From positions 1 through 64,000 of the forward strand of contig JAJFLB010000052.1 of NCBI GenBank assembly GCA_021772915.1: 64,000 nucleotides of DNA, given 5' to 3'. Positions within the stretch are counted from its first letter, which is position 1. Every line of letters begins with the position of its first letter. The notes under the pieces were generated by a model. The model was not told where the DNA came from. It searched no databases and saw only the letters and a list, made by a program, of their open reading frames with translations. Shown in pieces: positions 1 to 64,000 of the stretch. Source of the DNA: Gammaproteobacteria bacterium (GTDB taxonomy: Bacteria > Pseudomonadota > Gammaproteobacteria > Xanthomonadales > SZUA-36). A program made the position numbers and the translations under genes.

Positions 1-1
1 T

Positions 2-217
2 TCGCCACACATCATGTCTTTCGGCGCTGACTTGAGCAATGAAGAGCTTGGGTTTAATGGTGCAGCGTTCAAGGCAAACCGTGGCTTGCCGGTGATCGGT
101 ACGATGGGGCCGTTCAACTGGATCGTAACCCTGACTGACCACGGTTCAGAAAGCAGTGCCGTCATTGAGCATTGCGGTGACACCATACCGGCGCCTCAAA
201 AAAAAGTAATTAATTAG
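2..217 (+). CDS. 3' end of an unrecognised gene (5' cut by window edge)
   Basis: The frame is open from the left window edge to a TAG stop at 215-217, so it may be the C-terminal 71 residues of a longer protein rather than a gene starting at the ATG at 14. The translation has no motif I recognise and no clear membrane segment. It lies tail-to-tail with the FecR-like gene, with 34 bases between. It could also be a chance open frame; the composition is ordinary for a coding sequence, but that is weak support. Confidence 0.35.
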   Translation, partial: SPHIMSFGADLSNEELGFNGAAFKANRGLPVIGTMGPFNWIVTLTDHGSESSAVIEHCGDTIPAPQKKVIN

Positions 218-251
218 GTTCACCTGACAGCCGTTCAACTTTGCTGGCGGG

Positions 252-1268
252 TTATACAAAAGACGGTTTAGCCAATCCTTGAACTCGGGACGAGATCAAC
301 CATACCGCCAACCAATCACCAATATCGTCTGAAAATGTCGTCCCGGTGAAGCTCAACTGTTCCGTTGCCTGATCTCCAGTAATAAGTTCGGTTTCCGAGT
401 AGCGGTTAACGTCTGCAATAACTGACTCCAGGGGCACACCGACATAGGCAAGGCGCCGGTCCAGCCAGGACGCGGTAAGTAGTGGATCAACCTGACTGAC
501 AACCCCTATGCCACCTTTGGTATTGAAATCCAGCACGTTCCCCGGTTTGAGATTTAGGACGGCTGCTGATTCGAGACTGAGTGCTTTGTTTATGCTCTGC
601 ATTGGAGGCCCCTCAACCCTGACCTGGCCCTCCACCACGGAAACCTTGATATCACGCACCCCAATACTGACGTTAAACTCGGTTCCGATGGCGCGAACGG
701 TTCTGGTATCGGCTGCAACCACAAAAGGCCTCGTGCTATTCTTCGCAACCTTGAAATATGTTTCACCATACTCAAGCGTCAGGTGACGGATATCTCCGTC
801 AAAAGTGACGGTCACATTCGAATGGGCCCCAAGCGTCACGCTGGGTCCGTCTTCAAGCAAAATTACCTGATGCTTGGCAATGGCAGTATGGAAGTCGGCT
901 TTTTTTTGTCCCAATCCCTGGAACAAAACCGCGCCAAGTATGCTTACAGTTGCGATTGACGCCGCAATGGCGAGCCACGGACGTTTGCTGTTTTTTGGCA
1001 CCTGGATCTTTAGAGTTGCTTTTTCAGGCGGTGACAATGCCACTAGAGGGTCATAGGAGTCGGCCTCTAATTCCTGGTCTGTCGGCCAGGGCAAGTCATT
1101 AACCTGCTCGGATTCCTGCCAAAATGTACTGACCGCATCAAACGCGCGTGCACGCGCGTCATCTTCAGTCAACCATTGACGCCAGGCCCTGAACTCAGAT
1201 TGAGAAAGCCCTTCCTGAATCCGCAAATTCCAGGGGGCAGCCTCTTCCGTCATCCCGAAACCAGGCAA
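252..1268 (-). CDS. FecR-family anti-sigma/sensor protein
   Basis: FecR proteins are inner-membrane anti-sigma factors that relay a signal from a TonB-dependent receptor to an ECF sigma factor. The 338-residue protein shows the expected order: a cytoplasmic DUF4880-type segment with tryptophan-rich helices (about 12-55), one membrane helix (about 98-117), a periplasmic FecR domain (about 125-220) and a C-terminal domain resembling the short secretin/TonB N-domain (about 265-330). The longest frame starts at TTG (1268); an in-frame ATG at 1253 is an equally plausible start. No ECF sigma gene lies next to it in this window, although fecI-type genes are normally immediately upstream. It sits 56 bases downstream of the nitronate-monooxygenase-like gene, so it may be the last gene of Block A's transcript and could serve the receptor at 15075-17432. 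Confidence 0.85.
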   Translation of the reverse strand: MPGFGMTEEAAPWNLRIQEGLSQSEFRAWRQWLTEDDARARAFDAVSTFWQESEQVNDLPWPTDQELEADSYDPLVALSPPEKATLKIQVPKNSKRPWLAIAASIATVSILGAVLFQGLGQKKADFHTAIAKHQVILLEDGPSVTLGAHSNVTVTFDGDIRHLTLEYGETYFKVAKNSTRPFVVAADTRTVRAIGTEFNVSIGVRDIKVSVVEGQVRVEGPPMQSINKALSLESAAVLNLKPGNVLDFNTKGGIGVVSQVDPLLTASWLDRRLAYVGVPLESVIADVNRYSETELITGDQATEQLSFTGTTFSDDIGDWLAVWLISSRVQGLAKPSFV

Positions 1269-1324
1269 GGTTGATTCATCTGTATCAGTTAACTTGACAA
1301 CCCGAAGGCGGCAATCCCAGGCGC

Positions 1325-2296
1325 TCAGAGGAGCGAGACCAGACGTCCATTAATGATGTTTTCGGCTTCGGAAACCATGCGGGCAATCAGGTCCCGGCAG
1401 GTTGGGATATCGTGAATCAGGCCTGCGACCATGCCACAACTCCAGGCCCCGATATCTGTTTCTCCTTCCTGCATGACCTTGGGATAGACGCCGCCCACCA
1501 AATCCATGATGTCCTCAATACCGAGATCATCGCCTTTGACTTTTTCAATCTCAACGATTTTTTCAACCGCAGGGTTTAACAGAACACGTTCGGTATTGCG
1601 CAAAGGGCGCATGATCAACCGTGTATCAAGTTCACTGGCTGAGATCAATGCGTCCTTGACGTTTTGATGAACCGGTGCCTCTTTGGTGGCGATAAAGCGG
1701 GTTCCCATATTGATGCCGTCGGCGCCAAGGGCCAAAGCAGCAACGAGTTGCTGGGCATTGCCTATGCCGCCCGACGCGACGAAAGGTACTGCAAGCTCCT
1801 CGCTTGCTCGCGGCAGCAAGACCATGTTTGGAATATCGTCCTCGCCGGGGTGGCCGCCACATTCGAACCCATCAACGCTGACGGCATCACAACCAATGCG
1901 CTGTGCTTTCAAAGAGTGGCGCACAGACGTGCATTTGTGGATGACCTTGATGCCTGCCTCTTGGAGCGCCGGCATATAGGCTTCAGGACTGCGACCGGCG
2001 GTTTCAACGATCTTGACACTGCCTTTTATGATGGCCTTGATATAATCTGGATAGGGCGGTGCCGTAAAGCCTGGCAGGAATGTCAGATTTACGCCGAAAG
2101 GTTTGTCAGTCATTTCGTGACATCTGGCAATTTCCCTGGTGAGATCTGCAGGCGTGGGCTGTGTCAATGCAGTGATGATACCCAGTCCCCCCGCATTTGA
2201 AACAGCGGCGGCCAGCTCAGCCAATCCCACGTAATGCATACCCCCTTGAATGATCGGGTGCTCAATGCCGAACAGCTCAGTAATGCGGGTCTTCAT
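1325..2296 (-). CDS. Nitronate monooxygenase / 2-nitropropane dioxygenase family flavoenzyme
   Basis: This FMN-dependent TIM-barrel family oxidises nitronates; many members in catabolic clusters have unknown, possibly enoyl-reductase-like, roles. The 323-residue protein begins with the family's N-terminal 'HPIIQGGM' phosphate/FMN region (about 13-20), has the 'GGLGII' turn (36-41), a 'GFECGGHPG' segment carrying the His expected of the family's active site, and the 'ASGGIG' and 'GADGINMGTRF' FMN-phosphate loops. Length is normal. A GAGGGA ribosome site precedes the ATG. It follows the MaoC gene by 113 bases containing a long inverted repeat (2350-2373), so its expression may be adjusted separately. 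True nitronate activity is not implied by the context; a reductive or oxidative step on an acyl-CoA is as likely. Confidence 0.88.
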   Translation of the reverse strand: MKTRITELFGIEHPIIQGGMHYVGLAELAAAVSNAGGLGIITALTQPTPADLTREIARCHEMTDKPFGVNLTFLPGFTAPPYPDYIKAIIKGSVKIVETAGRSPEAYMPALQEAGIKVIHKCTSVRHSLKAQRIGCDAVSVDGFECGGHPGEDDIPNMVLLPRASEELAVPFVASGGIGNAQQLVAALALGADGINMGTRFIATKEAPVHQNVKDALISASELDTRLIMRPLRNTERVLLNPAVEKIVEIEKVKGDDLGIEDIMDLVGGVYPKVMQEGETDIGAWSCGMVAGLIHDIPTCRDLIARMVSEAENIINGRLVSLL

Positions 2297-2349
2297 TGTA
2301 GTTCCCTCTTTTGTCTCCGTCGTCAGTTGGATCGGTCGTTCTTTGTGTT

Positions 2350-2373
2350 TGGGTCAAACCGAGGTTTGACCCA
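2350..2373. repeat. 24-bp perfect inverted repeat between two genes
   Basis: Two 11-base arms (TGGGTCAAACC and its exact complement) flank a 2-base centre, in the 113-base space between the MaoC and nitronate-monooxygenase-like genes. No T-run follows on either strand, so it does not look like a simple intrinsic terminator. It could be an mRNA-stabilising hairpin that sets different levels for the two genes, or a repressor operator. Confidence 0.7.
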
Positions 2374-2409
2374 CCTGTCTTCATCTCTTTGCCTGGTGTG
2401 CGCGCCTGG

Positions 2410-3264
2410 TCAATTGCTAATTTCGGCGCTACCCCGATCCAGCACCAGCAGTTCGCGCTCCACTGCATAGGCACGAAAGCGGGTATTGCCACCCCGGTTC
2501 CAAACGTCGAGCCGGACAGTGTCACCCGGGTACACTGGGTTGATAAATCTCATCCCCATTGCAGCAAGCCGTTTTGCATCACCACCACAGAGCTGTCTGA
2601 TCAGGCCATAACAAGCCACACCCATGGTGCACAATCCATGCAGAATGGGTCGCTCGAAACCAGCTCTTGCCGCGACCAGAGGATCAGCGTGCAACGGATT
2701 CATGTCGGCAGAAAGCCGGTACAAAAGTGCTGACTGCGGTTGGGTTTCTAATTCCACACTTCTATCGGGTTCTCGTTCAGGCACAGGCTCGAGTACGGAC
2801 AGTTTCTCGCCACCACTGCCGCAACCACCATCTGCGCGGAGAAATCCTGTGGTATGCACTGTACAGAGTTTTTTTCCAGTGACCTGATCCGATAACACTT
2901 TTTCAAAGAACAGGAGTGCTCCCTTTGCAGGGCCTTTATCCTCGACACCGATGACTCGAAACTGACCTGTTACGCCGCCTTCTACCGGCAGTGGACTGTG
3001 GATAACAAAGCGCTGCTCCCCGTGCAGCAGGCGCACCCAGTCGACCTCAAAAATCGGGTCACTTAGCCAGAGACCCGGGGAGGCCAGCACATTGCACATC
3101 GACGGCAGCGCCACTAAATTTTTCTCATAAACATACTTGAGTTGGCCAGGGTCAGTGGGATCGTTTCCTATGCCAAGCCCCAGCGCATAAAGCATGGTGT
3201 CTTTTTCGCAGTAGGTCTGTTGAACAGGCGCGAAACTGCTACCCAATATCCTGGTCAGATTCAT
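2410..3264 (-). CDS. MaoC-family (R)-specific enoyl-CoA hydratase
   Basis: Likely hydrates a 2-enoyl-CoA to the 3-hydroxyacyl-CoA with type-2 (MaoC, double hot-dog) chemistry, as in peroxisomal multifunctional enzyme 2. The 284-residue protein has an N-terminal hot-dog half (about 1-140) and a C-terminal half with the hydratase-2 motif read here as YRLSADMNPLH followed by the 'PILHGLCTMG' segment; the usual SGD is SAD, while the Asp and His of the catalytic dyad are kept. Length matches two-domain hydratases acting on bulky substrates such as branched or steroid side chains (family knowledge; substrate here unknown). A GGAG site lies before the ATG. It is followed by the SDR, thiolase and CoA-transferase genes of the same strand, a complete hydration-oxidation-thiolysis set. 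Confidence 0.88.
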   Translation of the reverse strand: MNLTRILGSSFAPVQQTYCEKDTMLYALGLGIGNDPTDPGQLKYVYEKNLVALPSMCNVLASPGLWLSDPIFEVDWVRLLHGEQRFVIHSPLPVEGGVTGQFRVIGVEDKGPAKGALLFFEKVLSDQVTGKKLCTVHTTGFLRADGGCGSGGEKLSVLEPVPEREPDRSVELETQPQSALLYRLSADMNPLHADPLVAARAGFERPILHGLCTMGVACYGLIRQLCGGDAKRLAAMGMRFINPVYPGDTVRLDVWNRGGNTRFRAYAVERELLVLDRGSAEISN

Positions 3265-3329
3265 CCTCGTACTCCATCAAGGTGATAAATCTTGTAATTG
3301 ATCTGTCTCGTACACCTCAACCAAAAACA

Positions 3330-4106
3330 TCAGTTGTGTATATCCGCACCGCCGCACACATTCAGGACCTGCCCGGTGATGTAATCGGCCTCACGGGAGG
3401 CCAGGAACAACACTGCAGGTGCCACATCTTCAGGCATGGCATAGCGTCGCAAAACAATTCCCTTTAGGTATTGATCCCTGAACCTCGGGTCGGAACGAAT
3501 GGTCTCGGTCATGTCAGTTTCGACCAGTCCTAAAGCGACACAATTGACATTGATGCCTTTCCTTCCCCACTCACGTGCTGCGCTCATAGTAATGCCTACA
3601 ACACCCGCTTTAGCCGCTGCGTAGTTGATCTGGCCTATCGTTCCCCGCAGACCTGCAATTGAAGTGACATTGATGATCCTGCCATTTGCAATGGAATCTG
3701 GATTGTCATCTGCCTTTTGCATAAAAACCCGGCCAACGATCTGGGTACAGTTGAATACACCCGTCAAATTGACTGCCAAAACCTGCTGCCATTCTTCGGC
3801 AGTCATTTTGTGAATCATCGCTGGACGAGTAATCCCGGCGTTGTTGACAAGAATGTCGATGGTGCCGAAAGCCCCCAGACTTTCTTCGACCAGGCACTCG
3901 ACTTGAGTATGTTCTGCGACATCGGCTTCGCAAGCAATGGCCTTGCCACCAGCAGACTTGATTTCCATCGCGATATCATTTGCTGAACTTGCATTAATAT
4001 CTGTCACTACGACGTTCGCACCCTCGGCTGCCATGCTCCTTGCGACAGCGGCACCAATTCCCTGGCCAGATCCGGTAACAACTGCAACTTTTTCTCTTAA
4101 ACGCAT
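3330..4106 (-). CDS. Short-chain dehydrogenase/reductase (FabG-like 3-hydroxyacyl dehydrogenase)
   Basis: NAD(P)-dependent Rossmann enzyme, probably interconverting 3-hydroxyacyl- and 3-oxoacyl-CoA in the pathway of this operon. The 258 residues show the cofactor loop TGSGQGIG (11-18), the structural NNAG (88-91) and the catalytic Ser149, Tyr162 and Lys166. The Asp at the end of the second strand (TDI) is more typical of NAD(H) than NADP(H) use. A GAGGTGG ribosome site precedes the ATG. The gene starts 9 bases after the thiolase stop and ends 65 bases before the MaoC start, so the three genes most likely form one beta-oxidation cassette. A role as a general FabG is less likely because no fatty-acid synthesis genes are near. 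Confidence 0.9.
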   Translation of the reverse strand: MRLREKVAVVTGSGQGIGAAVARSMAAEGANVVVTDINASSANDIAMEIKSAGGKAIACEADVAEHTQVECLVEESLGAFGTIDILVNNAGITRPAMIHKMTAEEWQQVLAVNLTGVFNCTQIVGRVFMQKADDNPDSIANGRIINVTSIAGLRGTIGQINYAAAKAGVVGITMSAAREWGRKGINVNCVALGLVETDMTETIRSDPRFRDQYLKGIVLRRYAMPEDVAPAVLFLASREADYITGQVLNVCGGADIHN

Positions 4107-4115
4107 CGGTCCACC

Positions 4116-5300
4116 TCATTCTGCTTTGATTATCATCGCCACGCCGAGCCCGCCACCACCACACAACGCAATGAGCCCATACTGCCCGCCATGTATGCGC
4201 AAAGCGTGTGAGATTGAGAGCAGCAATCGTACGCCGGTAAATCCCGTCGGGTGGCCCAGCGCAATCGCTCCACCGTGCACGTTGAGACGGGCAGGGTCCC
4301 ACTTGACAACACGTTCATTCGCAATTACCTGGGCAGCGAATGCTTCATTCACTTCGATCAAATCAATCTCGTCAAGTGTCAACCCGGACTGCTCCAGCAA
4401 CGCCGGGATGGCCACCGCCGGACCCTCGAGCATGTCCTCCGGATCGACACCGACTTGCAGATAGGACACCAAAGATGAAAGCGGCCTCACGCCTGCTTCC
4501 TTTGCTCTCTGGCGTGTGGTCAACACAACAGCGCCTGCGCCGTCGGTAACGCCCGACGAAGTGGCGGCGGTAACCGTTCCGCCATCGTGCACGACACGTA
4601 GCGCTGCCATTTTCTCAAGGGATGCATCGCTTCGGAAGCATTCGTCCCTGGAGAAAACAAAACCAGATGAAGCCCCGGTCGTCGGAACTTCCACGGAAAC
4701 TACCTCGTCATCGAACCAGCCCTTTTCCCACGCCTGGGCAGCTTTTTGGTGGCTCGCCAGTGCAAAGCGTTCCTGTTCGTTTCTCGAAATGGCGTACTTT
4801 GCAGCAGTGTGCTCTGCCAGTTCGATGGTGCCTTTTCCTGACAATGGTTCCACCATTGAAAAAAATTCATCTCGAATGACAATATCCCCGGTTCGTGCTG
4901 ACTTCCAGCGGGCGCCGGTCAGAATATGCGGAATTGTACTCATGCTCTCCATTCCACACACCACAGTGAGTTCACACTCCTCAAGCTGCATTGCCTGCGC
5001 CGCTTCGATCGTCGCACGCAGGCCAGCCGGACAAGCCATATTGATGGTGTGTGCGGGAACCCGGGTCGGCAGTCCACCCAGAACTGCAGCGGTACGACCT
5101 GGATTTGGACCGTTACCTGACTGCCGGTTATGGGCAACGAAAACTTCATCGACCGCTGCCGGTTTAACGCCGGCTCGGCCCACAGCTGCTGCGATTGCCC
5201 TGCCACCAAGCTCATAGACCGGGAAGTCTTTCAGACTGCCTCCGAATTTACCGACGGGCAGGCGGGCACCGGCAAGTACTACAATGTCAGTCAAGTCCAT
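4116..5300 (-). CDS. Acetyl-CoA C-acyltransferase (thiolase)
   Basis: Cleaves a 3-oxoacyl-CoA with CoA, releasing acetyl- or propionyl-CoA. The 394-residue sequence keeps the full catalytic set: nucleophile Cys90 in 'NMACPAGL', the 'NEAFAAQ' loop, His350 in 'GHPTG' and the second Cys380 in 'CGGGG'. These features mark it as a true degradative thiolase, unlike the two thiolase-like proteins at 39211-41485. It lies between the CoA-transferase (3 bases away) and the SDR (9 bases), clearly one transcription unit. An AGAGAAG sequence precedes the ATG. The exact acyl chain cannot be read from the sequence. Confidence 0.92.
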   Translation of the reverse strand: MDLTDIVVLAGARLPVGKFGGSLKDFPVYELGGRAIAAAVGRAGVKPAAVDEVFVAHNRQSGNGPNPGRTAAVLGGLPTRVPAHTINMACPAGLRATIEAAQAMQLEECELTVVCGMESMSTIPHILTGARWKSARTGDIVIRDEFFSMVEPLSGKGTIELAEHTAAKYAISRNEQERFALASHQKAAQAWEKGWFDDEVVSVEVPTTGASSGFVFSRDECFRSDASLEKMAALRVVHDGGTVTAATSSGVTDGAGAVVLTTRQRAKEAGVRPLSSLVSYLQVGVDPEDMLEGPAVAIPALLEQSGLTLDEIDLIEVNEAFAAQVIANERVVKWDPARLNVHGGAIALGHPTGFTGVRLLLSISHALRIHGGQYGLIALCGGGGLGVAMIIKAE

Positions 5301-5303
5301 GGG

Positions 5304-6536
5304 TCAGCTTCTCTGTGTTAATTCGGTTTTAGCCAGACGTTCCCGGAACACCGGATGGGCGATAGCAGTCAAGGCACGAGCCCTTTCCGGGAGGGACTTT
5401 CCATGCAGTTTTGCCACCCCGTATTCAGTCACTACGAAATCCACACAATGTCTCGGTATCGTCACCACTGCACTGGAATTGATGAATGGCACGATCCGGG
5501 ACTGTTTTCGGCCATTTGCAGTCGAAGGTAGCGCAATAATGGACTTTCCTCCCCGCGATAGCGACGCGCCCAGCATAAAATCCAAGCTCCCACCAACCCC
5601 GGCCACCGTAACACCATTGATCATTTCACTGTTTACCTGGCCCGACAAATCCACCTCCAGCGCGGAATTAACTGCTATAAACCGACTGAGCGCAGCAAGC
5701 GTGCGGAGACCGTGGCTGCGATTGGAAGGGACCACTTCCACTGCAGGGTTTTTGCTGACGTAACGAAAGAGCGTTTCACTACCAATTACCTCCGCAGTGA
5801 CCGCTTTTGCCGATGTTGTTTCCAGCAACTTCATAACCTGATCGGTAATCATCCCTGAGTGAATGTTGATATCCCGGTCCATGATTTGATCTATCAGTGC
5901 ATCGGGCACAGCACCAATTCCCAGCTGCAGGTAGGCCCCGTCAGGGATCAATTCTGAGACGAATGTGGCAATTTTCGAACTCACGTCATCCACTGGCCTG
6001 TTCGCATGGGCGACTGGCGGGGAATCACCTTCGATAAAGTAATCAATCGAACCAATCGGTAGCGTACTCTCTCCGCAGGTAAATGGCATACCCTCACTAA
6101 GCTCAGCGATAACGAGCCCGGCGTTCATAGCAAGCTGCCGGGTCGCACCCACTGAAATCCCGAGGCTTACATCACCAGCAGGTCCCGGGGGAGAAACTTG
6201 CAGCACCACAACGTCAGGTCGGTCGAATCGCCGTGGTATGTCAGCGTAACGCAGCGGCAGGTACGCACAACGGCCCTCGTTGATAAGTTTCCGTACGGGA
6301 GCGCCAACATGCCAGGTTGTGTAAGTGAAGTTTCTGGAGAGCCCGCGGTCAAGAAAAGCGTAATCACCGAACTGAAGACCAGAAAACAAACGAAGTTTAT
6401 GAAATCGATCAACCTCAGCGCTGAAAGCCTCGTAGAAGGCAGCGGGTTCGGCACAGCCCTGCGGGAGTATCACTGAACTACCATCAGGGATGCTACGCAC
6501 CGCGGCGCTTGCGTCGCTGAAGCGAATTCCTTTCAC
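5304..6536 (-). CDS. Acetyl-CoA hydrolase/transferase family CoA-transferase
   Basis: Family I-type CoA-transferase resembling 4-hydroxybutyrate CoA-transferase or acetyl-CoA hydrolase; it would move CoA between acetyl-CoA and a pathway acid, or recycle CoA. The 410 residues contain the family's C-terminal domain with 'DFVVTEYGVAKLHGKSLPERA' and the glycine-rich 'GVGGSLDFMLGA' loop. The start is GTG at 6536, overlapping the TAG stop of the upstream flavoenzyme by one base, and the thiolase starts 3 bases after its stop, so the three genes are probably translationally coupled. No clear Shine-Dalgarno is seen, which fits coupling. Confidence 0.88.
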   Translation of the reverse strand: MKGIRFSDASAAVRSIPDGSSVILPQGCAEPAAFYEAFSAEVDRFHKLRLFSGLQFGDYAFLDRGLSRNFTYTTWHVGAPVRKLINEGRCAYLPLRYADIPRRFDRPDVVVLQVSPPGPAGDVSLGISVGATRQLAMNAGLVIAELSEGMPFTCGESTLPIGSIDYFIEGDSPPVAHANRPVDDVSSKIATFVSELIPDGAYLQLGIGAVPDALIDQIMDRDINIHSGMITDQVMKLLETTSAKAVTAEVIGSETLFRYVSKNPAVEVVPSNRSHGLRTLAALSRFIAVNSALEVDLSGQVNSEMINGVTVAGVGGSLDFMLGASLSRGGKSIIALPSTANGRKQSRIVPFINSSAVVTIPRHCVDFVVTEYGVAKLHGKSLPERARALTAIAHPVFRERLAKTELTQRS

Positions 6537-8533
6537 TAGAGAGTAGTCCCTAAACGGCGGGCATCAATCATCGCCGTACCGATGTCACCTGGAGCAACGC
6601 AATCACCCACCCGATGAAGTTCACTGACTTCACCCTTGAGCGAGAAATACAGCTCATCAGCAGGGCTGCGGGCCGCGACCATCACAACGGTGTTAGCCTC
6701 TATTTGTCTGACCTGGGCTGGTGCGTAGAGATTGAAAACATCTACTTCGCCATGTCGAATCCCCCCAATCCAACTGTTAGGCAACATTTCCACTCCCAAT
6801 TCGAACAGACTCGGATACACGTACGGAAGATTCATCTCTTCAAGCAGCTTTGGCCCGACCATGGGATAACTTGTAACAATCGAAACGCGACTGCCTCGCG
6901 AAGCCAGCATTTCCGCCAGAGCAGGTGCAATCACCCCGCCATCGCCATCCAGAAGCACGACGCACTCACCGACTTCCACTTCCTCCCTAAGTACCATTTC
7001 GGGCGTAACAACGACACCGTCAAGATCCCAGCCCGGGATCGCCTCAGGCAGAACACCCGAGAACCCGGTTCTTAGAAAGCTCGCCCCTGTGGCGATCACA
7101 ACTGCATCTGGTTGCAATTCTAACAACATTTCCTTTGTGACTTTGGTGCCAAGGATGATCTTTGTCTCCGTTTTCTCAATTTGCATACGCAGCCACCGAA
7201 CCACACTTTCAATCTCACTCCTTCGCGGTAAAGTGGCAGCCAGCTTCACCTGTCCGCCCAGTGTTTCCTGCTGCTCATAGAGTGTCACTTTATGTCCACG
7301 ACGCCTTGCCAAACGTGCGACTTCCATGCCGGCCGCGCCACCACCTACAATTACAACATTTTTCACTTTGTCGGCTGTCTGCAGGGTGCCCTTGCCCCAG
7401 ACCCTCTCTTTGCCGACTGCCGGATTCTGAATACAACTCACCGGCAATCCCTTGTACAGATTGCCCATTGTGTACTGGTTGCAAAACACGCATTGACGAA
7501 TATCATCACTGCGCCCTTCCCTAACCTTCAACAGCCAGTCCGCATCGGAGATCAACGCCCGCCCAAGTCCCACGAGATCAGCGTAACCGTCATTCAGGAT
7601 GTCCTCTGCTGTGCCGGCATCAACCAGCCGGCCAGGTGCACACAGAACTGGGATTGGATCAACCACATCACGAATGCCGGCAGCAAATGGCAAGTTGTAT
7701 CCCTGAGCGCCGTACATGGGGCTCATCGTGACATGGTAGTTCTGGTGGGATCCAACATCGATGTCGAAAAAGTCAATCTGCCCGGTCCTCGCTATGATCT
7801 CGGCAATCTCCGTGGTGTCTTCCAGCGCCAGCCCGCCGGGAAGCAGTTCGTCACCGACCAGTCGGAGTCCCAGAGCCAGGGCGGGGCCGGCGGCTACCCG
7901 ACAAGCTTCAATCACTTGCAACAGCAGACGCATTCTATTTTCAAGCGAGCCACCGTAGTTGTCCGTTCTCTTGTTAAAAAATGGCGACAGGAATTGCTCC
8001 AGCAGGTAACCGTGGGACACATGCAGTTCAACACCATCGTAACCGGCTTCCCGGGCATTTACGGTGGCCCGTTTAAATCCCCGGATCACTGCTTCGATAT
8101 CTTTGGGTTCCATCGCCTTTGGTGTGGTTCCGGCGACCACAGACGGAACGCCCGATGGCCCAAGCGATGGTCTTGCATAACGGCGGGTGTTGCTTGCCTG
8201 ACCGATATGAAACAACTCGATGAATATCTTTGAACCCTGATCCTGGACACGGTCCACAATTTGCCGGGCAAACGGAATAATGCTCTCATCATCCATTCGG
8301 CTGTTGGGTACTGGCCAGTAATCGGAGGAAGGTGCAACATCGATCGCACCCTGAATGATAAGCCCCAAACCACTCTTGGCCCTTTCGGCGTAATAGTATG
8401 CGAGGTCTTCGCCTGGGTACCCGGTTGCCCGGTCGATGAAATTCAGTGTTAATGGGGCGTGATATACGCGGTTTGCAACTGCCACCGGGCCAATGTTAAT
8501 GGGGGAAAACAACAAACCATAATCGCCTGACAT
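6536..8533 (-). CDS. 2,4-dienoyl-CoA reductase-like NADH:flavin oxidoreductase with altered Fe-S motif
   Basis: Two-part flavoenzyme of the FadH/bile-acid BaiCD type: an Old Yellow Enzyme TIM barrel (about 1-340, with 'HVSHGYLLEQFLSP'), an Fe-S linker and a FAD/NAD(P) domain with 'IVGGGAAGMEVA' near 390. Such enzymes reduce a double bond conjugated to an acyl-CoA or ketone, passing electrons NAD(P)H-FAD-4Fe4S-FMN. The start at 8533 is chosen because AGGAGG lies just upstream; the longest frame would begin at 8563. The linker reads C348-x2-C351-x3-T355-x11-C367: the third cluster ligand, normally Cys, is Thr, while spacing is exact. The enzyme may hold an altered cluster or none. It overlaps the CoA-transferase by one base. 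Confidence 0.9.
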   Translation of the reverse strand: MSGDYGLLFSPINIGPVAVANRVYHAPLTLNFIDRATGYPGEDLAYYYAERAKSGLGLIIQGAIDVAPSSDYWPVPNSRMDDESIIPFARQIVDRVQDQGSKIFIELFHIGQASNTRRYARPSLGPSGVPSVVAGTTPKAMEPKDIEAVIRGFKRATVNAREAGYDGVELHVSHGYLLEQFLSPFFNKRTDNYGGSLENRMRLLLQVIEACRVAAGPALALGLRLVGDELLPGGLALEDTTEIAEIIARTGQIDFFDIDVGSHQNYHVTMSPMYGAQGYNLPFAAGIRDVVDPIPVLCAPGRLVDAGTAEDILNDGYADLVGLGRALISDADWLLKVREGRSDDIRQCVFCNQYTMGNLYKGLPVSCIQNPAVGKERVWGKGTLQTADKVKNVVIVGGGAAGMEVARLARRRGHKVTLYEQQETLGGQVKLAATLPRRSEIESVVRWLRMQIEKTETKIILGTKVTKEMLLELQPDAVVIATGASFLRTGFSGVLPEAIPGWDLDGVVVTPEMVLREEVEVGECVVLLDGDGGVIAPALAEMLASRGSRVSIVTSYPMVGPKLLEEMNLPYVYPSLFELGVEMLPNSWIGGIRHGEVDVFNLYAPAQVRQIEANTVVMVAARSPADELYFSLKGEVSELHRVGDCVAPGDIGTAMIDARRLGTTL

Positions 8534-8584
8534 TGAAACCTCCTTTTCTGGTCCAACTCCCAAAGGTGCTCTGGATCCGAATGC

Positions 8585-9586
8585 TTACATTTGCAGGAGT
8601 GGCCGAATCTCTGACGCGAAAAGTCTCAGAGAGTCATTGATTCTCTCTGGTGAAAGACCCGGTAACTGCATATGACAGAGAAAATGCCGCATACCCGTCT
8701 CATCCTGCAAAGCCTTAATTTCACCAAATACTTCACCAGGTGATCCCACCAAAGCATTGTCCGACACTTCGACGATGCGACTTCTTGCTTTATCACCGTC
8801 TGCTTCAACATACACATCACGTGCCACCACAAAATCAACTTCATGTTTCTGTCGACCGCACCGCTGCAGTTCCTTCCAATATGTCGCCGCTGTCTTTGCG
8901 GGATTATCATCCCCCACCAGCAGCAGTGAATGACCGTATCGGGCAGCGAATTCAATGGCTCTCGAGTCCCCGTTGCCAAGGTAGACTGGAGGATGTGGAA
9001 TCTGAATTGACTTCGGCAAAACCGACAGGTAATCAAAAGGCCGGCCCGCTCGTTCCATTGGCGTCAGGTGCGGTGGTTTGCATGGTTCAAGATGGAACGG
9101 GTCATCATTGTCCTGCACACGCGTCTCCACTGGCAGGCGGTGATATTTACCAAGATAGGCAAATCCATCATGCGACCACCCCTTGACGATGATGTCCAGT
9201 GCCTCACAAAAAACATCCCAGCGCTCCGACCAAGGAAACCGGCTGCCGTTCCACTCTTGCCTGTTAACGCCCGGATCAGCCCCAAATAACAATCGACCAC
9301 CAAGCAGGAGATCAAGAACTGCTGCATCTTCACAAACCTTCAGCGGGTGCCGCAGTGGCAGTTTGACGGACACGCCAACCAGGATGTCACGTGTAGTGGC
9401 CGCTACCGCAGCGCCCAAAGTAATCGCCGAAGGACAAGCAACACCAGCAGAGAAATAACTTTCCGTGATCCAGGCGGAGTCAAGACCACTCTCCTCAGCG
9501 ATCTGCACATACTTGATCCACTGTTCGAAGTCATCTGCAACGACACGCTCCCGAGACTCTCCAGTGAGTAACACACCGACTCTCAT
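8585..9586 (-). CDS. LLM-class flavin-dependent oxidoreductase (luciferase-like), copy 1
   Basis: Bacterial-luciferase-like TIM-barrel enzyme; members are FMN- or F420-dependent monooxygenases or dehydrogenases. The 333 residues show the family's N-terminal 'YVQIAEESGLDSAWITE' helix, the 'LLLGGRLLFGADPG' segment after the barrel's fourth strand and the C-terminal 'GSPGEVFGEIKAL' region. Start ATG overlaps the stop of copy 2 by four bases (ATGA) and has an AGGAGG-like site inside that upstream gene, so the two are translated together and may form a hetero-oligomer, as alpha/beta luciferase subunits do (inference). No flavin-reductase gene of the usual small type is seen in the window. The reaction cannot be assigned. 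Confidence 0.88.
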   Translation of the reverse strand: MRVGVLLTGESRERVVADDFEQWIKYVQIAEESGLDSAWITESYFSAGVACPSAITLGAAVAATTRDILVGVSVKLPLRHPLKVCEDAAVLDLLLGGRLLFGADPGVNRQEWNGSRFPWSERWDVFCEALDIIVKGWSHDGFAYLGKYHRLPVETRVQDNDDPFHLEPCKPPHLTPMERAGRPFDYLSVLPKSIQIPHPPVYLGNGDSRAIEFAARYGHSLLLVGDDNPAKTAATYWKELQRCGRQKHEVDFVVARDVYVEADGDKARSRIVEVSDNALVGSPGEVFGEIKALQDETGMRHFLCHMQLPGLSPERINDSLRLFASEIRPLLQM

Positions 9587-10626
9587 GGTCCTGTCCTCCT
9601 TTGGAAACGGGGCAACACGGTGTCTGCAAACAGGCGCATCTCTCGCAAAATCCTGTCGCTGCGAAAATTTGCTTCTACCAGTCGTGGTACAAACACATCA
9701 CAGCCCAGTTCACGGAACGCTTGAATGCGCTCAGTAACCTCATCCGGGGTTCCAAGAACGAAACTATCCATCAGCACCTGGAAGATTGGGTGCTCCGGCG
9801 GGATTTCAGTCACGGGATTTCCTTGCTCATCGCGAATAAATCCGAACGACACCAACTGCTCCGCGTAAACCGGCAACAAGTCCTCGGCTACGATGCGGTC
9901 AACTTCATCCTGAGTCTCGGCAACAGCCACATCGGTGGCCACTGCAACTTGCCCGGGCGCCACATTGGCTTGCGCCGCTGCGTCGTGGTATTCAGCGATC
10001 AGTTCCTTCACCCTTTCAAAGGGTTGTGAAACGGCGGCCACGCAGTATGAGATTCCCAACCGACCAGCTCGACGTGCGGTTGCAGTTTGTCCCCCTCCCG
10101 CAAGCCAAAGCGGTGGGTTTGGCTGTTGTAGTGGCTTTGGATGTATCGAAACACCGTCGAAAGAGTAGTACTCTCCTGAAAATGACGCCTCCTGCCTGCC
10201 TGAGGTGAGTCTCAGTATCTCGATAATCTCGGAGAAACGCGATCCTCGTCCTTGTTTCCCAAGACCAAAACCTTCGAACTCCTCGGATCGATAACCATAG
10301 CCCAGCATTAACGTCAACCGGCCGCGGGATAGGTGGTCAAGGACAGCAATTTCCTCCGCCAACCGCAACGGGTTTCGAAGCGTGGCGAGCAGGGCACAGG
10401 GAAGCAGGCGAATGGTTTTGGTTCGCTGCGCGATCGCTGCCAGAACCGGAAGCAAGGATGGACAATAACTGTCGTACCAGAAATGATGCTCGGTAAGCGC
10501 GAACCCATCGTATCCCAGACGCTCAGCCTCTACCGCATGTTCCATCACTGCCCGGTATAAATATGGAACTGACCGTGGAAAGGTACGTGGACTCTGCATT
10601 CCATACAGCCCTAGCCAAAATTCCAT
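9583..10626 (-). CDS. LLM-class flavin-dependent oxidoreductase (luciferase-like), copy 2
   Basis: Second luciferase-like barrel protein of the operon, 347 residues. Visible family features are 'AVEAERLGYDGFALTEHHF' (about 30-48), 'AVLDHLSRGRLTLMLGYGY' and the 'GTPDEVTERIQAFRELGCDVF' C-terminal part. It is clearly diverged from copy 1, and its 'EHHF' resembles the luciferase alpha/FMN branch more closely. It starts 3 bases after the acyl-CoA dehydrogenase stop and overlaps copy 1 by four bases. Possible roles are oxygen insertion next to a ketone (type II Baeyer-Villiger chemistry, known in this family) or hydroxylation of a cyclic acid; the sequence does not decide. Confidence 0.88.
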   Translation of the reverse strand: MEFWLGLYGMQSPRTFPRSVPYLYRAVMEHAVEAERLGYDGFALTEHHFWYDSYCPSLLPVLAAIAQRTKTIRLLPCALLATLRNPLRLAEEIAVLDHLSRGRLTLMLGYGYRSEEFEGFGLGKQGRGSRFSEIIEILRLTSGRQEASFSGEYYSFDGVSIHPKPLQQPNPPLWLAGGGQTATARRAGRLGISYCVAAVSQPFERVKELIAEYHDAAAQANVAPGQVAVATDVAVAETQDEVDRIVAEDLLPVYAEQLVSFGFIRDEQGNPVTEIPPEHPIFQVLMDSFVLGTPDEVTERIQAFRELGCDVFVPRLVEANFRSDRILREMRLFADTVLPRFQRRTGP

Positions 10627-10629
10627 CAG

Positions 10630-11778
10630 CTACTCCTCTTGTAAAACATTTTTGGCAATCACTATCTTCTGAATCTCGGACGTTCCTTCTGCGATGCGGA
10701 ACAATCTCGCTTCACGATACAATCGTTCCACCGCGTAGTCCCGCGCGTACCCCATCGCACCATGGATTTGAACTGCTGAGTCTGCGACCTGCCCTGCAGT
10801 CTCTGATGCGAACAGCTTGGCCATGGATGCTTCCTGCGCACACTTCACCTGCCGCTCGCATTTCCAGGCAGCGTGTCGGGTCATCATTCGCGCCGCGTAG
10901 ATTGAGGTCGCCATCTCAGCGAGCATGAACTGAATGGCCTGGAATTCAGCAATCGGACGGCCAAACTGAACCCGTTGCCTGGCGTAATCCGTGGACATTT
11001 CCAGCAAACGCTGGGCCAGTCCAGTGCATGCTGCAGCGTAGGAAATACGCCCCTCTTCGAGACACGACATTGCCACCTGAAATCCACGCCCCTCATCCCC
11101 CAGCAGGTTGGCGGCCGGAATCCTGCAATCTTCGAAATTAATCTCACAACGCCCGTAACCTTTACCGCCCATGGTCTCTTGTGTCCTGCCAAGACTGAAG
11201 CCTGGCGCGTCCGGCTCCACCAGAAAAACACTCATTCGCTCGCTGGTTCGACTTTCCTTGCTCGTCACCGCAACGACGGTAATCACATCCGCGTAAGGTG
11301 CGTTGGTAATGAAATGTTTGTTGCCGTTGAGGACGTAATGTTCACCATCTCTGACTGCAAGCGTCTTGATCGCAGCCACGTCTGAACCAGCGCCTGGCTC
11401 ACTGATCGCGAAAGAGGTTATAAATCCACCGCTGGCCATCTTGGGGAGGTAATGTTGTTTTTGTTGCTCAGTGCCATATTTCACGAGCGCCTTCGAACCT
11501 ATGCCATTACTGATGCCAATCAATGCACGAATGGCACCATGAGCCTTGCCAATTTCTTCGCTGATAAGGGTGTATCCGAATGGTCCAATACCCAATCCGC
11601 CATACTCAGCCGGAATTGTTACTCCAAACAATCCCATTTCTTGCATTTTCTCAAGCAGTGCACCCGGCACCCGGTCCTCGGCCTCAATCTGATTTTCCAG
11701 CGGGATGACTTCCTTGAGTACGAAATCCCTCACTGCGTCCCTGAGTTGTTGCAGGTCGTCGGGTATCGAAAAATCCAT
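10630..11778 (-). CDS. Acyl-CoA dehydrogenase 1
   Basis: FAD enzyme that makes the alpha,beta double bond of an acyl-CoA and passes electrons to ETF. The 382 residues show the N-terminal helical domain, 'AISEPGAGSDVAAIKT' and 'YVLNGNKHFITNA' of the beta domain, and the C-terminal helical domain ending in 'AEGTSEIQK' with the catalytic Glu364 at the short/medium-chain position. 'MGYARDYAVERLYREARLFRI' is typical of the SCAD/BCAD-like group. It is packed between the CoA ligase (5 bases) and luciferase-like copy 2 (3 bases), so it probably acts directly after ligation. The ETF genes at 20425-22364 would take its electrons. Confidence 0.92.
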   Translation of the reverse strand: MDFSIPDDLQQLRDAVRDFVLKEVIPLENQIEAEDRVPGALLEKMQEMGLFGVTIPAEYGGLGIGPFGYTLISEEIGKAHGAIRALIGISNGIGSKALVKYGTEQQKQHYLPKMASGGFITSFAISEPGAGSDVAAIKTLAVRDGEHYVLNGNKHFITNAPYADVITVVAVTSKESRTSERMSVFLVEPDAPGFSLGRTQETMGGKGYGRCEINFEDCRIPAANLLGDEGRGFQVAMSCLEEGRISYAAACTGLAQRLLEMSTDYARQRVQFGRPIAEFQAIQFMLAEMATSIYAARMMTRHAAWKCERQVKCAQEASMAKLFASETAGQVADSAVQIHGAMGYARDYAVERLYREARLFRIAEGTSEIQKIVIAKNVLQEE

Positions 11779-11783
11779 TGCCG

Positions 11784-13460
11784 TTATCCGTCCAATCCAA
11801 ATTCGTGAATCGCCTGGATACGCAACTCGAATTTCTTGACCTTACCCGAAGAAGTCAAGGGGAAGTCAGCAGCGCTTACAAGCTTGACATACCTCGGAAC
11901 CTTGTAGTTAGCCATGTGTTCCTTGCAAAAGTTGATGATATCCTTCTCCTCCATTCTTTCCGCCTCTTCCAACTCGATATAGGCGCATCCAACTTCACCA
12001 AGGCGCCTGTCAGGTACCCCTAATACCTGTGCCATTTTTATTTTTGGATGGTCGTGTAAAATATTTTCTGTTTCCGCCGGATACACGTTGAACCCACCTA
12101 CCAGGTACATGTCTTTGATTCGGCCTGTGATTCTAAGATAACCGTCGGAGTCGAAAATACCCAGGTCGCCGGTGTGGAACCAACCTTCTTCGGTAATCGT
12201 TTCGGCGGTCTTCTCCGGCATCTCAAAGTAGCCTTTCCCAACACAGGAGCCTGGGAATGTATCACGCAGTAATATTTCTCCCTGTTCGCCGGGTAGTACT
12301 GTTTCAAGCGACCCCGGTTCGGCAATGCGCACTTCATTGCTGGGAAATGGAGTGCCAACCGTGGTGGCAACTTTTTCAATCGGGTCGTCAAGTAATGTTG
12401 AGGTGGAAAGACCGCCACATTCACTCAGACCGTAGCAATGTACTACGTGCTTGAAGCCCATCTTGTCCTGCATTGCACGGATCGTATCAGGGGAACAAGG
12501 TGCACCGCCAACGATTGCAGTGCGCAGGCTGCTGAGGTCGAATCGATCAAGACCAGGGTGACTGAGCATCATGATGTACATGGTCGGGGCGCCAGGAAAC
12601 CAACTGATCTTTTCACTCTCAATAGCCCGCAATGCCGCTTTGGGCTGGAAAGCCTCATGCACGATGATGGTACTGCCGGCCAGAACGCTCAGCTGAGAAA
12701 CATAGGCGCAGCCAAAGTTGGTTGCGAACGGCACACCGAGATAGACGCGATCGGAAGGGCGCAAACCCGTTCTTTCCACCCAGTGGTGCAAAGCTGCCAA
12801 GTTGTTGCGGTGCATCGACAAGCCGCCTTTCGGGACGCCTGTGGTTCCAGATGTATAGACAATATTCGCAACGTCGAAGGGATTAACCCGAAGTGCGGCC
12901 CGCCGCAGTTCATCACCCTGTTCCCAGTTTCTACCCGTCTCCAGAACCCGGGAAAATGCATACGCCCCCGCTGGCAAACCCTCACCAAGATAGATCACAC
13001 GTTTAAGATCAGGCAGACCGGGCACCACCAGGTTATCAGGATCGGAATGGGCTATGTCCGGGATCAATCGCTCGAGTAAGGGTAGAACACTCACCGTTCC
13101 GGCCAGGAAATGACTGGACAGGATCAAGGTAGATGACCGTGATTGCCTGAGTGAGGTTAAAACTTCTTCTGGTGTGAAGCGAGTGTTGACAGGGACAAGC
13201 GGGGCGCCAATCTCGTAGGCACCAAACTGTGCCACCATCCATTCGACACAGTTCATCATCCAAAGTGCTATATTTTCGCCCTTGCGGACACCCATGGATA
13301 ACAATCCCCGTGCGAAACTCTGTGTCAGGGGATAAAATTCCTGAAAAGTAATCCGTCGGGGACCATCGACGATAAGTTCAATCTCGGGATACTTTTCTAC
13401 TGATTGAGCCAGCACGCTGCCCCATGTCTTATTGGTGATTTCGTACCAATTCTCGGCCAT
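11784..13460 (-). CDS. AMP-forming acyl-CoA synthetase A
   Basis: Activates a carboxylic acid to its CoA thioester through an acyl-adenylate. The 558 residues contain the P-loop 'VYTSGTTGVPKGG' (about 201-213), 'YGLSECGG' (A5 region), the 'FHTGDLGIFDSDGYLRITGRIKD' hinge (A7/A8) and the C-terminal Lys in 'TSSGKVKKFE' (A10). Length and motifs fit the FadD3/medium-chain or aryl-acid group; the acid cannot be named. It starts 8 bases after the amidohydrolase stop and ends 5 bases before the dehydrogenase start. It is one of four ligases in the island, suggesting several acids or several activation points. Confidence 0.92.
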   Translation of the reverse strand: MAENWYEITNKTWGSVLAQSVEKYPEIELIVDGPRRITFQEFYPLTQSFARGLLSMGVRKGENIALWMMNCVEWMVAQFGAYEIGAPLVPVNTRFTPEEVLTSLRQSRSSTLILSSHFLAGTVSVLPLLERLIPDIAHSDPDNLVVPGLPDLKRVIYLGEGLPAGAYAFSRVLETGRNWEQGDELRRAALRVNPFDVANIVYTSGTTGVPKGGLSMHRNNLAALHHWVERTGLRPSDRVYLGVPFATNFGCAYVSQLSVLAGSTIIVHEAFQPKAALRAIESEKISWFPGAPTMYIMMLSHPGLDRFDLSSLRTAIVGGAPCSPDTIRAMQDKMGFKHVVHCYGLSECGGLSTSTLLDDPIEKVATTVGTPFPSNEVRIAEPGSLETVLPGEQGEILLRDTFPGSCVGKGYFEMPEKTAETITEEGWFHTGDLGIFDSDGYLRITGRIKDMYLVGGFNVYPAETENILHDHPKIKMAQVLGVPDRRLGEVGCAYIELEEAERMEEKDIINFCKEHMANYKVPRYVKLVSAADFPLTSSGKVKKFELRIQAIHEFGLDG

Positions 13461-13468
13461 CTTGCGTC

Positions 13469-14314
13469 TCAGAGCTTGAGCAGTCTTTTCGCGTTCGTTA
13501 AATATACTTTTTCCAGCACCTCAGCCGAAAAACCAGCAGCCTCCCAGTCCGTAAATAACCTTGCATGGGTGATCGCCGGGTAATCGGAGCCAAACAGGAA
13601 CTTGTCCTGCAACCGGCCCCCAATCTCTCGCTTCAAGGCGCTGGAAAAATACTTGGGAGACCACCCTGAAAGTTCGTTAAAAACGTTCGGCTTGTGCAGG
13701 AGTACCATGAGCATTTCATCCTGCCAGGGCCAGGAAGCGTGACAGGCGACAATGGTTAAATCCGGAAAATCCGCAGCCACGTCATCCAGGGCCAATGGAT
13801 GCCCATATTTGAGGTGAATGTTGCTGTCTTTCATACCCAGGCCAACCCCGGTCATACCGGTATGAAACTGGATGGGTACTTCCAGCGAACTGCATAAATC
13901 GTAGATTGGGTAGAAGCGCTTGTCGTTGGGCGAAAACGCCTGCAAGATTGGATGGAACTTGACCCCACACAGACCAAGCTCATTAATCGCACGATCCACC
14001 TCTGCAACTGCCGCCTTTCCACGCCATGGGTCTACGCAGGCGTAACCCGATATGAAGGCCTCCGGGTAGGCCGAAACCAGGTCTGCGATGTGATCATTGC
14101 TGGTACCTGGTTGCCCAGTTGCACTTTCAGCTGAGACCGCAACCAACACAGCTTTGACGTCTGCGTCGACAATCATGCGTGCGAAATCCGCCGCAGGCAT
14201 TACACCCTCGCGCTCAGTCATCTTGTAATACTGGCTGGTTGCAGCCTGATACGGTGCGAATGGACGAAAGCCCTCTTCCGTGGGGATATGGCAGTGCATG
14301 TCGATTGCCTTCAT
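13469..14314 (-). CDS. Amidohydrolase_2-family metal enzyme (ACMSD-like)
   Basis: TIM-barrel protein of the family that includes ACMS decarboxylase, gamma-resorcylate decarboxylase and related hydrolases. The 281 residues keep the metal-binding H7xH9 at the start ('DMHCHIP'), a barrel His in 'QFHTGM', His in 'VACHASWPWQ' and the conserved Asp in 'LFGSDYP'. These complete the usual metal site, so hydrolysis or non-oxidative decarboxylation of a pathway acid is possible. It lies 8 bases upstream of the CoA ligase and 116 bases downstream of the SnoaL-like gene. Its counterpart at 43375 has lost the HxH pair. Confidence 0.87.
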   Translation of the reverse strand: MKAIDMHCHIPTEEGFRPFAPYQAATSQYYKMTEREGVMPAADFARMIVDADVKAVLVAVSAESATGQPGTSNDHIADLVSAYPEAFISGYACVDPWRGKAAVAEVDRAINELGLCGVKFHPILQAFSPNDKRFYPIYDLCSSLEVPIQFHTGMTGVGLGMKDSNIHLKYGHPLALDDVAADFPDLTIVACHASWPWQDEMLMVLLHKPNVFNELSGWSPKYFSSALKREIGGRLQDKFLFGSDYPAITHARLFTDWEAAGFSAEVLEKVYLTNAKRLLKL

Positions 14315-14430
14315 TTACTAACCTCCTCAATAACAGTGATTTTTAGACCCTTGACCAACAATACAAATCACCACGCAAGCAGATCGCGCTCAGGCTTGGT
14401 GCCCAACGATTTCATCCCTGACCGTATTCA

Positions 14431-14970
14431 TCAACCACGCCAATAGGCCCGGTCTCTTTTATCCCGCAGACCCCGCTTTATTTCGGGCAAGTCCAGGAAG
14501 CCTTCCTGAGAAGTGGGCTCCCATCTCTGCCAGTCATGTACTCCAAATCGATGGGCGATCTTCCACTCACCATCGCGACACTCAAACCTATCGATATAAC
14601 GTCCGCCGATAAAGAGATCTTCGTCTCTGCCGTGTGATCTAAACAGCAAATCGCCTATGGGCTGTTTTTCCGGTATACGATGAAAGGCAACCCAGTACGT
14701 TTCTGTGAACGCCGTGTCATCCTGCAGGTCAATCAATATATTGCCCACCAAGTGCTGTGTTTCACCGATGGTTTTGAAGGCATCCATGACAAACATGCAA
14801 AAACCGGAGGAAGGTCCCTCGTAGGGTCCATGATCATGCCAAGAGTCCGCGTGAAACAGGGACTGTAACAATTCAGGGTCGCGCCGATCAATCGCACGAC
14901 AGTACTTATATATGATTTCCTTGATTTCCTGCTTTGCCAGCAAGTACTTCAATCCATCCGTAGCAGGCAT
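14431..14970 (-). CDS. SnoaL-like / NTF2-fold protein
   Basis: Small cone-shaped alpha+beta barrel protein of 179 residues. 'EIKEIIYKYCRAIDRRDPELLQSLFHADSWHD' near the N-terminus is typical of SnoaL_4/ring-hydroxylating-dioxygenase-beta-like folds that act as isomerases, dehydratases or hydrolases on hydrophobic substrates. 'GGRYIDRFECRDGEWKIAHR' gives the C-terminal strands. The His-Asp pair in 'SWHDHGPY' could be catalytic. No alpha subunit of a dioxygenase is near, so it is probably a stand-alone enzyme. An AGGGG site precedes the ATG. It lies 104 bases from the TonB receptor and probably heads the enzymatic part of the operon. Confidence 0.82.
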   Translation of the reverse strand: MPATDGLKYLLAKQEIKEIIYKYCRAIDRRDPELLQSLFHADSWHDHGPYEGPSSGFCMFVMDAFKTIGETQHLVGNILIDLQDDTAFTETYWVAFHRIPEKQPIGDLLFRSHGRDEDLFIGGRYIDRFECRDGEWKIAHRFGVHDWQRWEPTSQEGFLDLPEIKRGLRDKRDRAYWRG

Positions 14971-15017
14971 CCAGTTACACCCCTGAGATTGTTAATCCTT
15001 TTACCTGATTAGGCCCC

Positions 15018-15031
15018 ATCACTTTTGTGAT
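15018..15031. repeat. Small inverted repeat between receptor and SnoaL-like gene
   Basis: ATCAC-TTTT-GTGAT forms a 5-bp stem with a 4-base loop in the 104-base gap. It is short and no T-run follows on the minus strand, so it is at best a weak hairpin after the receptor gene. Confidence 0.35.
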
Positions 15032-15074
15032 CATTTTGAACCCGAGTGGCCTGTTTGGACCTCAATCCTGAAGC

Positions 15075-17432
15075 TCAGAACCAGGAATACTTCACACTGA
15101 CGCCATACCATCGTGGCGGTAAATAAGAACGTAGTGAGCCACCATATGCTGAGGTCAGATCAAATCCAAGCTGCTCGGCACGCTTGTCCGCCACATTTTT
15201 AACGAAAACTGAAGCCAGCCATCGCTGATCGGCTGTTGTGTAACTCAGTCGCAAATTGCCGATGGTATAGCTTTCCATCCACGTTGAATCGTAATTGGTG
15301 ATATTGGTATAGGAACCATCCGTGTAACCAAAGTCACCCTGTAGCGCCATGCTGCCGCCAGATTCTGTTTGCCATTCGTAACGTGCCAAACCAGAGAACT
15401 GCCACTCAGGAGTGACCGTTGGTTTCACATCAACAAGTAGTTTTTGTCCTGATCCAATGGGTCCGGTCGCCAGTGGGACGTCGTAAATTTCAGCGTCGAC
15501 GTAAGAGACGCTGAGCAGGATGTCCAATCCTGAGATTGGCTGTGTGGCTAACTCGAGTTCAAACCCCTTGTATTCAGCATCAGCGTTGATCACGAAAAAT
15601 ACCAGGTTATTTGCGGCATGTGCCTGGTAGTCTTTGTAATCATAGTAATAGATGGCCCCGTTGAATCGCGTCGTTCCATCGAGAATGGTTGATTTGAATC
15701 CAACTTCGTACGCCGTCAGGACTTCCGACTCATATTCGAACTGCTCGATCGGGAACAGCCCGCCAAGTTGCTGGTTGAAACCACCTGCCTTGACGCCTCG
15801 ATTGACGCCGCCGTAAAGCATAAAATCGTCGTTTTGGTGCCAGTCCAGCACGATCTTGCCGGCCCAGAGTGTTTCATCGTTCTTCAGGTCCTGCGTGTTT
15901 TGTATGGTACCCGGCTGGCCTTCCAACTCCGGAACAAAAACCGTTCCATCAAGCAACAAAATGCTGGCGTGATGGTTGAAGTCCTTTTCTTCCCGAATAG
16001 CGCGAAGTCCGGCAGTGATGCCAAACTGTTCATTCAAATTGTGCTCGAACTGGCCAAATAAAGAGATCGATGTCGTGTCCAGTTGCACAGGGGAGACCAT
16101 TCTAATACCCCCAAGACCAAGTCTGTTGAAGGCTGATGGGCCAAATACACCTTGGGTGGAATCAATATCAAAATTAAGGTAATACAAGCCAAGCACCCAT
16201 TGTGTGTCCTTGTCCTGGTTGTTTCCAAGTCGAAACTCCTGGGAAAACTGGTCATCCTCGGCATCTGCCTGAAAGTTGAGGACATCATTCGGTGATGCAT
16301 CCACATCAACCCGGACGCCTTCTTTTTTCATTGACTTGAAATCTGTCACTGAGGTTAACAGGAGATTCCCAAAAACCCAGTTGACGATACCGGTTGCGCC
16401 ATACACTTCATATTCGGCGCTGTCGTCCTTTGCTACGTCCTTGCGAACGTCGAAGTCATCTCCATCCGCGTCAATATAGCCAAAACCGTCGGCACCCGGA
16501 ACAGGTCTGGGGCCAAAGAAACACAATGGGCAGAAATCTGCACCATTCGGGCCAATCCCGGCCCTCACTTCACTCGGCGACACACGTACCGTGTTGGTGA
16601 AATTTCCCCAGGCATCGACAATACCGATGGTCGGAAAGCCCTGCCAGGGTGCGGTGGAGGTCTGGGAGTTACTGATATGTCCGATGATCAAAACATCGGA
16701 ACCACCGTCGAGGTCCCACATGAGTTGGCCACGGGCCGCAATCGTGTCATCGCCCCACTCATCGTCAACCCCTGGTTCGAGGTTTTTCATGATTTCATCG
16801 TGACGATTGTACAGAACCGCCGCTCTGGCACTCAAATTTCCAGATATCGGCCCACTTACGGCGCCTTCAAAACGCGTTTGGTTGAACGAGCCGTAGGTGA
16901 AATCACTGTAGGCCCTAAACGCCTCTGTTGGCCTGCGTGTAATGTAATGTGCAAGTCCACCGGTTGCGTTACGTCCAAACAGGGTCCCTTGTGGTCCCTT
17001 GAGTATCTCCACGCGTTCAATATCAAACAACGGGAATCTGTGGGCTTGCATCAGCGAAACATAAGCTTCATCGACGTAAACGGCATTCGGAGATTCGTTG
17101 ATATCGGCAAAGTCATTCTGATTCACGCCGCGAATGTTGAAGTTTACAAATTGCCCACCAATTGATCCGGCAAGTGACACACCCGGCGTCATTTGGACAA
17201 CATCGGTACTCTCCCTGAAACCAAGTTGCTCCAATTGCGTACCGGAAAATGCCGTTATAGCAATAGGTACGTCCTGAATCATTTGCTCACGTTTTTGCGC
17301 TGTCACGATGACCTCTTCCAACACCTGGGCCGGAACGCTGGTCACAACGCACAGAAGCACAGGCAGGATAGTAAGCTTACTGAAATAAAGGCCCGAGACC
17401 TTGAAGATGCCACAAATTTGTTTTGCCAACAT
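15075..17432 (-). CDS. TonB-dependent outer-membrane receptor 1
   Basis: Energised outer-membrane transporter for a large or hydrophobic substrate. I place the start at ATG 17432, preceded by GAGAGG with 9-base spacing, giving a 785-residue protein whose first 35 residues form a signal peptide; a longer frame to 17549 would put about 39 residues before that signal. After the signal come the TonB-box-like 'LEEVIVTAQKR', the plug domain ('DVPIAITAFSG' to 'GTLFGRNATGG', including 'VEILKGPQGTLFG') and a beta-barrel ending in aromatic 'WYGVSVKYSWF', the expected terminal Phe. This sequence style is that of the large proteobacterial receptor family linked to catabolic clusters rather than known siderophore receptors. 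It is the first gene of Block A and divergent from the TetR gene at 17755. Confidence 0.93.
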   Translation of the reverse strand: MLAKQICGIFKVSGLYFSKLTILPVLLCVVTSVPAQVLEEVIVTAQKREQMIQDVPIAITAFSGTQLEQLGFRESTDVVQMTPGVSLAGSIGGQFVNFNIRGVNQNDFADINESPNAVYVDEAYVSLMQAHRFPLFDIERVEILKGPQGTLFGRNATGGLAHYITRRPTEAFRAYSDFTYGSFNQTRFEGAVSGPISGNLSARAAVLYNRHDEIMKNLEPGVDDEWGDDTIAARGQLMWDLDGGSDVLIIGHISNSQTSTAPWQGFPTIGIVDAWGNFTNTVRVSPSEVRAGIGPNGADFCPLCFFGPRPVPGADGFGYIDADGDDFDVRKDVAKDDSAEYEVYGATGIVNWVFGNLLLTSVTDFKSMKKEGVRVDVDASPNDVLNFQADAEDDQFSQEFRLGNNQDKDTQWVLGLYYLNFDIDSTQGVFGPSAFNRLGLGGIRMVSPVQLDTTSISLFGQFEHNLNEQFGITAGLRAIREEKDFNHHASILLLDGTVFVPELEGQPGTIQNTQDLKNDETLWAGKIVLDWHQNDDFMLYGGVNRGVKAGGFNQQLGGLFPIEQFEYESEVLTAYEVGFKSTILDGTTRFNGAIYYYDYKDYQAHAANNLVFFVINADAEYKGFELELATQPISGLDILLSVSYVDAEIYDVPLATGPIGSGQKLLVDVKPTVTPEWQFSGLARYEWQTESGGSMALQGDFGYTDGSYTNITNYDSTWMESYTIGNLRLSYTTADQRWLASVFVKNVADKRAEQLGFDLTSAYGGSLRSYLPPRWYGVSVKYSWF

Positions 17433-17754
17433 TTCGCTAAACCTCTCGATTGTTTGTAATTTGAAAATACCAACAAGCTCGCCGAATTCCCCCAGAACAC
17501 TTTTTTGTGAACTACCTGACATGAACGAACTGCACCCCACAACATTCATTTTGGATAGCTTCCACGCAGAGCCGTTACCCTAAAACCAACACCAAGCTAG
17601 GCATTAAATTAGACTTACGTCTATAATCATAGTCTACTCTATAAATCTACTGTAATCCATATATGTTGTCCCGTGTTAACATACCGGCTGCAGTCCGGGA
17701 CTTAAGATTGACGTAGCTATTCGCACGCAAGAGAATTGAGGTGAAGGCACAGTA
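17433..17754. promoter_or_regulatory. Divergent control region between receptor 1 and TetR 1
   Basis: The 322-base gap is AT-rich in its middle. It contains the inverted repeat TAGAC-TTAC-GTCTA at 17610-17623 and further GTCTA/AGTCTA copies at 17619-17640, which look like operator half-sites. A TetR-type repressor encoded beside a divergent target normally binds such a region. I see no strong consensus promoter on either strand. The first about 115 bases next to the receptor could also be coding if its start is further upstream. Confidence 0.5.
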
Positions 17755-18384
17755 ATGAATGGAGAAATTAGCAGCCCTCAGATTTCCCGGCGCGAGAGGA
17801 AAAAGCGGGCCACAAAACAGGCGATCTATGACGTGGCTGTGGGTTGCTTCATAGAAAATGGCTATGACGATACAACGATTGATGAGATCACTGAAAAGGT
17901 TGACATCGCGCGTGCTACTTTTTTCAACTACTATCCGTCAAAGATAGCGATTCTCCACGAGATTGCTGCAGAGGCACTGGACTACGCCCGGAAGACTTTT
18001 GACCGGGAATTCAGGATTGAGTCAGCATCGATCAGGGCTAAACTGGGCAGAAGCGTGACACGCTTCGCCAGCATTGTCGAGCGCAACCCAAGGTACTATC
18101 AAACCGTTTTTCTAGACGCAATGAGTTCTCAAACCGGCAGCGTCAAATCTAATCAGGACACCGCAAAAGTCCCGATCAAGGGGCTGGCTCAGCACTTCCA
18201 TGATGCTCAAATAAAAGGTGAGTTGGAAGGCAGTTTGGACGCGGATCAGCTTGCAGAAATGTTCACTGGGATTTACATGTACGCCATCCTCAACTACATC
18301 CTGCAAGGCTGTCGGGGTTCACTGGTGGACAGGATTCAAAAGGCTTCAGATATTTTTCTGGACGGTTGTGGAGTTCGAGACTGA
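17755..18384 (+). CDS. TetR-family transcriptional regulator 1
   Basis: 209-residue one-component repressor. The N-terminal helix-turn-helix is typical: 'KRATKQAIYDVAVGCFIENGYDDTTIDEITEKVDIARATFFNYYPSKIAIL' (about 18-68). The C-terminal half is a variable ligand domain, resembling regulators that sense acyl-CoA or hydrophobic compounds only in a general way. It overlaps or abuts the following Fe-S protein gene and is divergent from receptor 1, so it may control both Block A and Block B. The likely operator is the TAGAC/GTCTA inverted repeat upstream. Confidence 0.92.
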   Translation: MNGEISSPQISRRERKKRATKQAIYDVAVGCFIENGYDDTTIDEITEKVDIARATFFNYYPSKIAILHEIAAEALDYARKTFDREFRIESASIRAKLGRSVTRFASIVERNPRYYQTVFLDAMSSQTGSVKSNQDTAKVPIKGLAQHFHDAQIKGELEGSLDADQLAEMFTGIYMYAILNYILQGCRGSLVDRIQKASDIFLDGCGVRD

Positions 18385-18389
18385 CTACG

Positions 18390-20402
18390 ATGGGTGAAGC
18401 CACCCGCGAGATTCTTGGCAACATTCCTGCATCCCAGCAACTACTGTTTTACTGGATAGCCGCCCTTGCAACCGCCATCTTCGTTGCGGGACTGGTACGT
18501 CGAACGCGCCGCTGGATGCATGGTGCGGGCCGTGGTCAGTGCACCCAAAAAGACTTGTGGCCCAGAATAAAGTACTTTTTGATCCAGGTGTTCTCACAAC
18601 CAAGATTGCGAAAGGAACCTTCGGCGGGCATTAGCCACTTGCTGATATTCTGGGGTGTAATAGTGCTTTTCATCGGCACCGTGCTGGTTGCAATCGAGCA
18701 GCATACACCGCTTCAATTCTTCCACGGCCTGTTCTATCTCATCTTCTCCCTGACTACCGACTTATTCGGTCTGCTGCTGTTGCTGGGTGTCGGTATGGCG
18801 GTTTACCGCCGTTTTTGGATTCGACCAGAACGCTCCCACACGACCGCCTACGGCATACCTCTGTTGCTGCTCGGTTTACTCGGCATGAGTGGTTTTCTGC
18901 TCGAAGGCTTGCGGATGGCGCGGCTGGGGAGCTACTGGTTTGACTGGTCGCCCGTTGGTGCCATAGTTGCCATCATACTGAAAAACAACGGGATGGCCGG
19001 GGACGTTTTGGGGACTTTACATCGCGGAATCTGGTGGTTCCACGCGTTGCTGAATTTCACGTTCATTGCACTTTTGCCGAGTGGTCGAATGCTCCACACA
19101 ATCGCCGCGATGCTCAATATCTTTTTAAACACGAATAAGCGACCAACAGGTGCACTGACAACTCCATTTCTCCTGGATAAGCTTGAGTCGGGGATGGTCA
19201 AAAAACCAGTGCCCGAGACAGCAGGTGATCTCAGCCGTACACAACTACTGAGTCTGGACGCCTGTACGGAGTGCGGCCTGTGCGATACTGTATGTCCGGC
19301 TTTCAACGCCGGAAGACCTTTAACTCCGCAAAGTGCAATCCTGGAAATGCGCGACCATCTCGATGGCAGTGGGCGGGCGGCTTGGCGCACGCCCCTAGAA
19401 GATATTATTTCGCCTGATGAGGCATGGTCCTGTACAACATGTGGTGCCTGCATGCAGACATGTCCCGTTTCGATTCAGCACATTGAACTCCTGGTTGATG
19501 TGCGGCGGGCCCTGGTCATGAAGAGCCATCTAGACCCAAACGTAGTGGCAACGCTGGAAAAACTGTGTGACACCGGCAATCCGTATGGTCTGCCAAAGGA
19601 ACAGCGGCTTGGCTGGACTGCCGGTTTACCGGCAGGTGTGCGTGTTGAACAGGCCCGGGCTGATGGCGATTTCGACGTACTTTTTTGGGTGGGTTGTGCA
19701 GGTGCATTTGATGCCAGGGCCCAGCAGGTCAGTCGGGCAGTTGCCACCGTGTTATCACGTGCCAAAGTGCGGTTCGCGGTGCTTGGCCCCAGAGAGTATT
19801 GCACGGGTGATACCGCACGCAGGTTGGGTGAGGAAGGTCTTTTTCAGCAAATGGCCAGACAGACTGTGGAAACTTTGAATGAATGCGGCGTGCGTGAAAT
19901 AGTTACGGCTTGTCCGCATTGTCTTAACACGTTAAAGAATGAATACCCCGAATTTGGTGGTAACTACAAGGTGTCTCATTACAGTGAGTTAATACCTCGT
20001 CTGGTCAACGAGGGCCGCCTGCTACTCAATACGCCAAGCGAAGCACGCCCACTGACTTATCATGACGCCTGCTATCTGGGTCGACACAACGGCGTGTTTG
20101 ACCAGCCTCGTGAACTACTGGCCGCCACGACCGTAGTCGGAATCCGGGAAATGCCACGTAGTCACGCGCAGAGCTTTTGTTGCGGCGCTGGCGGTGCAAA
20201 TTCCTGGTACGAGATGCGTGAAGGAAAACACATCAATGCCATTCGCTATGCAGAGGCGAAGGAGACAGGTGCAGAGCTACTTGTTACCGGGTGCCCTTTT
20301 TGTACCGCCATGTTTGACGAGGTCGCAGGTGGTCAAGAGCCAGAAAGGCGTCTTGAAATCCAGGATCTCGCAGAGGTCGTGGAGCGAGCGAGTCGTCGCT
20401 GA
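18390..20402 (+). CDS. Membrane Fe-S oxidoreductase linking ETF to quinone (EtfD-like)
   Basis: Predicted to take electrons from the ETF encoded next to it and reduce the membrane quinone pool, as proposed for EtfD of mycobacteria and related HdrD/GlpC-type proteins. With start ATG 18390 the protein has 670 residues: five or more membrane helices in a nitrate-reductase-gamma-like domain (about 18-245), two 4Fe4S ferredoxin motifs (C292/295/298/302 and C348/351/354/358), then two cysteine-rich CCG domains ('CPHCLNTLKNEYPEF', 'CCGAGGANSWYEMREG', 'GCPFC'). A longer frame from 18366 would overlap the TetR stop. It is followed 22 bases later by etfA. All expected cysteines appear present. Confidence 0.9.
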   Translation: MGEATREILGNIPASQQLLFYWIAALATAIFVAGLVRRTRRWMHGAGRGQCTQKDLWPRIKYFLIQVFSQPRLRKEPSAGISHLLIFWGVIVLFIGTVLVAIEQHTPLQFFHGLFYLIFSLTTDLFGLLLLLGVGMAVYRRFWIRPERSHTTAYGIPLLLLGLLGMSGFLLEGLRMARLGSYWFDWSPVGAIVAIILKNNGMAGDVLGTLHRGIWWFHALLNFTFIALLPSGRMLHTIAAMLNIFLNTNKRPTGALTTPFLLDKLESGMVKKPVPETAGDLSRTQLLSLDACTECGLCDTVCPAFNAGRPLTPQSAILEMRDHLDGSGRAAWRTPLEDIISPDEAWSCTTCGACMQTCPVSIQHIELLVDVRRALVMKSHLDPNVVATLEKLCDTGNPYGLPKEQRLGWTAGLPAGVRVEQARADGDFDVLFWVGCAGAFDARAQQVSRAVATVLSRAKVRFAVLGPREYCTGDTARRLGEEGLFQQMARQTVETLNECGVREIVTACPHCLNTLKNEYPEFGGNYKVSHYSELIPRLVNEGRLLLNTPSEARPLTYHDACYLGRHNGVFDQPRELLAATTVVGIREMPRSHAQSFCCGAGGANSWYEMREGKHINAIRYAEAKETGAELLVTGCPFCTAMFDEVAGGQEPERRLEIQDLAEVVERASRR

Positions 20403-20424
20403 TGCGAAGCAGAGATCACACAGC

Positions 20425-21411
20425 ATGACAGAGATTTGGGTATTGGCAGAATGTTCGGCCGGTGGTGTCGAGCCTGTTAGTTTTGAACTGTTGGGAGAGG
20501 CCAGGCGCCTGGCCCGGAAACTTGACGCTCGCGTCGCAGTTCTGGTGCTTGGTGATCATGTTGAAAATGAGATTGGCATCCTGGCGCATTATGGAGCCGA
20601 AACCGTATACGTGATCCAGGATAGCCGTCTGCGGCACTATGACCCGGAACTGATTTGCACGAGTATTGGTGAACTCTGCACGCTCCACAAGCCCAGTCTG
20701 GTGCTTTTTCCGGCGACAAGTACCGGCAGTGACGCGGCCGTGCGTTTGTCTGTATCCTATGATTGGCCGCTTGTGCCGAGGTGCGTTCAGTTCCGGGTTC
20801 ACGGCCGTGACATTGAAATGGTTCGTACATTTGCCCACCACAAGATTCACGGTGTGATGACCGCCGCCGGGGGGGAGCCTCGGCTGGCCACCGTGGAGCC
20901 TGACATCCTCGGACTCCAGCAGGCCGATCACGGATGTCGGGCTGAAGTTGTATTCGTGCCGGTCATCACACCGAAGCAAAGGCAAATCGACGTGTGCGGG
21001 TTCATTCCCGGTAATCCGCGTGAACTCGATCTGAGAGAGGCCGAAATCATTATCGCTGTGGGCCGCGGTATGGGGTCACAAGAAAATTTGCGTCTCGTGG
21101 AAGACCTCGCTGACGTTATTGGTGCATCAATTGGATGTACACGGGCCGTGGTTGACCTTGATTGGCTTACACATTCCGCACAGATCGGACAAACCGGCAC
21201 CACGGTTAGGCCAAGACTGTACTTGGCCTGTGGCATTTCGGGCGCCACGCAGCACACAATTGGCATGAAAGACGCGGACACCATTCTGGCGATCAATACT
21301 GATCGGGGAGCACCGATTTTTAATATCGTCGACCTGGGCCTGGTGGCCGATGTCAATCAAATATTGCCATTGCTGACCAAGCATTGTCGACAAGAATGCG
21401 AAGGCACGTGA
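20425..21411 (+). CDS. etfA: Electron transfer flavoprotein alpha subunit
   Basis: EtfA carries the FAD that accepts electrons from acyl-CoA dehydrogenases. The 328-residue protein has the variable N-terminal alpha/beta domain (1-180) and the conserved C-terminal FAD domain (about 205-320): 'VGRGMGS' (212-218), 'GQTGTTVRPRLYLACGISG' (255-273), 'AINTDRGAPIF' (289-299) and 'DLGLVADV' (303-310). The ATG at 20425 is chosen because the protein begins as ETF alpha normally does; a longer frame from 20194 overlaps the Fe-S gene. The stop overlaps the etfB GTG start by four bases. This pair is dedicated to the island rather than necessarily the housekeeping ETF (inference). Confidence 0.93.
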   Translation: MTEIWVLAECSAGGVEPVSFELLGEARRLARKLDARVAVLVLGDHVENEIGILAHYGAETVYVIQDSRLRHYDPELICTSIGELCTLHKPSLVLFPATSTGSDAAVRLSVSYDWPLVPRCVQFRVHGRDIEMVRTFAHHKIHGVMTAAGGEPRLATVEPDILGLQQADHGCRAEVVFVPVITPKQRQIDVCGFIPGNPRELDLREAEIIIAVGRGMGSQENLRLVEDLADVIGASIGCTRAVVDLDWLTHSAQIGQTGTTVRPRLYLACGISGATQHTIGMKDADTILAINTDRGAPIFNIVDLGLVADVNQILPLLTKHCRQECEGT

Positions 21412-22364
21412 CTGTGGCAGCGGAGATTTTCCTGTGCGTAAAACACGCTAAACTCGTGCAGGAGCCGGTCAGGTTCACCCCGGATAGAAAAAACCTCGGT
21501 ACTCAAAGCTGTAGATGGTCTGCTAACAAAGCAGATTATTTCGCCCTTGAGGAGGCACTGCGCTTACGCGAAGACGGTCAGGTTGAAACTGTAACCTGTC
21601 TTACCGCCGGACCGGATCAGGGCGTGGATGCGTTGGTCTATTGTCTGGCTGCCGGTGCAGACAGGGTCGTGCATATTCCCGTGCCCGACGGCACCCAGTT
21701 TAATCCCAGAGCCGTCGCCTTACTCCTGGGTCGTGCTATCCAGTACTTCGGGGGTCGGCTGGTATTCACCGCTCATGAGTCCAGTGACGGGGAAAGCGGA
21801 ATGGTGCCCGCTTATTTGGCGAACACCCTTGGCGCTGTTTTTATGAGTAATGCTGCAACCATCCACTTATCCAGGCATGGCGTAGAAATTCACCGCAAGA
21901 TCGAACGAGGGCACAGACAAGTCTGGAAATCGAAGTTACCAGCCGTGATTGCATTCGACAAGAACATCAATTTGCCGCGGTATGTGTCCGTAGCAGCCAA
22001 GATTAGTATGCGGCAAAAAGCGATTATAAAGCTGACACCAGAAATACTGGGTGTGTCGCTCGCAGACTTGCCACGGTCCGCAATGCTGGAACACCTGGTG
22101 CCCGCTCGCGTACGCTCCAAAAAGCTCCAGGCACCGGTCTCTGGCCAATCTGCCGCACAGCGTATGCTGGCAATCACAAAGGGTGGAGTTAGTGAAAAGA
22201 GTAAGAGAGTATTGCAAGGGTCGCCAGAGGAACTTGCCGCTGAAGCAGTTGCACACCTCAAGGAAAAGAAACTTTTTAGGCAACCGGCTCAGACGCAGAC
22301 CGGGCGGGCTACCGATTTTGCTAAAAAAAAGGAACGTAAAATGGAAGACGGGCATGAAGGTTGA
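21408..22364 (+). CDS. etfB: Electron transfer flavoprotein beta subunit
   Basis: Partner of EtfA; binds the structural AMP and docks on the dehydrogenases. I use GTG 21408, which forms a GTGA overlap with the etfA stop; GTG 21414 and TTG 21384 are alternatives. The 318-residue protein begins 'EIFLCVKHAKLVQEP', has 'SANKADYFALEEALRLRE' (the docking-region segment) and 'YLANTLGAVFMSNAATIHL'. It is longer than usual EtfB (about 250), with an extra C-terminal tail after 'GSPEELAAEAVAHLKEKKLF' rich in charged residues. The sequence is divergent from standard EtfB, consistent with a specialised partner for the adjacent EtfD-like protein. Confidence 0.88.
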   Translation: MTVAAEIFLCVKHAKLVQEPVRFTPDRKNLGTQSCRWSANKADYFALEEALRLREDGQVETVTCLTAGPDQGVDALVYCLAAGADRVVHIPVPDGTQFNPRAVALLLGRAIQYFGGRLVFTAHESSDGESGMVPAYLANTLGAVFMSNAATIHLSRHGVEIHRKIERGHRQVWKSKLPAVIAFDKNINLPRYVSVAAKISMRQKAIIKLTPEILGVSLADLPRSAMLEHLVPARVRSKKLQAPVSGQSAAQRMLAITKGGVSEKSKRVLQGSPEELAAEAVAHLKEKKLFRQPAQTQTGRATDFAKKKERKMEDGHEG

Positions 22365-23373
22365 CGCGTCCATTGGCTGGGATCTTGATGCTGTCGGGGC
22401 GGAATCCAAACAGATCGAAGCATGTGCATACCACGGCATTTTGTCACCGGAAACTGCCCATGACCCTTTTTTGCCCTTGTTGGTGGCAGCGCAATGCACT
22501 TCCCGTGTCGAACTGATGACATCAATAGCGGTTGCGTTTGGCCGTTCACCCATGACTCTTGCCCAGGTCGGCCATGACATGAATGCCGTTTCCCAGGGTC
22601 GGTTCATTCTCGGTCTGGGCTCTCAGGTTCGTGCTCATATTACCCGCCGGTTCAGCATGCCTTGGTCCAGGCCTGCAGCACGCATGCGCGAGTACATTCA
22701 AGCCCTGCATGCTATTTGGGCGTGTTGGTACCAGCACGAGCCGCTTGAGTTCAAAGGAGAGTTTTACTCACATACCCTGATGAACCCCCTGTTCACGCCG
22801 ACAAATATCTCAGCTGGAGCCCCAAGGGTTTTTCTGGCTGCCGTGGGACCACTGATGACAGAAGTTGCAGGTGAAATGGCTGACGGCTTGATCACGCATG
22901 CATTTACAACGGAAAAATACATCAGAGAAACAACGTTGCCAGCGTTGCAAAAGGGATTCGCCAAATCAGGTAGGCTAAGGACGGAATTTGAGATTTCCTC
23001 CTTGCTGTTCGTGGTGACCGGACGTGATGAAGACGAACTCGAAGAATCAAAGAAAGCCACGCGTCAGCAAATCGCCTTTTACGGCTCGACACCAGCCTAT
23101 AAACCCGTTTTGGAATCCGTTGGTATGGGAGCACTGCAGCCAGAACTACTACGGCTGTCAAAACAGGGGAAATGGGGGGAGATGGGTAAGTTGATCGATG
23201 ATGACACACTGTCTGCTTTCGCAGTTATCGGGGAGCCCGATAGCCTAGCGAATCAGATTCTGCAACGATACGGAACACTGGTCGATCGAATGTCGGTGGC
23301 CTGGGGAGAAGTACCCACAGAGAATCTTGTCGAGTTCATCACCACGTTGAAGGAGGGTTCAGCAACCCCCTGA
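22354..23373 (+). CDS. LLM-class oxidoreductase (TIGR03617-like), copy 3
   Basis: Luciferase-like flavin/F420 enzyme, 339 residues from ATG 22354, which overlaps the etfB stop by 11 bases and is preceded by GGAAG. It has 'HDPFLPLLVAAQCTSRVELMTSIAVAFGRSPMTLAQVGHDMNAVSQGRFILGLGSQVRAHI', the signature region of the subgroup named F420-dependent in actinobacteria. It is unlike copies 1 and 2. Whether this organism makes F420 cannot be told; FMN is the default in gammaproteobacteria. Coupling to etfB suggests its reaction belongs to the same pathway, perhaps an alpha/beta dehydrogenation or oxygenation of a bulky acyl chain. Confidence 0.87.
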   Translation: MKVDASIGWDLDAVGAESKQIEACAYHGILSPETAHDPFLPLLVAAQCTSRVELMTSIAVAFGRSPMTLAQVGHDMNAVSQGRFILGLGSQVRAHITRRFSMPWSRPAARMREYIQALHAIWACWYQHEPLEFKGEFYSHTLMNPLFTPTNISAGAPRVFLAAVGPLMTEVAGEMADGLITHAFTTEKYIRETTLPALQKGFAKSGRLRTEFEISSLLFVVTGRDEDELEESKKATRQQIAFYGSTPAYKPVLESVGMGALQPELLRLSKQGKWGEMGKLIDDDTLSAFAVIGEPDSLANQILQRYGTLVDRMSVAWGEVPTENLVEFITTLKEGSATP

Positions 23374-23420
23374 AATATCAACATTAACAATCACCCTTTG
23401 CCCTGCCGCGTTTTACTTGA

Positions 23421-24218
23421 TTATTTTCCTTTGAATTGTGGCGTTCGCTTTTCACTGAAGGCTTGCACACCTTCCCAATGATCGTCGCTCAGTAGGCAGG
23501 CTGCCAGCGCCTGGCGTTCGAAACTGAACTCCTCATCAATCGATCGCACCAGACTTTGTTTCAGGCCTTCCTTTGTGAAGCGCGTGGCGATCGGTGCTGC
23601 TGCGGCAAGACGTGTCACCAAATCATCGGTGACCCGGTTCAGTTCCTCCGGTACCACAGAACGATGGACGAGGTTTATTTCTAGTGCCCGTTTGCTGTCA
23701 ATTTCCTGACCCAGCAGAAGAATCTCAGTGGCCTGCGCCAAACCAATCAACCGCGGAAGGAAATACGTAGCACCGCCATCCGCCGAAGAAACTCCGACCC
23801 GCGGAAAAATGAACCCAAACCGCGCGGTTGAGGATAGTACACGCAAGTCACACGCGAGCGCCAATCCCACACCACCACCGTAGGCGTCACCGTTGATCCG
23901 CGCAACAACGGGGATTTCGAGTTCATGCAGTGCCTGGATTGCATGTAACAGGGGGTTTTGTTCTGCTTTTCTTGTCACCTCCTCTGGCGAAAGATTTCGA
24001 AGCAGCTTGAATTCGGCCAGGTCGGCGCCAGCACAAAAATGCTCCCCTGCACCGGTCACCACGAGTACACGCACCAGGGATTCATTCCGTAGCACGCTCA
24101 TTGCTGCGAGCAATTCGCGCCCCATCTCAAAGGTCATCGCATTTGCGTGATCGGGCCGATTGAGGGTGAGCCGTGCCACTGCTCCGTCAACTCGAAGTTT
24201 GAGAGTTTTATATTTCAT
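23421..24218 (-). CDS. Crotonase-fold enoyl-CoA hydratase/isomerase 1 (PaaG-like active site)
   Basis: 265-residue crotonase. The CoA/oxyanion segments 'GAGEHFCAGADLAEF' (56-70) and 'NGDAYGGGVGLALACD' (109-124) are present. At the two hydratase Glu positions it has Gly118 and Phe138; instead Asp147 sits where PaaG-type isomerases have a catalytic Asp ('SSADGGATYFLPRL'). It is therefore more likely an isomerase or another crotonase activity than a simple hydratase (inference). Start ATG overlaps the upstream ligase stop by 11 bases. It is the last gene of the receptor-esterase-ligase operon and faces the Block B end 47 bases away. Confidence 0.88.
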   Translation of the reverse strand: MKYKTLKLRVDGAVARLTLNRPDHANAMTFEMGRELLAAMSVLRNESLVRVLVVTGAGEHFCAGADLAEFKLLRNLSPEEVTRKAEQNPLLHAIQALHELEIPVVARINGDAYGGGVGLALACDLRVLSSTARFGFIFPRVGVSSADGGATYFLPRLIGLAQATEILLLGQEIDSKRALEINLVHRSVVPEELNRVTDDLVTRLAAAAPIATRFTKEGLKQSLVRSIDEEFSFERQALAACLLSDDHWEGVQAFSEKRTPQFKGK

Positions 24219-25731
24219 TGCTTCCGTGCAGTTTTTCCATCAAGTCTTGCTTCTGTACTCTGCCGGTCGGACCACGCGGAAACGGCTCATCGGTAACAAT
24301 AAGCCTCTGCGGAATTTTGTATTTTCCCAGCCGCCCACCGCAATGCACGACGATGTCGCTCAGGACCAGTTTTTTACCTGCATGCAATCGAACCACAGCA
24401 CATACCAGCTCCCCCCAAGTTGAATCGGGCGCGCCAATGACGGCTACTTCATTGATTTGTGGCATTTCGGTCAAGACCATTTCTATCTCGGGGGCATAGA
24501 TGTTCTCGCCACCCGAGCGAATCATATCTTTCTTTCGCCCGACAACATAGAGAAAACCTTCCTCATCCAACCTCCCCAAGTCGCCCGTTGAGAGCCAGCC
24601 ATCCTTGACGGTTTCCGCGGTGGCCACCGGGTTGTTCCAATATGTCTGCATGACATGCGGTCCGCGAACCAGGATCTCACCGACCCTGCCCGGTTCGGCA
24701 TCGCGACCATCATCGCCGACGATTCGGATATCCGTGTGAAACATCGGCAAGCCAGTGGAGCCCATCTTGTCGAGAGTATGTTCCGCAGCGAGAACGGCTG
24801 CTCCACCTGTTGTCTCTGTTAGCCCGTAGACTTGCTGGATGACTATGCCTCGCTCATTCCATGCCTCCTGCAGCGCAATCGGCACGGGTCCCGAAAGAAC
24901 CCAACGCAGACTGGAAAGATCTACCGCCGGGAACAGCTCTGTTTTGGCCATCTGGTGGAGCATGGTCTCCACGGCAACGAATGAAGTGATCTGATGGTTT
25001 TCGACATCGCCCAGGAATATGTTGGGGTCAAATGACTTCATGAGAACAGTCGTCGCCCCAAAATACACGGCGATCAGGGAGACAATCAATCCGCCAATAT
25101 GGAATAAGGGCATGGCCACCAGATTTCGATCATTGGTCCGCCAGTCAAGGCTGAAGCTTATTGTGAGGGCTCCATAAAACAGGTTGTCGTGCGAAAGAAC
25201 GGCACCTTTGGGCATTCCTGTTGTACCGGAGGTATAGATGATCACCGCCGGATCCTGTGCCGTAACGTCGGTCAGGGGTTCGGTCTCTGCTTGTGTCCGG
25301 AGCAAATCCTCGTAGTTGTAGCCACCCGACGAGGATTTACCGCCAACGGCAATGTGCTTGTCGCTCGGAATATCCGTATCGAGACCTGCGACAGTTTCCT
25401 GGAATTCAGTGCAATAAACCAATGCGCGGATTCCGGAGTCCCTTGTGATGTGGGAAATCTCCGACGGCGTGAGCCGCCAATTCAGCGGCACAACAATGGC
25501 GCCTATGTGAGTCAGAGCAAAGAAGCATTCGAGAAATTCCGGCGAGTTCTCAAGTAGCAATCCAATGCGGTCACCCGGCAAGATACCGAGGCCGACAAAA
25601 GCGTGGGCAGCGCGATTGGCGCGTTGGCTCCATTGCTGGTAGCTGATTTTGCGTCCTTCAAAAATGAGTCCTGTTTTGCCCGGATCCAGGCGCGCCCTTT
25701 TTTGCAGAAATAGTCCGACGCAGGTTTGCAC
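24208..25731 (-). CDS. AMP-forming acyl-CoA synthetase C
   Basis: 507-residue ligase of the FadD/CaiC/cinnamate-ligase group. P-loop 'IYTSGTTGMPKGAVLS' (165-180), 'QVYGLTETTGG', 'LSTGDLGRLDEEGFLYVVGRKKD' and the catalytic Lys in 'GPTGRVQKQDL' are all present. It lies 5 bases after the tannase-like gene and overlaps the crotonase. The natural reading is that the acid freed by the esterase is activated here. Size and motifs are like 4-coumarate/ferulate or short branched-acid ligases; the substrate is not determined. Confidence 0.92.
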   Translation of the reverse strand: MQTCVGLFLQKRARLDPGKTGLIFEGRKISYQQWSQRANRAAHAFVGLGILPGDRIGLLLENSPEFLECFFALTHIGAIVVPLNWRLTPSEISHITRDSGIRALVYCTEFQETVAGLDTDIPSDKHIAVGGKSSSGGYNYEDLLRTQAETEPLTDVTAQDPAVIIYTSGTTGMPKGAVLSHDNLFYGALTISFSLDWRTNDRNLVAMPLFHIGGLIVSLIAVYFGATTVLMKSFDPNIFLGDVENHQITSFVAVETMLHQMAKTELFPAVDLSSLRWVLSGPVPIALQEAWNERGIVIQQVYGLTETTGGAAVLAAEHTLDKMGSTGLPMFHTDIRIVGDDGRDAEPGRVGEILVRGPHVMQTYWNNPVATAETVKDGWLSTGDLGRLDEEGFLYVVGRKKDMIRSGGENIYAPEIEMVLTEMPQINEVAVIGAPDSTWGELVCAVVRLHAGKKLVLSDIVVHCGGRLGKYKIPQRLIVTDEPFPRGPTGRVQKQDLMEKLHGSNEI

Positions 25732-25736
25732 TCGGT

Positions 25737-27338
25737 TCAGTCTCCCTGGACGGCACCCTGACAGCTGAAGTTGGATGCGTCATCAATGCTGCCCGTGCCA
25801 TTGTAATGGGCAACACCCGGGTATGCACACAGCGGTCGTGAGCGGATCGTCCCACCGGTGCCGTCGTATTGGCGGGCGTCGATACGCTCAGGCGCAATAC
25901 CGTGTTCCACCCAGTTCTCCAGTACTTCTATGGGATTGAATATATCCGGCGAAGGGTGAGGGCTCTCCCAGCAATGCCCGGCTCCGGGAATCATAAACAA
26001 ACGCAGAAACTCGTTAGTCTTTGCCTGTCCGCCCATCTTCTTACGCACGTCCTCATAATAACCAATCGTCATTTCAGGTATGGCGGCCGGGTCCGACCAG
26101 CCCTGGTAAAAAACAGCTTTGCCGCCGGTCTTTTTAAAGGCGCTGAGATTTGGATTGTCGGCCCGGTAGATTTCACGCATATAATCGAGTTCCACCGGGT
26201 AGCGCTCCAGGTCCATGTCAACCGGAGAATATCCAGGACCCGGATCCTGTTCGTGAATAATGTACTTATGCAGTGCATCGCCAAACAAATAGAAAGCTCC
26301 CGGCCGACCTGGAGGTGGCGTCAGCCACCTGGGCCAGTAAGACTCCGAGCCTAGCGGTACTTTGTAAGACCAGCCGGCGCCATGCGTGTCCGGCAGACCC
26401 TGGTACCATTTCTGAACGACTTGTACTTCCGTTTTGGTAAGGCACTCGAGACCATCATCATTACCCGGGCACTGTAACGTCGCCGGATCAAAAGTGCATT
26501 GCCTTGGATCGGTGATCTGGCCGTCTTTGAGCCCGTCACTGGCATCACAGTGTGCCATCACCGCGCGAGCAAGAAGTGCCGTCTTGCGGTGGTCAAAAAC
26601 AAAATTTCCGTTTTCATCCATGTTGGCCTTCATCACCCACGAGGAGTACATCGCAAGTGTGCGCCAATCGAGCGCCGGCGCGCCAACTAAAACGCCATCG
26701 AATAGATCCGGGTAACGCTGGATTGCCAACGCCCCCATACGCCCGCCATTTGAGCAGCCGGAGAAGTATGAGTGTTGCTCCTTGCTGCCATAAAATGCGG
26801 TGATGACCGCTCTGGCGACGCGGGCCACTTCTGGAATAACACGGTAGGAATAATCTATTTCCGCGCTGCGGTCGTTGTAAGCCCAGACGCCATCCGCAGC
26901 ATGTGGAGCCCAGTGTCCTGCATCCGTGGTGACCGCGGCATAATTTCGTACCAAGGCGACATTGATGGCGTTGGAATAACCCGGGCGGTCAGCGAGAACC
27001 CTGCCACAAAAGCCGCCACAACCGGCCATGAAGAATTTGCCATTCCAGTCATTCAGTGGCAGGCGTAGTTCGAAATTGATTTGCGGCAGCACCGCAGCGC
27101 GCACACGGCAATAGTCCGGTAACGCGACTGTACCGCTTGGTGTTGGAATCACCGGGCGGTTTGAGTCGTTAAAGCGTATGGCCGTAGCAGCCAGGGGGGT
27201 GGTGTCAGTAATGGCCAACTCGGCCAAAGCTGCGCAGTCAAGACCCTGCGGGGCATTCGACCCAGCCCGGGCAGGGCCGGGCTGAGCCAGAATTATGGTG
27301 AGCAGCAATACCGCAACAGACCAGACACGGCCCCTCAT
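25737..27338 (-). CDS. Secreted tannase/feruloyl esterase-family hydrolase
   Basis: Hydrolyses esters of (often aromatic) acids; the family includes fungal tannases, feruloyl esterases and MHETase. The 533-residue protein has a signal peptide (1-25, cleavage after 'ARA'), so it acts outside the cytoplasm. The nucleophile motif is Cys195-Ser196 in 'GCSNGGR', and the catalytic His455-Cys456 in 'AGHCWESPHP'; the adjacent cysteines form the CS-HC disulfide known in this family. An even number of further cysteines fits an exported protein. It follows TonB receptor 2 by 19 bases and precedes a CoA ligase by 5, making a capture-cleave-activate operon. The ester substrate is unknown. Confidence 0.9.
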   Translation of the reverse strand: MRGRVWSVAVLLLTIILAQPGPARAGSNAPQGLDCAALAELAITDTTPLAATAIRFNDSNRPVIPTPSGTVALPDYCRVRAAVLPQINFELRLPLNDWNGKFFMAGCGGFCGRVLADRPGYSNAINVALVRNYAAVTTDAGHWAPHAADGVWAYNDRSAEIDYSYRVIPEVARVARAVITAFYGSKEQHSYFSGCSNGGRMGALAIQRYPDLFDGVLVGAPALDWRTLAMYSSWVMKANMDENGNFVFDHRKTALLARAVMAHCDASDGLKDGQITDPRQCTFDPATLQCPGNDDGLECLTKTEVQVVQKWYQGLPDTHGAGWSYKVPLGSESYWPRWLTPPPGRPGAFYLFGDALHKYIIHEQDPGPGYSPVDMDLERYPVELDYMREIYRADNPNLSAFKKTGGKAVFYQGWSDPAAIPEMTIGYYEDVRKKMGGQAKTNEFLRLFMIPGAGHCWESPHPSPDIFNPIEVLENWVEHGIAPERIDARQYDGTGGTIRSRPLCAYPGVAHYNGTGSIDDASNFSCQGAVQGD

Positions 27339-27357
27339 CGTCGTGCCTGCCTGCGCA

Positions 27358-29577
27358 TCAGTTAAAGTTCTTTCTGACCGTTAAACCGAAAGTTCTTTCC
27401 GGCGCGAACAAGGCGAAACCGGAGCCGGCAACAGCGAAAGACTGGATTCGATATTCTTCGTCAAACGCATTCTTGACCCAGGCGATAACGTCGAAACCGT
27501 GGTGCAAATTGGCATAGGCAATACGGGCATCGACAACCTCGTGGCTGGGAATCTGGGTGTTCAGATCGTCCGTATTCCCATCGGCGAAGTCGTCCGTGAA
27601 ACTGTAAGATGCCCGTGCCCTGATCTCAGCTTCATCGCCGAGGGGAAAGTTGATATCCACGCCAATCGAGAATTTGTTCTCGGGCGAATTTTGCATCTTG
27701 GAGCCGACGACACCAAAAGCACTATCCGGCGACTCTGTGACCTCTGTATCCAGGTACGCGTACATGCCCGAAAGAATAGCATTTGCATGAAATTGCCACG
27801 CCCAGTCCAACTCGAGTCCCTTTATCTCCGCTTCGCCTGCATTGGTCGTTATGATGCTGCCGACAGGGTTTGTCGGCGTGGAAACCAGCGTCGCGACCTG
27901 GATGTCCTGATAGTCCATCAGGAAAACTGTGGCGTTGAAGCGCAATGAGTTGTCAAGCCAGGTCGATTTCATTCCGGCTTCGTAATTAAGGTTGAACTCC
28001 GGATCGAAAGGCGTTCTTGCTCCTTCTTCAGTGCCAGGTTGACCTTGAAAACCACCGCTCTTGAAGCCGCGCGCGGCGCTGCCATAAAACATGATATCGT
28101 CCGAGTAGGCGAAATCGAGAACCACCCTACCAGTGACGGCATCCCAGGACTCGCTCACGTCAATGGTGAATAACTCATCCTGCACAGTTCCGGGGCCACC
28201 GATAAATCCGGCGTTGGTGTGACCGTGATCTTTTTTCTCATCGGAATAGCGCAAACCGGTGGTGAGATTCACACGGTCGCTCAGGAAGAACGTAAAGTCA
28301 GCAAACAAAGCGTAGCTGGTAGTATCATTGGCCTGATCGAAGATGTTCAATGATTGGAATGTGAGGGGGCCGGCGGGGGTGGGAACAGTGACTGAAGGGT
28401 CGATGGTTTCAATCCGCTTGGCATCTTCTTGCATGAAGTACACTCCGGTCGTCCAGCGAAACTTGTCAGTCTCGTTGGTCAGGCGCAATTCCTGGGAGAA
28501 TTGTTTGGAGGTCTCGTCCTCCCCATCATCGCCTTCGACAAAAAACAGCTGGGGCGTCAAGCCCAGTGGATCAGCCAGGTGGTCAAAATCCGTATCACGG
28601 TAGGCGGTAACCGATGTGAAAGTGCCGATGGATGTTTCCCAGTTGATCGTGGCGCTGATGCCCCAGATATCACGTTTGGCAAAACCAGGTGTGCTGGCCA
28701 GCGACAAACGCGGATTATTCAGTCCACCGCCTGCCGCGTTGGCGCTGGGCCCGGCACCACCGCCGCTCGGAATGCGCGCGTCGCCCGGCAGGTCATTGTT
28801 AGTGTAGTCAGCAACGATCAGTACATCCAATTCCTCGCTCGGTACGAAGCTGAGGGAGAAGCGGGCGCTGGTGGCATTTTCACCCATCATGTCCTCACCC
28901 GTGAACGCGTTGATCGTGTGTCCGTCCCGGTCACGGTAGCTGAATGCCAGGCGGGCAGAAACGGTATCACTGAATGAACCGTTGACAAAACCTTTAAGCC
29001 CGACCCGATCCAGGTTGCCCACAGTTCCCTCGATGGCACCCTCGAATCGATCAGTAGGGCGAGCACTCGTGATGCTGACCGTACCGGCAGTAGCATTCTT
29101 GCCCCACAGTGTGCCTTGAGGTCCACGCAAAATCTCGACTTGTTCAATGTCGAACATGTCCACCGTCTGCGACGATCCCCGCGCCAGATAGACACCGTTC
29201 AGAAACACCGCCACCGAGTTATCGCCGCCGGCGCCATCTTCATTTGAGCCGACGCCGCGAATGTAGGTGCCAGGCTGACCGAGACTATATTCGGTTACGG
29301 TGAAACCTGGGGTACGCATCGCGACGTCACTGAGCGCAAAAATTCGCGCTTCTTCCATTTCCGTAGCTCCGATGGCGGTTACAGCGATGGGGACTTCCTG
29401 GAGATTTTGTGCCCGTTTCTGCGCGGTGACGATAACCTCTTCGAGCCCTCCCCGGCTATTTTCGTCTACGGCGTTTTCGCCCGAGGCCATCTGCTGTGCG
29501 AGCGCGAGGCGCCCATCAAATACTGTAGATAACACAAAGGCCGCAACCGTCAGGGCCGCAAGTTTTTGGTAAGTCAT
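27358..29577 (-). CDS. TonB-dependent outer-membrane receptor 2
   Basis: Outer-membrane active transporter; start ATG 29577 is chosen (GGAGATCAGG just upstream and a proper signal peptide), giving 739 residues; a longer frame goes to 29616. After the signal come 'GLEEVIVTAQKRAQNLQEVPIAV' (TonB box/plug start), 'VEILRGPQGTLWGKNATAGTV' in the plug and a barrel ending 'TFGLTVRKNFN'. It lacks the usual terminal Phe/Trp by one residue (Phe-Asn end), a minor oddity. It belongs to the same receptor subgroup as receptor 1 but is diverged. It heads the esterase-ligase-crotonase operon and likely imports that ester or its acid. Confidence 0.93.
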   Translation of the reverse strand: MTYQKLAALTVAAFVLSTVFDGRLALAQQMASGENAVDENSRGGLEEVIVTAQKRAQNLQEVPIAVTAIGATEMEEARIFALSDVAMRTPGFTVTEYSLGQPGTYIRGVGSNEDGAGGDNSVAVFLNGVYLARGSSQTVDMFDIEQVEILRGPQGTLWGKNATAGTVSITSARPTDRFEGAIEGTVGNLDRVGLKGFVNGSFSDTVSARLAFSYRDRDGHTINAFTGEDMMGENATSARFSLSFVPSEELDVLIVADYTNNDLPGDARIPSGGGAGPSANAAGGGLNNPRLSLASTPGFAKRDIWGISATINWETSIGTFTSVTAYRDTDFDHLADPLGLTPQLFFVEGDDGEDETSKQFSQELRLTNETDKFRWTTGVYFMQEDAKRIETIDPSVTVPTPAGPLTFQSLNIFDQANDTTSYALFADFTFFLSDRVNLTTGLRYSDEKKDHGHTNAGFIGGPGTVQDELFTIDVSESWDAVTGRVVLDFAYSDDIMFYGSAARGFKSGGFQGQPGTEEGARTPFDPEFNLNYEAGMKSTWLDNSLRFNATVFLMDYQDIQVATLVSTPTNPVGSIITTNAGEAEIKGLELDWAWQFHANAILSGMYAYLDTEVTESPDSAFGVVGSKMQNSPENKFSIGVDINFPLGDEAEIRARASYSFTDDFADGNTDDLNTQIPSHEVVDARIAYANLHHGFDVIAWVKNAFDEEYRIQSFAVAGSGFALFAPERTFGLTVRKNFN

Positions 29578-29652
29578 AACCTGATCTCCACCATAAATAA
29601 ATGAGTAATCCCCCACTGAGGATAAGACGGAAATTATCGGAGTGTTATTCAG

Positions 29653-29670
29653 TTGTCAAGTTCTACTTAG
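29653..29670 (-). promoter_or_regulatory. Operator-like element copy 1 (receptor 2 side)
   Basis: On the minus strand this reads CTAAGTAGAACTTGACAA, identical in 16 of 18 positions to the element at 29852-29869. It contains the inverted pair AAGT-N3-ACTT and overlaps the -35 box of the receptor promoter, the position of a repressor site. Confidence 0.6.
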
Positions 29671-29851
29671 TTAAACCTCATAAAATAGAACGCCATGCTT
29701 GGTCCACATACAGTGCCAGCTCCACAAGTCGTATTCTGCATCCGGCCTCTGCATCATACTCGAAGGGCCTGCTTGCTCCTTAGTCGGGAACCAGCCAGTT
29801 TCACCTGATCCCTGCATGAGCTCTTCGACTATTTGAGTGTCTACTCGAATG

Positions 29852-29869
29852 CTAAGTAATACTTGACAA
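29852..29869 (+). promoter_or_regulatory. Operator-like element copy 2 (dehydrogenase side)
   Basis: Reads CTAAGTAATACTTGACAA, with the perfect inverted pair AAGTA-A-TACTT, overlapping the -35 TTGACA of the plus-strand promoter. Its inverted twin lies about 180 bases away. One of the island's TetR proteins is a candidate binder. Confidence 0.6.
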
Positions 29870-29951
29870 ATAAGTTAAACTATAAATAATCTTCTTGCTA
29901 GCCCCCAACTAACCATTAACTATCGGCCAAAAGCCATAGAGAGAAGTCCTA

Positions 29952-31106
29952 ATGCAAGCTGGTTTATCAGATGAACACAACATCTTCCGCAACGCGGTCC
30001 GGGATCTTGTTGAGCGGGAAGTCAAACCGCACGTACTTGATTGGGAACGGGCAGGCGAGGTACCACGGTCGCTGTTCGAAACCCTGGGTGAGCTGGGGTT
30101 CTTAGGTGTGCGTCTGCCGGTTGAACACGGTGGCAGTGGCCTCGATTTCTGGTACACGACCATCCTCATTCAGGAGTTCATGCGTACCGGGTCTGTTGGT
30201 GTGCCTGTGGCTATTATGGCGCATGCCGAATTTGGCACCCAACTCATAGCCGCTGCCGGAAGTGACGAACTCAAGGCCGAGTTACTGCCAGCGGCAATTG
30301 CCGGAACAAAAATTGCCGCCCTTGGTGTCAGTGAACCGAATGCAGGCAGTGACGTCGCTGCGATTCGTACGCGCGCGGTGCGCGACGGGGCAGATTACGT
30401 CATCAACGGTTCCAAAACCTTTATCACCAATGGTACGATTGGTGACTTTATCACCACGGCGGTGCGTACCGGCGGACCTGGTTCCGGAGGTGTCTCGTTG
30501 CTGGTGGTACCGGCAACCACCAAGGGACTGGCCCGCAATCGTCTGAAAAAAATAGGTACGCACGCTTCCGATACGGCAGAACTATATTTTGAAGATTGCA
30601 GGGTTCCTGTGCGCTATCTGCTGGGAGAGGAGAACGCAGGGTTTGGACTGATCATGCAGGGCTTCACCGCAGAACGCCTGGTGATCTCGGTGATTGCCAC
30701 AATGCAGATGAGAATGATGTGGGAAGCAGCACGCGAGCACGGGCACGACCGGCAGGTGTTTGGCCGGCAACTACTTGACTTTCAAGTCTGGCAACACCGG
30801 CTTGCTGACGCAATTACGACGATCGAGGCTGCCGAAACACTAACGTTTCGTGCCATTGGCAGCTTTGTGCGGGGTGAGCCCAGTGACCAGTTGGCTTCTA
30901 TGGCCAAATTGTTTGCTACCGAGTCGGTGCTTGATGTTGCCCGTGAGTGCGGTCAGATGTTTGGTGGCATGAGTCACCTGGAGGAATGCCTCATGGCGAG
31001 ACTCTACCGAGATTCCCTGGCCATGACAATTGGTGCCGGTAGTAGCGAAATCATGCGCGAGATTATAGCCAGATCCGTAGGCCTGGTACCGGGGATGGTG
31101 AAGTGA
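29952..31106 (+). CDS. Acyl-CoA dehydrogenase 2 (isovaleryl/long-chain-type active site)
   Basis: 384-residue FAD dehydrogenase. 'GVSEPNAGSDVAAIRT' and 'YVINGSKTFITNG' are the substrate/FAD segments. At the usual C-terminal catalytic Glu position it has Ala362 ('GAGSSEIM'), but a Glu is present at 241 in 'TAERLVIS', where isovaleryl-CoA and long-chain dehydrogenases carry their base. It is thus probably active, on a branched or long chain. First gene of Block D, under the AT-rich divergent promoter; the next gene starts 55 bases on. Confidence 0.92.
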   Translation: MQAGLSDEHNIFRNAVRDLVEREVKPHVLDWERAGEVPRSLFETLGELGFLGVRLPVEHGGSGLDFWYTTILIQEFMRTGSVGVPVAIMAHAEFGTQLIAAAGSDELKAELLPAAIAGTKIAALGVSEPNAGSDVAAIRTRAVRDGADYVINGSKTFITNGTIGDFITTAVRTGGPGSGGVSLLVVPATTKGLARNRLKKIGTHASDTAELYFEDCRVPVRYLLGEENAGFGLIMQGFTAERLVISVIATMQMRMMWEAAREHGHDRQVFGRQLLDFQVWQHRLADAITTIEAAETLTFRAIGSFVRGEPSDQLASMAKLFATESVLDVARECGQMFGGMSHLEECLMARLYRDSLAMTIGAGSSEIMREIIARSVGLVPGMVK

Positions 31107-31161
31107 CCCAGGCAGATAACCTGAAGACAATCGTAATCCCGCACGGGAAGGAAACTTGAGC

Positions 31162-31941
31162 ATGGAATTTGAAACCATTATCTGTCGGCGCGAGGGACCA
31201 GTGTTGCGCATTACTTTTGATCGGCCCAAGGTCCTGAATGCCTTCAACCAGGTTCTTTTGCAGGAAGTCAGGCAGGCACTTGATGCCGGCTATAAGGATC
31301 GCGACGTGCACGTCTTTTTAGTGGACAGCCACTGCGAAAAGGCCTTTTCAGCCGGCATTGATGTCGCCTACGTCAAAGACCTGGATGGCTGGGGGACGCG
31401 TGGTGTCGGACGTGAGTTGCACCAGACCTTCCTGGCCTTGAGAACGGTTGAAAAGCCCGTGGTTTGTGCGATTGACGGCCTGTGCCTCGGTGCCGGCCTG
31501 GAGTTTGCCTTGTCCTGTGATTTCATGCTCGCCTCCGAGCGGGCAAGATTCGGCCTGCCAAATATTCACCGTGGCATCCCGGCCATTGTGGAAGCGGCCA
31601 TTTTACCACTTGCCGTGGGTATCCAGGCCACCCGCGAACTGGCATATCTGGGTGAGTTCTGGGATGCCGAAAAGGCACTGCAGCGGGGTCTGGTACAACA
31701 GGTAACTTCAGTTGAGACTTTAGCGGAGGAAGTCGATGTGTTGTGTGCCAAGCTGGCCGCAAAGCCCATCCAGGCACTGGGCACGCAAAAAGAAATTATT
31801 CACAAATGGATGACCACGGACCTGGAATCTGCCATTGATTTTTCGATCAACACCGTGGTCCTGAATTGGCTGACCAAGGACCAGAAGGAAGGTATGGGGG
31901 CGTTTCTCGAGAAAAGAAACGCCGATTTCAAGGGGGAATAA
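31162..31941 (+). CDS. Crotonase-fold enoyl-CoA hydratase/isomerase 2
   Basis: 259-residue crotonase from ATG 31162 (GGAAGGA with 9-base spacing; a TTG at 31156 is the longer alternative). 'KAFSAGIDVAYVKDL' and 'DGLCLGAGLEFALSCD' form the CoA pocket; the first catalytic Glu is kept (E114), while the second is Asn134 ('FGLPNIHRGIP'). With one acid left it may be a hydratase of altered efficiency or an isomerase. 'MGAFLEKRNADFKG' closes the protein as usual. It shares a TAATG junction with the next gene, so the pair is translationally coupled. Confidence 0.88.
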   Translation: MEFETIICRREGPVLRITFDRPKVLNAFNQVLLQEVRQALDAGYKDRDVHVFLVDSHCEKAFSAGIDVAYVKDLDGWGTRGVGRELHQTFLALRTVEKPVVCAIDGLCLGAGLEFALSCDFMLASERARFGLPNIHRGIPAIVEAAILPLAVGIQATRELAYLGEFWDAEKALQRGLVQQVTSVETLAEEVDVLCAKLAAKPIQALGTQKEIIHKWMTTDLESAIDFSINTVVLNWLTKDQKEGMGAFLEKRNADFKGE

Positions 31942-32816
31942 TGATGTCCAAAACCATTGTTACCTGCGCGCTGACCGGTGCTCAACAAGGCAAGGAAACT
32001 AACCCAGCCCTGCCGGAGCAACCAGACGAAATTATCCACCAGGGGCTGGAAGCCTGGCGCGCCGGTGCCGCGATTTTGCATCTGCACGCCCGTGATGCCG
32101 CAGGCAAAGCGACGGGTGATGTTGAAATTTTCAGACGCATTGTAACCGGACTCAGGGACGCCGGTTGTGACGCGGTTCTGAACCTGACCACGGGTGGGGC
32201 GGTAGCCGGTCTGGGTATTGACGAGCGCCTGCGGGTGCTGTCTGAACTGCAACCGGAGATCGCTTCTTTTAGCGTGGGTGGCGGCAGCATGCTGGGACGT
32301 TTTGATGCCACCGAAGGCCAATGGAAGGGTGATCGTTTTGTCCAGCTATTTCGCTCTAACGAGGAACTTGAACGGGTGGCACGCCTGTTTAAAGCAAACG
32401 GCGTAAGGCCGGAACTCGAGGTTTATCATTCCGGCATGCTTAACAACATTGCAGCTTTGCACGCCCTGGGCGTACTCAATGAGCCTTTGTTGGTTAACAT
32501 CGTAATGGGTATTCCCGGAGAATGCCTCAAGCCGAGCGTTAAAAATCTCCTCTACGTGGTGGAGCAACTTCCAGCAGGCGCCCAGTGGCTGGTGTCAGCC
32601 ATCGGCGCGCGCAATCATTTCCGTATGCTGGGGGCGGTGCTGGCTATGGGCGGCCATGTGCGGGTCGGGCTGGAAGATAATGTGTACCTCAATCGGGGCC
32701 AACTGGCAGCTTCTAACGGTGAAATCGTCACCAAGGCGGTGCACCTGATCCACGAATTGGGTGCAGAGCCGGCCAGCCCCGCTGAGACCCGGGAAATTCT
32801 GAGACTGCAAACGTGA
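31941..32816 (+). CDS. Beta-keto acid cleavage enzyme (BKACE, DUF849 family)
   Basis: BKACE enzymes use Zn and acetyl-CoA to cut a free beta-keto acid into acetoacetate and a new acyl-CoA; the founding member cleaves 3-keto-5-aminohexanoate. The 291-residue protein has the Zn pair H47xH49 in 'ILHLHARD', 'SFSVGGGSM' and 'HVRVGLEDNVYL', with the family Glu. The ATG overlaps the previous stop (TAATG) after an AGGGGGA site. Its presence among crotonases implies that a pathway intermediate is a beta-keto acid not (or no longer) bound to CoA, or that this enzyme generates the final acyl-CoA. Which keto acid is unknown. Confidence 0.9.
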   Translation: MMSKTIVTCALTGAQQGKETNPALPEQPDEIIHQGLEAWRAGAAILHLHARDAAGKATGDVEIFRRIVTGLRDAGCDAVLNLTTGGAVAGLGIDERLRVLSELQPEIASFSVGGGSMLGRFDATEGQWKGDRFVQLFRSNEELERVARLFKANGVRPELEVYHSGMLNNIAALHALGVLNEPLLVNIVMGIPGECLKPSVKNLLYVVEQLPAGAQWLVSAIGARNHFRMLGAVLAMGGHVRVGLEDNVYLNRGQLAASNGEIVTKAVHLIHELGAEPASPAETREILRLQT

Positions 32817-32888
32817 GATTGTGGATGTTTCAGATGGCGACGCCGACACCTTGTCAAAGGCCCCTAACCAACTGGGATCAATGGAGCA

Positions 32889-33668
32889 ATGACCGATAAA
32901 CTACTGCAGGAATTAGACCAGGGTATTTTGACCCTGACACTGAACCGTCCGGACAAACTCAACGCCATCGACCATGAGATGCTCGAAGCGCTGATCACGA
33001 GCCTCGATAACGCCGCTTCGGATTCACAGGTCCGGGTTGTCATCCTGGCCGGAGCCGGGAAATCGTTCTGCGGCGGAGCGGATATCACCCAGATGCTGGA
33101 TCGCGACGCGACCGACTGGGAGGGGATCGTGGACCGGTACCTCGATCCGATCAGGGCCATCTCCAATATGGGCAAGCCCGTCATCGCGCGTTGTCACGGT
33201 AATGTGATAGGCGGTGGGCTGGGACTGGCCCTGTCCTGTGATTTTCGTATCGGCACAGAAACTTCACGTTACTGTGCGCCGTTTGTGAAGCTTGCGCTGG
33301 CGGGCTGCGATATGTCAGCGGGCTATTTTTTGCCACGTCTGGTCGGGCTCACCCATGCGACCGACATGATGATGACGGCGCGTTTCGTTGCCGCAGAAGA
33401 AGCGCGGCAGATTGGCTTGATAACCCGCCTGGTACCCGAAGCCGAACTCGATGATGCGGTGGCTTCGCTGGCAAGGCAGTTCGAACAGGGCCCGGGTAAA
33501 GCTTTGGCATTTACCAAATATGCCATTCGGCGCTCACTGGATCGCGACATGACTGCGGAGTTCGATTACGAGATCTTTGCTCAAGTACAATGCCTGCAAA
33601 GCGCAGAGCACCGCGAGGGCATTGCTGCCTTTCGGGAACGCCGCTCACCGGTCTTCAAGAGTGAATAA
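32889..33668 (+). CDS. Crotonase-fold enoyl-CoA hydratase/isomerase 3
   Basis: 259 residues. 'AGKSFCGGADITQML' (56-70) and 'HGNVIGGGLGLALSCDFR' (103-120) are the CoA-binding and oxyanion loops. Both hydratase Glu are absent (Gly112, Phe132); an Asp at 141 in 'AGCDMSAGYFLPRL' matches the PaaG-type isomerase Asp. It closely resembles crotonase 1 in this respect and may be a paralogue. It starts 72 bases after BKACE and its TAA is directly followed by an ATG opening a 44-codon frame. Confidence 0.87.
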   Translation: MTDKLLQELDQGILTLTLNRPDKLNAIDHEMLEALITSLDNAASDSQVRVVILAGAGKSFCGGADITQMLDRDATDWEGIVDRYLDPIRAISNMGKPVIARCHGNVIGGGLGLALSCDFRIGTETSRYCAPFVKLALAGCDMSAGYFLPRLVGLTHATDMMMTARFVAAEEARQIGLITRLVPEAELDDAVASLARQFEQGPGKALAFTKYAIRRSLDRDMTAEFDYEIFAQVQCLQSAEHREGIAAFRERRSPVFKSE

Positions 33669-33803
33669 ATGAGCCAGCTTGCTACCCAAACACCTTATTG
33701 CGATGCGGTCACCACACTCCCCACCTGCGTGCGTGATTCCAGCCGCAAACGCATTGCGTTGTTGACAGCTGCATTCCACATGACCGGGGACAAACATGAC
33801 TGA
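33669..33803 (+). CDS. Possible 44-residue small protein
   Basis: An ATG directly after the crotonase 3 stop (TAA-ATG) opens a 44-codon frame that ends with TGA at 33801-33803, overlapping the first codons of the next dehydrogenase gene by 8 bases. The peptide has three cysteines and resembles nothing I know. It fills the whole 127-base gap, which argues for translation, at least to couple ribosomes to the next gene. A chance frame remains possible. Confidence 0.3.
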   Translation: MSQLATQTPYCDAVTTLPTCVRDSSRKRIALLTAAFHMTGDKHD

Positions 33804-34938
33804 TCCCACACTTAGCCCTGAAGAAACTCAATTCCGCGACTCGGTGAGATCCTTTGTAGACAGGAAGATCCTGCCGAAGGCGACCGAGTGGGATCTGGCA
33901 GAGCGGTATCCACAGGAACTGTTCCGCGAATTCGGTGAGTTGGGTTGGTTGGGCATTACCTTTCCGGAAGAATTGGGCGGAAGTGGTGGCGGATCGGTGC
34001 TCTATGCATTGCTGTGTTCGGAACTTGCACGGGGCTCGGCTGCGATCGCGTTGGGAATGTATGTACACACTGCGCTGGCCAGTGCGGCAATCTACCGCTT
34101 GGGCAGTGAGCAGCAAAAAAAACGCTGGTTGCCCGCGGCCATGTCAGGTGAACGGGTAGGCTGTTGGGCCTACGCAGAATCCGGTGCTGGATCTGATGTT
34201 ACTACGGTGGCGACCCGTGCCCTCAGGCATGGGGATAAGTATGTCCTTTCCGGCTCGAAAATGTACATCACCAATTCACCGTTTGCAGATTTTATGGTGG
34301 TCGTGGCATCCACTGCACCTGGAGATGGACTCAAGGGGCTGTCACTTTTCGTCGTTGAACGGGATAATCCCGGTGTCAGTGTCAGCGCCCCGCTGAAGAA
34401 ACTCGGCATGGGTGCTTCCGAAATGGCAGAGATCGTGTTTGACAATTGCAGCGTGGCTGCGACTGACCGTCTGGGACCTGAGTCCGGTGGTTTTTTCGAG
34501 GCATTAAAAGTGCTGACGCTCGGTCGGATTGCCAGTGCGGCATTTGGCGTTGGACTGGGCTGGGCAGCCCAGCAGTCCGCGTTGACGTATTGCTCCGAGC
34601 GGGTCCAGTTTTCGCAGCCGCTGAGCAAGCAACAATTCATCAGGTTCACACTGGCGGATATGGCGACCCGTCTGACGGCCGCGTGGCAACTGACACTACA
34701 TACGGCAAGGGTTGCCGACTCCGGGCACCGACATGACCTGGAAGCCTCAATGGCCAAGCTGTTTGCCTCCGAGACAGCCACCTGGGTGTGTGAACGTACA
34801 CTTCACCTTTGCGGGGCGCAGGGTTATATGCGGGAAAGTGCAGCGCAAAGGTTTTATCGAGATTGTAAAGTGATCGAGCTGGGCGAGGGCACCAGCGAGA
34901 TTCAGCGCGAGACTATTGCCCGTTTGATGGGAGTGTAA
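33796..34938 (+). CDS. Acyl-CoA dehydrogenase 3
   Basis: 380-residue FAD dehydrogenase with 'AYAESGAGSDVTTVATRA' and 'YVLSGSKMYITNSPFAD' in the middle domain and catalytic Glu364 in 'GEGTSEIQRE'. 'LCGAQGYMRESAAQRFYRDCKVIEL' is the usual FAD-contact helix. Belongs to the same general group as dehydrogenase 1 and differs from 2, so the operon may carry out two different alpha,beta-dehydrogenations. It is followed after 2 bases by TetR 2. Confidence 0.92.
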   Translation: MTDPTLSPEETQFRDSVRSFVDRKILPKATEWDLAERYPQELFREFGELGWLGITFPEELGGSGGGSVLYALLCSELARGSAAIALGMYVHTALASAAIYRLGSEQQKKRWLPAAMSGERVGCWAYAESGAGSDVTTVATRALRHGDKYVLSGSKMYITNSPFADFMVVVASTAPGDGLKGLSLFVVERDNPGVSVSAPLKKLGMGASEMAEIVFDNCSVAATDRLGPESGGFFEALKVLTLGRIASAAFGVGLGWAAQQSALTYCSERVQFSQPLSKQQFIRFTLADMATRLTAAWQLTLHTARVADSGHRHDLEASMAKLFASETATWVCERTLHLCGAQGYMRESAAQRFYRDCKVIELGEGTSEIQRETIARLMGV

Positions 34939-34940
34939 TT

Positions 34941-35609
34941 GTGGGTGTTGCAGAACGTCGAAAACGAGAACGCGAAGCACGGATAATGGCGGTCCTGGAC
35001 GCAGCGAGAACACTGTTGCTCGAAAAGGGCTTCAATGGCACAACCACGAGGCTGATCGCCGAGCGGTGTGAATTGTCTGAAGCAACCCTGTTCTTCTATT
35101 TTAAGAACAAGGACGAGATCTTCCTTTCATTGCTGTATGAAGGGATAGATTTCTGGGAATCCGCCCTCAGGAAGCTCCAGAAACTCGACCTGGATCCCGA
35201 GGAAAAACTGCTGCAGATTTGGTTGCAATTCGAGCTGATTCGAAAAGAACATCCGGAATACTATGTGCTTTCCGCCTACCTCGCCCGCCCGCACGCCACA
35301 GCCAATATTTCTGAGAGCATCAGGGTTAAAATTATTCGTGACTCCGGGGCAAATTTTCAACGCCTGGCTGATTTGCTTGAAGATATAAGCGGGCGCAGTG
35401 ATGGGCATCTAATGGCAGATACGTTGTGGGCATGCTTTTTGGGCTTGACTGTGCTCGGTGGTTCACGCAAGAACCTCAAGGTGGAATCGCATTCAAGCGA
35501 GCGTGGCTTCATGCACGTTTTTGAATTTTTGCGTGATAGTTTTCTCATCGACTACGAAAATCAAAACACTGCCGGTGCAGATCTCCCAACTGGAAATGGA
35601 GCCGGGTAA
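34941..35609 (+). CDS. TetR-family transcriptional regulator 2
   Basis: 222 residues from a GTG start two bases after the dehydrogenase stop. The helix-turn-helix is clear: 'REARIMAVLDAARTLLLEKGFNGTTTRLIAERCELSEATLFFYFKNKDEIFLSLL' (about 12-66). The C-terminal domain is helical and unassigned. Being inside Block D, it is co-transcribed with its presumed targets, the normal pattern of autoregulated feedback. The twin elements at 29653 and 29852 would be its natural operators. Confidence 0.92.
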   Translation: MGVAERRKREREARIMAVLDAARTLLLEKGFNGTTTRLIAERCELSEATLFFYFKNKDEIFLSLLYEGIDFWESALRKLQKLDLDPEEKLLQIWLQFELIRKEHPEYYVLSAYLARPHATANISESIRVKIIRDSGANFQRLADLLEDISGRSDGHLMADTLWACFLGLTVLGGSRKNLKVESHSSERGFMHVFEFLRDSFLIDYENQNTAGADLPTGNGAG

Positions 35610-35612
35610 TTA

Positions 35613-37421
35613 ATGACAGTAGACGCGGTCAGTAACAAGGTTATCCCGGACATCTTTGAACAAACTGCGAGCCGCCTGGGATCGCGTGTGGCGATCAGAC
35701 AAAAGCTAAGGATTGGATGGCGTGAAATCAGTTGGCGGAAGTACGGTGAGCAGGTGCGCGATGTGGCACTTGGCTTGCTGGCGCACGGTTTGCAGCCGGG
35801 AGATCGCGTCTGCATTATCGGCCCCAACAGTCCCGAATGGCTGTTTGCCGATATTGGAACTCTGAGTGCCGGCGGTGTTAGCGTCGGTGTTTATACGACA
35901 AGTGCACCCGCCCAAATCGAATATATCCTGAAAGATTGCCAGGCCAGGTTTATTTTTGTGGCCGACAATGACTTGCTGAAAGGGGTGCTGGTGGCCCGCA
36001 CCAATACGCCTGTTTTGCACCAAATTGTATTGTTCGATTCCTCGCAGGGAGATGATGCCGGAATTTGCTCACTGGACTTTTTGTGTGCTTCAGGACGCCG
36101 GTTCGGCGTTGAGAATCCTACCGCCTTGCAAGACGTACGCAAGCAGATAAAAGCGACTGATATGGCGACGCTGGTCTATACCTCCGGCACCACCGGGGCC
36201 CCGAAAGGCGCCATGATCAGTCATGCCAACATCCTGTATCAGATCAATGTGCAGGCGGTTTTACTGCCCATAGGGGAAACTGACCAGCAGATTTCTTTCC
36301 TGCCCTACAGTCACATAGGCGAGCGCTTGCTGGGGGACTACCGCCATCTCGTAAACGGATCCACCGTGAGCTTCACACAAAACCAGGCCACCATGTTCGA
36401 CGACATCATCGAAGTAGCGCCCCATATGTTTTTTGGTGTGCCACGGATTTGGGAAAAGTTTTACGCGACCGTTGTGGGTGCAATCTCAACCGCAACTCCA
36501 TTGATGCGATACGCGTACGGAGTTGCCCTGTCCATTGGACATCGTGTGGCCGAGAGGAGACTCGACGGTAAGCGTGCACCACGATGGCTGAGTGTGCTCT
36601 ACACGGTAGTCGACAAACTCCTGTTGCAGCGCCTCAAACGCTTGATCGGTATGCAGCGGGTGCGTTACGCAATCAGTGGTGGGGCACCCATTGAAGCCAA
36701 CTTACTCAAGTATTTTCTTGCCCTGGGTCTCGATATGCGCGAAACATTCGGCCTGACCGAGAGCACCGGTGTGATCAGCATACCGCCGCTTGGCTGGTGC
36801 AAAGTGGGAATGGTCGGTCAGGCGATGCCAGGATCGAAAATACGCATAGCCGAAGACGGAGAGATTTTTGTCCGTGGTCCACAGGTGTTTCTTGGGTATT
36901 TTGGCAAGGATGAAGAAACGGCAAACGTCTTGCAAGCAGGCTGGCTCGCAACGGGCGACCTGGGCCAGCTTGACGAGGACGGATTTCTGCTTGTCACCGG
37001 GCGTAAAAAGGACATCATCATCACAGCAGCCGGCAAGAACATCTCACCGGCAGAAATCGAGAATCAGCTTAGATTCAGTCCGTACATTGCCGATGCCATG
37101 GTCGTTGGTGACGGCCGCAAGTATCTGGCCTGCCTGATTGGGATCAATTTCGAAGCCGTTGCCAGCTTTGCCCGTGAGCACGGTTTTGAATTCAACACCT
37201 TGGCCGATCTTTGCCACCTGGAAGAAATCAAGGTGCTGCTGCAGGCCGAGGTTGACAGGGCCAATGAACTATTTTCCAGGCCAGAACAAATCAAACGGTT
37301 TCATCTGCTGGATAGAGAGTTTAAACCGGGTGACGAGGAGATGACACCCACCATGAAGCTCAAGAGAAACGTCATCATAGAAAGATACAGAGACCTGATC
37401 GACGCGATCTACGACACCTGA
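35613..37421 (+). CDS. Long-chain-type AMP-forming acyl-CoA synthetase D (FadD15-like)
   Basis: 602-residue ligase of the long-chain group. P-loop 'LVYTSGTTGAPKGAM' (187-201), the 'PYSHIGERLLGDY' segment typical of FadD15-like enzymes, 'MRETFGLTESTGV' (A5), 'ATGDLGQLDEDGFLLVTGRKKDIII' and a C-terminal Lys in 'PTMKLKRNVI' are present. It begins 3 bases after TetR 2 and closes Block D. A hydrophobic or long side-chain acid is the likely substrate; members of this group also act on steroid or terpenoid acids (family knowledge, not shown here). Confidence 0.93.
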   Translation: MTVDAVSNKVIPDIFEQTASRLGSRVAIRQKLRIGWREISWRKYGEQVRDVALGLLAHGLQPGDRVCIIGPNSPEWLFADIGTLSAGGVSVGVYTTSAPAQIEYILKDCQARFIFVADNDLLKGVLVARTNTPVLHQIVLFDSSQGDDAGICSLDFLCASGRRFGVENPTALQDVRKQIKATDMATLVYTSGTTGAPKGAMISHANILYQINVQAVLLPIGETDQQISFLPYSHIGERLLGDYRHLVNGSTVSFTQNQATMFDDIIEVAPHMFFGVPRIWEKFYATVVGAISTATPLMRYAYGVALSIGHRVAERRLDGKRAPRWLSVLYTVVDKLLLQRLKRLIGMQRVRYAISGGAPIEANLLKYFLALGLDMRETFGLTESTGVISIPPLGWCKVGMVGQAMPGSKIRIAEDGEIFVRGPQVFLGYFGKDEETANVLQAGWLATGDLGQLDEDGFLLVTGRKKDIIITAAGKNISPAEIENQLRFSPYIADAMVVGDGRKYLACLIGINFEAVASFAREHGFEFNTLADLCHLEEIKVLLQAEVDRANELFSRPEQIKRFHLLDREFKPGDEEMTPTMKLKRNVIIERYRDLIDAIYDT

Positions 37422-37478
37422 AATTCCAACATCCGGCCCACGTCTTCTTCCGGGATACTGATGCAATCTGCGAGCGGA

Positions 37479-39041
37479 TCAGGAAACCTGGCTCCTCTGC
37501 TCCTTCCAGTACGGTTCACGCAGGATGTTTTTCAATACCTTGCCCGCCCCGCTCAGTGGCAACGGCTCCTGTTGGAACTCAACGCTGCGCGGGCACTTGA
37601 AGCCGGCAATGGCCTGGCGGCAATGCGCCATCAGTTCCTCTTCGCTGATTTGCATGTTTTCCCTGAGTCGGACCACCGCGTGGACCCTCTCGCCCCATTT
37701 CTCATCGGGCACGGCGATGACGGCGCATTCAGCCACGGCGGGATGATACGAGATCACGTTCTCGACTTCCGCTGAGAAGACGTTTTCACCGCCGCTGACT
37801 ATCATGTCCTTGAGCCGGTCAACAACGAACAAAAACCCGTCGTCATCCAGATAACCACCGTCGCCGGTGTGTAACCAGCCATTGCGGATTGTGGCTGCAG
37901 TCATCTCGGGCCGTTGCCAGTAACCCTGCATCACGTTGGCCCCCCGCACAGTGATCTCGCCGACGGTACCACACCTGACCTGCTGACCATGGTCATCAAC
38001 TATATTCAATTCAACACCTGGAATTGCCTGGCCTGCTGCACGCAGCTTGCTCGAGCTGGGGCTATCCAGCAGGTGGTATTCATCCGGTAGCACAGTCACC
38101 AACGGCGATGCTTCAGTCTGCCCATAAGCTTGCAGGAACTTCACCCCTGGCAACATTTCTATCGCTCGGCGTATCAACGCTTCCGGCATCGGTGAGGCAC
38201 CATAGATCAGGCATTTCAGGCTCGCCAGATCGTACTGTTCGAATTCGGTTTGGGTCAGCAACATATTGATCATCGTCGGCGCCAGAAACAAACGGTTGGC
38301 CTTGAACCGCTCAATGGCCGACAACACCGCCACGGGTTCAAATCCCGGGACGAAAACACTGGTACCGCCAAGCACCGGCACGATATGACACATCAGGGCG
38401 CCGGCGACGTGGAACAGGGGCGCTGCCTGCAAAATTATCTCTTCACGCCGGAATCCCAAGGCCAGAATTGACTGCAGTACGTTGCTGGCCAAATTACGGT
38501 GACTGAGCATTACGCCCTTGGCCCTGCCGGTGGTCCCGCCGGTATAATAAATCGCTGCCAGGTCATCGTTGCCGCGGCCAACGTCCGCTATGTCCGTTGC
38601 ACCGGCGATTAGCTCCTCCAGTAGTACTGCATCTCCGTAGGCGTTGTCCTCGTCCAAAAAGATGATTTTCGGTCTGGACTCAACTCGCTCCAAAATGGCC
38701 GGCAGGAACGCCACCATGGCGGAATCAATCAACAATACCGCGCACCCTGAATCGTTCAGCTGGAAGGCAATCTCGGGTGCGGCGAGCCGGGTATTGAGAG
38801 GCACCAATACGCCTCCCGCCCACGGTACTGCGAACAGCGCCTGGAAATAACGGTCGCTGTTCAATGCCAGGATTCCGACCCGGTCCTGGGGCTCAACTCC
38901 CAGCGACTTCAGCCCTCCGGCGAAGCCAGCGACGATAGCCACGAATTCGGTCCAGGTGAATTTACGCTCGTCCATTTTCGTAGCGTAGCCGCGACCATTT
39001 ACCTGGGCTGCACGGTGGATTGATTGAGTTAGAGATAACAT
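37479..39041 (-). CDS. AMP-forming acyl-CoA synthetase E
   Basis: 520-residue ligase convergent with synthetase D and divergent from Block F. P-loop is 'IYYTGGTTGRAKGVMLS' (164-180), with TGG in place of the common TSG, a substitution found in many acyl-CoA ligases. 'QAYGQTEASPL' (A5), 'LHTGDGGYLDDDGFLFVVDRLKDMIVSGGENV' (A7/A8) and the terminal Lys in 'SGAGKVLKN' are intact. As a single-gene unit opposite the thiolase-like/DUF35 operon it may supply the CoA ester that this operon processes. Confidence 0.92.
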   Translation of the reverse strand: MLSLTQSIHRAAQVNGRGYATKMDERKFTWTEFVAIVAGFAGGLKSLGVEPQDRVGILALNSDRYFQALFAVPWAGGVLVPLNTRLAAPEIAFQLNDSGCAVLLIDSAMVAFLPAILERVESRPKIIFLDEDNAYGDAVLLEELIAGATDIADVGRGNDDLAAIYYTGGTTGRAKGVMLSHRNLASNVLQSILALGFRREEIILQAAPLFHVAGALMCHIVPVLGGTSVFVPGFEPVAVLSAIERFKANRLFLAPTMINMLLTQTEFEQYDLASLKCLIYGASPMPEALIRRAIEMLPGVKFLQAYGQTEASPLVTVLPDEYHLLDSPSSSKLRAAGQAIPGVELNIVDDHGQQVRCGTVGEITVRGANVMQGYWQRPEMTAATIRNGWLHTGDGGYLDDDGFLFVVDRLKDMIVSGGENVFSAEVENVISYHPAVAECAVIAVPDEKWGERVHAVVRLRENMQISEEELMAHCRQAIAGFKCPRSVEFQQEPLPLSGAGKVLKNILREPYWKEQRSQVS

Positions 39042-39210
39042 GGAATTCTTACCCAGTTTGAAGAGCAGATTAGTAACAAAGGTTTGCGGTTTGAAATCTA
39101 TTCAAAGCTTCGCTCTAAAACACTTGACTGCACACCTTAATAATGAATATTATTCATATTTCAAGTACCACACAACAATTAACTTATATTCAACTAAAGT
39201 GTAGCAGGCT
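39042..39210. promoter_or_regulatory. Divergent promoter with palindromic operator
   Basis: For the plus strand I see TTGACT (39124-39129), an 18-base spacer and TATTAT (39148-39153). The palindrome ATGAAT-ATT-ATTCAT (39143-39157) covers the -10 box, and a second overlapping symmetry AATAAT-GAAT-ATTATT starts at 39140. A repressor bound here would block Block F; one of the island's TetR proteins (TetR 3 in the same operon) is a candidate. Nothing clear is seen for the divergent ligase. Confidence 0.6.
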
Positions 39211-40227
39211 GTGCCAGTAAAAATATCAGGGGTGGGCTGGCATCTGCCGGACATTCAGCCACCAACAGGCAAGACGGAGCGCGCCATTCCGGTCATGGTT
39301 TACCGAGCGGTACGCGCTTGCCTGGATGATGCCTCACTTACCATGCCTGAAATCGAGGCGGTGGTGACCGCGTCTGCAGACCTGTGGGATGGCAAAACGG
39401 CTTCCAACATCGCCATAACCGAGGCGGTGGGGGCGGTGATGAAAGCGGAAACCCGCATTTCCGGCGACGGGCTTTTGGCCCTTATGCACGGCGCGATGAT
39501 GATACTGTCAGGTCACTACCAGCGGGTGCTGGTGGTCGCTCATGGCAAGTGTTCCGAGGCTGACGTAGACGCTGTATCCAATTGGTGTTTCGATCCTGTT
39601 TATCAACAAACTCTGGGAGTGACTGATTCCCAGGCCCTGTCCCTGCAGTGCCAGGCGATAAAAATGCGAGCCGCGGAAATGACCGGTGAAGAATCCATCG
39701 GAGCCCTTGTCCGTGCACCAAGCTGGAGTGATTCGTGTGGGCTGACGGTTCGCCAGGGCGATGGCGCCTGCGCAGTGGTTATAGAGGCTGGTGACGATGG
39801 CATTGTACTGGAAGGTTTTGGTTACGACCTGGACGCGCACTACTTGGGTGACAGGGATCTCTCCCGGTGTGACGGTTTGGCACGGGCGGCAAAAAGGGCC
39901 TACGAGATGGCAGGACTGCCAGATTCGCAAACCGACATCAATCGCCACTACTGGTCACTGCGTGCAGCCTTGCAATTGCCTCCGTGGGCCGAAGCAATCG
40001 GTGCCTGCTCCTTCATTGAGGGTCTGGCAACATTGCCCAATGAACGGCATCAGATCCAGTGGTCCGGATTGCCACCTTTCGCAGCCGGCATGCAGCGCCT
40101 GATCGCAGGCGTTAAAGATTTGCGGGAAAGTCCTGGGTCAGACAGGTCCCTGATTCATGGCTGCCATGGACCGGCCGGGCAAATGCAGGCAGTCTGCCTG
40201 CTACACAGCGACGGCGGGCCCTGCTGA
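39211..40227 (+). CDS. Thiolase-like protein 1, lacking the nucleophile cysteine
   Basis: 338-residue protein with the thiolase fold pattern: N-terminal 'VKISGVGWHLPD', 'EIEAVVTASADLWDG', and a C-terminal 'LIHGCHGPAGQMQAVCLL' matching the last strands. The segment that should hold the nucleophile Cys reads 'TRISGDGLLALMHGAM', with no Cys, so it cannot work as a normal thiolase. It starts with GTG, has a poor ribosome site and is shorter than SCPx-type thiolases (about 390). Directly ahead of another thiolase-like gene and two DUF35 genes, it is probably a structural or regulatory subunit of a heteromeric complex. Only a general similarity is visible, so the name is tentative. Confidence 0.7.
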   Translation: MPVKISGVGWHLPDIQPPTGKTERAIPVMVYRAVRACLDDASLTMPEIEAVVTASADLWDGKTASNIAITEAVGAVMKAETRISGDGLLALMHGAMMILSGHYQRVLVVAHGKCSEADVDAVSNWCFDPVYQQTLGVTDSQALSLQCQAIKMRAAEMTGEESIGALVRAPSWSDSCGLTVRQGDGACAVVIEAGDDGIVLEGFGYDLDAHYLGDRDLSRCDGLARAAKRAYEMAGLPDSQTDINRHYWSLRAALQLPPWAEAIGACSFIEGLATLPNERHQIQWSGLPPFAAGMQRLIAGVKDLRESPGSDRSLIHGCHGPAGQMQAVCLLHSDGGPC

Positions 40228-40324
40228 TGGCCTGCCCTTATATTGCACCGCTAAGACCCGCAGGGCCAACGCGCAGTTCCGACCACCAGATGATCGGGAT
40301 ACAGGCATGCTCAAAGGGTGCAAC

Positions 40325-41485
40325 ATGAAGGCCAGACCCGTCGCGATAGTTGGCACTGGCCAGACCCGCCACCGTAAGGCACGTCCCGATGTGCACCAGG
40401 GTGAAATGGTTCAGGAAGCAGTAAACCTTGCCCTGTTAGACGCAGATCTGAGCTGGGATGATATCGACGCCATTGTGCTGACCAATATGGAGCTGTTTGA
40501 AGGCCGCGCACTACCGGATTTGTGGTGCAGTGAATTCGCCGGCGGTTTGGGCAAGCCAGTTATGAAAGTAGCCACCGGTGGCACCTCGGGCACATCCGGT
40601 GCCATTGCGGGGCTACTGCAGGCTGCCTCCGGTTTGTTTGACACCGTGTTGGTAGTAGGCTGGGAGAAGCATTCTGAGGGCTCTACCCAAACCGGAATGT
40701 CGCTGACCGATCCTGCCTGGGATCGTCACATTGCCGCCGGTGCTATCGGTAATTTTGCACTCTCCATCTCGCAGTATGTTGCTGAACGGGGCGTCACCGG
40801 CGAGCAAGCTGCCATGGTGGCAGTGAAAGCCCGGCGCAACGGAGCCCTCAACCCCAACGCGCATGTAAAGGATGCCGGGATTACAGTCGAAAAGGTATTG
40901 GCCTCACCAATGTTGGCTGAGCCTGTTCATCTGCTGGATATGTGCCCCCAGTCCGACGGCGCTGCCGCATTGATCGTTGTGGGTGGTGACAAGACCCGGC
41001 GTTATAAGAACCCAGCCTGGTTTCGGGGTTCAGCCACTCGTCACGACCAACCCTATATTGGTGATCATGATAAGCGCATGGTTATGATGCGCACCTTGCG
41101 CAGCGCGGCACAGGAGGTTTATAGGAAAGTGGGGATTGGCGATCCTTTCAAAGAAATAGATATCGCCGAAATATACGAACCGGTTTCCTATGCGGAGTTG
41201 GCCTGGTACGAGGCTCTGGGTTTTTGTGCAGAGGGAGACGCCGGCAAATTGATCGAAAGCGGCGCCACTCAAATCGGCGGTGACTTACCGGTTAATCCTT
41301 CCGGTGGCGTGCTTTGTTCCAACCCGGTGGGCGCCACCGGTGTGATACGTGTAGCGGAAGCAGCCAGACAACTGCATCTCAAGGCAGGTGATTATCAGGT
41401 GGATGGTGCCCGCCGGGCACTGGTTAGCGGTTATGGCGTTTATACCTGGAGTGATGTGCTGTTTTTCTCGGCTGAGAGACCGTGA
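40325..41485 (+). CDS. Thiolase-like protein 2 (SCPx/Ltp2-type, candidate aldolase/lyase)
   Basis: 386 residues from ATG 40325 (AAAGGG upstream; a longer frame reaches 40157). The fold is that of SCPx/Ltp-type thiolases: 'RPVAIVGTGQT', 'VATGGTSGTSGAIAGLLQAA', 'AEIYEPVSYAELAWYEALGFC', 'NPSGGVLCSNPVGATG'. The nucleophile Cys is missing (Gly/Thr-Ser at 85-88) and the catalytic His of 'GHP' is Asn333 ('CSNPVGATG'). The same losses occur in Ltp2-type steroid aldolases, which act with a DUF35 partner, and tyrosines here (Y284, Y289, Y295) occupy the region where that family has its catalytic tyrosine. A CoA-ester retro-aldol or related C-C cleavage is the best guess. Confidence 0.82.
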   Translation: MKARPVAIVGTGQTRHRKARPDVHQGEMVQEAVNLALLDADLSWDDIDAIVLTNMELFEGRALPDLWCSEFAGGLGKPVMKVATGGTSGTSGAIAGLLQAASGLFDTVLVVGWEKHSEGSTQTGMSLTDPAWDRHIAAGAIGNFALSISQYVAERGVTGEQAAMVAVKARRNGALNPNAHVKDAGITVEKVLASPMLAEPVHLLDMCPQSDGAAALIVVGGDKTRRYKNPAWFRGSATRHDQPYIGDHDKRMVMMRTLRSAAQEVYRKVGIGDPFKEIDIAEIYEPVSYAELAWYEALGFCAEGDAGKLIESGATQIGGDLPVNPSGGVLCSNPVGATGVIRVAEAARQLHLKAGDYQVDGARRALVSGYGVYTWSDVLFFSAERP

Positions 41486-41493
41486 GGGACGAC

Positions 41494-41994
41494 ATGCAAG
41501 AAAACAACTCAGAATACCTCTTCTCCAGCATCACCATGGATCTAAGCTGGAACACGGATGTGGGTGAAACCATGGCCGGTTTCTTTCAGCGTCTGAAAGC
41601 CGAACGACGTTTATACGGTACACGTTGTTCAAATTGTCTGCGTGTTTACCTGCCACCCCGACCCGTGTGCGGTAACTGTTGGCAACAGATGAATGACTGG
41701 GTCGAACTCGGTGAGCAAGGAACTATCGTTGGCAAGACTGTGTGCTATTACGAGATACTGGATTCCATGACCGGAAAACCACGCACAACCCCGTTCGTGT
41801 TGGGGCTGATTCAGATTGATGGCGCCGACACCACGCTCAACCATTTTGTAGAGACCCCTGATCCGGACCACGTCAGTATTGGTGATCGGGTGGAAACCGT
41901 TTTGCGCGATACCCTGCAAGGCAATGTCGGCGACATCGTACATTTTCAATGGTTGGGTCCACCAACAACATCAAGTCAAGGCTCCAAAAAATGA
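41494..41994 (+). CDS. DUF35 Zn-ribbon/OB-fold protein 1
   Basis: 166 residues from ATG 41494 (GAGGGA upstream; a GTG at 41482 overlapping the previous stop is the alternative). Zn ribbon C45-x2-C48-x10-C59-x2-C62 is followed by an OB-fold ('GTIVGKTVCYYEI...PFVLGLIQIDGADTTLNHFVE'). DUF35 proteins bind a thiolase-fold partner and often supply the CoA-ester channel. It overlaps the next DUF35 gene by four bases (ATGA). Together with the thiolase-like pair, this is the arrangement seen for aldolase and HMG-CoA-type complexes in other organisms. Confidence 0.88.
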   Translation: MQENNSEYLFSSITMDLSWNTDVGETMAGFFQRLKAERRLYGTRCSNCLRVYLPPRPVCGNCWQQMNDWVELGEQGTIVGKTVCYYEILDSMTGKPRTTPFVLGLIQIDGADTTLNHFVETPDPDHVSIGDRVETVLRDTLQGNVGDIVHFQWLGPPTTSSQGSKK

Positions 41995-42434
41995 AAAAGT
42001 ATCAGCAGTTGCGAGCGAGTGTTCATCTACCTTTCAGCTTCGCGGTTGGCGCAACTGCCAGCCGTTTCTATCGCGCCCTGCGGGACGAGAAAACCATCTA
42101 CGGGACGCGCTGTGACAACTGTCAGCGTGTTTCCGTGCCAGCCCGCTCCTTTTGTTCTCACTGTTGTAAGACCATTGACCACCACCAGACGGGTCAGTGG
42201 ATAGCCTTGCCAGAATACGGAACCTTGATTGGCTGGTGTGAAACACCGAATAAAGATGGGTTTTTTACGGCGCTGATTCAATTGGAAGGAGCCGACAATC
42301 TTCTGTTACACCGGGTCGGTCAGTGTGACGCAGTATTGCTTCACAAAGGCTTACATTTGCGGGCGGCTTGGAAAGCTTCCGCTGCGGGGACGATTACGGA
42401 TATTGTCTGTTTCAAACCGGAGAGAAGAGCGTGA
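41991..42434 (+). CDS. DUF35 Zn-ribbon/OB-fold protein 2
   Basis: 147 residues; ATG 41991 overlaps the previous stop, and GTG of the next gene overlaps this stop, both by four bases. Zn ligands are C41-x2-C44-x10-C55-x2-C58, then a shorter OB-fold. It is diverged from DUF35 protein 1 and begins 'FAVGATASRFYRALRDEKTIYGTRCDNC', so the two probably pair with different thiolase-like subunits. Two DUF35 and two thiolase-like genes in one operon suggest a four-component complex (inference). Confidence 0.87.
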   Translation: MKKYQQLRASVHLPFSFAVGATASRFYRALRDEKTIYGTRCDNCQRVSVPARSFCSHCCKTIDHHQTGQWIALPEYGTLIGWCETPNKDGFFTALIQLEGADNLLLHRVGQCDAVLLHKGLHLRAAWKASAAGTITDIVCFKPERRA

Positions 42435-43222
42435 GCATTCTGGTTGAAACTCGGGGTCGGTTAAGAATTCTTACCATCAATCGCCCACAAGTGAAAAATG
42501 CACTGGACATCGATACAAGCCGGGTACTGGCGCAACACTTTATTGAGTTTTGTGATGACCCTGAAGTCTGGGTGGCAATCATTACCGGCAGCGGTACAGA
42601 ATCCTTTTGCGCTGGCGGCGATCTGAAAAAAATAGGCACCTATTATGCCAGTATGACACCCGCCGAGCGGCTCAACCGGGGCGAGACTGAACCAGGCTTT
42701 GGTGGCATAACCCGCAACCTGCCGGTGTGGAAACCTGTCATCGCCGCCATCAATGGCTTTTGTCTGGCAGGTGGGCTGGAAATCGCTCTCGCCTGTGACC
42801 TGCGCGTGGCAGAAGAACATGCCAGTTTTGGTTTGACCGAGGTGAAGTGGGGAATCATCCCCGGAGCCGGTGGAACCCAGCGCCTGCCACGCTTGATCGG
42901 TGTGGACAGGGCGTTGGATCTTATCCTGACCGCCCGCAAAATGCCCGCAGAAGAGGCTCTGCGGTGCGGTCTGGTATCCCGCCTGGTACCTGCCGGTCAG
43001 GCCCTGGAAAAAGCTGTCGAACTGGCGGAACAGATTTGTGAAAACGCGCCGCTGGCGGTGAGAGCTGCAAAAGAGGCCGTCATGCGTGGGCTGGATATGC
43101 GTCTGGAAGAGGGTTTGCGCCTGGAGCAGCTTCTGGCTGAACCCCTGCGCCAGTCAGATGACGCCAAAGAAGGCCCCCGGGCTTTTGCCGAAAAATGCAA
43201 GCCACAATTCAGGGCTAGGTAA
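42431..43222 (+). CDS. Enoyl-CoA hydratase 4 (classical active site)
   Basis: 263 residues from GTG 42431, which overlaps the DUF35 stop by four bases. It has both hydratase glutamates: E117 in '[11 protein letters not shown]' and E137 in '[25 protein letters not shown]', the only one of the five crotonases here that does. A genuine (S)-enoyl-CoA hydratase is therefore likely, making the 3-hydroxyacyl-CoA that the neighbouring lyase complex could cleave. The following gap of 152 bases contains only weak hairpin potential. Confidence 0.92.
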
Positions 43223-43374
43223 CCGTGGTCAAAGCCACTTTCACCCGGAGCGTAACCATTGCAACAGAGGTATCGCTGGCGGGTGCAAGAAGCAAAATAC
43301 TATTAACCCTGAAGTATTCCGGGCTAAACAGCGTAGGACTTTTAATTTGAATTACATCACAGGAGCCAGGAAAA

Positions 43375-44235
43375 ATGTCTGAAAAAATTGCTGCAATTGA
43401 CGCGTGGGGCAGCTGGATTCCTCCAGAAGGCGCCAAAACGTGGCCGGAATCCTTTCATCATGCATTTAAGAATTACAAGTCTGATCCACGTATTTTGTCG
43501 GGTATGAGTATCGAAGAAATGATCGACGATATGGATCAGGCGGGCGTGGATATGGTTGTTTTGTCTTCTTTCCAGTTTGACGGTGTGGATGTGGTCACCA
43601 ACGGACAAGTGGCAATTGCTGCGAAAAAGTATCCCAGGCGTTTTGTCGCCTGCGGTACGTTGGACCCGCGCGGCAAACCTATGCAAGTGCTGGCTGAACT
43701 CAAGCAGATGAAAGAAGAATACGACATGGTCTGCCTGCGGCTGGAGCCTTATGCCTATGGCGATGGTATCAAAGGTGCGCCGCCGACCGAAAGAATGTAT
43801 TGGCCACTTTATGCCAAGTGTTGTGAGCTGGATATGGCAGTCGCCATCCAGGTTGGCCACACAGGCCCCCTGTTGCCTTCCGAAGCAGGACGACCCATCT
43901 ATCTGGATGAAGTGGCGCTGGCATTCCCCGAACTACGCATTATTGGCGCCCATCTGGGACAACCGTGGCATGAAGAGATGATGGTCCTGGCCTGGAAACA
44001 CCCCAATGTCTATATCGAGACTTCCGCGCGGGTACCCAAGCACTGGCCGCAGAGCTTTGTGAAGTTTTGTGACACCTACGGTCAGGACAAAACCCTGTGG
44101 GCCACAGATTACCCATTGCTGCCGTTCGATCGTTGCATCAATGAAATTGATGATCTTGATATTCGCGCTACAGCAAAAAAAAAGCTGTTACGTGATAACG
44201 CGATCCGGGCGTTCAAGCTGCAGGATAGGGTCTGA
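43375..44235 (+). CDS. Amidohydrolase_2-family protein without the HxH metal pair
   Basis: 286-residue TIM-barrel protein related to the one at 13469. Three of the usual metal/active-site residues remain: His162 ('VGHTGP'), His193 ('GAHLGQPWHEE') and Asp245 ('ATDYPLL'). The start, which should read D-x-H-x-H, is instead 'IDAWGSW', with Trp11 and Ser13 in place of the two His. Binding of the first metal should be impaired or different, so it may use one metal through the remaining residues, or work as a non-hydrolytic decarboxylase or isomerase. The stop overlaps the next gene's ATG by one base. Function not known. Confidence 0.85.
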   Translation: MSEKIAAIDAWGSWIPPEGAKTWPESFHHAFKNYKSDPRILSGMSIEEMIDDMDQAGVDMVVLSSFQFDGVDVVTNGQVAIAAKKYPRRFVACGTLDPRGKPMQVLAELKQMKEEYDMVCLRLEPYAYGDGIKGAPPTERMYWPLYAKCCELDMAVAIQVGHTGPLLPSEAGRPIYLDEVALAFPELRIIGAHLGQPWHEEMMVLAWKHPNVYIETSARVPKHWPQSFVKFCDTYGQDKTLWATDYPLLPFDRCINEIDDLDIRATAKKKLLRDNAIRAFKLQDRV

Positions 44236-45266
44236 TGAAAGCGGCGCTGTTCAAAAACGCCCAGGAACCTTTGCAGGCAGGTGAGATTGAAGCCCCTGCC
44301 CCGCAGGCCGACGAGGTATTGATCGACATCAAGGCCTGCGGTATTTGCGGCACGGATGTCCATATCGCCAAAGAAGGCAGTATTCCCACTGCCTTCACAC
44401 CCATTGCGCTGGGCCACGAGCCGGCGGGCGTCATTGCCGGTCTCGGCAGTGCGGTGAGCAACTGGCACCTTGGCGACAGGGTGGCGTGTTACCCGGCGGC
44501 TTTTTGTGGGCAGTGCCCGGCCTGTGAAAATGGCCGCGAAGGGCTTTGTTTCAAGTCGGAAATTTTCGGTATCGGCCGTCATGGCGCCATGGCTGAGCAG
44601 ATGGCCGCACCGGCGCGCTGCCTGGTGAAACTACCCGACAGCATCTCATTCGAAGTAGGGGCTATTCTTACCGACGCAGTTTCCACGCCTTATCACGCGG
44701 TGGTGCGCCGCGCCCAACTGGTGGCAGGGGAAAGTGTGGTAATTATCGGCTGCGGTGGGCTGGGTAGCCAGGCTGTCCGTTTTTGCAAGCTCTTTGGTGC
44801 CGCACGCATCATTGCCGTCGACCGGAACTCGGCAGCGCTGGAGGCAGCAGAAAAAGCTGGTGCCACCGATGTGATTCTGGCTGGCGACGAACCTGCCAAC
44901 AAACTGGTCAAAACACTCACCGCTGGCACTGGTGTCGATGTTGCTTTCGAGTTTGTGGGTGCGTCCCGAACCATCGATACGGCTGTGCGCTGTCTGCGCC
45001 GGGGTGGCCGTGCAGTGGTGGTGGGGATCGGTACGGAGAAAATCCAACTGCCTGCGGTGCGCACGTTTGTAGGTAATGAATATGAACTGCGTGGCTCCAT
45101 GGGACTGGATTTACAGGATCTCAAAGATGTCGTAGCGCTGGTCGAAGCCGGCAAGCTGCAGCTGGACGGTACAACCCATGGAATTTCAATCAACGCGGTG
45201 GATAGTGCACTGGTCCTTCTGCAGCAAGGGCGGGCAGAGCATGCACGCTACGTGGTGACGGTGTGA
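44235..45266 (+). CDS. Zn-dependent medium-chain alcohol dehydrogenase
   Basis: 343 residues of the MDR superfamily. Catalytic Zn region 'CGICGTDVHIAK' and 'GHEPAG', structural Zn cysteines 'CGQCPACENGREGLC', Rossmann motif 'GCGGLGSQAV' and Asp at the NAD-binding 'VDRNSAALEAAEKAGA' are present; the Asp favours NAD. It resembles threonine- and cyclohexanol-type dehydrogenases, including 6-hydroxycyclohex-1-ene-carboxyl-CoA dehydrogenase in general form, so oxidation of a ring or chain hydroxyl is likely. Starts within the amidohydrolase stop codon and precedes crotonase 5 by 24 bases. Confidence 0.92.
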   Translation: MKAALFKNAQEPLQAGEIEAPAPQADEVLIDIKACGICGTDVHIAKEGSIPTAFTPIALGHEPAGVIAGLGSAVSNWHLGDRVACYPAAFCGQCPACENGREGLCFKSEIFGIGRHGAMAEQMAAPARCLVKLPDSISFEVGAILTDAVSTPYHAVVRRAQLVAGESVVIIGCGGLGSQAVRFCKLFGAARIIAVDRNSAALEAAEKAGATDVILAGDEPANKLVKTLTAGTGVDVAFEFVGASRTIDTAVRCLRRGGRAVVVGIGTEKIQLPAVRTFVGNEYELRGSMGLDLQDLKDVVALVEAGKLQLDGTTHGISINAVDSALVLLQQGRAEHARYVVTV

Positions 45267-45290
45267 ACGATGATGCGGGAGCAAAAGGAA

Positions 45291-46088
45291 ATGAAACAGA
45301 ATGACACCGAGTGCGGGGCGGTAGTGACCGAGTACCAGGGTAACATTGCCCATATCCAGTTCAACCGCCCGGAAACCCTGAATGCGGTCAACGGTGAGTT
45401 CTGCAAGGGTTTGCAGCAAGCGATACTTGCTGCTGAATGCGAAGACTCTGTCAAGGCTGTATTGCTGTCCGGTCGTGGCCGTGCGTTTTGCGCGGGTGGT
45501 GACCTCAACGCCATCAAACGGCTTTGCGACATGCATGCCGAACAGCTTCACGCAAGGCTGACCAAGGATTTTGCCGCCGTACAACAGGTTTATAACTGTA
45601 CCAAACCCACGGTAGCAGCGGTTCACGGTGCCGTTGTGGGCGGTGGCACCGGTATTGCTGCTGCTTGTGATTTTGTGATTGCTGAAGAAGGGACAAAATT
45701 TGCCTTCCCCTTCCTGGATCTCGGCATTATTCCCGATATGTGCATCATTTACGTACTAAGCCAAAGGACAGGCTTGCAGGCGGCACGCCGATTACTGTTG
45801 CGTGGTACCCGTATCAAGGCAGACGAGGCCAGGCGGTTGGGCCTGGTGGATGAAATCTGTCAAACAGGCAGCCTGCTCACCGCTGCCATGGCACTGGCGG
45901 AAGAACTCGCCGGTAAAGCCGGCCCGGCATTGAGTTTCGCCAAACAACATCTCAACCAAGTCAGCCAGTACACGTTTGCTGAGTCAATGGAAAAAGAGAT
46001 CCTGCGACAAAGCCTGCTGTGGAAAACCAGTGAAGTCCGACAGCGTTGTGATGCCATGCTCAAGTCGTTGGCAAAGAAGCAGGCATAA
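45291..46088 (+). CDS. Crotonase-fold enoyl-CoA hydratase/isomerase 5
   Basis: 265 residues from ATG 45291 (GGGAG upstream); ATG 45270 is a longer alternative. 'GRAFCAGGDLNAIKRL' and 'HGAVVGGGTGIAAACDFVIAEE' are the CoA pocket. The hydratase glutamates are Gly121 and Phe141; an Asp at 149 is near the PaaG-type position. An isomerase or other crotonase activity is more likely than hydration. It precedes TetR 3 by five bases. Confidence 0.87.
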   Translation: MKQNDTECGAVVTEYQGNIAHIQFNRPETLNAVNGEFCKGLQQAILAAECEDSVKAVLLSGRGRAFCAGGDLNAIKRLCDMHAEQLHARLTKDFAAVQQVYNCTKPTVAAVHGAVVGGGTGIAAACDFVIAEEGTKFAFPFLDLGIIPDMCIIYVLSQRTGLQAARRLLLRGTRIKADEARRLGLVDEICQTGSLLTAAMALAEELAGKAGPALSFAKQHLNQVSQYTFAESMEKEILRQSLLWKTSEVRQRCDAMLKSLAKKQA

Positions 46089-46093
46089 ATCAA

Positions 46094-46765
46094 ATGCTTG
46101 GGTCGGGCGCCAGCCAACGAAAGGAACGAAAAGAGCGTGAAAAAGATGCACGCAAGCAGGACATTTTGCACAAGGCGATAAAGGTCTTCAGCCGGCGGGG
46201 ATTTGTTAAGACCAGCATGGAGCAGGTGGCGGATGAGACCTCGTTGGCGGTGGGGACGCTGTACCGCTATTACAGTAGTAAAGAAGAACTCTATGTTTCC
46301 ATCGTGTTTGAAGCGATCGCAACCATGCACGAAGGTCTCCAGCAGATCGCCGAAAGTGACGCTCCATCGACTCAAAAGCTGGACAAAATCTGGACTTATT
46401 TTTATCAGTTCTACGAGACAAACCCGATGTATTACCAAGCATTTTTGTTCTTGCATGACCCCGGTTTTGCCGACGCATTTTTCAAAGCTGCTTATGGCTC
46501 GGTCGAGCGCTGTTCTTCAAAGAGTTTCCAGGTGCTGGCTAGGGTGATACAAGAAGGGGTTGAAGGTGGCGATTTTTATCCTGACAAGCCACATGAAGTT
46601 GCTGACTATCTGTGGTCGGCCTTCGTCGGTCTGGTCAACCTAGCGGAAACACGAAAACAGCTTGGGACTACTGCATCGAACTTGCAGGAGTTGCACCGCG
46701 CAATGTGGCAAAAGGTCCGGCGCACCATCGTGCTGACCAACAACGGTCATTCGAGTACTCACTAA
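46094..46765 (+). CDS. TetR-family transcriptional regulator 3
   Basis: 223 residues. 'KEREKDARKQDILHKAIKVFSRRGFVKTSMEQVADETSLAVGTLYRYYSSKEELYVSIV' is a clear TetR helix-turn-helix (about 12-72). The ligand domain, 'FYETNPMYYQAFLFLHDPGF...', resembles regulators of acyl-CoA metabolism only loosely. It is co-transcribed inside Block F and is the natural candidate for the palindrome at 39143-39157. Confidence 0.92.
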   Translation: MLGSGASQRKERKEREKDARKQDILHKAIKVFSRRGFVKTSMEQVADETSLAVGTLYRYYSSKEELYVSIVFEAIATMHEGLQQIAESDAPSTQKLDKIWTYFYQFYETNPMYYQAFLFLHDPGFADAFFKAAYGSVERCSSKSFQVLARVIQEGVEGGDFYPDKPHEVADYLWSAFVGLVNLAETRKQLGTTASNLQELHRAMWQKVRRTIVLTNNGHSSTH

Positions 46766-46778
46766 AGGAATCCAGATA

Positions 46779-47945
46779 ATGTTAAAGATAAGCAATGTCG
46801 ATTTTTTGAATCTGGAGCGCGAATTCACCGACGAAGAGTTGCTGGTCAGGGACAGCGTCAGGCGATTTGTTCAAGAACGTTTTCTTCCATATGTCGAAGA
46901 TCACTACAATGATCATACCTTTCCGCTGAAAATCATCCCGGAAATGGGCCAACTGGGGCTGCTGGGTTGCAACCTGGAAGGCTATGGCTGCACCAAACTC
47001 TCGGCAGTAGCCTATGGCCTGATGCAACAGGAGTTGGAGGCGGGAGATGCCGGTTTGCGCAGCGCCTGCTCGGTGCAGAGTTCACTGGTGATGTACGCGA
47101 TTCACACGTTTGGCAACGAGGCCCAGAAAAGAATGTGGTTGCCGCAGATGGCAACAGGCGAAGCCATCGGCTGTTTTGGCCTCACCGAACCGGATTATGG
47201 TTCAAACCCAACGGGTATGCGCGCGCGCGCGGAGGAAACTGCCAACGGTTACAAACTCAACGGTACAAAAGTCTGGATAACCAATGGCACCGTGGCCGAT
47301 GTGGCAGTGGTTTGGGCTAAACTGAATGGTGAGATACGGGGCTTTCTCGTGGAGAGGGGAACGCCCGGGTTCTCCGCGACAGAGATCAGACGCAAGCTCT
47401 CTTTCCAGGCTTCGGTCACCGCCGAGCTCAATTTTGCTGGTTGTGAGATCCCAGGTGAAAATATTCTGCCCGAGTCCCGGGGTGTAAAATCCCCACTTTC
47501 CTGCCTGATGCAGGCGCGTTTTGGCGTGGCTTGGGGCGCAATAGGCTCCGCCAGCGCTTGCTACAATGAGGCAGTCCAATATACAAAGGACCGTCTGCAG
47601 TTTCACAATCAACCACTGGCTTCCCACCAACTGGTCCAGGCCAAGTTGGCTGATATGTTAACCGGTATCACCCGGGCGCAATGGCTGACCCTGCAGGTAT
47701 CTCGTCTCAAAGACTGTGGAGAACTGCGTCATCAGCATGTTTCCATGATCAAGATGAACAATACGGAAATGTCGCTTGATTGCGCCCGCAAGGCACGCGC
47801 CATGCTTGGCGGAAACGGTATTTCCAGTGAATACCCGGTTATGCGTCACATGTGTAACTCGGAAACAACCGTGACGTACGAGGGCACGACGGATATTCAC
47901 AAATTGACGCTGGGTCGTGATATTACCGGCATTTCAGCTTTTTAA
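46779..47945 (+). CDS. Glutaryl-CoA-dehydrogenase-like acyl-CoA dehydrogenase 4
   Basis: 388 residues. The C-terminus 'VTYEGTTDIHKLTLGRDITGISAF' with Glu368 is the glutaryl-CoA dehydrogenase signature, and 'GLTEPDYGSNPTGMRARAEE' and 'KVWITNGTVADVAVVWAK' match that group. Glutaryl-CoA dehydrogenases oxidise and decarboxylate; whether this one does depends on the carboxylate-binding Arg, which I cannot place securely. Related enzymes also dehydrogenate other dicarboxyl-CoA or cyclohexane-carboxyl-CoA. It lies 13 bases after TetR 3 and 84 before the CoA-transferase. Confidence 0.9.
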   Translation: MLKISNVDFLNLEREFTDEELLVRDSVRRFVQERFLPYVEDHYNDHTFPLKIIPEMGQLGLLGCNLEGYGCTKLSAVAYGLMQQELEAGDAGLRSACSVQSSLVMYAIHTFGNEAQKRMWLPQMATGEAIGCFGLTEPDYGSNPTGMRARAEETANGYKLNGTKVWITNGTVADVAVVWAKLNGEIRGFLVERGTPGFSATEIRRKLSFQASVTAELNFAGCEIPGENILPESRGVKSPLSCLMQARFGVAWGAIGSASACYNEAVQYTKDRLQFHNQPLASHQLVQAKLADMLTGITRAQWLTLQVSRLKDCGELRHQHVSMIKMNNTEMSLDCARKARAMLGGNGISSEYPVMRHMCNSETTVTYEGTTDIHKLTLGRDITGISAF

Positions 47946-48029
47946 CTGCTTCCCCATGTCGAGACAGCAAGTAGATGGCAGACGCGGGCACCAGACTGGG
48001 TGTTGCACCAATCACGCAGGGACTTGAGC

Positions 48030-49208
48030 ATGTTACTTAATGATATCCGGGTGTTGGATTTTGGCCGTTACATCGCCGGTCCATTCTGCGCTGCACTACT
48101 GGCGGATATGGGGGCCGAGGTAATTCGCATCGAGCGTGTCGACGGTGGAGAGGACCGCTATGTGGCCCCGGTAGCCCAGGACGGCAGTGGCAGCATTTTT
48201 ATGACGGCCAACCGCAACAAGAAAGGCATGACCCTTAACCCGATGAAGCCGGAAGGTCGTGAGATCGTCAAAAAATTGGTCGCGAGTGCCGACGTTGTCG
48301 TGGTCAATATGCCGCTGGCCGCGCTCAGAGCCATGGGGATCGATTACGACAGCCTCAAAGCAATTAGGGAAGATATTATTCTGGTGATGGCTTCGGCTTT
48401 CGGTTCCAAAGGCCCCTATGCCGACAAAATAGGATTTGACACCGTGGCCCAGGCCATGTCCGGTGCCATGCATCTGAGTGGTTTTGCTGGCCAACCCACC
48501 CGTGACGTAGTGCTGTTTGAGGATTACGGCACCAGTCTTTGCGCGGCCTTCGGCGCGATGTGCGCACTGCTTGAGAAACAAAGTAGTGGACAGGGCCAGT
48601 GTGTCGACACTTCCCTGCTGGCCACCAGCATCAACTTCATGAACAACCTTCTGATCGAGCACCGGGTTACCGGTAAGGTGCGGCACCAGCAGGGCAACCG
48701 CAGCTTTTACGCAGCGCCGGCCGATACCTATAAAACCCGGGATGGCTGGATTGTGGTTTCCGTGGTAGGCAATCCGGTCTTCAAACGCTGGGTCGAACTG
48801 ATGCAACGCCCGGACCTGCTCACACATCCCAAGCTTCAGGATGATGAAGGGCGTGCCGAAAACGTGCAGCTTGTGGATGAAGTAATGCTGCCCTGGTGTT
48901 TGGAACGTAGCAGCAAAGCGGCTTTGGGCTCCCTGGAGCAAGCCAGGATTTCGTGTGGTGAGGTTTATGATCTGTCTACGGTAATGGATGATCCACAAGT
49001 GAAGTCGCAACAATTATTTAAACCCGTGCACTACCCTGGCACCCAACAATCGATTCCCATCGCCGACACACCGGTACGTTTGTCACGTACCCCGGGCAAC
49101 ATTCGCTCTGCCCCGCCTGTATTGGGACAGGACACTGATGACCTATTGCTATCCTTGGGCTATGACCAAACTGCACTGGACGAGTTGCGGACAAAACGGG
49201 TAATTTAG
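48030..49208 (+). CDS. CaiB/BaiF family III CoA-transferase
   Basis: 392 residues from ATG 48030 (CAGGGA upstream). 'LDFGRYIAGPFCAALLADMGAEVIRIE' (N-terminal CoA-binding) and 'MTANRNKKGMTLNP' are the family signature; the catalytic Asp lies in 'LFEDYGTSLCAAFGAM', with 'GQGQCVDTSLL' following. It moves CoA between acids such as succinyl-CoA and a pathway dicarboxylate, paired here with the glutaryl-CoA-dehydrogenase-like gene, the same pairing found in dicarboxylate use. Last gene of the island's plus-strand block. Confidence 0.92.
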   Translation: MLLNDIRVLDFGRYIAGPFCAALLADMGAEVIRIERVDGGEDRYVAPVAQDGSGSIFMTANRNKKGMTLNPMKPEGREIVKKLVASADVVVVNMPLAALRAMGIDYDSLKAIREDIILVMASAFGSKGPYADKIGFDTVAQAMSGAMHLSGFAGQPTRDVVLFEDYGTSLCAAFGAMCALLEKQSSGQGQCVDTSLLATSINFMNNLLIEHRVTGKVRHQQGNRSFYAAPADTYKTRDGWIVVSVVGNPVFKRWVELMQRPDLLTHPKLQDDEGRAENVQLVDEVMLPWCLERSSKAALGSLEQARISCGEVYDLSTVMDDPQVKSQQLFKPVHYPGTQQSIPIADTPVRLSRTPGNIRSAPPVLGQDTDDLLLSLGYDQTALDELRTKRVI

Positions 49209-49552
49209 AGCGGTAATCGTATTTCAAGCAAGGAAAGCAAGTACACGATTTTCATGATGGTTCACCAGTTGGCGCCAATTCCCGCAGACTGGTTGCCAGT
49301 GATATTAACTGGGGTCTTCAAAATATTTCCAACCAAACTGTATGGCGGTGGTTACAGTCTGTTGCGAGCCCGTCTCCATGTACGTGTTGCACCATGGTTT
49401 GCCTACATCATAGTGACCGCCGTCAGCTTGACGCTACAACCAACGCATTTATCTGAACAATATCGCCAAATCGGCTTGACGGAACCACTGACACTGGGTG
49501 TACTTCACCCTCAATTGTGACTTATGTCCAGTACTGTTCAGGGACACCCGTT
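49209..49552. other. Gap after the catabolic island
   Basis: 344 bases with no recognisable gene. An open frame of 88 codons (49254-49520) has an atypical, hydrophobic-stretch composition and no homologue I know; I regard it as unlikely or as decayed sequence. No terminator-like hairpin with a T-run is visible. Confidence 0.4.
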
Positions 49553-49945
49553 ATGCACACCATCGACACGCACAGTTTTCCACAACGCACCGACGAAACC
49601 GGCTCATCAAGCAGCAAAAACTGGCTGGTCATGAAGTTTGGCGGCACCAACGTCTCATCCGAGGCGCAGTCGACAACGATCCGTGACCCGGTCCGCGAAC
49701 GGCTGGCGGCCGGCTTCCGCCCGGTGGTTGTGCATTCGGCGCTTGCAACAGTCTCGGCCACACTCGAGACCATGCTGAATGCGGCGCTCGCTGGTAGTTA
49801 CCAGCCCAAGCTCGAGCAGGCAATTGCGCTGCATTCCGACCTCGCTGACACCTTAGGGACTGACGGGGAGTTGATACTCGGCGGTTTTTCTCCGAGTTGG
49901 AACAGTTACTCGAAGATGTCCGAGTATAAGAAAAACAAACGCTAG
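49553..49945 (+). pseudogene. Broken N-terminal fragment of an aspartate kinase
   Basis: From the ATG at 49553 the frame gives 'WLVMKFGGTNVSSEAQ' then 'VVVHSALATVSATLETMLNAALAG', the amino-acid-kinase start of aspartate kinase, resembling the bifunctional aspartate kinase/diaminopimelate decarboxylase group. The similarity continues to 'HSDLADTLG' and then breaks: in another frame the text goes on 'RRFFSELEQLLEDVRV' before a TAA, so a frameshift plus early stop removed about 85 percent of the enzyme. It is a relic, not a working kinase. Confidence 0.7.
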
Positions 49946-50022
49946 ATTCACTTGAAACTCAAAGTACCAGACATGCACTCACAGCCATCGTTCAATCGAA
50001 ATGGCGCGCAAATTGGTCAACC

Positions 50023-50283
50023 TTGTGCGCTCAGATCCAAATATTGATTGTCGTATTCGGCTTGCTTCAGATTACGGAGGGTGTTCTGCTGGTACCGCGA
50101 AAAACAAGACTGCCTGGTGCGGTCTTAGCTACCGCGGCACTTGTTGTATCAACCGTTTTGATTTTTGTTGGAGGCAATTTGGCGTTTGGCTTGTTTTCAA
50201 TTTTACCGATTGCATTGGCGGGCGCGGTTATTTACCAGTCTGCGGGAAATACACACAACAAATCATTGGCAGCACGGAATTAA
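50023..50283 (+). CDS. Possible small membrane protein
   Basis: 86 residues from a TTG start, with two hydrophobic segments ('IQILIVVFGLLQITEGVLLV' and 'LPGAVLATAALVVSTVLIFVGGNLAFGLFSILPIALAGAVIY'). No ribosome site and no ATG are present, and the open frame extends upstream. The composition is plausible for an inner-membrane peptide, but the gene is not secure and no family is recognised. Confidence 0.35.
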   Translation: MCAQIQILIVVFGLLQITEGVLLVPRKTRLPGAVLATAALVVSTVLIFVGGNLAFGLFSILPIALAGAVIYQSAGNTHNKSLAARN

Positions 50284-50467
50284 CGCCCTAACCCACGACC
50301 TGCTTTTCCCGCCCCATCCCAAGGCTTTGGTTACAACCAGGCACCATCGTTTCTGCGGTCTTTCCCGTTTTCGTGTTCTGGCCTTGGGTAAGGTTCTGCG
50401 CACAGGTTCGACAAAATCGTCAGGCGCGATGTTCGAATGCGGTCGCTTAGCGACAAGCCCGACATTT
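50284..50467. other. Gap without a recognised gene
   Basis: 184 bases with no open frame I can support and no clear hairpin. It completes the about 1.3-kb gene-poor stretch from 49209 between the island and the core-type genes; that stretch may be a past insertion or deletion boundary. Confidence 0.4.
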
Positions 50468-51193
50468 TTAACGGTTAGTTTTCGTTAACGTCTTGCCGCC
50501 TATGGACAATTCCTTAAGCAAAAGTCGCTGAGGTTTGGCACCCGGTTTCTTGATCTCATCGGTTTGGATCAACAGGTAATCCAGTTCCGGAGCAATCCAG
50601 AGGAAAACGGTGGTGTCCTTATCCGGTCGCTCCTGTCTGAATTTTATGGTTTGAAATTCTCCCAGTGGCGTATCCAATACCTCGGTACCGAGCCGGTGGA
50701 AATTAACGTATATCAGGCGCTCCGCGTCGGTGGCTGTGTACTCAAGCAGTTCGCGGGAGGGTGAGTTCATCAAATCGACACGCATCTGAATTTGATAGCT
50801 GAGCTTGTCCTGGGTGTGCTGCGGTAAAGAAAGGGCTGCTTGCTTTGGCTTCTTTAGGTCAACTACGGTGGCATCTTCCCAATTAAACTGCAGTTGTCTG
50901 TTGCGTTTTTTACCGAAGCCTTTGCGTTTGTAGACATAGTCCGACGGAATTACGGATACACCGTCAGACAGTATACTGACACTTTTTTCATGTCTTTTGA
51001 AAAACAGCTTCTTGGCATTGGTGCTCAGGGTCAACTCTGATCCTTGCACCTGAAAACTGCGCAGAATTTTTACCTTGAACCCACCCACTTTTGCCTGATA
51101 AACGGCCTCGTACGATCTCAGATCAATGGCCTGTGCGCCCGAAGTGAAGCCCAGGGCGGTGGCGAATAGAAGTAATGTTTTCAGATTAATCAA
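50468..51193 (-). CDS. DUF3108-family exported protein
   Basis: 241 residues with a signal peptide ('MINLKTLLLFATALGFTSGAQA', start TTG). The rest, 'LRSYEAVYQAKVGGFKVKILRSFQV ... LDTPLGEFQTIKFRQERPDKDTTVFLWIAPELDYLLIQTDEIKKPG', is the DUF3108 pattern of an antiparallel beta periplasmic or lipid-binding-like domain. Function is unknown; it is common in gammaproteobacteria. The start is TTG because no in-frame ATG follows within a reasonable distance. Confidence 0.85.
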   Translation of the reverse strand: MINLKTLLLFATALGFTSGAQAIDLRSYEAVYQAKVGGFKVKILRSFQVQGSELTLSTNAKKLFFKRHEKSVSILSDGVSVIPSDYVYKRKGFGKKRNRQLQFNWEDATVVDLKKPKQAALSLPQHTQDKLSYQIQMRVDLMNSPSRELLEYTATDAERLIYVNFHRLGTEVLDTPLGEFQTIKFRQERPDKDTTVFLWIAPELDYLLIQTDEIKKPGAKPQRLLLKELSIGGKTLTKTNR

Positions 51194-51572
51194 CGGTTAC
51201 ATTTCCCATTATCCAAATTTGACCGAGGTCAAAACTACTGTTGAAGAGATTCAGTTTGTCCGGGACAAGTGTGGACACTTTCTGTGCACTGCCGACGCGC
51301 TGCAATTCAGTTTCCGTGGTAATCCTTTGACCTCCTTGAAGCCAATAAAATCCCTGGTCATGATACAGCCTGCCTGACCCGCTGTCCCGGGCGCGCGTTT
51401 TGTGTGGCAACAATGTACCAGTGGTGACGCTTGTATCGTTGGATTTAGGAGTGCAGGTCACGGCAGCTCTGCTCGGGTTTTGGAGGCATAGAGATAAATA
51501 AATATTTATGTTGCCAAAGACGCACATTTGTATATATTGCAGAGGTTGAACGTCAATCAGCAAATTGGAGTT
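51194..51572. promoter_or_regulatory. Divergent gap with aceB promoter and two palindromes
   Basis: TTGCCA (51511-51516), 16-base spacer, TATATT (51533-51538) form a sigma-70-type promoter for aceB with a leader of roughly 30 bases. The 12-base palindrome ATAAATATTTAT (51498-51509) lies just ahead of the -35 box. Near the DUF3108 gene is the symmetric TTTGACC-GA-GGTCAAA (51218-51233). These are candidate regulator sites; no protein is assigned. Confidence 0.55.
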
Positions 51573-53174
51573 ATGATTTTGATTGATACACAGAAACCCG
51601 CTCTTGACATTGAGGCAACTCGATCATCGCCCGATGGTCAGAGCGAGATTTTGTCGTCCGGTGCACTGGAATTTTTGGCCCAAATGGCCGAGCGCTTTAC
51701 GCCCGGGTTGGAATCATTGTTGTCGGCACGTCGACAGCGCCAGGCTGGGTTTGATCAGGGTACTGTACCCGGATTTGACCCCGCGACAGCCGGCATCCGG
51801 GAAAGCGACTGGCAAGTCGCCCCGATCCCGGTTGAGGTTGAAGACCGTCGCACCGAGATTACCGGTCCCGTGAATCGCAAGATGGTGATCAATGCATTGA
51901 ATTCGGGCGCTCAGGTCTACATGGCTGATTTTGAAGACTCTACTGCGCCAACCTGGACCAATGTTATCGATGGTCAGTTGAACCTGCGTGATGCCATTCG
52001 CCGCCAGATCGATTTTTCTGCTGCGGGTGGCAAGAGTTACGCACTTGGCGACAAGACTGCTGTATTGATGGTCCGTCCTCGCGGACTGCACCTGAAAGAG
52101 AAACACCTCACGCTGGCTGGTCAGCCGATACCGGGTGCGCTTGTCGATTTCGGGCTATTTTTGTTTCACAACGGGGTTGAACTGCTCAAAAGCGGTAGCC
52201 GACCTTACTATTATTTGCCCAAGCTGGAGCATCACTCCGAAGCCGCCTGGTGGGAAGAAGTGATTGCCTGGTCCGAGCAACAGTTGGGCCTGGAGCTTGG
52301 CACCGTGCGTGTGACGATCCTGATCGAGACCTTGCCGGCGGTGTTTCAGATGCACGAGATACTGCACGCTTTGCGGGACCGGATTCTGGGTCTGAACTGC
52401 GGTCGTTGGGACTACATATTCAGCTACATAAAAACCTTCCGAAATCATCCGGAGCGGGTGTTACCTGACCGTGGCCAGATCGGTATGACAGTACCGTTTC
52501 TGTCCAGTTACTCGAAACTGTTGATTCAAACCTGCCACGCGCGGGGGGCGTTCGCGATGGGGGGAATGGCGGCACAAATCCCCATACGTGGGGATGAGGA
52601 AGCGAACTCGAAGGCCATGGAAAATGTCCGTATGGATAAGGAACGCGAGGCCGGCAATGGCCATGATGGCACCTGGGTTGCACATCCGGGGCTGGAGCCA
52701 CTGGCGAGGGCTGAATTTGATCGGGTACTGCAGGGTCCCAACCAGATTGCTGAGAAGCTCGCGGGCTTTGCTGCGAGAGCCGAAGATCTGACAGAAGCCT
52801 CCACAGGGACTATCACCCTGGCCGGCGTCCGCAAGAATATCCGGGTCGCGATCCAGTACCTGGCGGCCTGGTTGTCTGGCAATGGCTGTGTGCCCATTGA
52901 TCACCTGATGGAGGATGCGGCCACCGCAGAGATAGGCAGAGCCCAGCTGTGGCAATGGGTCAGGCATGCAGCGTTTATGGATGACGGTCAACAAGTTACC
53001 CGGGATGTGTTGACCAGACTGTTCGGAGAGGAAAGACAGCACTTGTTGACGCAGGCAGCAAGTGATCATAGCGACGCAATTAACAAGGCCACGGACTTGC
53101 TGTGGGAAATGACGGACAATGAGGAATTGGCCGAGTTCTTGACCCTGCAGGCCTATGAGCTACTGCCTGATTGA
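51573..53174 (+). CDS. aceB: Malate synthase A
   Basis: Condenses glyoxylate with acetyl-CoA to malate, second step of the glyoxylate shunt. 533 residues from ATG 51573; a GGAG sits very close to it and a TTG at 51528 is the longer alternative. Type-A features: '[29 protein letters not shown]', the active-site '[13 protein letters not shown]', the Mg ligand Glu in '[12 protein letters not shown]', '[16 protein letters not shown]' and '[16 protein letters not shown]'. It is 32 bases upstream of isocitrate lyase, so both shunt enzymes form one operon, under the promoter at 51511. This would let the organism grow on acetyl-CoA released by the island. Confidence 0.95.
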
Positions 53175-53206
53175 TGATCCGCGACCGTGGTTGGAGGAAA
53201 GGGAAT

Positions 53207-54484
53207 ATGAAAACGAGCACTGAATTGCGTGATGATTGGGATTCCAATCCGCGTTGGAATGGAATTCGCAGGGATTATTCTGCCGAAGACGTAGAGCGTT
53301 TACGTGGCAGCGTGCAGGTAGAGTACTCACTGGCCCTGCAAGGAGCCGAAAAGCTCTGGCGGGCCATGCAGGAGGAACCGTTCGTTAACGCATTGGGGGC
53401 ACTGACCGGTAACCAGGCCATGCAACAGGTTAAAGCCGGTCTGAAGGCAATCTACCTGTCCGGTTGGCAAGTCGCTGCAGATGCCAACTTGGCGGGGCAG
53501 ATGTACCCGGACCAGTCCCTTTACCCGGCTGATTCTGTACCCAACGTTGTGCGCAGGATTAACAATGCCCTCATGCGCGCGGATCAGATACATCACGCGG
53601 AGGACGATGACTCGGTGGACTGGATGGCACCCATCCTGGCAGATGCAGAGGCGGGCTTTGGCGGGGTTCTTAACGCCCACGAGCTGATGAAGGCCATGAT
53701 CGAAGCCGGTGCGGCGGGTGTGCACTTTGAGGACCAGTTGGCGTCAGCCAAGAAGTGTGGGCACATGGGTGGCAAGGTGTTGGTGCCGACTTCAGAGGCA
53801 GTGGCCAAACTTTCTGCTGCCCGTCTTGCAGCAGATATTATGGGTGTGTCGACGGTCCTGTTCGCACGAACCGACGCCATGGCCGCTGGGCTGTTGACCT
53901 CGGACATTGACGAACATGACCACGATTTTGTCACCGGTGAACGTACAGTTGAAGGGTTCTTTGTTACCCGGCCCGGCATCGAGCAGGCCATCTCGCGCGG
54001 ATTGGCCTATGCGCCTTATGCCGATCTGTTGTGGTGTGAAACCGGTAAGCCGGACCTGGAGCAGGCACAGAAATTTGCTGATGCCATCCATGACCAATAC
54101 CCCGGCAAGTTATTGGCATACAACTGTTCACCTTCGTTCAATTGGAGGAAAAACCTGGATGACGAAACCATTGCGCGGTTCCAGCGCGAACTGGGTGCCA
54201 TGGGATACAAGTTCCAGTTCATTACACTGGCTGGTTTCCACGTGCTGAATCATGGCATGTACCAGCTCGCCAGGGGCTACAAGCAAAGCCAGATGTCTGC
54301 CTACGTACAGTTACAGGAAGCTGAATTTGCGGCCGAGGCTGATGGCTATACGGCAACCAAACATCAACGCGAAGTGGGCACGGGCTATTTTGACGCGCTA
54401 ACCCAGGCAATCAGCCATGGCACTTCCTCCCTCTCCGCGCTTTCAGGGTCAACAGAAGAGGAGCAGTTTGAGGAAGACGACTGA
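53207..54484 (+). CDS. aceA: Isocitrate lyase
   Basis: Splits isocitrate to glyoxylate and succinate, first step of the shunt. The 425-residue protein starts at ATG 53207 behind a strong GGAGGAAAGGGA site; a longer frame overlaps aceB. The signature KKCGHMGG is at about 182-189, with catalytic Cys184, and '[15 protein letters not shown]' and '[13 protein letters not shown]' complete the active site. Length matches the E. coli-type short enzyme. Downstream lies an 8-bp hairpin that may end the transcript. Confidence 0.96.
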
Positions 54485-54496
54485 CCGTTCGTAGGA

Positions 54497-54516
54497 CCGA
54501 AGAGCTAGCTCTTCGG
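54497..54516. terminator. Hairpin after aceA
   Basis: CCGAAGAG-CTAG-CTCTTCGG is a perfect 8-bp stem with a 4-base loop, 12 bases after the aceA stop and between convergent genes. No T-run follows on either strand, so it may be a weak or Rho-assisted terminator or an mRNA-end stabiliser. Confidence 0.55.
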
Positions 54517-54640
54517 GAACCTGACTGAGTTGGCACCACCCGTGTTGACGGATAGCTTTCCAGAAAAGCTTGCCTTTTCCCCACACGACTTTTTTTGAGC
54601 CTGTAGAAAAGGCGCAATATCGTCCCGGTCGATCTGCAGA

Positions 54641-57211
54641 TCATTCTGGTAAATTCGTTTTCTCAACCAGGGAACCGAAATAAAGCGCATTAACCCAGAG
54701 ACGTTCCGTCCCCCGCCAGAAGCCACGGAACAATGGATTGTTCGCAAAACGCACCAGCAGTCCCGCCCCATGCCGCTCGGCTATCACGGCAGGCTGGTTA
54801 CTCATCTCGGCCAGACGCTCCGGACCAATGTAGCCACTAATCAGCGGGGAGGACGAATAGCGAACAGGTGTTGCAAACGGGTTTTCGCTGGCTTTAAGGA
54901 GCGTCGTTCCGCGGCGAAATAAAGGCAGTTTCTCCCGATATCCGAAAGCAATAGGATGGGTTGGGTCTAGTCGCGTGGACACGATCGCACCGCCGATGGT
55001 CAATCGGGCTTTCTCATTATCAAAATCCGCATAGCTCATTGGCTCTACTTCACCGCTTTCGTTTAAGTCTTCCTCCTGGGTCTTATCACAGTCGCCAGTC
55101 GTCAAGCACAATGACTCTGCCCAGGTGGCAGCGCCCTGCGTGGTGACCAGAATGCCCCCGGTGCGCACCCAGGCGACAATTCGTTTTTTCAGGTCATCGT
55201 TCATGCTGGCATAGTTTCCATCCACCATGAGCAGGTGGGTATAGTCTTGCAGTCGAATCTTGCTAAGGCGGGTCAGAGAAACCAAAACCGGTGCCAGTCC
55301 CAGACGCTGGTCCAATTGGTGCCAGGCCTCTCCTACATCGTAGGCGCGTGTGCCCTCCCCACTGACCAAAAGTGGTTTGATCCTGACGACGGGTTTGAAA
55401 TGAATTGTGCCGAGATCGGGGCCGGATTCACTCAGATGAGTGTTGGATGAGTGAACAGCCACCCCGTGTACAGAAGCTTCTTGCAGAGTCGCAAAAATCT
55501 CAGCGGATTTATCCTCGTCCTGGATTCCCGCCAATATGACCAGACTCCCCTCACGGAATTTGCGTTCGCCAGAGGTCCCGCCGGTGCCAAACGGCCGGGT
55601 GCCAACACGTACCCTTGCGCCAGCTTCCAAAAGATCCTCCAACAAGGCGGGTGCCTGTAACTGTCTCCATGGAATGATCCACGCCACGGCATCGGTTGCA
55701 AGTTCATGGCTCCTTGCAGGTTTACTGTCCTGCGTGGTTGCGGGTACACGAGCGAGCCTGGCATAGGGCAGATTGTAGGCCAGTGGCAGGCTCCAGGCAG
55801 AAACGTCATAAAACGTGTCGTCTTCAAAATCAGTGCGTGTCTCGAGCATGGCCTGGGCGACACCGAATTGACGCTGTTTTACCGGAATCACCCAGGCGTG
55901 ACCCGGTGAAAAAACCAGACCATCTGCCTTGATTTCCTTGCTGAGTGCGCGGTATTGAACCTGGTGCTGTTCGAAGACGCTTAACAGCTCGCGGGCACGT
56001 GCCGGGTCGTCATCATCACCGATCACCCAGGCCTGAAAGCCCGCCTTGGCAGATCTTTGTTGCATGGTCTGGAAGAATTGATATTGGTAGTTCTTTAATT
56101 CCTGCCGCAGCTCCCAGGCGCCTTTGAGCGTGGATAAAGAGGTGCGGACATGATTGTGAATAGCCTGGGCAAAGGTTAGCGGGCCGGACTTGCGGTTGAT
56201 CAATGGTCCGTTTACACGTGGTTGTTCGAACAGGATGCCTATACCACCGTTGATGTCAGGGTAGGTGGAACCTTTGCCGTAATAAAAATCATCGTAGGCG
56301 TCTTCAGTAAAGTACATCACTCCAGCATCATCCAGGCTCCTGGCATGGTAGCGCGCCAGTGCACGGGTCATGTCCAGATTGGACTGCGTGGTCAAAGGGT
56401 GTTGGCGGGTGGGGACCCCTGGCTGGAAAAAGAAACCGTCGTAGCCGGTTTCATGGTGGTCGGTAATTACCTGCGGAAGCCAGCGGTGAAATTCGGTGAT
56501 CCGGGCACGTGACTCGGGGTGCACCAAGGGTAGCCAATCGCGATTCAGGTCAAACAGGTAGTGATTGGTTCTCCCGTTGGGCCAATCTTCATTATGGATA
56601 CGGCCATCACGGTCAGCCACGGGATTTCGGCTGCGGTTGGCGTTGGACCAACTGGCAAAGCGGTTAAGGCCGTCTGGGTTCAGACTGGGGTCGATGATGA
56701 TGATCGTGTTTGCGAGCAGCTTCTTGACGTACTCGGAGCGGGACGCGGCCAGGTACCAGGCCACGATCGGCGCTGCATTACTGCCACTGGCCTCGTTCCC
56801 ATGCACACTGTATCCCAGCCACACGACCAAAGGCGCATCGGGGTTTTTGGTCTCGGTGGCCTGTAGGTGGGTCTGTCGAAGAGTTTCGAGTTTCGTCTGG
56901 TTTTCTCTGGAGCTTATTATCAGCTGCAGTAATGGTCGGTGCTCGTGGGTGTAACCGGTAACCTTGATGCTGACCCGGTCCGACTTCTCAGCCAGTGTAT
57001 ACAGGTAGCGGACCAGTGTGCCGTGGTCAATTCTTTGCTCACCGGGTTGCCAGCCCAGTACCGACTCAGGTGAAGGTATTGAATGGTCCAGTTCAGCATC
57101 AGCGGGCAGGTATTGTGCGGACGTCATTGCGAAGGCAGTGACACTCAAAAATAATCCAATCATTGAGGTTCCGAGAATAATAAACCTACCCAATGACAAT
57201 TTGGTATGCAC
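54641..57211 (-). CDS. Exported M14-family zinc carboxypeptidase-like protein
   Basis: 856 residues, GTG start after GGAG. The first about 30 residues are a signal peptide. The M14 metal motif HxxE is H137-x2-E140 in 'VHGNEASGS', the third ligand is His252 or 253 in 'ITDHHETG', and a Glu at 329 in 'GILFEQPRVNG' suits the general base. The C-terminal third (about 420-856) is a non-catalytic, glutamine-amidotransferase-like region ('KRIVAWVRTGGILVTTQGAATW'). This long domain arrangement is typical of large secreted M14 proteins in proteobacteria; the peptide substrate is not known. Faces the aceA end. Confidence 0.9.
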   Translation of the reverse strand: MHTKLSLGRFIILGTSMIGLFLSVTAFAMTSAQYLPADAELDHSIPSPESVLGWQPGEQRIDHGTLVRYLYTLAEKSDRVSIKVTGYTHEHRPLLQLIISSRENQTKLETLRQTHLQATETKNPDAPLVVWLGYSVHGNEASGSNAAPIVAWYLAASRSEYVKKLLANTIIIIDPSLNPDGLNRFASWSNANRSRNPVADRDGRIHNEDWPNGRTNHYLFDLNRDWLPLVHPESRARITEFHRWLPQVITDHHETGYDGFFFQPGVPTRQHPLTTQSNLDMTRALARYHARSLDDAGVMYFTEDAYDDFYYGKGSTYPDINGGIGILFEQPRVNGPLINRKSGPLTFAQAIHNHVRTSLSTLKGAWELRQELKNYQYQFFQTMQQRSAKAGFQAWVIGDDDDPARARELLSVFEQHQVQYRALSKEIKADGLVFSPGHAWVIPVKQRQFGVAQAMLETRTDFEDDTFYDVSAWSLPLAYNLPYARLARVPATTQDSKPARSHELATDAVAWIIPWRQLQAPALLEDLLEAGARVRVGTRPFGTGGTSGERKFREGSLVILAGIQDEDKSAEIFATLQEASVHGVAVHSSNTHLSESGPDLGTIHFKPVVRIKPLLVSGEGTRAYDVGEAWHQLDQRLGLAPVLVSLTRLSKIRLQDYTHLLMVDGNYASMNDDLKKRIVAWVRTGGILVTTQGAATWAESLCLTTGDCDKTQEEDLNESGEVEPMSYADFDNEKARLTIGGAIVSTRLDPTHPIAFGYREKLPLFRRGTTLLKASENPFATPVRYSSSPLISGYIGPERLAEMSNQPAVIAERHGAGLLVRFANNPLFRGFWRGTERLWVNALYFGSLVEKTNLPE

Positions 57212-57362
57212 GGCCGGTCTCCATTTGGATCACAAGGGAACGGCCATTATATGGAAAAAAGCTCCCTCAACTTCAAAAACATTAACCAGCGTTTCGTGGC
57301 GTAACTGTTCAGCTTCGTTTGCACAGGTGTAGCGAAGCCGATCTGCTGCTACCATTGGCGTT

Positions 57363-58472
57363 ATGAGAAGTCTTCAATTAACCGCTCTGTGTTTTGGTGT
57401 GTTTCTGGTTCAGTGCACACCTGCCGAGACACGTTTGGAGTTAATCAATTTGCCACCAGGTTTCAGCATAGAAATTTATGCAGAGAACGTCGAAAACGCA
57501 CGGCAGCTTGCGCGTGGCGACAAGGGCACGATATTTGCCGGCAGCCGGCGCGCGGGAAAGGTTTGGGCCGTGATCGATGCCAATGACGACAAGCGGGCAG
57601 AGCAGCTTAGGTTGATTGACGAAAACCTGAAAATGCCCTCGGGTGTTGAGTTCCGCGCGGGTGCTCTCTACGTGGGTGCGATCAGCCGTGTTTTGCGTTA
57701 TGACAATATTGAAACCCGTTTGGATCAACCACCGGAGCCCGTGGTGCTCACTGATGTGTTGCCGGACAAGACACATCATGGATGGAAATACCTGCGCTTC
57801 GGGCCGGACGGCAAGTTATATATACCCATCGGAATACCTTGCAATACTTGTGCAGAAGAAGGATTTGGGTTGATCCGTCGAATGAACCCGGACGGCACAG
57901 GGTTGGAGACCTATGCGCAAGGAGTACGCAACAGTGTGGGATTGGCATTCCACCCACAAAACGGACAACTGTGGTTTACCGACAATGGTAGGGACAGATT
58001 GGGCGATGACAGTCCCGCAGACGAACTTAACCATGCGCCGGAAAGGGGCATGCACTTTGGCATGCCTTATTGTCACCAGGGCGACCTGCTTGATACTGAA
58101 TTCGGGGCCGGGAAGAACTGTTCCGATTACACCCCGCCGGTGGCAAAACTTGACCCACACGCGGCCGCGTTGGGGCTTGCCTTTTATACTGGCAAGATGT
58201 TTCCCGCTGAGTACAATAACCGCTTGTTCGTGGCCCAGCACGGGTCGTGGAACCGTAGCGCAAAGGTCGGTTACCGCATTCTTGTGATGGATGTGGGCAA
58301 GGATGGAAAGGTAAGTAATAAACGAGTGTTTGCGTCCGGGTGGTTGCAGGGTCAGGAGGCCTGGGGCCGACCCAATGACGTGCTCGTTATGGCGGATGGC
58401 TCTCTGTTGGTATCGGATGATCGTGCCAATGCGATTTATCGAATCAGTTATAGCGCTCCAACAAAAAACTAA
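57363..58472 (+). CDS. PQQ-dependent sorbosone/glucose dehydrogenase-like beta-propeller
   Basis: 369 residues. An N-terminal signal ends near a lipobox-like Cys ('FLVQC'), so it may be a lipoprotein or exported. The body has repeated propeller strands: 'HHGWKYLRFGPDGKLYIPIGIPCN', 'GVRNSVGLAFHPQNGQLWFTDNGRD', 'ELNHAPERGMHFGMPYCHQG', 'PNDVLVMADGSLLVSDDRANAIYRISY'. These match the soluble glucose/sorbosone dehydrogenase fold; Cys-Asn-Thr-Cys and other cysteines may form disulfides. Whether it binds PQQ and what it oxidises is not shown. Precedes uppP by 17 bases. Confidence 0.85.
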   Translation: MRSLQLTALCFGVFLVQCTPAETRLELINLPPGFSIEIYAENVENARQLARGDKGTIFAGSRRAGKVWAVIDANDDKRAEQLRLIDENLKMPSGVEFRAGALYVGAISRVLRYDNIETRLDQPPEPVVLTDVLPDKTHHGWKYLRFGPDGKLYIPIGIPCNTCAEEGFGLIRRMNPDGTGLETYAQGVRNSVGLAFHPQNGQLWFTDNGRDRLGDDSPADELNHAPERGMHFGMPYCHQGDLLDTEFGAGKNCSDYTPPVAKLDPHAAALGLAFYTGKMFPAEYNNRLFVAQHGSWNRSAKVGYRILVMDVGKDGKVSNKRVFASGWLQGQEAWGRPNDVLVMADGSLLVSDDRANAIYRISYSAPTKN

Positions 58473-58489
58473 CCGAGGGTTCCCAAACC

Positions 58490-59293
58490 GTGACAGTGAT
58501 CCAGATCGTTGTACTGGCCCTGATCCAGGGGTTGACCGAATTCCTGCCCGTTTCAAGCTCCGCGCACCTTATTTTTGGTGGCAGGCTTTTTGGCTGGACT
58601 GACCAGGGTCTGGTTTTTGATGTTGCCACCCATTTCGGGACCCTGCTGGCCGCGTTGGTGTATTTTCGCAAAGACATCAGGGGAATGATCATGCCGTGGT
58701 TGGCTGCCGGCAAAAATAACGAGAAAGCTGATGCAAGGTTGCGCAGACTGGGATTAGTCCTGCTCATCTCGAGCATTCCTGTCATCGCAATGGGTGGCTA
58801 TTTCTACGGGTGGATAGAGTCCTCGCTCCGTGATATCCGTGTCATCGCAGTCAGTACTATCAGCTTTGGAATATTGCTTTGGTGGGCGGATCTGCATTTT
58901 GCACATGGAAAAACGATGGCTGAAATGAGGCTAAAGCCCGCCATGCTGATTGGTTTGGTGCAGGTTTTGGCGCTGATACCGGGGTCTTCCCGTTCGGGAG
59001 TTACGATCACCATGGGACGAATGATGGGGTTTAATGTTGACACGGCAGCCCGTTTTTCATTCCTTCTGTCTATCCCCGTAATTGCTTCTGCCGGCGGGTT
59101 TGGCATGGTGCGTATGTTCATGCATGAAACGTCAATTAACTGGTTGCAGTTTGGTCTGGCGGTGGTGCTTTCCGCTCTGGCTGGCTGGGCTTGTATAGCC
59201 CTGTTTTTGAAACTGCTGCAACGTGTTGGTTTACTACCTTTTGTACTTTATCGACTGGCGCTGGGCGTGGGACTGCTGTGGTTGACATTCTGA
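58490..59293 (+). CDS. uppP: Undecaprenyl-diphosphatase UppP (BacA)
   Basis: Dephosphorylates undecaprenyl pyrophosphate to recycle the lipid carrier of cell-wall synthesis. The 267-residue membrane protein starts GTG. It has the two family motifs 'EGLTEFLPVSSSAHL' in variant form ('QGLTEFLPVSSSAHL') and 'PGSSRSGVTITMGRMMGF', plus about seven membrane helices. The Glu of the first motif is kept at 'TEF'. Length is normal. Confidence 0.95.
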   Translation: MTVIQIVVLALIQGLTEFLPVSSSAHLIFGGRLFGWTDQGLVFDVATHFGTLLAALVYFRKDIRGMIMPWLAAGKNNEKADARLRRLGLVLLISSIPVIAMGGYFYGWIESSLRDIRVIAVSTISFGILLWWADLHFAHGKTMAEMRLKPAMLIGLVQVLALIPGSSRSGVTITMGRMMGFNVDTAARFSFLLSIPVIASAGGFGMVRMFMHETSINWLQFGLAVVLSALAGWACIALFLKLLQRVGLLPFVLYRLALGVGLLWLTF

Positions 59294-59304
59294 GTCAATT
59301 TAGC

Positions 59305-59319
59305 GCACCAAAACAGTGC
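59305..59319. promoter_or_regulatory. NtrC-binding-like site upstream of glnA
   Basis: GCAC-N7-GTGC (GCACCAAAACAGTGC) matches the NtrC enhancer consensus with correct spacing. A degenerate second copy around 59334-59350 (GGTGCC...GGTGC) may assist. It lies about 170 bases upstream of the sigma-54 promoter, a typical enhancer distance. Confidence 0.75.
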
Positions 59320-59475
59320 AAGTTTGAGCTGTAGGTGCCATAATGGTGCGGTGAATGATAGTGGTGTCTGACCAATGTTTAGCGATTGTCTTCAAATGTG
59401 CTGGTAAATGCCGTGAAAATACGATTAAAGTCCAATTTACTGAATTACCGTGCAACGCGGTAAGCTGTGGCGGTT

Positions 59476-59491
59476 TGGCATAATTTCTGCA
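59476..59491 (+). promoter_or_regulatory. Sigma-54 promoter of glnA
   Basis: TGGCATAATTTCTGCA keeps the essential GG (-24) and GC (-12) with exact 10-base spacing. Transcription would start near 59502, about 37 bases before the ATG. NtrC, encoded at the right end, would activate it under nitrogen limitation. Confidence 0.8.
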
Positions 59492-59538
59492 TCTAATGAT
59501 TAGGAATCCACACACCATAGAACCCACGGGAAAATGAC

Positions 59539-60948
59539 ATGAGCGTAGCAAACATCCAGAAAATGATTATCGACAAAGAAATCGAGTTTGTTGACTTGCG
59601 GTTTTGTGACACCGCCGGCAAAGAGCAGCACGTAAGCATGCCGGTAAGCATGGTCGACGAGGACTTTTTTGAAGAAGGCAAAATGTTCGATGGGTCTTCC
59701 ATTGCCGGTTGGAAAGGCATCAACGAATCGGACATGGTACTGATGCCTGATGTCTCCACTGCGGTTATGGACCCTTTCACTGAACACAGCACCCTGCTTT
59801 TGCGTTGCGACGTGTTGGAGCCCGACACTATGGAAGGCTACAACCGGTGCCCCCGCTCCCTGGCAAAACGTGCCGAGGCTTACCTGCAATCCAGCGGTAT
59901 TGCCGATGAGGCGTTTTTTGGTCCGGAGCCCGAGTTCTTTGTGTTCGACAGTGTCAGTTTTGGTACAGACATGCATTCGACGTTTTATCAAATAGACTCT
60001 GAAGAGGGTGCCTGGAATACGGGTGCAGATTATGAAGAGGGTAATCATGGGCATCGCCCGCGAGTCAAAGGTGGCTACTTCCCGGTACCACCAGTGGATG
60101 GCCTACACGATCTGCGTGCCACGATCTGCTCGATACTGGAGGACATGGGTGTCCCGGTTGAAGTACATCACCACGAAGTGGGTACTGCCGGACAGTGTGA
60201 GATCGGTACGCGGTTTAGCACCCTGACCCGTAAGGCGGATGAGTTACTGCTCCTCAAGTACGCAACCCATAACGCGGCCCATGTCAGTGGCCGGACTGCC
60301 ACCTTCATGCCCAAGCCCCTGGTTGGGGACAATGGTTCCGGGATGCATGTTCACCAGTCGCTATTCAAGGCCGGTGAAAATCTGTTTGCCGGTGAGGAGT
60401 ACGGTGGTCTTTCCACCCTGGCCTTGCATTACATCGGTGGCATTTTCAAACACGCGCGTGCCATCAATGCCTTCGCCAATGCCAGTACCAACAGTTACAA
60501 ACGCCTGGTTCCCGGTTTTGAAGCACCCGTGCTGCTGGCATACTCTGCCCGCAACCGTTCAGCCTCATGTCGCATTCCCCACGTCAGCAGCCCAAAAGCC
60601 CGTCGCATCGAGGTCCGTTTCGGGGATCCGGCCGGTAATGGTTACCTGATTTTTGCCGCCATGCTGATGGCCGGGATTGATGGAATCATTAACAAGATCG
60701 AACCGGGTCCGGCCATGGACAAAGACCTTTACGACCTGCCTTCGCAGGAGCTCAAAAACATTCCAACGGTATGCCACAGCCTTGCACAAGCACTTGAGGC
60801 ACTGGATGCGGATAGGGAATTCCTGCTGGCGGGTGGTGTCTTTAGTAATGATCTTATCGATGGCTACATTGAACTCAAAATGGAGGAAGTTACACGCTTC
60901 CGTATGTCGACTCACCCGGTCGAGTTCGATATGTATTATTCTATATAG
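59539..60948 (+). CDS. glnA: Glutamine synthetase type I
   Basis: Makes glutamine from glutamate, ammonia and ATP; dodecameric. The 469 residues show '[23 protein letters not shown]', 'PEFFVFD', '[15 protein letters not shown]', '[11 protein letters not shown]' and '[13 protein letters not shown]', all GSI motifs. Tyr398 in 'DLYDLP' is the adenylylation site, so GlnE control is likely. Transcribed from the sigma-54 promoter; the next genes are the DUF4124 protein and glnLG. Confidence 0.97.
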
Positions 60949-60979
60949 AGGTCCGGTGTACTGAATATGGGGATTGGTG

Positions 60980-61582
60980 ATGAGGCTATTGGTTTATAGA
61001 TGTTTTCTTCTGACATTGGTCACATTCACACTCGTATTCGTGGTCAACCCGTCGACCGCGCAGGTCTATAAATCCGTTGATGAGAATGGCAATGTAATCT
61101 ACAGCGACAGACCGCTGGACAGTGACGCCAAAGTCGTCGAACTACCTCCCATCAGTGTGATCGAAGCACCGGCCTACCAGCTAGCTGTAAAAGGGACCGA
61201 GGAAAATGACGAAGAAGATCCTGGCAAGGAAATACCACTTTCGACCTTGCGTAAGAACTACCAGGATTTTGCCATCATTTCACCACAACCTGAGGAATCC
61301 TTCTGGGGTCTTGACGATGTTGTAACCGTCGTCTGGAATACCCGCTACCAATTACAGGATGGTATGCAGGCCGTCATTTTCTTGGATGCTGATGAACATT
61401 CAAAAACCACCGAGAGGAGCGTATCACTGGATGGACTGGTGCGTGGTGAGCACTTCATAGAGGCGTACCTGATCGATAAGAACGAGCAAAAAGTAGTCAC
61501 GGCTCAACCGGTAACTTTCTTCCTTAGACGACCCAACATCCATTCCAATCGTAGCGGGTCAGCTTCCAACTCCGGTGGATGA
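60980..61582 (+). CDS. DUF4124-domain exported protein
   Basis: 200 residues from ATG 60980 (GGGGA upstream; TTG 60974 is the longer frame). A signal peptide is followed by 'VYKSVDENGNVIYSDRPLDSDAKVVELPP', the DUF4124 domain, and a C-terminal beta domain. The gene is often found between glnA and glnL in gammaproteobacteria; role unknown. Confidence 0.85.
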   Translation: MRLLVYRCFLLTLVTFTLVFVVNPSTAQVYKSVDENGNVIYSDRPLDSDAKVVELPPISVIEAPAYQLAVKGTEENDEEDPGKEIPLSTLRKNYQDFAIISPQPEESFWGLDDVVTVVWNTRYQLQDGMQAVIFLDADEHSKTTERSVSLDGLVRGEHFIEAYLIDKNEQKVVTAQPVTFFLRRPNIHSNRSGSASNSGG

Positions 61583-61600
61583 GTCACAGCATGTGTCGGA

Positions 61601-62647
61601 GTGTATGCAAAGAGCCGTATTGTGCTAGCCCCCGAACAAGGCTGTATTGAGCTGGATGCACTGTTGACAGCAGTCGTAGAACTCGATGAGCAGGGCTGTG
61701 TCCGGAACATAAACACAGCTGCAGAGCACTGCCTGGCAACGGCCAGGGACCGTGCGCGTGGGGTGCAATTCGAGGACTTTGAAAACCTACCTGAAGTGTT
61801 GATCCAGGCCCTGATCGCCACCGCCAGTGACCAGCGTAGCCGTCATCTGCGGGAATGCAAAATGGCGGGTGGCTGGTATGGTTGCAACCTGCAGGCGGTC
61901 TCCGGGCAGGGTGTATTGCTTGAGTTTCACGACCTGAAGTGGCAGCGCCAGCAAAACGATTTGCAACAGCGGGAATTACAAACCGGCATGATGGATTTGC
62001 TGCGGCGTAACCTGGGCCACGAAATCCGCAACCCTTTGGGTGGGATTCGTGGAGCTGCTCAAATGATAGCGGCCGAGATGAATGGAAGTGAACTGGGTGC
62101 GCTGGCTGAACTGATCATGCGTGAAGTAGACCGTGTCGATGAGCTGTTGGCGCGCTTCGGTCAGCCAGAGTTGGAGAGACTCCCACTGGATTTACACTAT
62201 GTTTTGAGCGAGGCGGCGGTGTTGGTACGAACGGAGTCTGCTGAAAGTGTACAGATTGTCCAGGATTATGACCCCAGCATCCCCCAAATCTCGGCGGATG
62301 GATCAGCCCTGCGTCAGTTATTTCTGAACCTGGCGCGCAATGCCCTGCAGGCAGGAGCCACGGAAATCACATTGCGCAGCCGGGTGGAGCATGACAGTGC
62401 CTTGTTGCAGCCCGACATTAGCAGTGTTGTGCGGCTGGACGTGGAAGATAATGGTTGTGGTGTGCCGGAGAACTTGCGTGGTCTGTTATTCCTGCCATTG
62501 GTGACTGGACGTCGGGATGGCACCGGTCTGGGCCTGGCCCTTGCGCAGCAAATCGCTGCGGCGCATGACGGTCTATTGAGCTACGAGTCGCGGGAACCGG
62601 GTAGCCGGTTTACGCTCAGATTGCCATTGGAGCGAAATCTTGGTTGA
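61601..62647 (+). CDS. glnL: Nitrogen regulation sensor kinase NtrB
   Basis: 348 residues, GTG start. N-terminal PAS-like region (about 15-115), dimerisation/phospho-acceptor helix with His140 in 'LGHEIRNPLGGIRGAAQ', and an ATPase domain with 'NLARNALQAGA', 'DNGCGVP' and 'GTGLGLALAQQI'. It phosphorylates or dephosphorylates NtrC according to PII/glutamine state. No membrane segment, as expected of NtrB. Confidence 0.94.
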   Translation: MYAKSRIVLAPEQGCIELDALLTAVVELDEQGCVRNINTAAEHCLATARDRARGVQFEDFENLPEVLIQALIATASDQRSRHLRECKMAGGWYGCNLQAVSGQGVLLEFHDLKWQRQQNDLQQRELQTGMMDLLRRNLGHEIRNPLGGIRGAAQMIAAEMNGSELGALAELIMREVDRVDELLARFGQPELERLPLDLHYVLSEAAVLVRTESAESVQIVQDYDPSIPQISADGSALRQLFLNLARNALQAGATEITLRSRVEHDSALLQPDISSVVRLDVEDNGCGVPENLRGLLFLPLVTGRRDGTGLGLALAQQIAAAHDGLLSYESREPGSRFTLRLPLERNLG

Positions 62648-64000
62648 AACGGTGCAGGTCTGGGTCGTTGATGATGACGAAGCCATCCGCTTTGTACTTG
62701 AGCGATCGCTGGGTCAGGCCGGTTATAGAACCCGAAGTTTCAGCAGCGTGGTCGCGGTTAACGAGGCCCTGGAAGCTGACCGGCCTGACGTTGTCATCAC
62801 TGATATTCGTCTGCCGGACGCTGACGGGCTGAGTGTGTTGCAGACAATGAGGGACCGCGATATCGAACTTCCTGTAATTGCCATGACCGCATATTCGGAC
62901 CTGGATCAGGCCGTGTCGGCATTTCAATCCGGCGTGTTTGACTATCTGTCAAAGCCGTTTGATCTCGACCAGATGCTGGCTGTGGTTGCTCGCGCCACGG
63001 CCATTGCAAGCCCTGGCCCGATGAAGGAAGAAACCAGCAAACCAAAACAAGTGATAGGCGAGTCGGCGGCCATGCAGGAAATATTCCGTACCATTGGCAG
63101 GCTGTCGCGTTCAAGTATCAGTGTATTGCTGACCGGTGAAACCGGCAGTGGTAAGGAAGTGGTTGCCCGCGCCCTGCATCAGCACAGTCCCCGGGCGCAG
63201 GGGCCATTTGTAGCCATCAATTCAGCAGCAATTCCGGCTGAGCTACTGGAGTCTGAATTATTCGGTCACGAGCGTGGATCGTTCACCGGTGCGCATTCCC
63301 GACGGTTGGGCCGCTTCGAGGAGGCTACCGGTGGTACGTTATTTCTGGATGAAATAGGTGACATGCCGCTGCCACTGCAAACACGTTTGTTGCGGGTGCT
63401 GGCTGAAGGTGATTACTACCGTGTCGGTGGGCGGGATTTGCTGCGGGCAGATGTACGTGTCATTACAGCCACGCACCAGGACTTAAAGAAGAAAATTGCC
63501 CAGGGGGTCTTTCGTGAAGATCTCTATCACCGTCTTAATGTAATTACCATCAGGCTCCCTCCATTACGAGAGCGCACGGACGACATCCCGTTATTGGCCC
63601 GACATTTCCTGCACCAGGCTGCCCAGGACATGGGTCTGGAGGAAAAACACCTGTTGCCCGAGACCATCAAGGCGCTTCAGCAAAAGGCCTGGCCGGGCAA
63701 TGTCCGGCAGCTGCTGAACGTGTGCCAGCAGTTGTGTGTTATGGCACCGGGTGATCAGGTCATGCCTCAAGATCTGCCTTCGAACCTGAGCGAAAAAGTG
63801 CCCGCCGGGGGGACCGGCGAGCCCTGGGCAGAAGCCTTACGCAAATGGACGCAACACGGTTTGAGCCAGAACCAGAATAACCTGATGGCCCTGGCCCGTG
63901 GGCAACTGGAAAAAACCATACTGGGTTGTGCCCTTGATCATACCGGTGGGAGACGTGTTGAAGCCGCACGGCTGTTGGGACTTGGCAGGAATACACTGAC
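62640..64000 (+). CDS. glnG: Nitrogen regulation response regulator NtrC (3' cut by window end)
   Basis: The frame starts at TTG 62640, with GGAG seven bases upstream, and overlaps glnL by 8 bases; GTG 62652 is an alternative. It is open to the window end (about 453 residues). Receiver domain with phospho-acceptor Asp55 ('[11 protein letters not shown]'), AAA+ domain with Walker A 'GETGSGKE', the sigma-54 contact 'GSFTGAH', Walker B '[12 protein letters not shown]' and a Fis-type DNA-binding helix ('[20 protein letters not shown]') that is cut within its last turns. It would activate the glnA promoter at 59476. Confidence 0.95.

Follow-up and report, generated by a model that had tools for sequence, protein, structure and literature searches.

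A gammaproteobacterial gene set related to Ltp3/Ltp4, with two thiolase-fold and two DUF35 proteins, as a candidate heteromeric aldolase

The window analysed here, a stretch of 64,000 nucleotides, carries on its forward (+) strand two genes for thiolase-fold proteins, P1 (positions 39211–40227, 338 aa, GTG start) and P2 (40325–41485, 386 aa), followed by genes for two DUF35 proteins, D1 (41482–41994) and D2 (41991–42434), and for an enoyl-CoA hydratase (42431–43222). The P2 and D1 genes overlap by 4 bases, as do those of D2 and the hydratase. An earlier sequence-only reading described four-base overlaps; for D1/D2 the overlap depends on the start of D2, being 4 bases with the ATG at 41991 and 46 with a start at 41949, from where the frame is open. 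Judged by the two features of ChsH2-like DUF35 proteins, a Cys4 zinc ribbon and an OB fold, D1 has both Pfam domains (zf-ChsH2 and OB_ChsH2_C), whereas the diverged D2 matches only zf-ChsH2, its OB part being without a Pfam match; the C-x2-C-x10-C-x2-C motif is kept in both. The best NCBIfam model for the hydratase, a candidate for producing the 3-hydroxyacyl-CoA, is EchA19 (282 bits, below its cut-off of 400).

Three further genes on the + strand are partners specific to the clade of the window: an acyl-CoA dehydrogenase (ACAD_29952, 29952–31106), an enoyl-CoA hydratase/isomerase family protein (ECH_31156, 31156–31941, TTG start) and a beta-keto acid cleavage enzyme, BKACE (31944–32816, start provisional). 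At 40% identity, BKACE is present in all five nearest relatives of the window and in 0 of 75 other loci, where the other two are also absent (0/75 each). The 31944–32816 protein belongs by Pfam to the BKACE family (286 bits), which includes triacetate acetoacetate-lyase, and it scores under the cut-off of each of the four curated NCBIfam models that it matched. On the other side of the set, and on the same strand, lie genes for an Amidohydrolase_2 protein (43375–44235) and a zinc alcohol dehydrogenase (44235–45266), each with a homologue in four of the five close relatives' loci, and acyl-CoA ligases are present in the window. The cluster differs from the sterol Ltp3/Ltp4 clusters and is conserved among its relatives. 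The phloroglucinol pathway also combines a cyclohydrolase, a dehydrogenase and a BKACE-family lyase, as described in the available part of PMC10470551, but a downstream route of this kind stays a remote option, because the cyclohydrolase there is of the 'cyclase' family and not of Amidohydrolase_2.

Pairwise alignments of P2 with the solved thiolases 6esq, 7pxp (BbsB) and 6hsj, with which MAFFT agrees, place Gly86 in the column of the nucleophile Cys, Tyr284 in that of the His of HDCF/HDAF, and Asn333 in that of the His of GHA/GHP. Gly86, Tyr284, Asn333 and His180 are each conserved in 80 of 80 aligned relatives, and Pro286 in 79. Tyr284 also shares its column with the Tyr in the YDHF motif of Saccharopolyspora hirsuta Ltp2, a protein that likewise has Gly at the nucleophile position, and this Tyr is given as the catalytic base of TcLtp2 and CtSal in the accessible text of PMC12329534. 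P2 departs from the Ltp2 (PRK07855) motif pattern, having YEPV instead of YDHF and no Tyr around Asn333. The sequence-only reading had rightly put Asn333 in place of the catalytic His, numbering included, and had noted tyrosines of P2 in the Ltp2-type region. It also reported the nucleophile Cys missing from both thiolase-like proteins, which the alignments bear out, but its term 'cysteine-less' goes too far, as only the nucleophile is gone and Cys207 of P2 is kept in 80/80 relatives.

P1 is more degenerate. Its nucleophile column holds no Cys and the HDCF and GHP residues are missing at the aligned columns, in a region where the P1 alignment is weak. The column of the base holds Ser in the window protein and in three of the four relatives L040–L043 (Ala in L040), with His246-Tyr247 of the window P1 lying 2–3 residues ahead of it; across the P1 relatives His is found there in 66 of 79, and Tyr in the L049–L051 homologues. 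In the P1 alignment, L045, L046 and L008 have a Cys where the nucleophile would be, and 12 residues, Asp86 among them, are invariant in 78 loci and the window. A PDB sequence search with P1 gave no convincing match (E 0.094), but its AlphaFold2 model shows a whole thiolase fold, the degenerate sequence notwithstanding. The models of P1 and P2, computed as single chains, both match thiolase-fold structures, with DUF35-partnered ones among the best matches. By its residues P1 looks non-catalytic, a candidate partner subunit, the aldolase-type Tyr being at the aligned position only in P2.

In a midpoint-rooted tree of 25 of the 83 P2-like, 24 of the 82 P1-like and 31 other sequences, a clade of 27 tips with support 1.0 unites P2 and S. 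hirsuta Ltp3, apart from Ltp2 and SCP2 thiolase, and the window lies on a different branch from the actinobacterial Ltp3; the P1 group has a support of 0.59, and the Cupriavidus P1 falls outside it. The best NCBIfam model for P2 is PRK08313 (Ltp3), with 398 bits against a cut-off of 514, a shortfall that lowers strict subfamily membership and not homology. The window P1 matches PRK07937 (Ltp4) weakly (55 bits of 419), its best model being PRK06066 (68 of 516), whereas for a Woeseiaceae relative of P1 PRK07937 is the best model, matched over the full length with 146 bits. The S. hirsuta proteins score above their cut-offs, Ltp3 with 732 bits (PRK08313, 514) and the adjoining Ltp4 with 605 (PRK07937, 419). 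P1 is the probable counterpart of Ltp4. Homology links the set to ltp3-ltp4 and the double-DUF35 gene of sterol-degrading Actinobacteria, which leaves the suggestion of a 'new' complex unsupported; Ltp2, which the phylogeny puts in another clade, is not its nearest relative.

Ltp3 and Ltp4 were named in sterol degradation from genetics and are needed by some bacteria to shorten branched sterol side chains; in Rhodococcus they serve the degradation of C24-branched sterols. Our literature search, in the portions of the sources open to it, found neither an activity measurement for any Ltp3/Ltp4 nor work demonstrating their complex, subunits or reaction. In M. neoaurum strain WIII, deletion of ltp3 or ltp4 did not abolish 4-HBC formation from phytosterols, according to the available part of PMC10398937. 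The window shares with the S. hirsuta set a degenerate and a Tyr-type thiolase-fold protein, two DUF35 domains and an EchA19-like hydratase, but differs in its separate DUF35 proteins, both with Cys4 ribbons, its separate branch and its cluster mates BKACE and amidohydrolase.

A P1-like and a P2-like protein with two DUF35 domains occur together in 77 of 80 loci from other organisms, so the arrangement in the window is not due to chance; this recurrence also supports the earlier description as 'four-component'. The partner thiolase-like gene is present in 79/80 loci, and a hydratase similar to the 42431 protein (>120 bits) in 64/80. In 63 of the 77 loci the two DUF35 domains form one fused protein and in 14 they are separate; the D1 and D2 equivalents are fused in the close relative L039, while L008 has a lone DUF35 beside the thiolase-like pair. 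The distances of P1 and P2 correlate (r 0.858, n=22; highest value among 2000 permutations 0.393), a correlation that common descent also gives. The unit extends beyond Actinobacteria to MAGs named Anaerolineae, Desulfarculaceae, Elusimicrobia and Euryarchaeota, and the closest relatives of the window include MAGs named Desulfarculaceae and Anaerolineae. Among the kin of the host, P1 has a match in four of 369 genomes of the class, its own included (the other three at ≤34% identity), and P2 in 18 of 61 (its own and 60 relatives), the best full-length matches outside the window having 31–35% identity and short pieces ≤46%; in 397 other genomes of the phylum there was no match as strong as E 1e-60, and no relatives were found in the viral contigs searched. 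With matches so few and distant, the cluster looks rare among host kin and was probably acquired by transfer.

From what was observed directly, namely the sequences, predicted folds, conserved residues, recurrence and clade, we infer the reaction, substrate, dimer make-up, DUF35-to-subunit match and proton donor as follows. P1, P2, D1 and D2 probably form an Ltp3/Ltp4-type heteromeric aldolase for beta-branched 3-hydroxyacyl-CoA from the adjacent EchA19-like hydratase. P2 would be the catalytic thiolase-fold subunit and, lacking the nucleophile Cys, would not carry out ordinary thiolysis. The hydratase at 42431 would supply the hydroxyacyl-CoA, Tyr284 of P2 would take the proton from the 3-hydroxyl of the beta-branched (tertiary) substrate, and retro-aldol breakage of the C2-C3 bond would give an acyl-CoA and a ketone or keto acid, with His180 or water as the putative proton donor. 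The thiolase dimer may contain P1 where a second P2 would otherwise stand. Such a pair would be asymmetric, with each half flanked by its own DUF35 protein (D1, D2), whereas the solved Sal/Shy structure has a symmetric alpha-beta-beta-alpha arrangement. The DUF35-assisted retro-aldol lyase fed by the adjoining hydratase, proposed in the sequence-only reading, is retained as the best-supported reading and a predicted reaction (Cys lost, Ltp2/Sal-type Tyr, two DUF35, EchA19-like hydratase), without its novelty.

Three solved complexes can be set beside it. Ltp2-ChsH2 (PDB 6ok1) resembles the set in its thiolase fold, its Gly in place of Cys, the YDHF Tyr and a DUF35 partner, but it has a single thiolase-like protein and a single DUF35 where the window has two of each, and the oxyanion His and second Tyr of Ltp2 are missing in P2. 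Sal-Shy (PDB 9myr) is a DUF35-bound thiolase-fold aldolase whose Tyr is common to P2, as given in the accessible text of PMC12329534, but it is built on a central Sal homodimer and uses Cys304 of YDCY as acid. Position 286 of P2 is Pro, so that both this Cys and the His of Ltp2 are missing there. The benzoylsuccinyl-CoA thiolase BbsAB (PDB 7pxp) also pairs a thiolase fold with a DUF35 protein (BbsA), but BbsB keeps the thiolase residues, with Cys in the Gly86 column and His in the Asn333 column.

A DUF35-dependent thiolase or acyltransferase resembling BbsAB, PhlABC or HMG-CoA synthase, with another residue as nucleophile, would agree with AACT/HMGS, BbsB, SCP2 thiolases and PhlC being among the closest solved sequences and folds, and with a weak match of D1 to BbsA (26 bits, cut-off 250). 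It is nevertheless improbable, as the window and 80/80 relatives have Gly at the position of the nucleophile Cys that 6esq, BbsB and SCP2 thiolase keep, and Asn at that of the GHP His, while Cys207, the sole invariant Cys of P2, lies outside the three catalytic motifs in a column where the SCP2 and Ltp2 references also have Cys. We also give little credence to a sterol side-chain aldolase proper in a host that degrades C24-branched sterols. The host genome, queried with S. hirsuta HsaA and KstD (two markers, actinobacterial queries only, both over their own NCBIfam cut-offs), yielded no HsaA homologue (best 25% identity) and, for KstD, one FAD dehydrogenase with 36–40% identity and 267 of the 789 bits needed, in contrast to S. 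hirsuta; the separate branch, the relatives among MAGs named Desulfarculaceae and Anaerolineae, and the three clade-specific partners likewise weigh against it, and the clade shared with Ltp3, the EchA19-like hydratase and the acyl-CoA ligases for it.

It is also rather unlikely that both thiolase-like proteins are catalytic, or that the set has no catalytic role and serves as a scaffold or binds lipids. The Tyr or His at the base column of many P1 relatives, the 12 invariant P1 residues and the proximity of His246-Tyr247 to that column would fit such readings, but Ser takes the base position in the window P1 and most of L040–L043, and the catalytic-type residues of P2 are invariant.

Within the heteromeric aldolase reading, BKACE being common to the window clade and the host having yielded neither HsaA nor a clear KstD, we infer that cleavage releases a free beta-keto acid. 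Tentatively, the window clade could act as a 3-hydroxy-3-alkylglutaryl-CoA lyase built on the thiolase fold, equivalent in function to HMG-CoA lyase, whose fold is unrelated. It would split a carboxymethyl-branched 3-hydroxyacyl-CoA, giving a free beta-keto acid together with acetyl- or propionyl-CoA, and BKACE would then turn this keto acid and acetyl-CoA into acetoacetate and an acyl-CoA. Inspection by eye of the listed ORFs of the window and of L039–L043, with one crude motif scan of the window, revealed no acyl-CoA carboxylase, which counts against this lyase, except where its substrate is a dicarboxylate from the start. Such chemistry would also fit C24-branched sterols, for which retro-aldol cleavage of a C28-carboxylated intermediate has been proposed to leave a free beta-keto acid needing CoA activation (available part of PMC3546705), so that all Ltp3/Ltp4 might be keto-acid-releasing lyases. 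Judging by these sequences, the Ltp3/Ltp4-type unit consists of two unlike thiolase-fold proteins and two DUF35 domains; the comparison points to P2 as its likely catalytic subunit and to a residue to mutate, and the link to BKACE gives a testable guess at its chemistry.

Two thiolase-fold proteins without the nucleophile Cys, P1 (39211-40227), a probably Ltp4-like partner, and P2 (40325-41485), the proposed catalytic, Ltp3-like subunit, are encoded on the forward strand ahead of the DUF35 proteins D1 (41482-41994) and D2 (41991 or 41949 to 42434, from two possible starts). The EchA19-like enoyl-CoA hydratase (42431-43222) follows on this strand, and from P2 onward the genes overlap by short stretches. 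Pfam matches P2 to the thiolase C-terminal domain (112 bits), D1 to zf-ChsH2 and OB, D2 to zf-ChsH2, and P1 only to a piece of ACP_syn_III (24.6 bits); for P1 the top PDB match by sequence has an E-value of only 0.094. The AlphaFold2 models, built from alignments of 33 of 82 sequences for P1 and 34 of 83 for P2, are of good quality (mean pLDDT 82.1 and pTM 0.86 for P1; 88.8 and 0.91 for P2). Compared with solved structures, both retrieve thiolase folds: P1 with a top E-value of 2e-20 and MucABC, AACT/HMGS and PhlC among the first six, and P2 with 7e-35 and SCP2 thiolase, BbsB and AACT/HMGS among the first eight, Ltp2 and Sal ranking 21 and 23. Given these matches, P1 is predicted to be a complete thiolase fold, diverged beyond the reach of ordinary sequence search.

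A scan with the P2 alignment as query, in which each species was represented by one genome, confirmed at least 576 relatives, of which the best 80 were kept, so that all locus counts describe close P2 relatives rather than the whole family. When 6esq, 7pxp and 6hsj are each aligned with P2, their nucleophile Cys pairs with Gly86, and the His residues of the HDCF/HDAF and GHA/GHP motifs pair with Tyr284 and Asn333, respectively; the latter match bears out the Asn proposed from sequence for the catalytic His. These three residues, like His180 and Cys207, are all unchanged in 80/80 of the best relatives aligned with the window. Position 286 is Pro in 79/80 of this set, where Ltp2 has His, the SCP2 reference Cys and Sal its Cys304; in Saccharopolyspora hirsuta Ltp2, Gly replaces Cys and the motif is YDHF. 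The Tyr of YDHF/YDCY is reported as the base that initiates C-C cleavage in TcLtp2 and CtSal (PMC12329534), and by these aligned residues P2 appears to have the base and to lack the thiolase nucleophile and both known proton donors. His180, one of 39 invariant P2 residues, is a candidate donor; at this column S. hirsuta Ltp2 has Trp and the SCP2 reference Ile.

In window P1 the base column holds Ser and the GHP column Leu, in a region where the alignment is weak and His246-Tyr247 lie nearby. Excluding a fragment (L083), 12 P1 residues, among them Asp86 close to the former nucleophile position, are invariant across 78 loci and the window. The P1 homologues of three MAGs, bacterium PL23a, a euryarchaeon and an Elusimicrobia (L049, L050 and L051), retain the base-position Tyr in YDAF, YDSF and YAAF, as if both subunits had perhaps once been catalytic.

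A midpoint-rooted FastTree phylogeny of 80 tips (25 P2-like, 24 P1-like and 31 others) placed window P2 in a 27-tip clade with support 1.0 that includes S. hirsuta Ltp3, with S. hirsuta Ltp2, SCP2 thiolase and the host paralogue all falling elsewhere in the tree. The sequence-only reading had proposed a new lyase complex and a comparison with Ltp2 and SCPx; P2 does group with a protein named as an aldol lyase, but this is Ltp3 and not Ltp2, and the gene set is homologous to a known kind rather than new. We took one locus (L112) as ltp4-ltp3 of S. hirsuta VKM Ac-666 because of its record title, because the two models score over cut-off, and because the genes lie in order with a ligase and with EchA19 (441 bits, cut-off 400); fadD19, echA19, ltp4 and ltp3 are reported under neighbouring locus tags in this strain (PMC8708139). 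The P1 proteins cluster separately, in sub-groups that mirror those of P2, but support for the cluster as a whole is 0.59 and the Cupriavidus P1 lies outside it. P1 and P2 distances correlate over 22 loci (r 0.858), as expected from joint inheritance. An Ltp3/Ltp4-type locus from a MAG titled Klebsiella pneumoniae, probably wrongly, clusters with actinobacterial ones. The host's paralogue (L028, G000:C41:56082-57185) has Gly for Cys, and its motif, YDCF, is the one reported as the signature of TbSLP and is near the YDCY of Sal (PMC12329534); it adjoins a frame resembling, by eye, an amidohydrolase, clusters with six more loci from the host's family, and is possibly another aldolase.

Among the best 80 of at least 576, the thiolase-like partner gene is present in 79 loci (missing in L108, a fragment in L083) and two DUF35 domains in 77 (63 fused, 14 separate), the exceptions being L053 with one, at a contig start, L083 with none, at a contig end, and L108 with none. 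Central dimers flanked by two DUF35 proteins are reported for CtSal-CtShy (PMC12329534). By analogy, a P1-P2 dimer flanked by D1 and D2 would explain two unlike thiolase-fold proteins with two DUF35 domains, and also why many Actinobacteria, like the window's close relative L039, carry both domains on one protein. The C-x2-C...C-x2-C pattern is missing in 88/158 DUF35 domains examined, all from L047-L118, loci mostly actinobacterial by title, and often in the first half only; one domain of the two seems able to do without its zinc ribbon. A plasmid variant in Rhodococcus qingshengii pLP1 (L008:11042-13640) has two MaoC genes followed by genes for a 304-aa P1-like protein, a P2-like protein and only one DUF35. 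Since a similar hydratase (>120 bits to the window's) occurs in 64/80 of these best loci, hydration followed by retro-aldol cleavage would be a natural pair of steps.

In Rhodococcus rhodochrous, ltp3 and ltp4 are described (Wilbrink 2012, as cited) as genes for aldol lyases that C24-branched sterol side chains require, and phytosterol is reported to induce each gene ~97-fold in a Mycobacterium (PMC6593523). M. neoaurum WIII deleted for ltp3 or ltp4 reportedly still makes 4-HBC from phytosterol (PMC10398937), which speaks against a simple picture of their role. In our literature search, which covered mostly papers open without subscription, no study on the biochemistry or structure of the pair was found.

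The five loci L039-L043 (of the best 80 of at least 576), in MAGs named Anaerolineae, Desulfarculaceae, Proteobacteria, Woeseiaceae and Deltaproteobacteria, have P2 64-66% identical to that of the window. Over at most 8 kb per side, L041 stopping at a contig end, homologues (>=40% identity and >120 bits) of the acyl-CoA dehydrogenase ACAD (29952), ECH (31156) and the beta-keto acid cleavage enzyme BKACE (31944-32816) occur in 5/5 of these and 0/75 other loci, those of the amidohydrolase and ADH in 4/5, TetR_34941 in 3/5, ECH_32889 and ACAD_33796 in 2/5, and those of both cluster ligases, ECH_45270, the CoA-transferase and ACAD_46779 in 0/5. Outside this clade, L050 has a BKACE at 34%. Window BKACE scores under cut-off for all four models matched, and a TGAQQGK stretch is invariant in 6/6 BKACE sequences.

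BKACE requires a free beta-keto acid, a need also reported for the family member TAL (PMC10470551). For C24-branched sterols, a review describes carboxylation of the enoyl-CoA at C28, hydration and retro-aldol splitting, yielding propionyl-CoA and a beta-keto acid needing CoA activation afterwards (PMC3546705). BKACE would consume such a product, and on these grounds the complex may release acetyl- or propionyl-CoA and a free beta-keto acid for BKACE, a reading we hold to be rather unlikely; no carboxylase was noticed in the window cluster.

The host genome, 98% complete at 4.68 Mb in 71 contigs, yielded no homologue of S. hirsuta HsaA (top match 25%) and one FAD dehydrogenase, with a twin-arginine-like leader by eye, at 36-40% to KstD and 267 of 789 bits on the KstD model. 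Both queries themselves exceed the KstD and HsaA model cut-offs. Sterol-ring degradation is therefore not evident. A second catabolic cluster (1325-14314, reverse strand) contains a FabK-like flavoprotein and, by eye, genes for MaoC, SDR, thiolase, CoA-transferase, a flavoprotein reductase, a pair of LLM oxidoreductases, an acyl-CoA dehydrogenase, a ligase and an amidohydrolase-like protein. No close P2 orthologue was found in 60 relatives and 397 other sampled genomes of the phylum, which suggests horizontal acquisition of the P1-P2 cluster. Overall, the proposed lyase unit is real, conserved and homologous to a known kind, biochemically unstudied as far as searched, and that of the window is a distinct variant within a conserved cluster.
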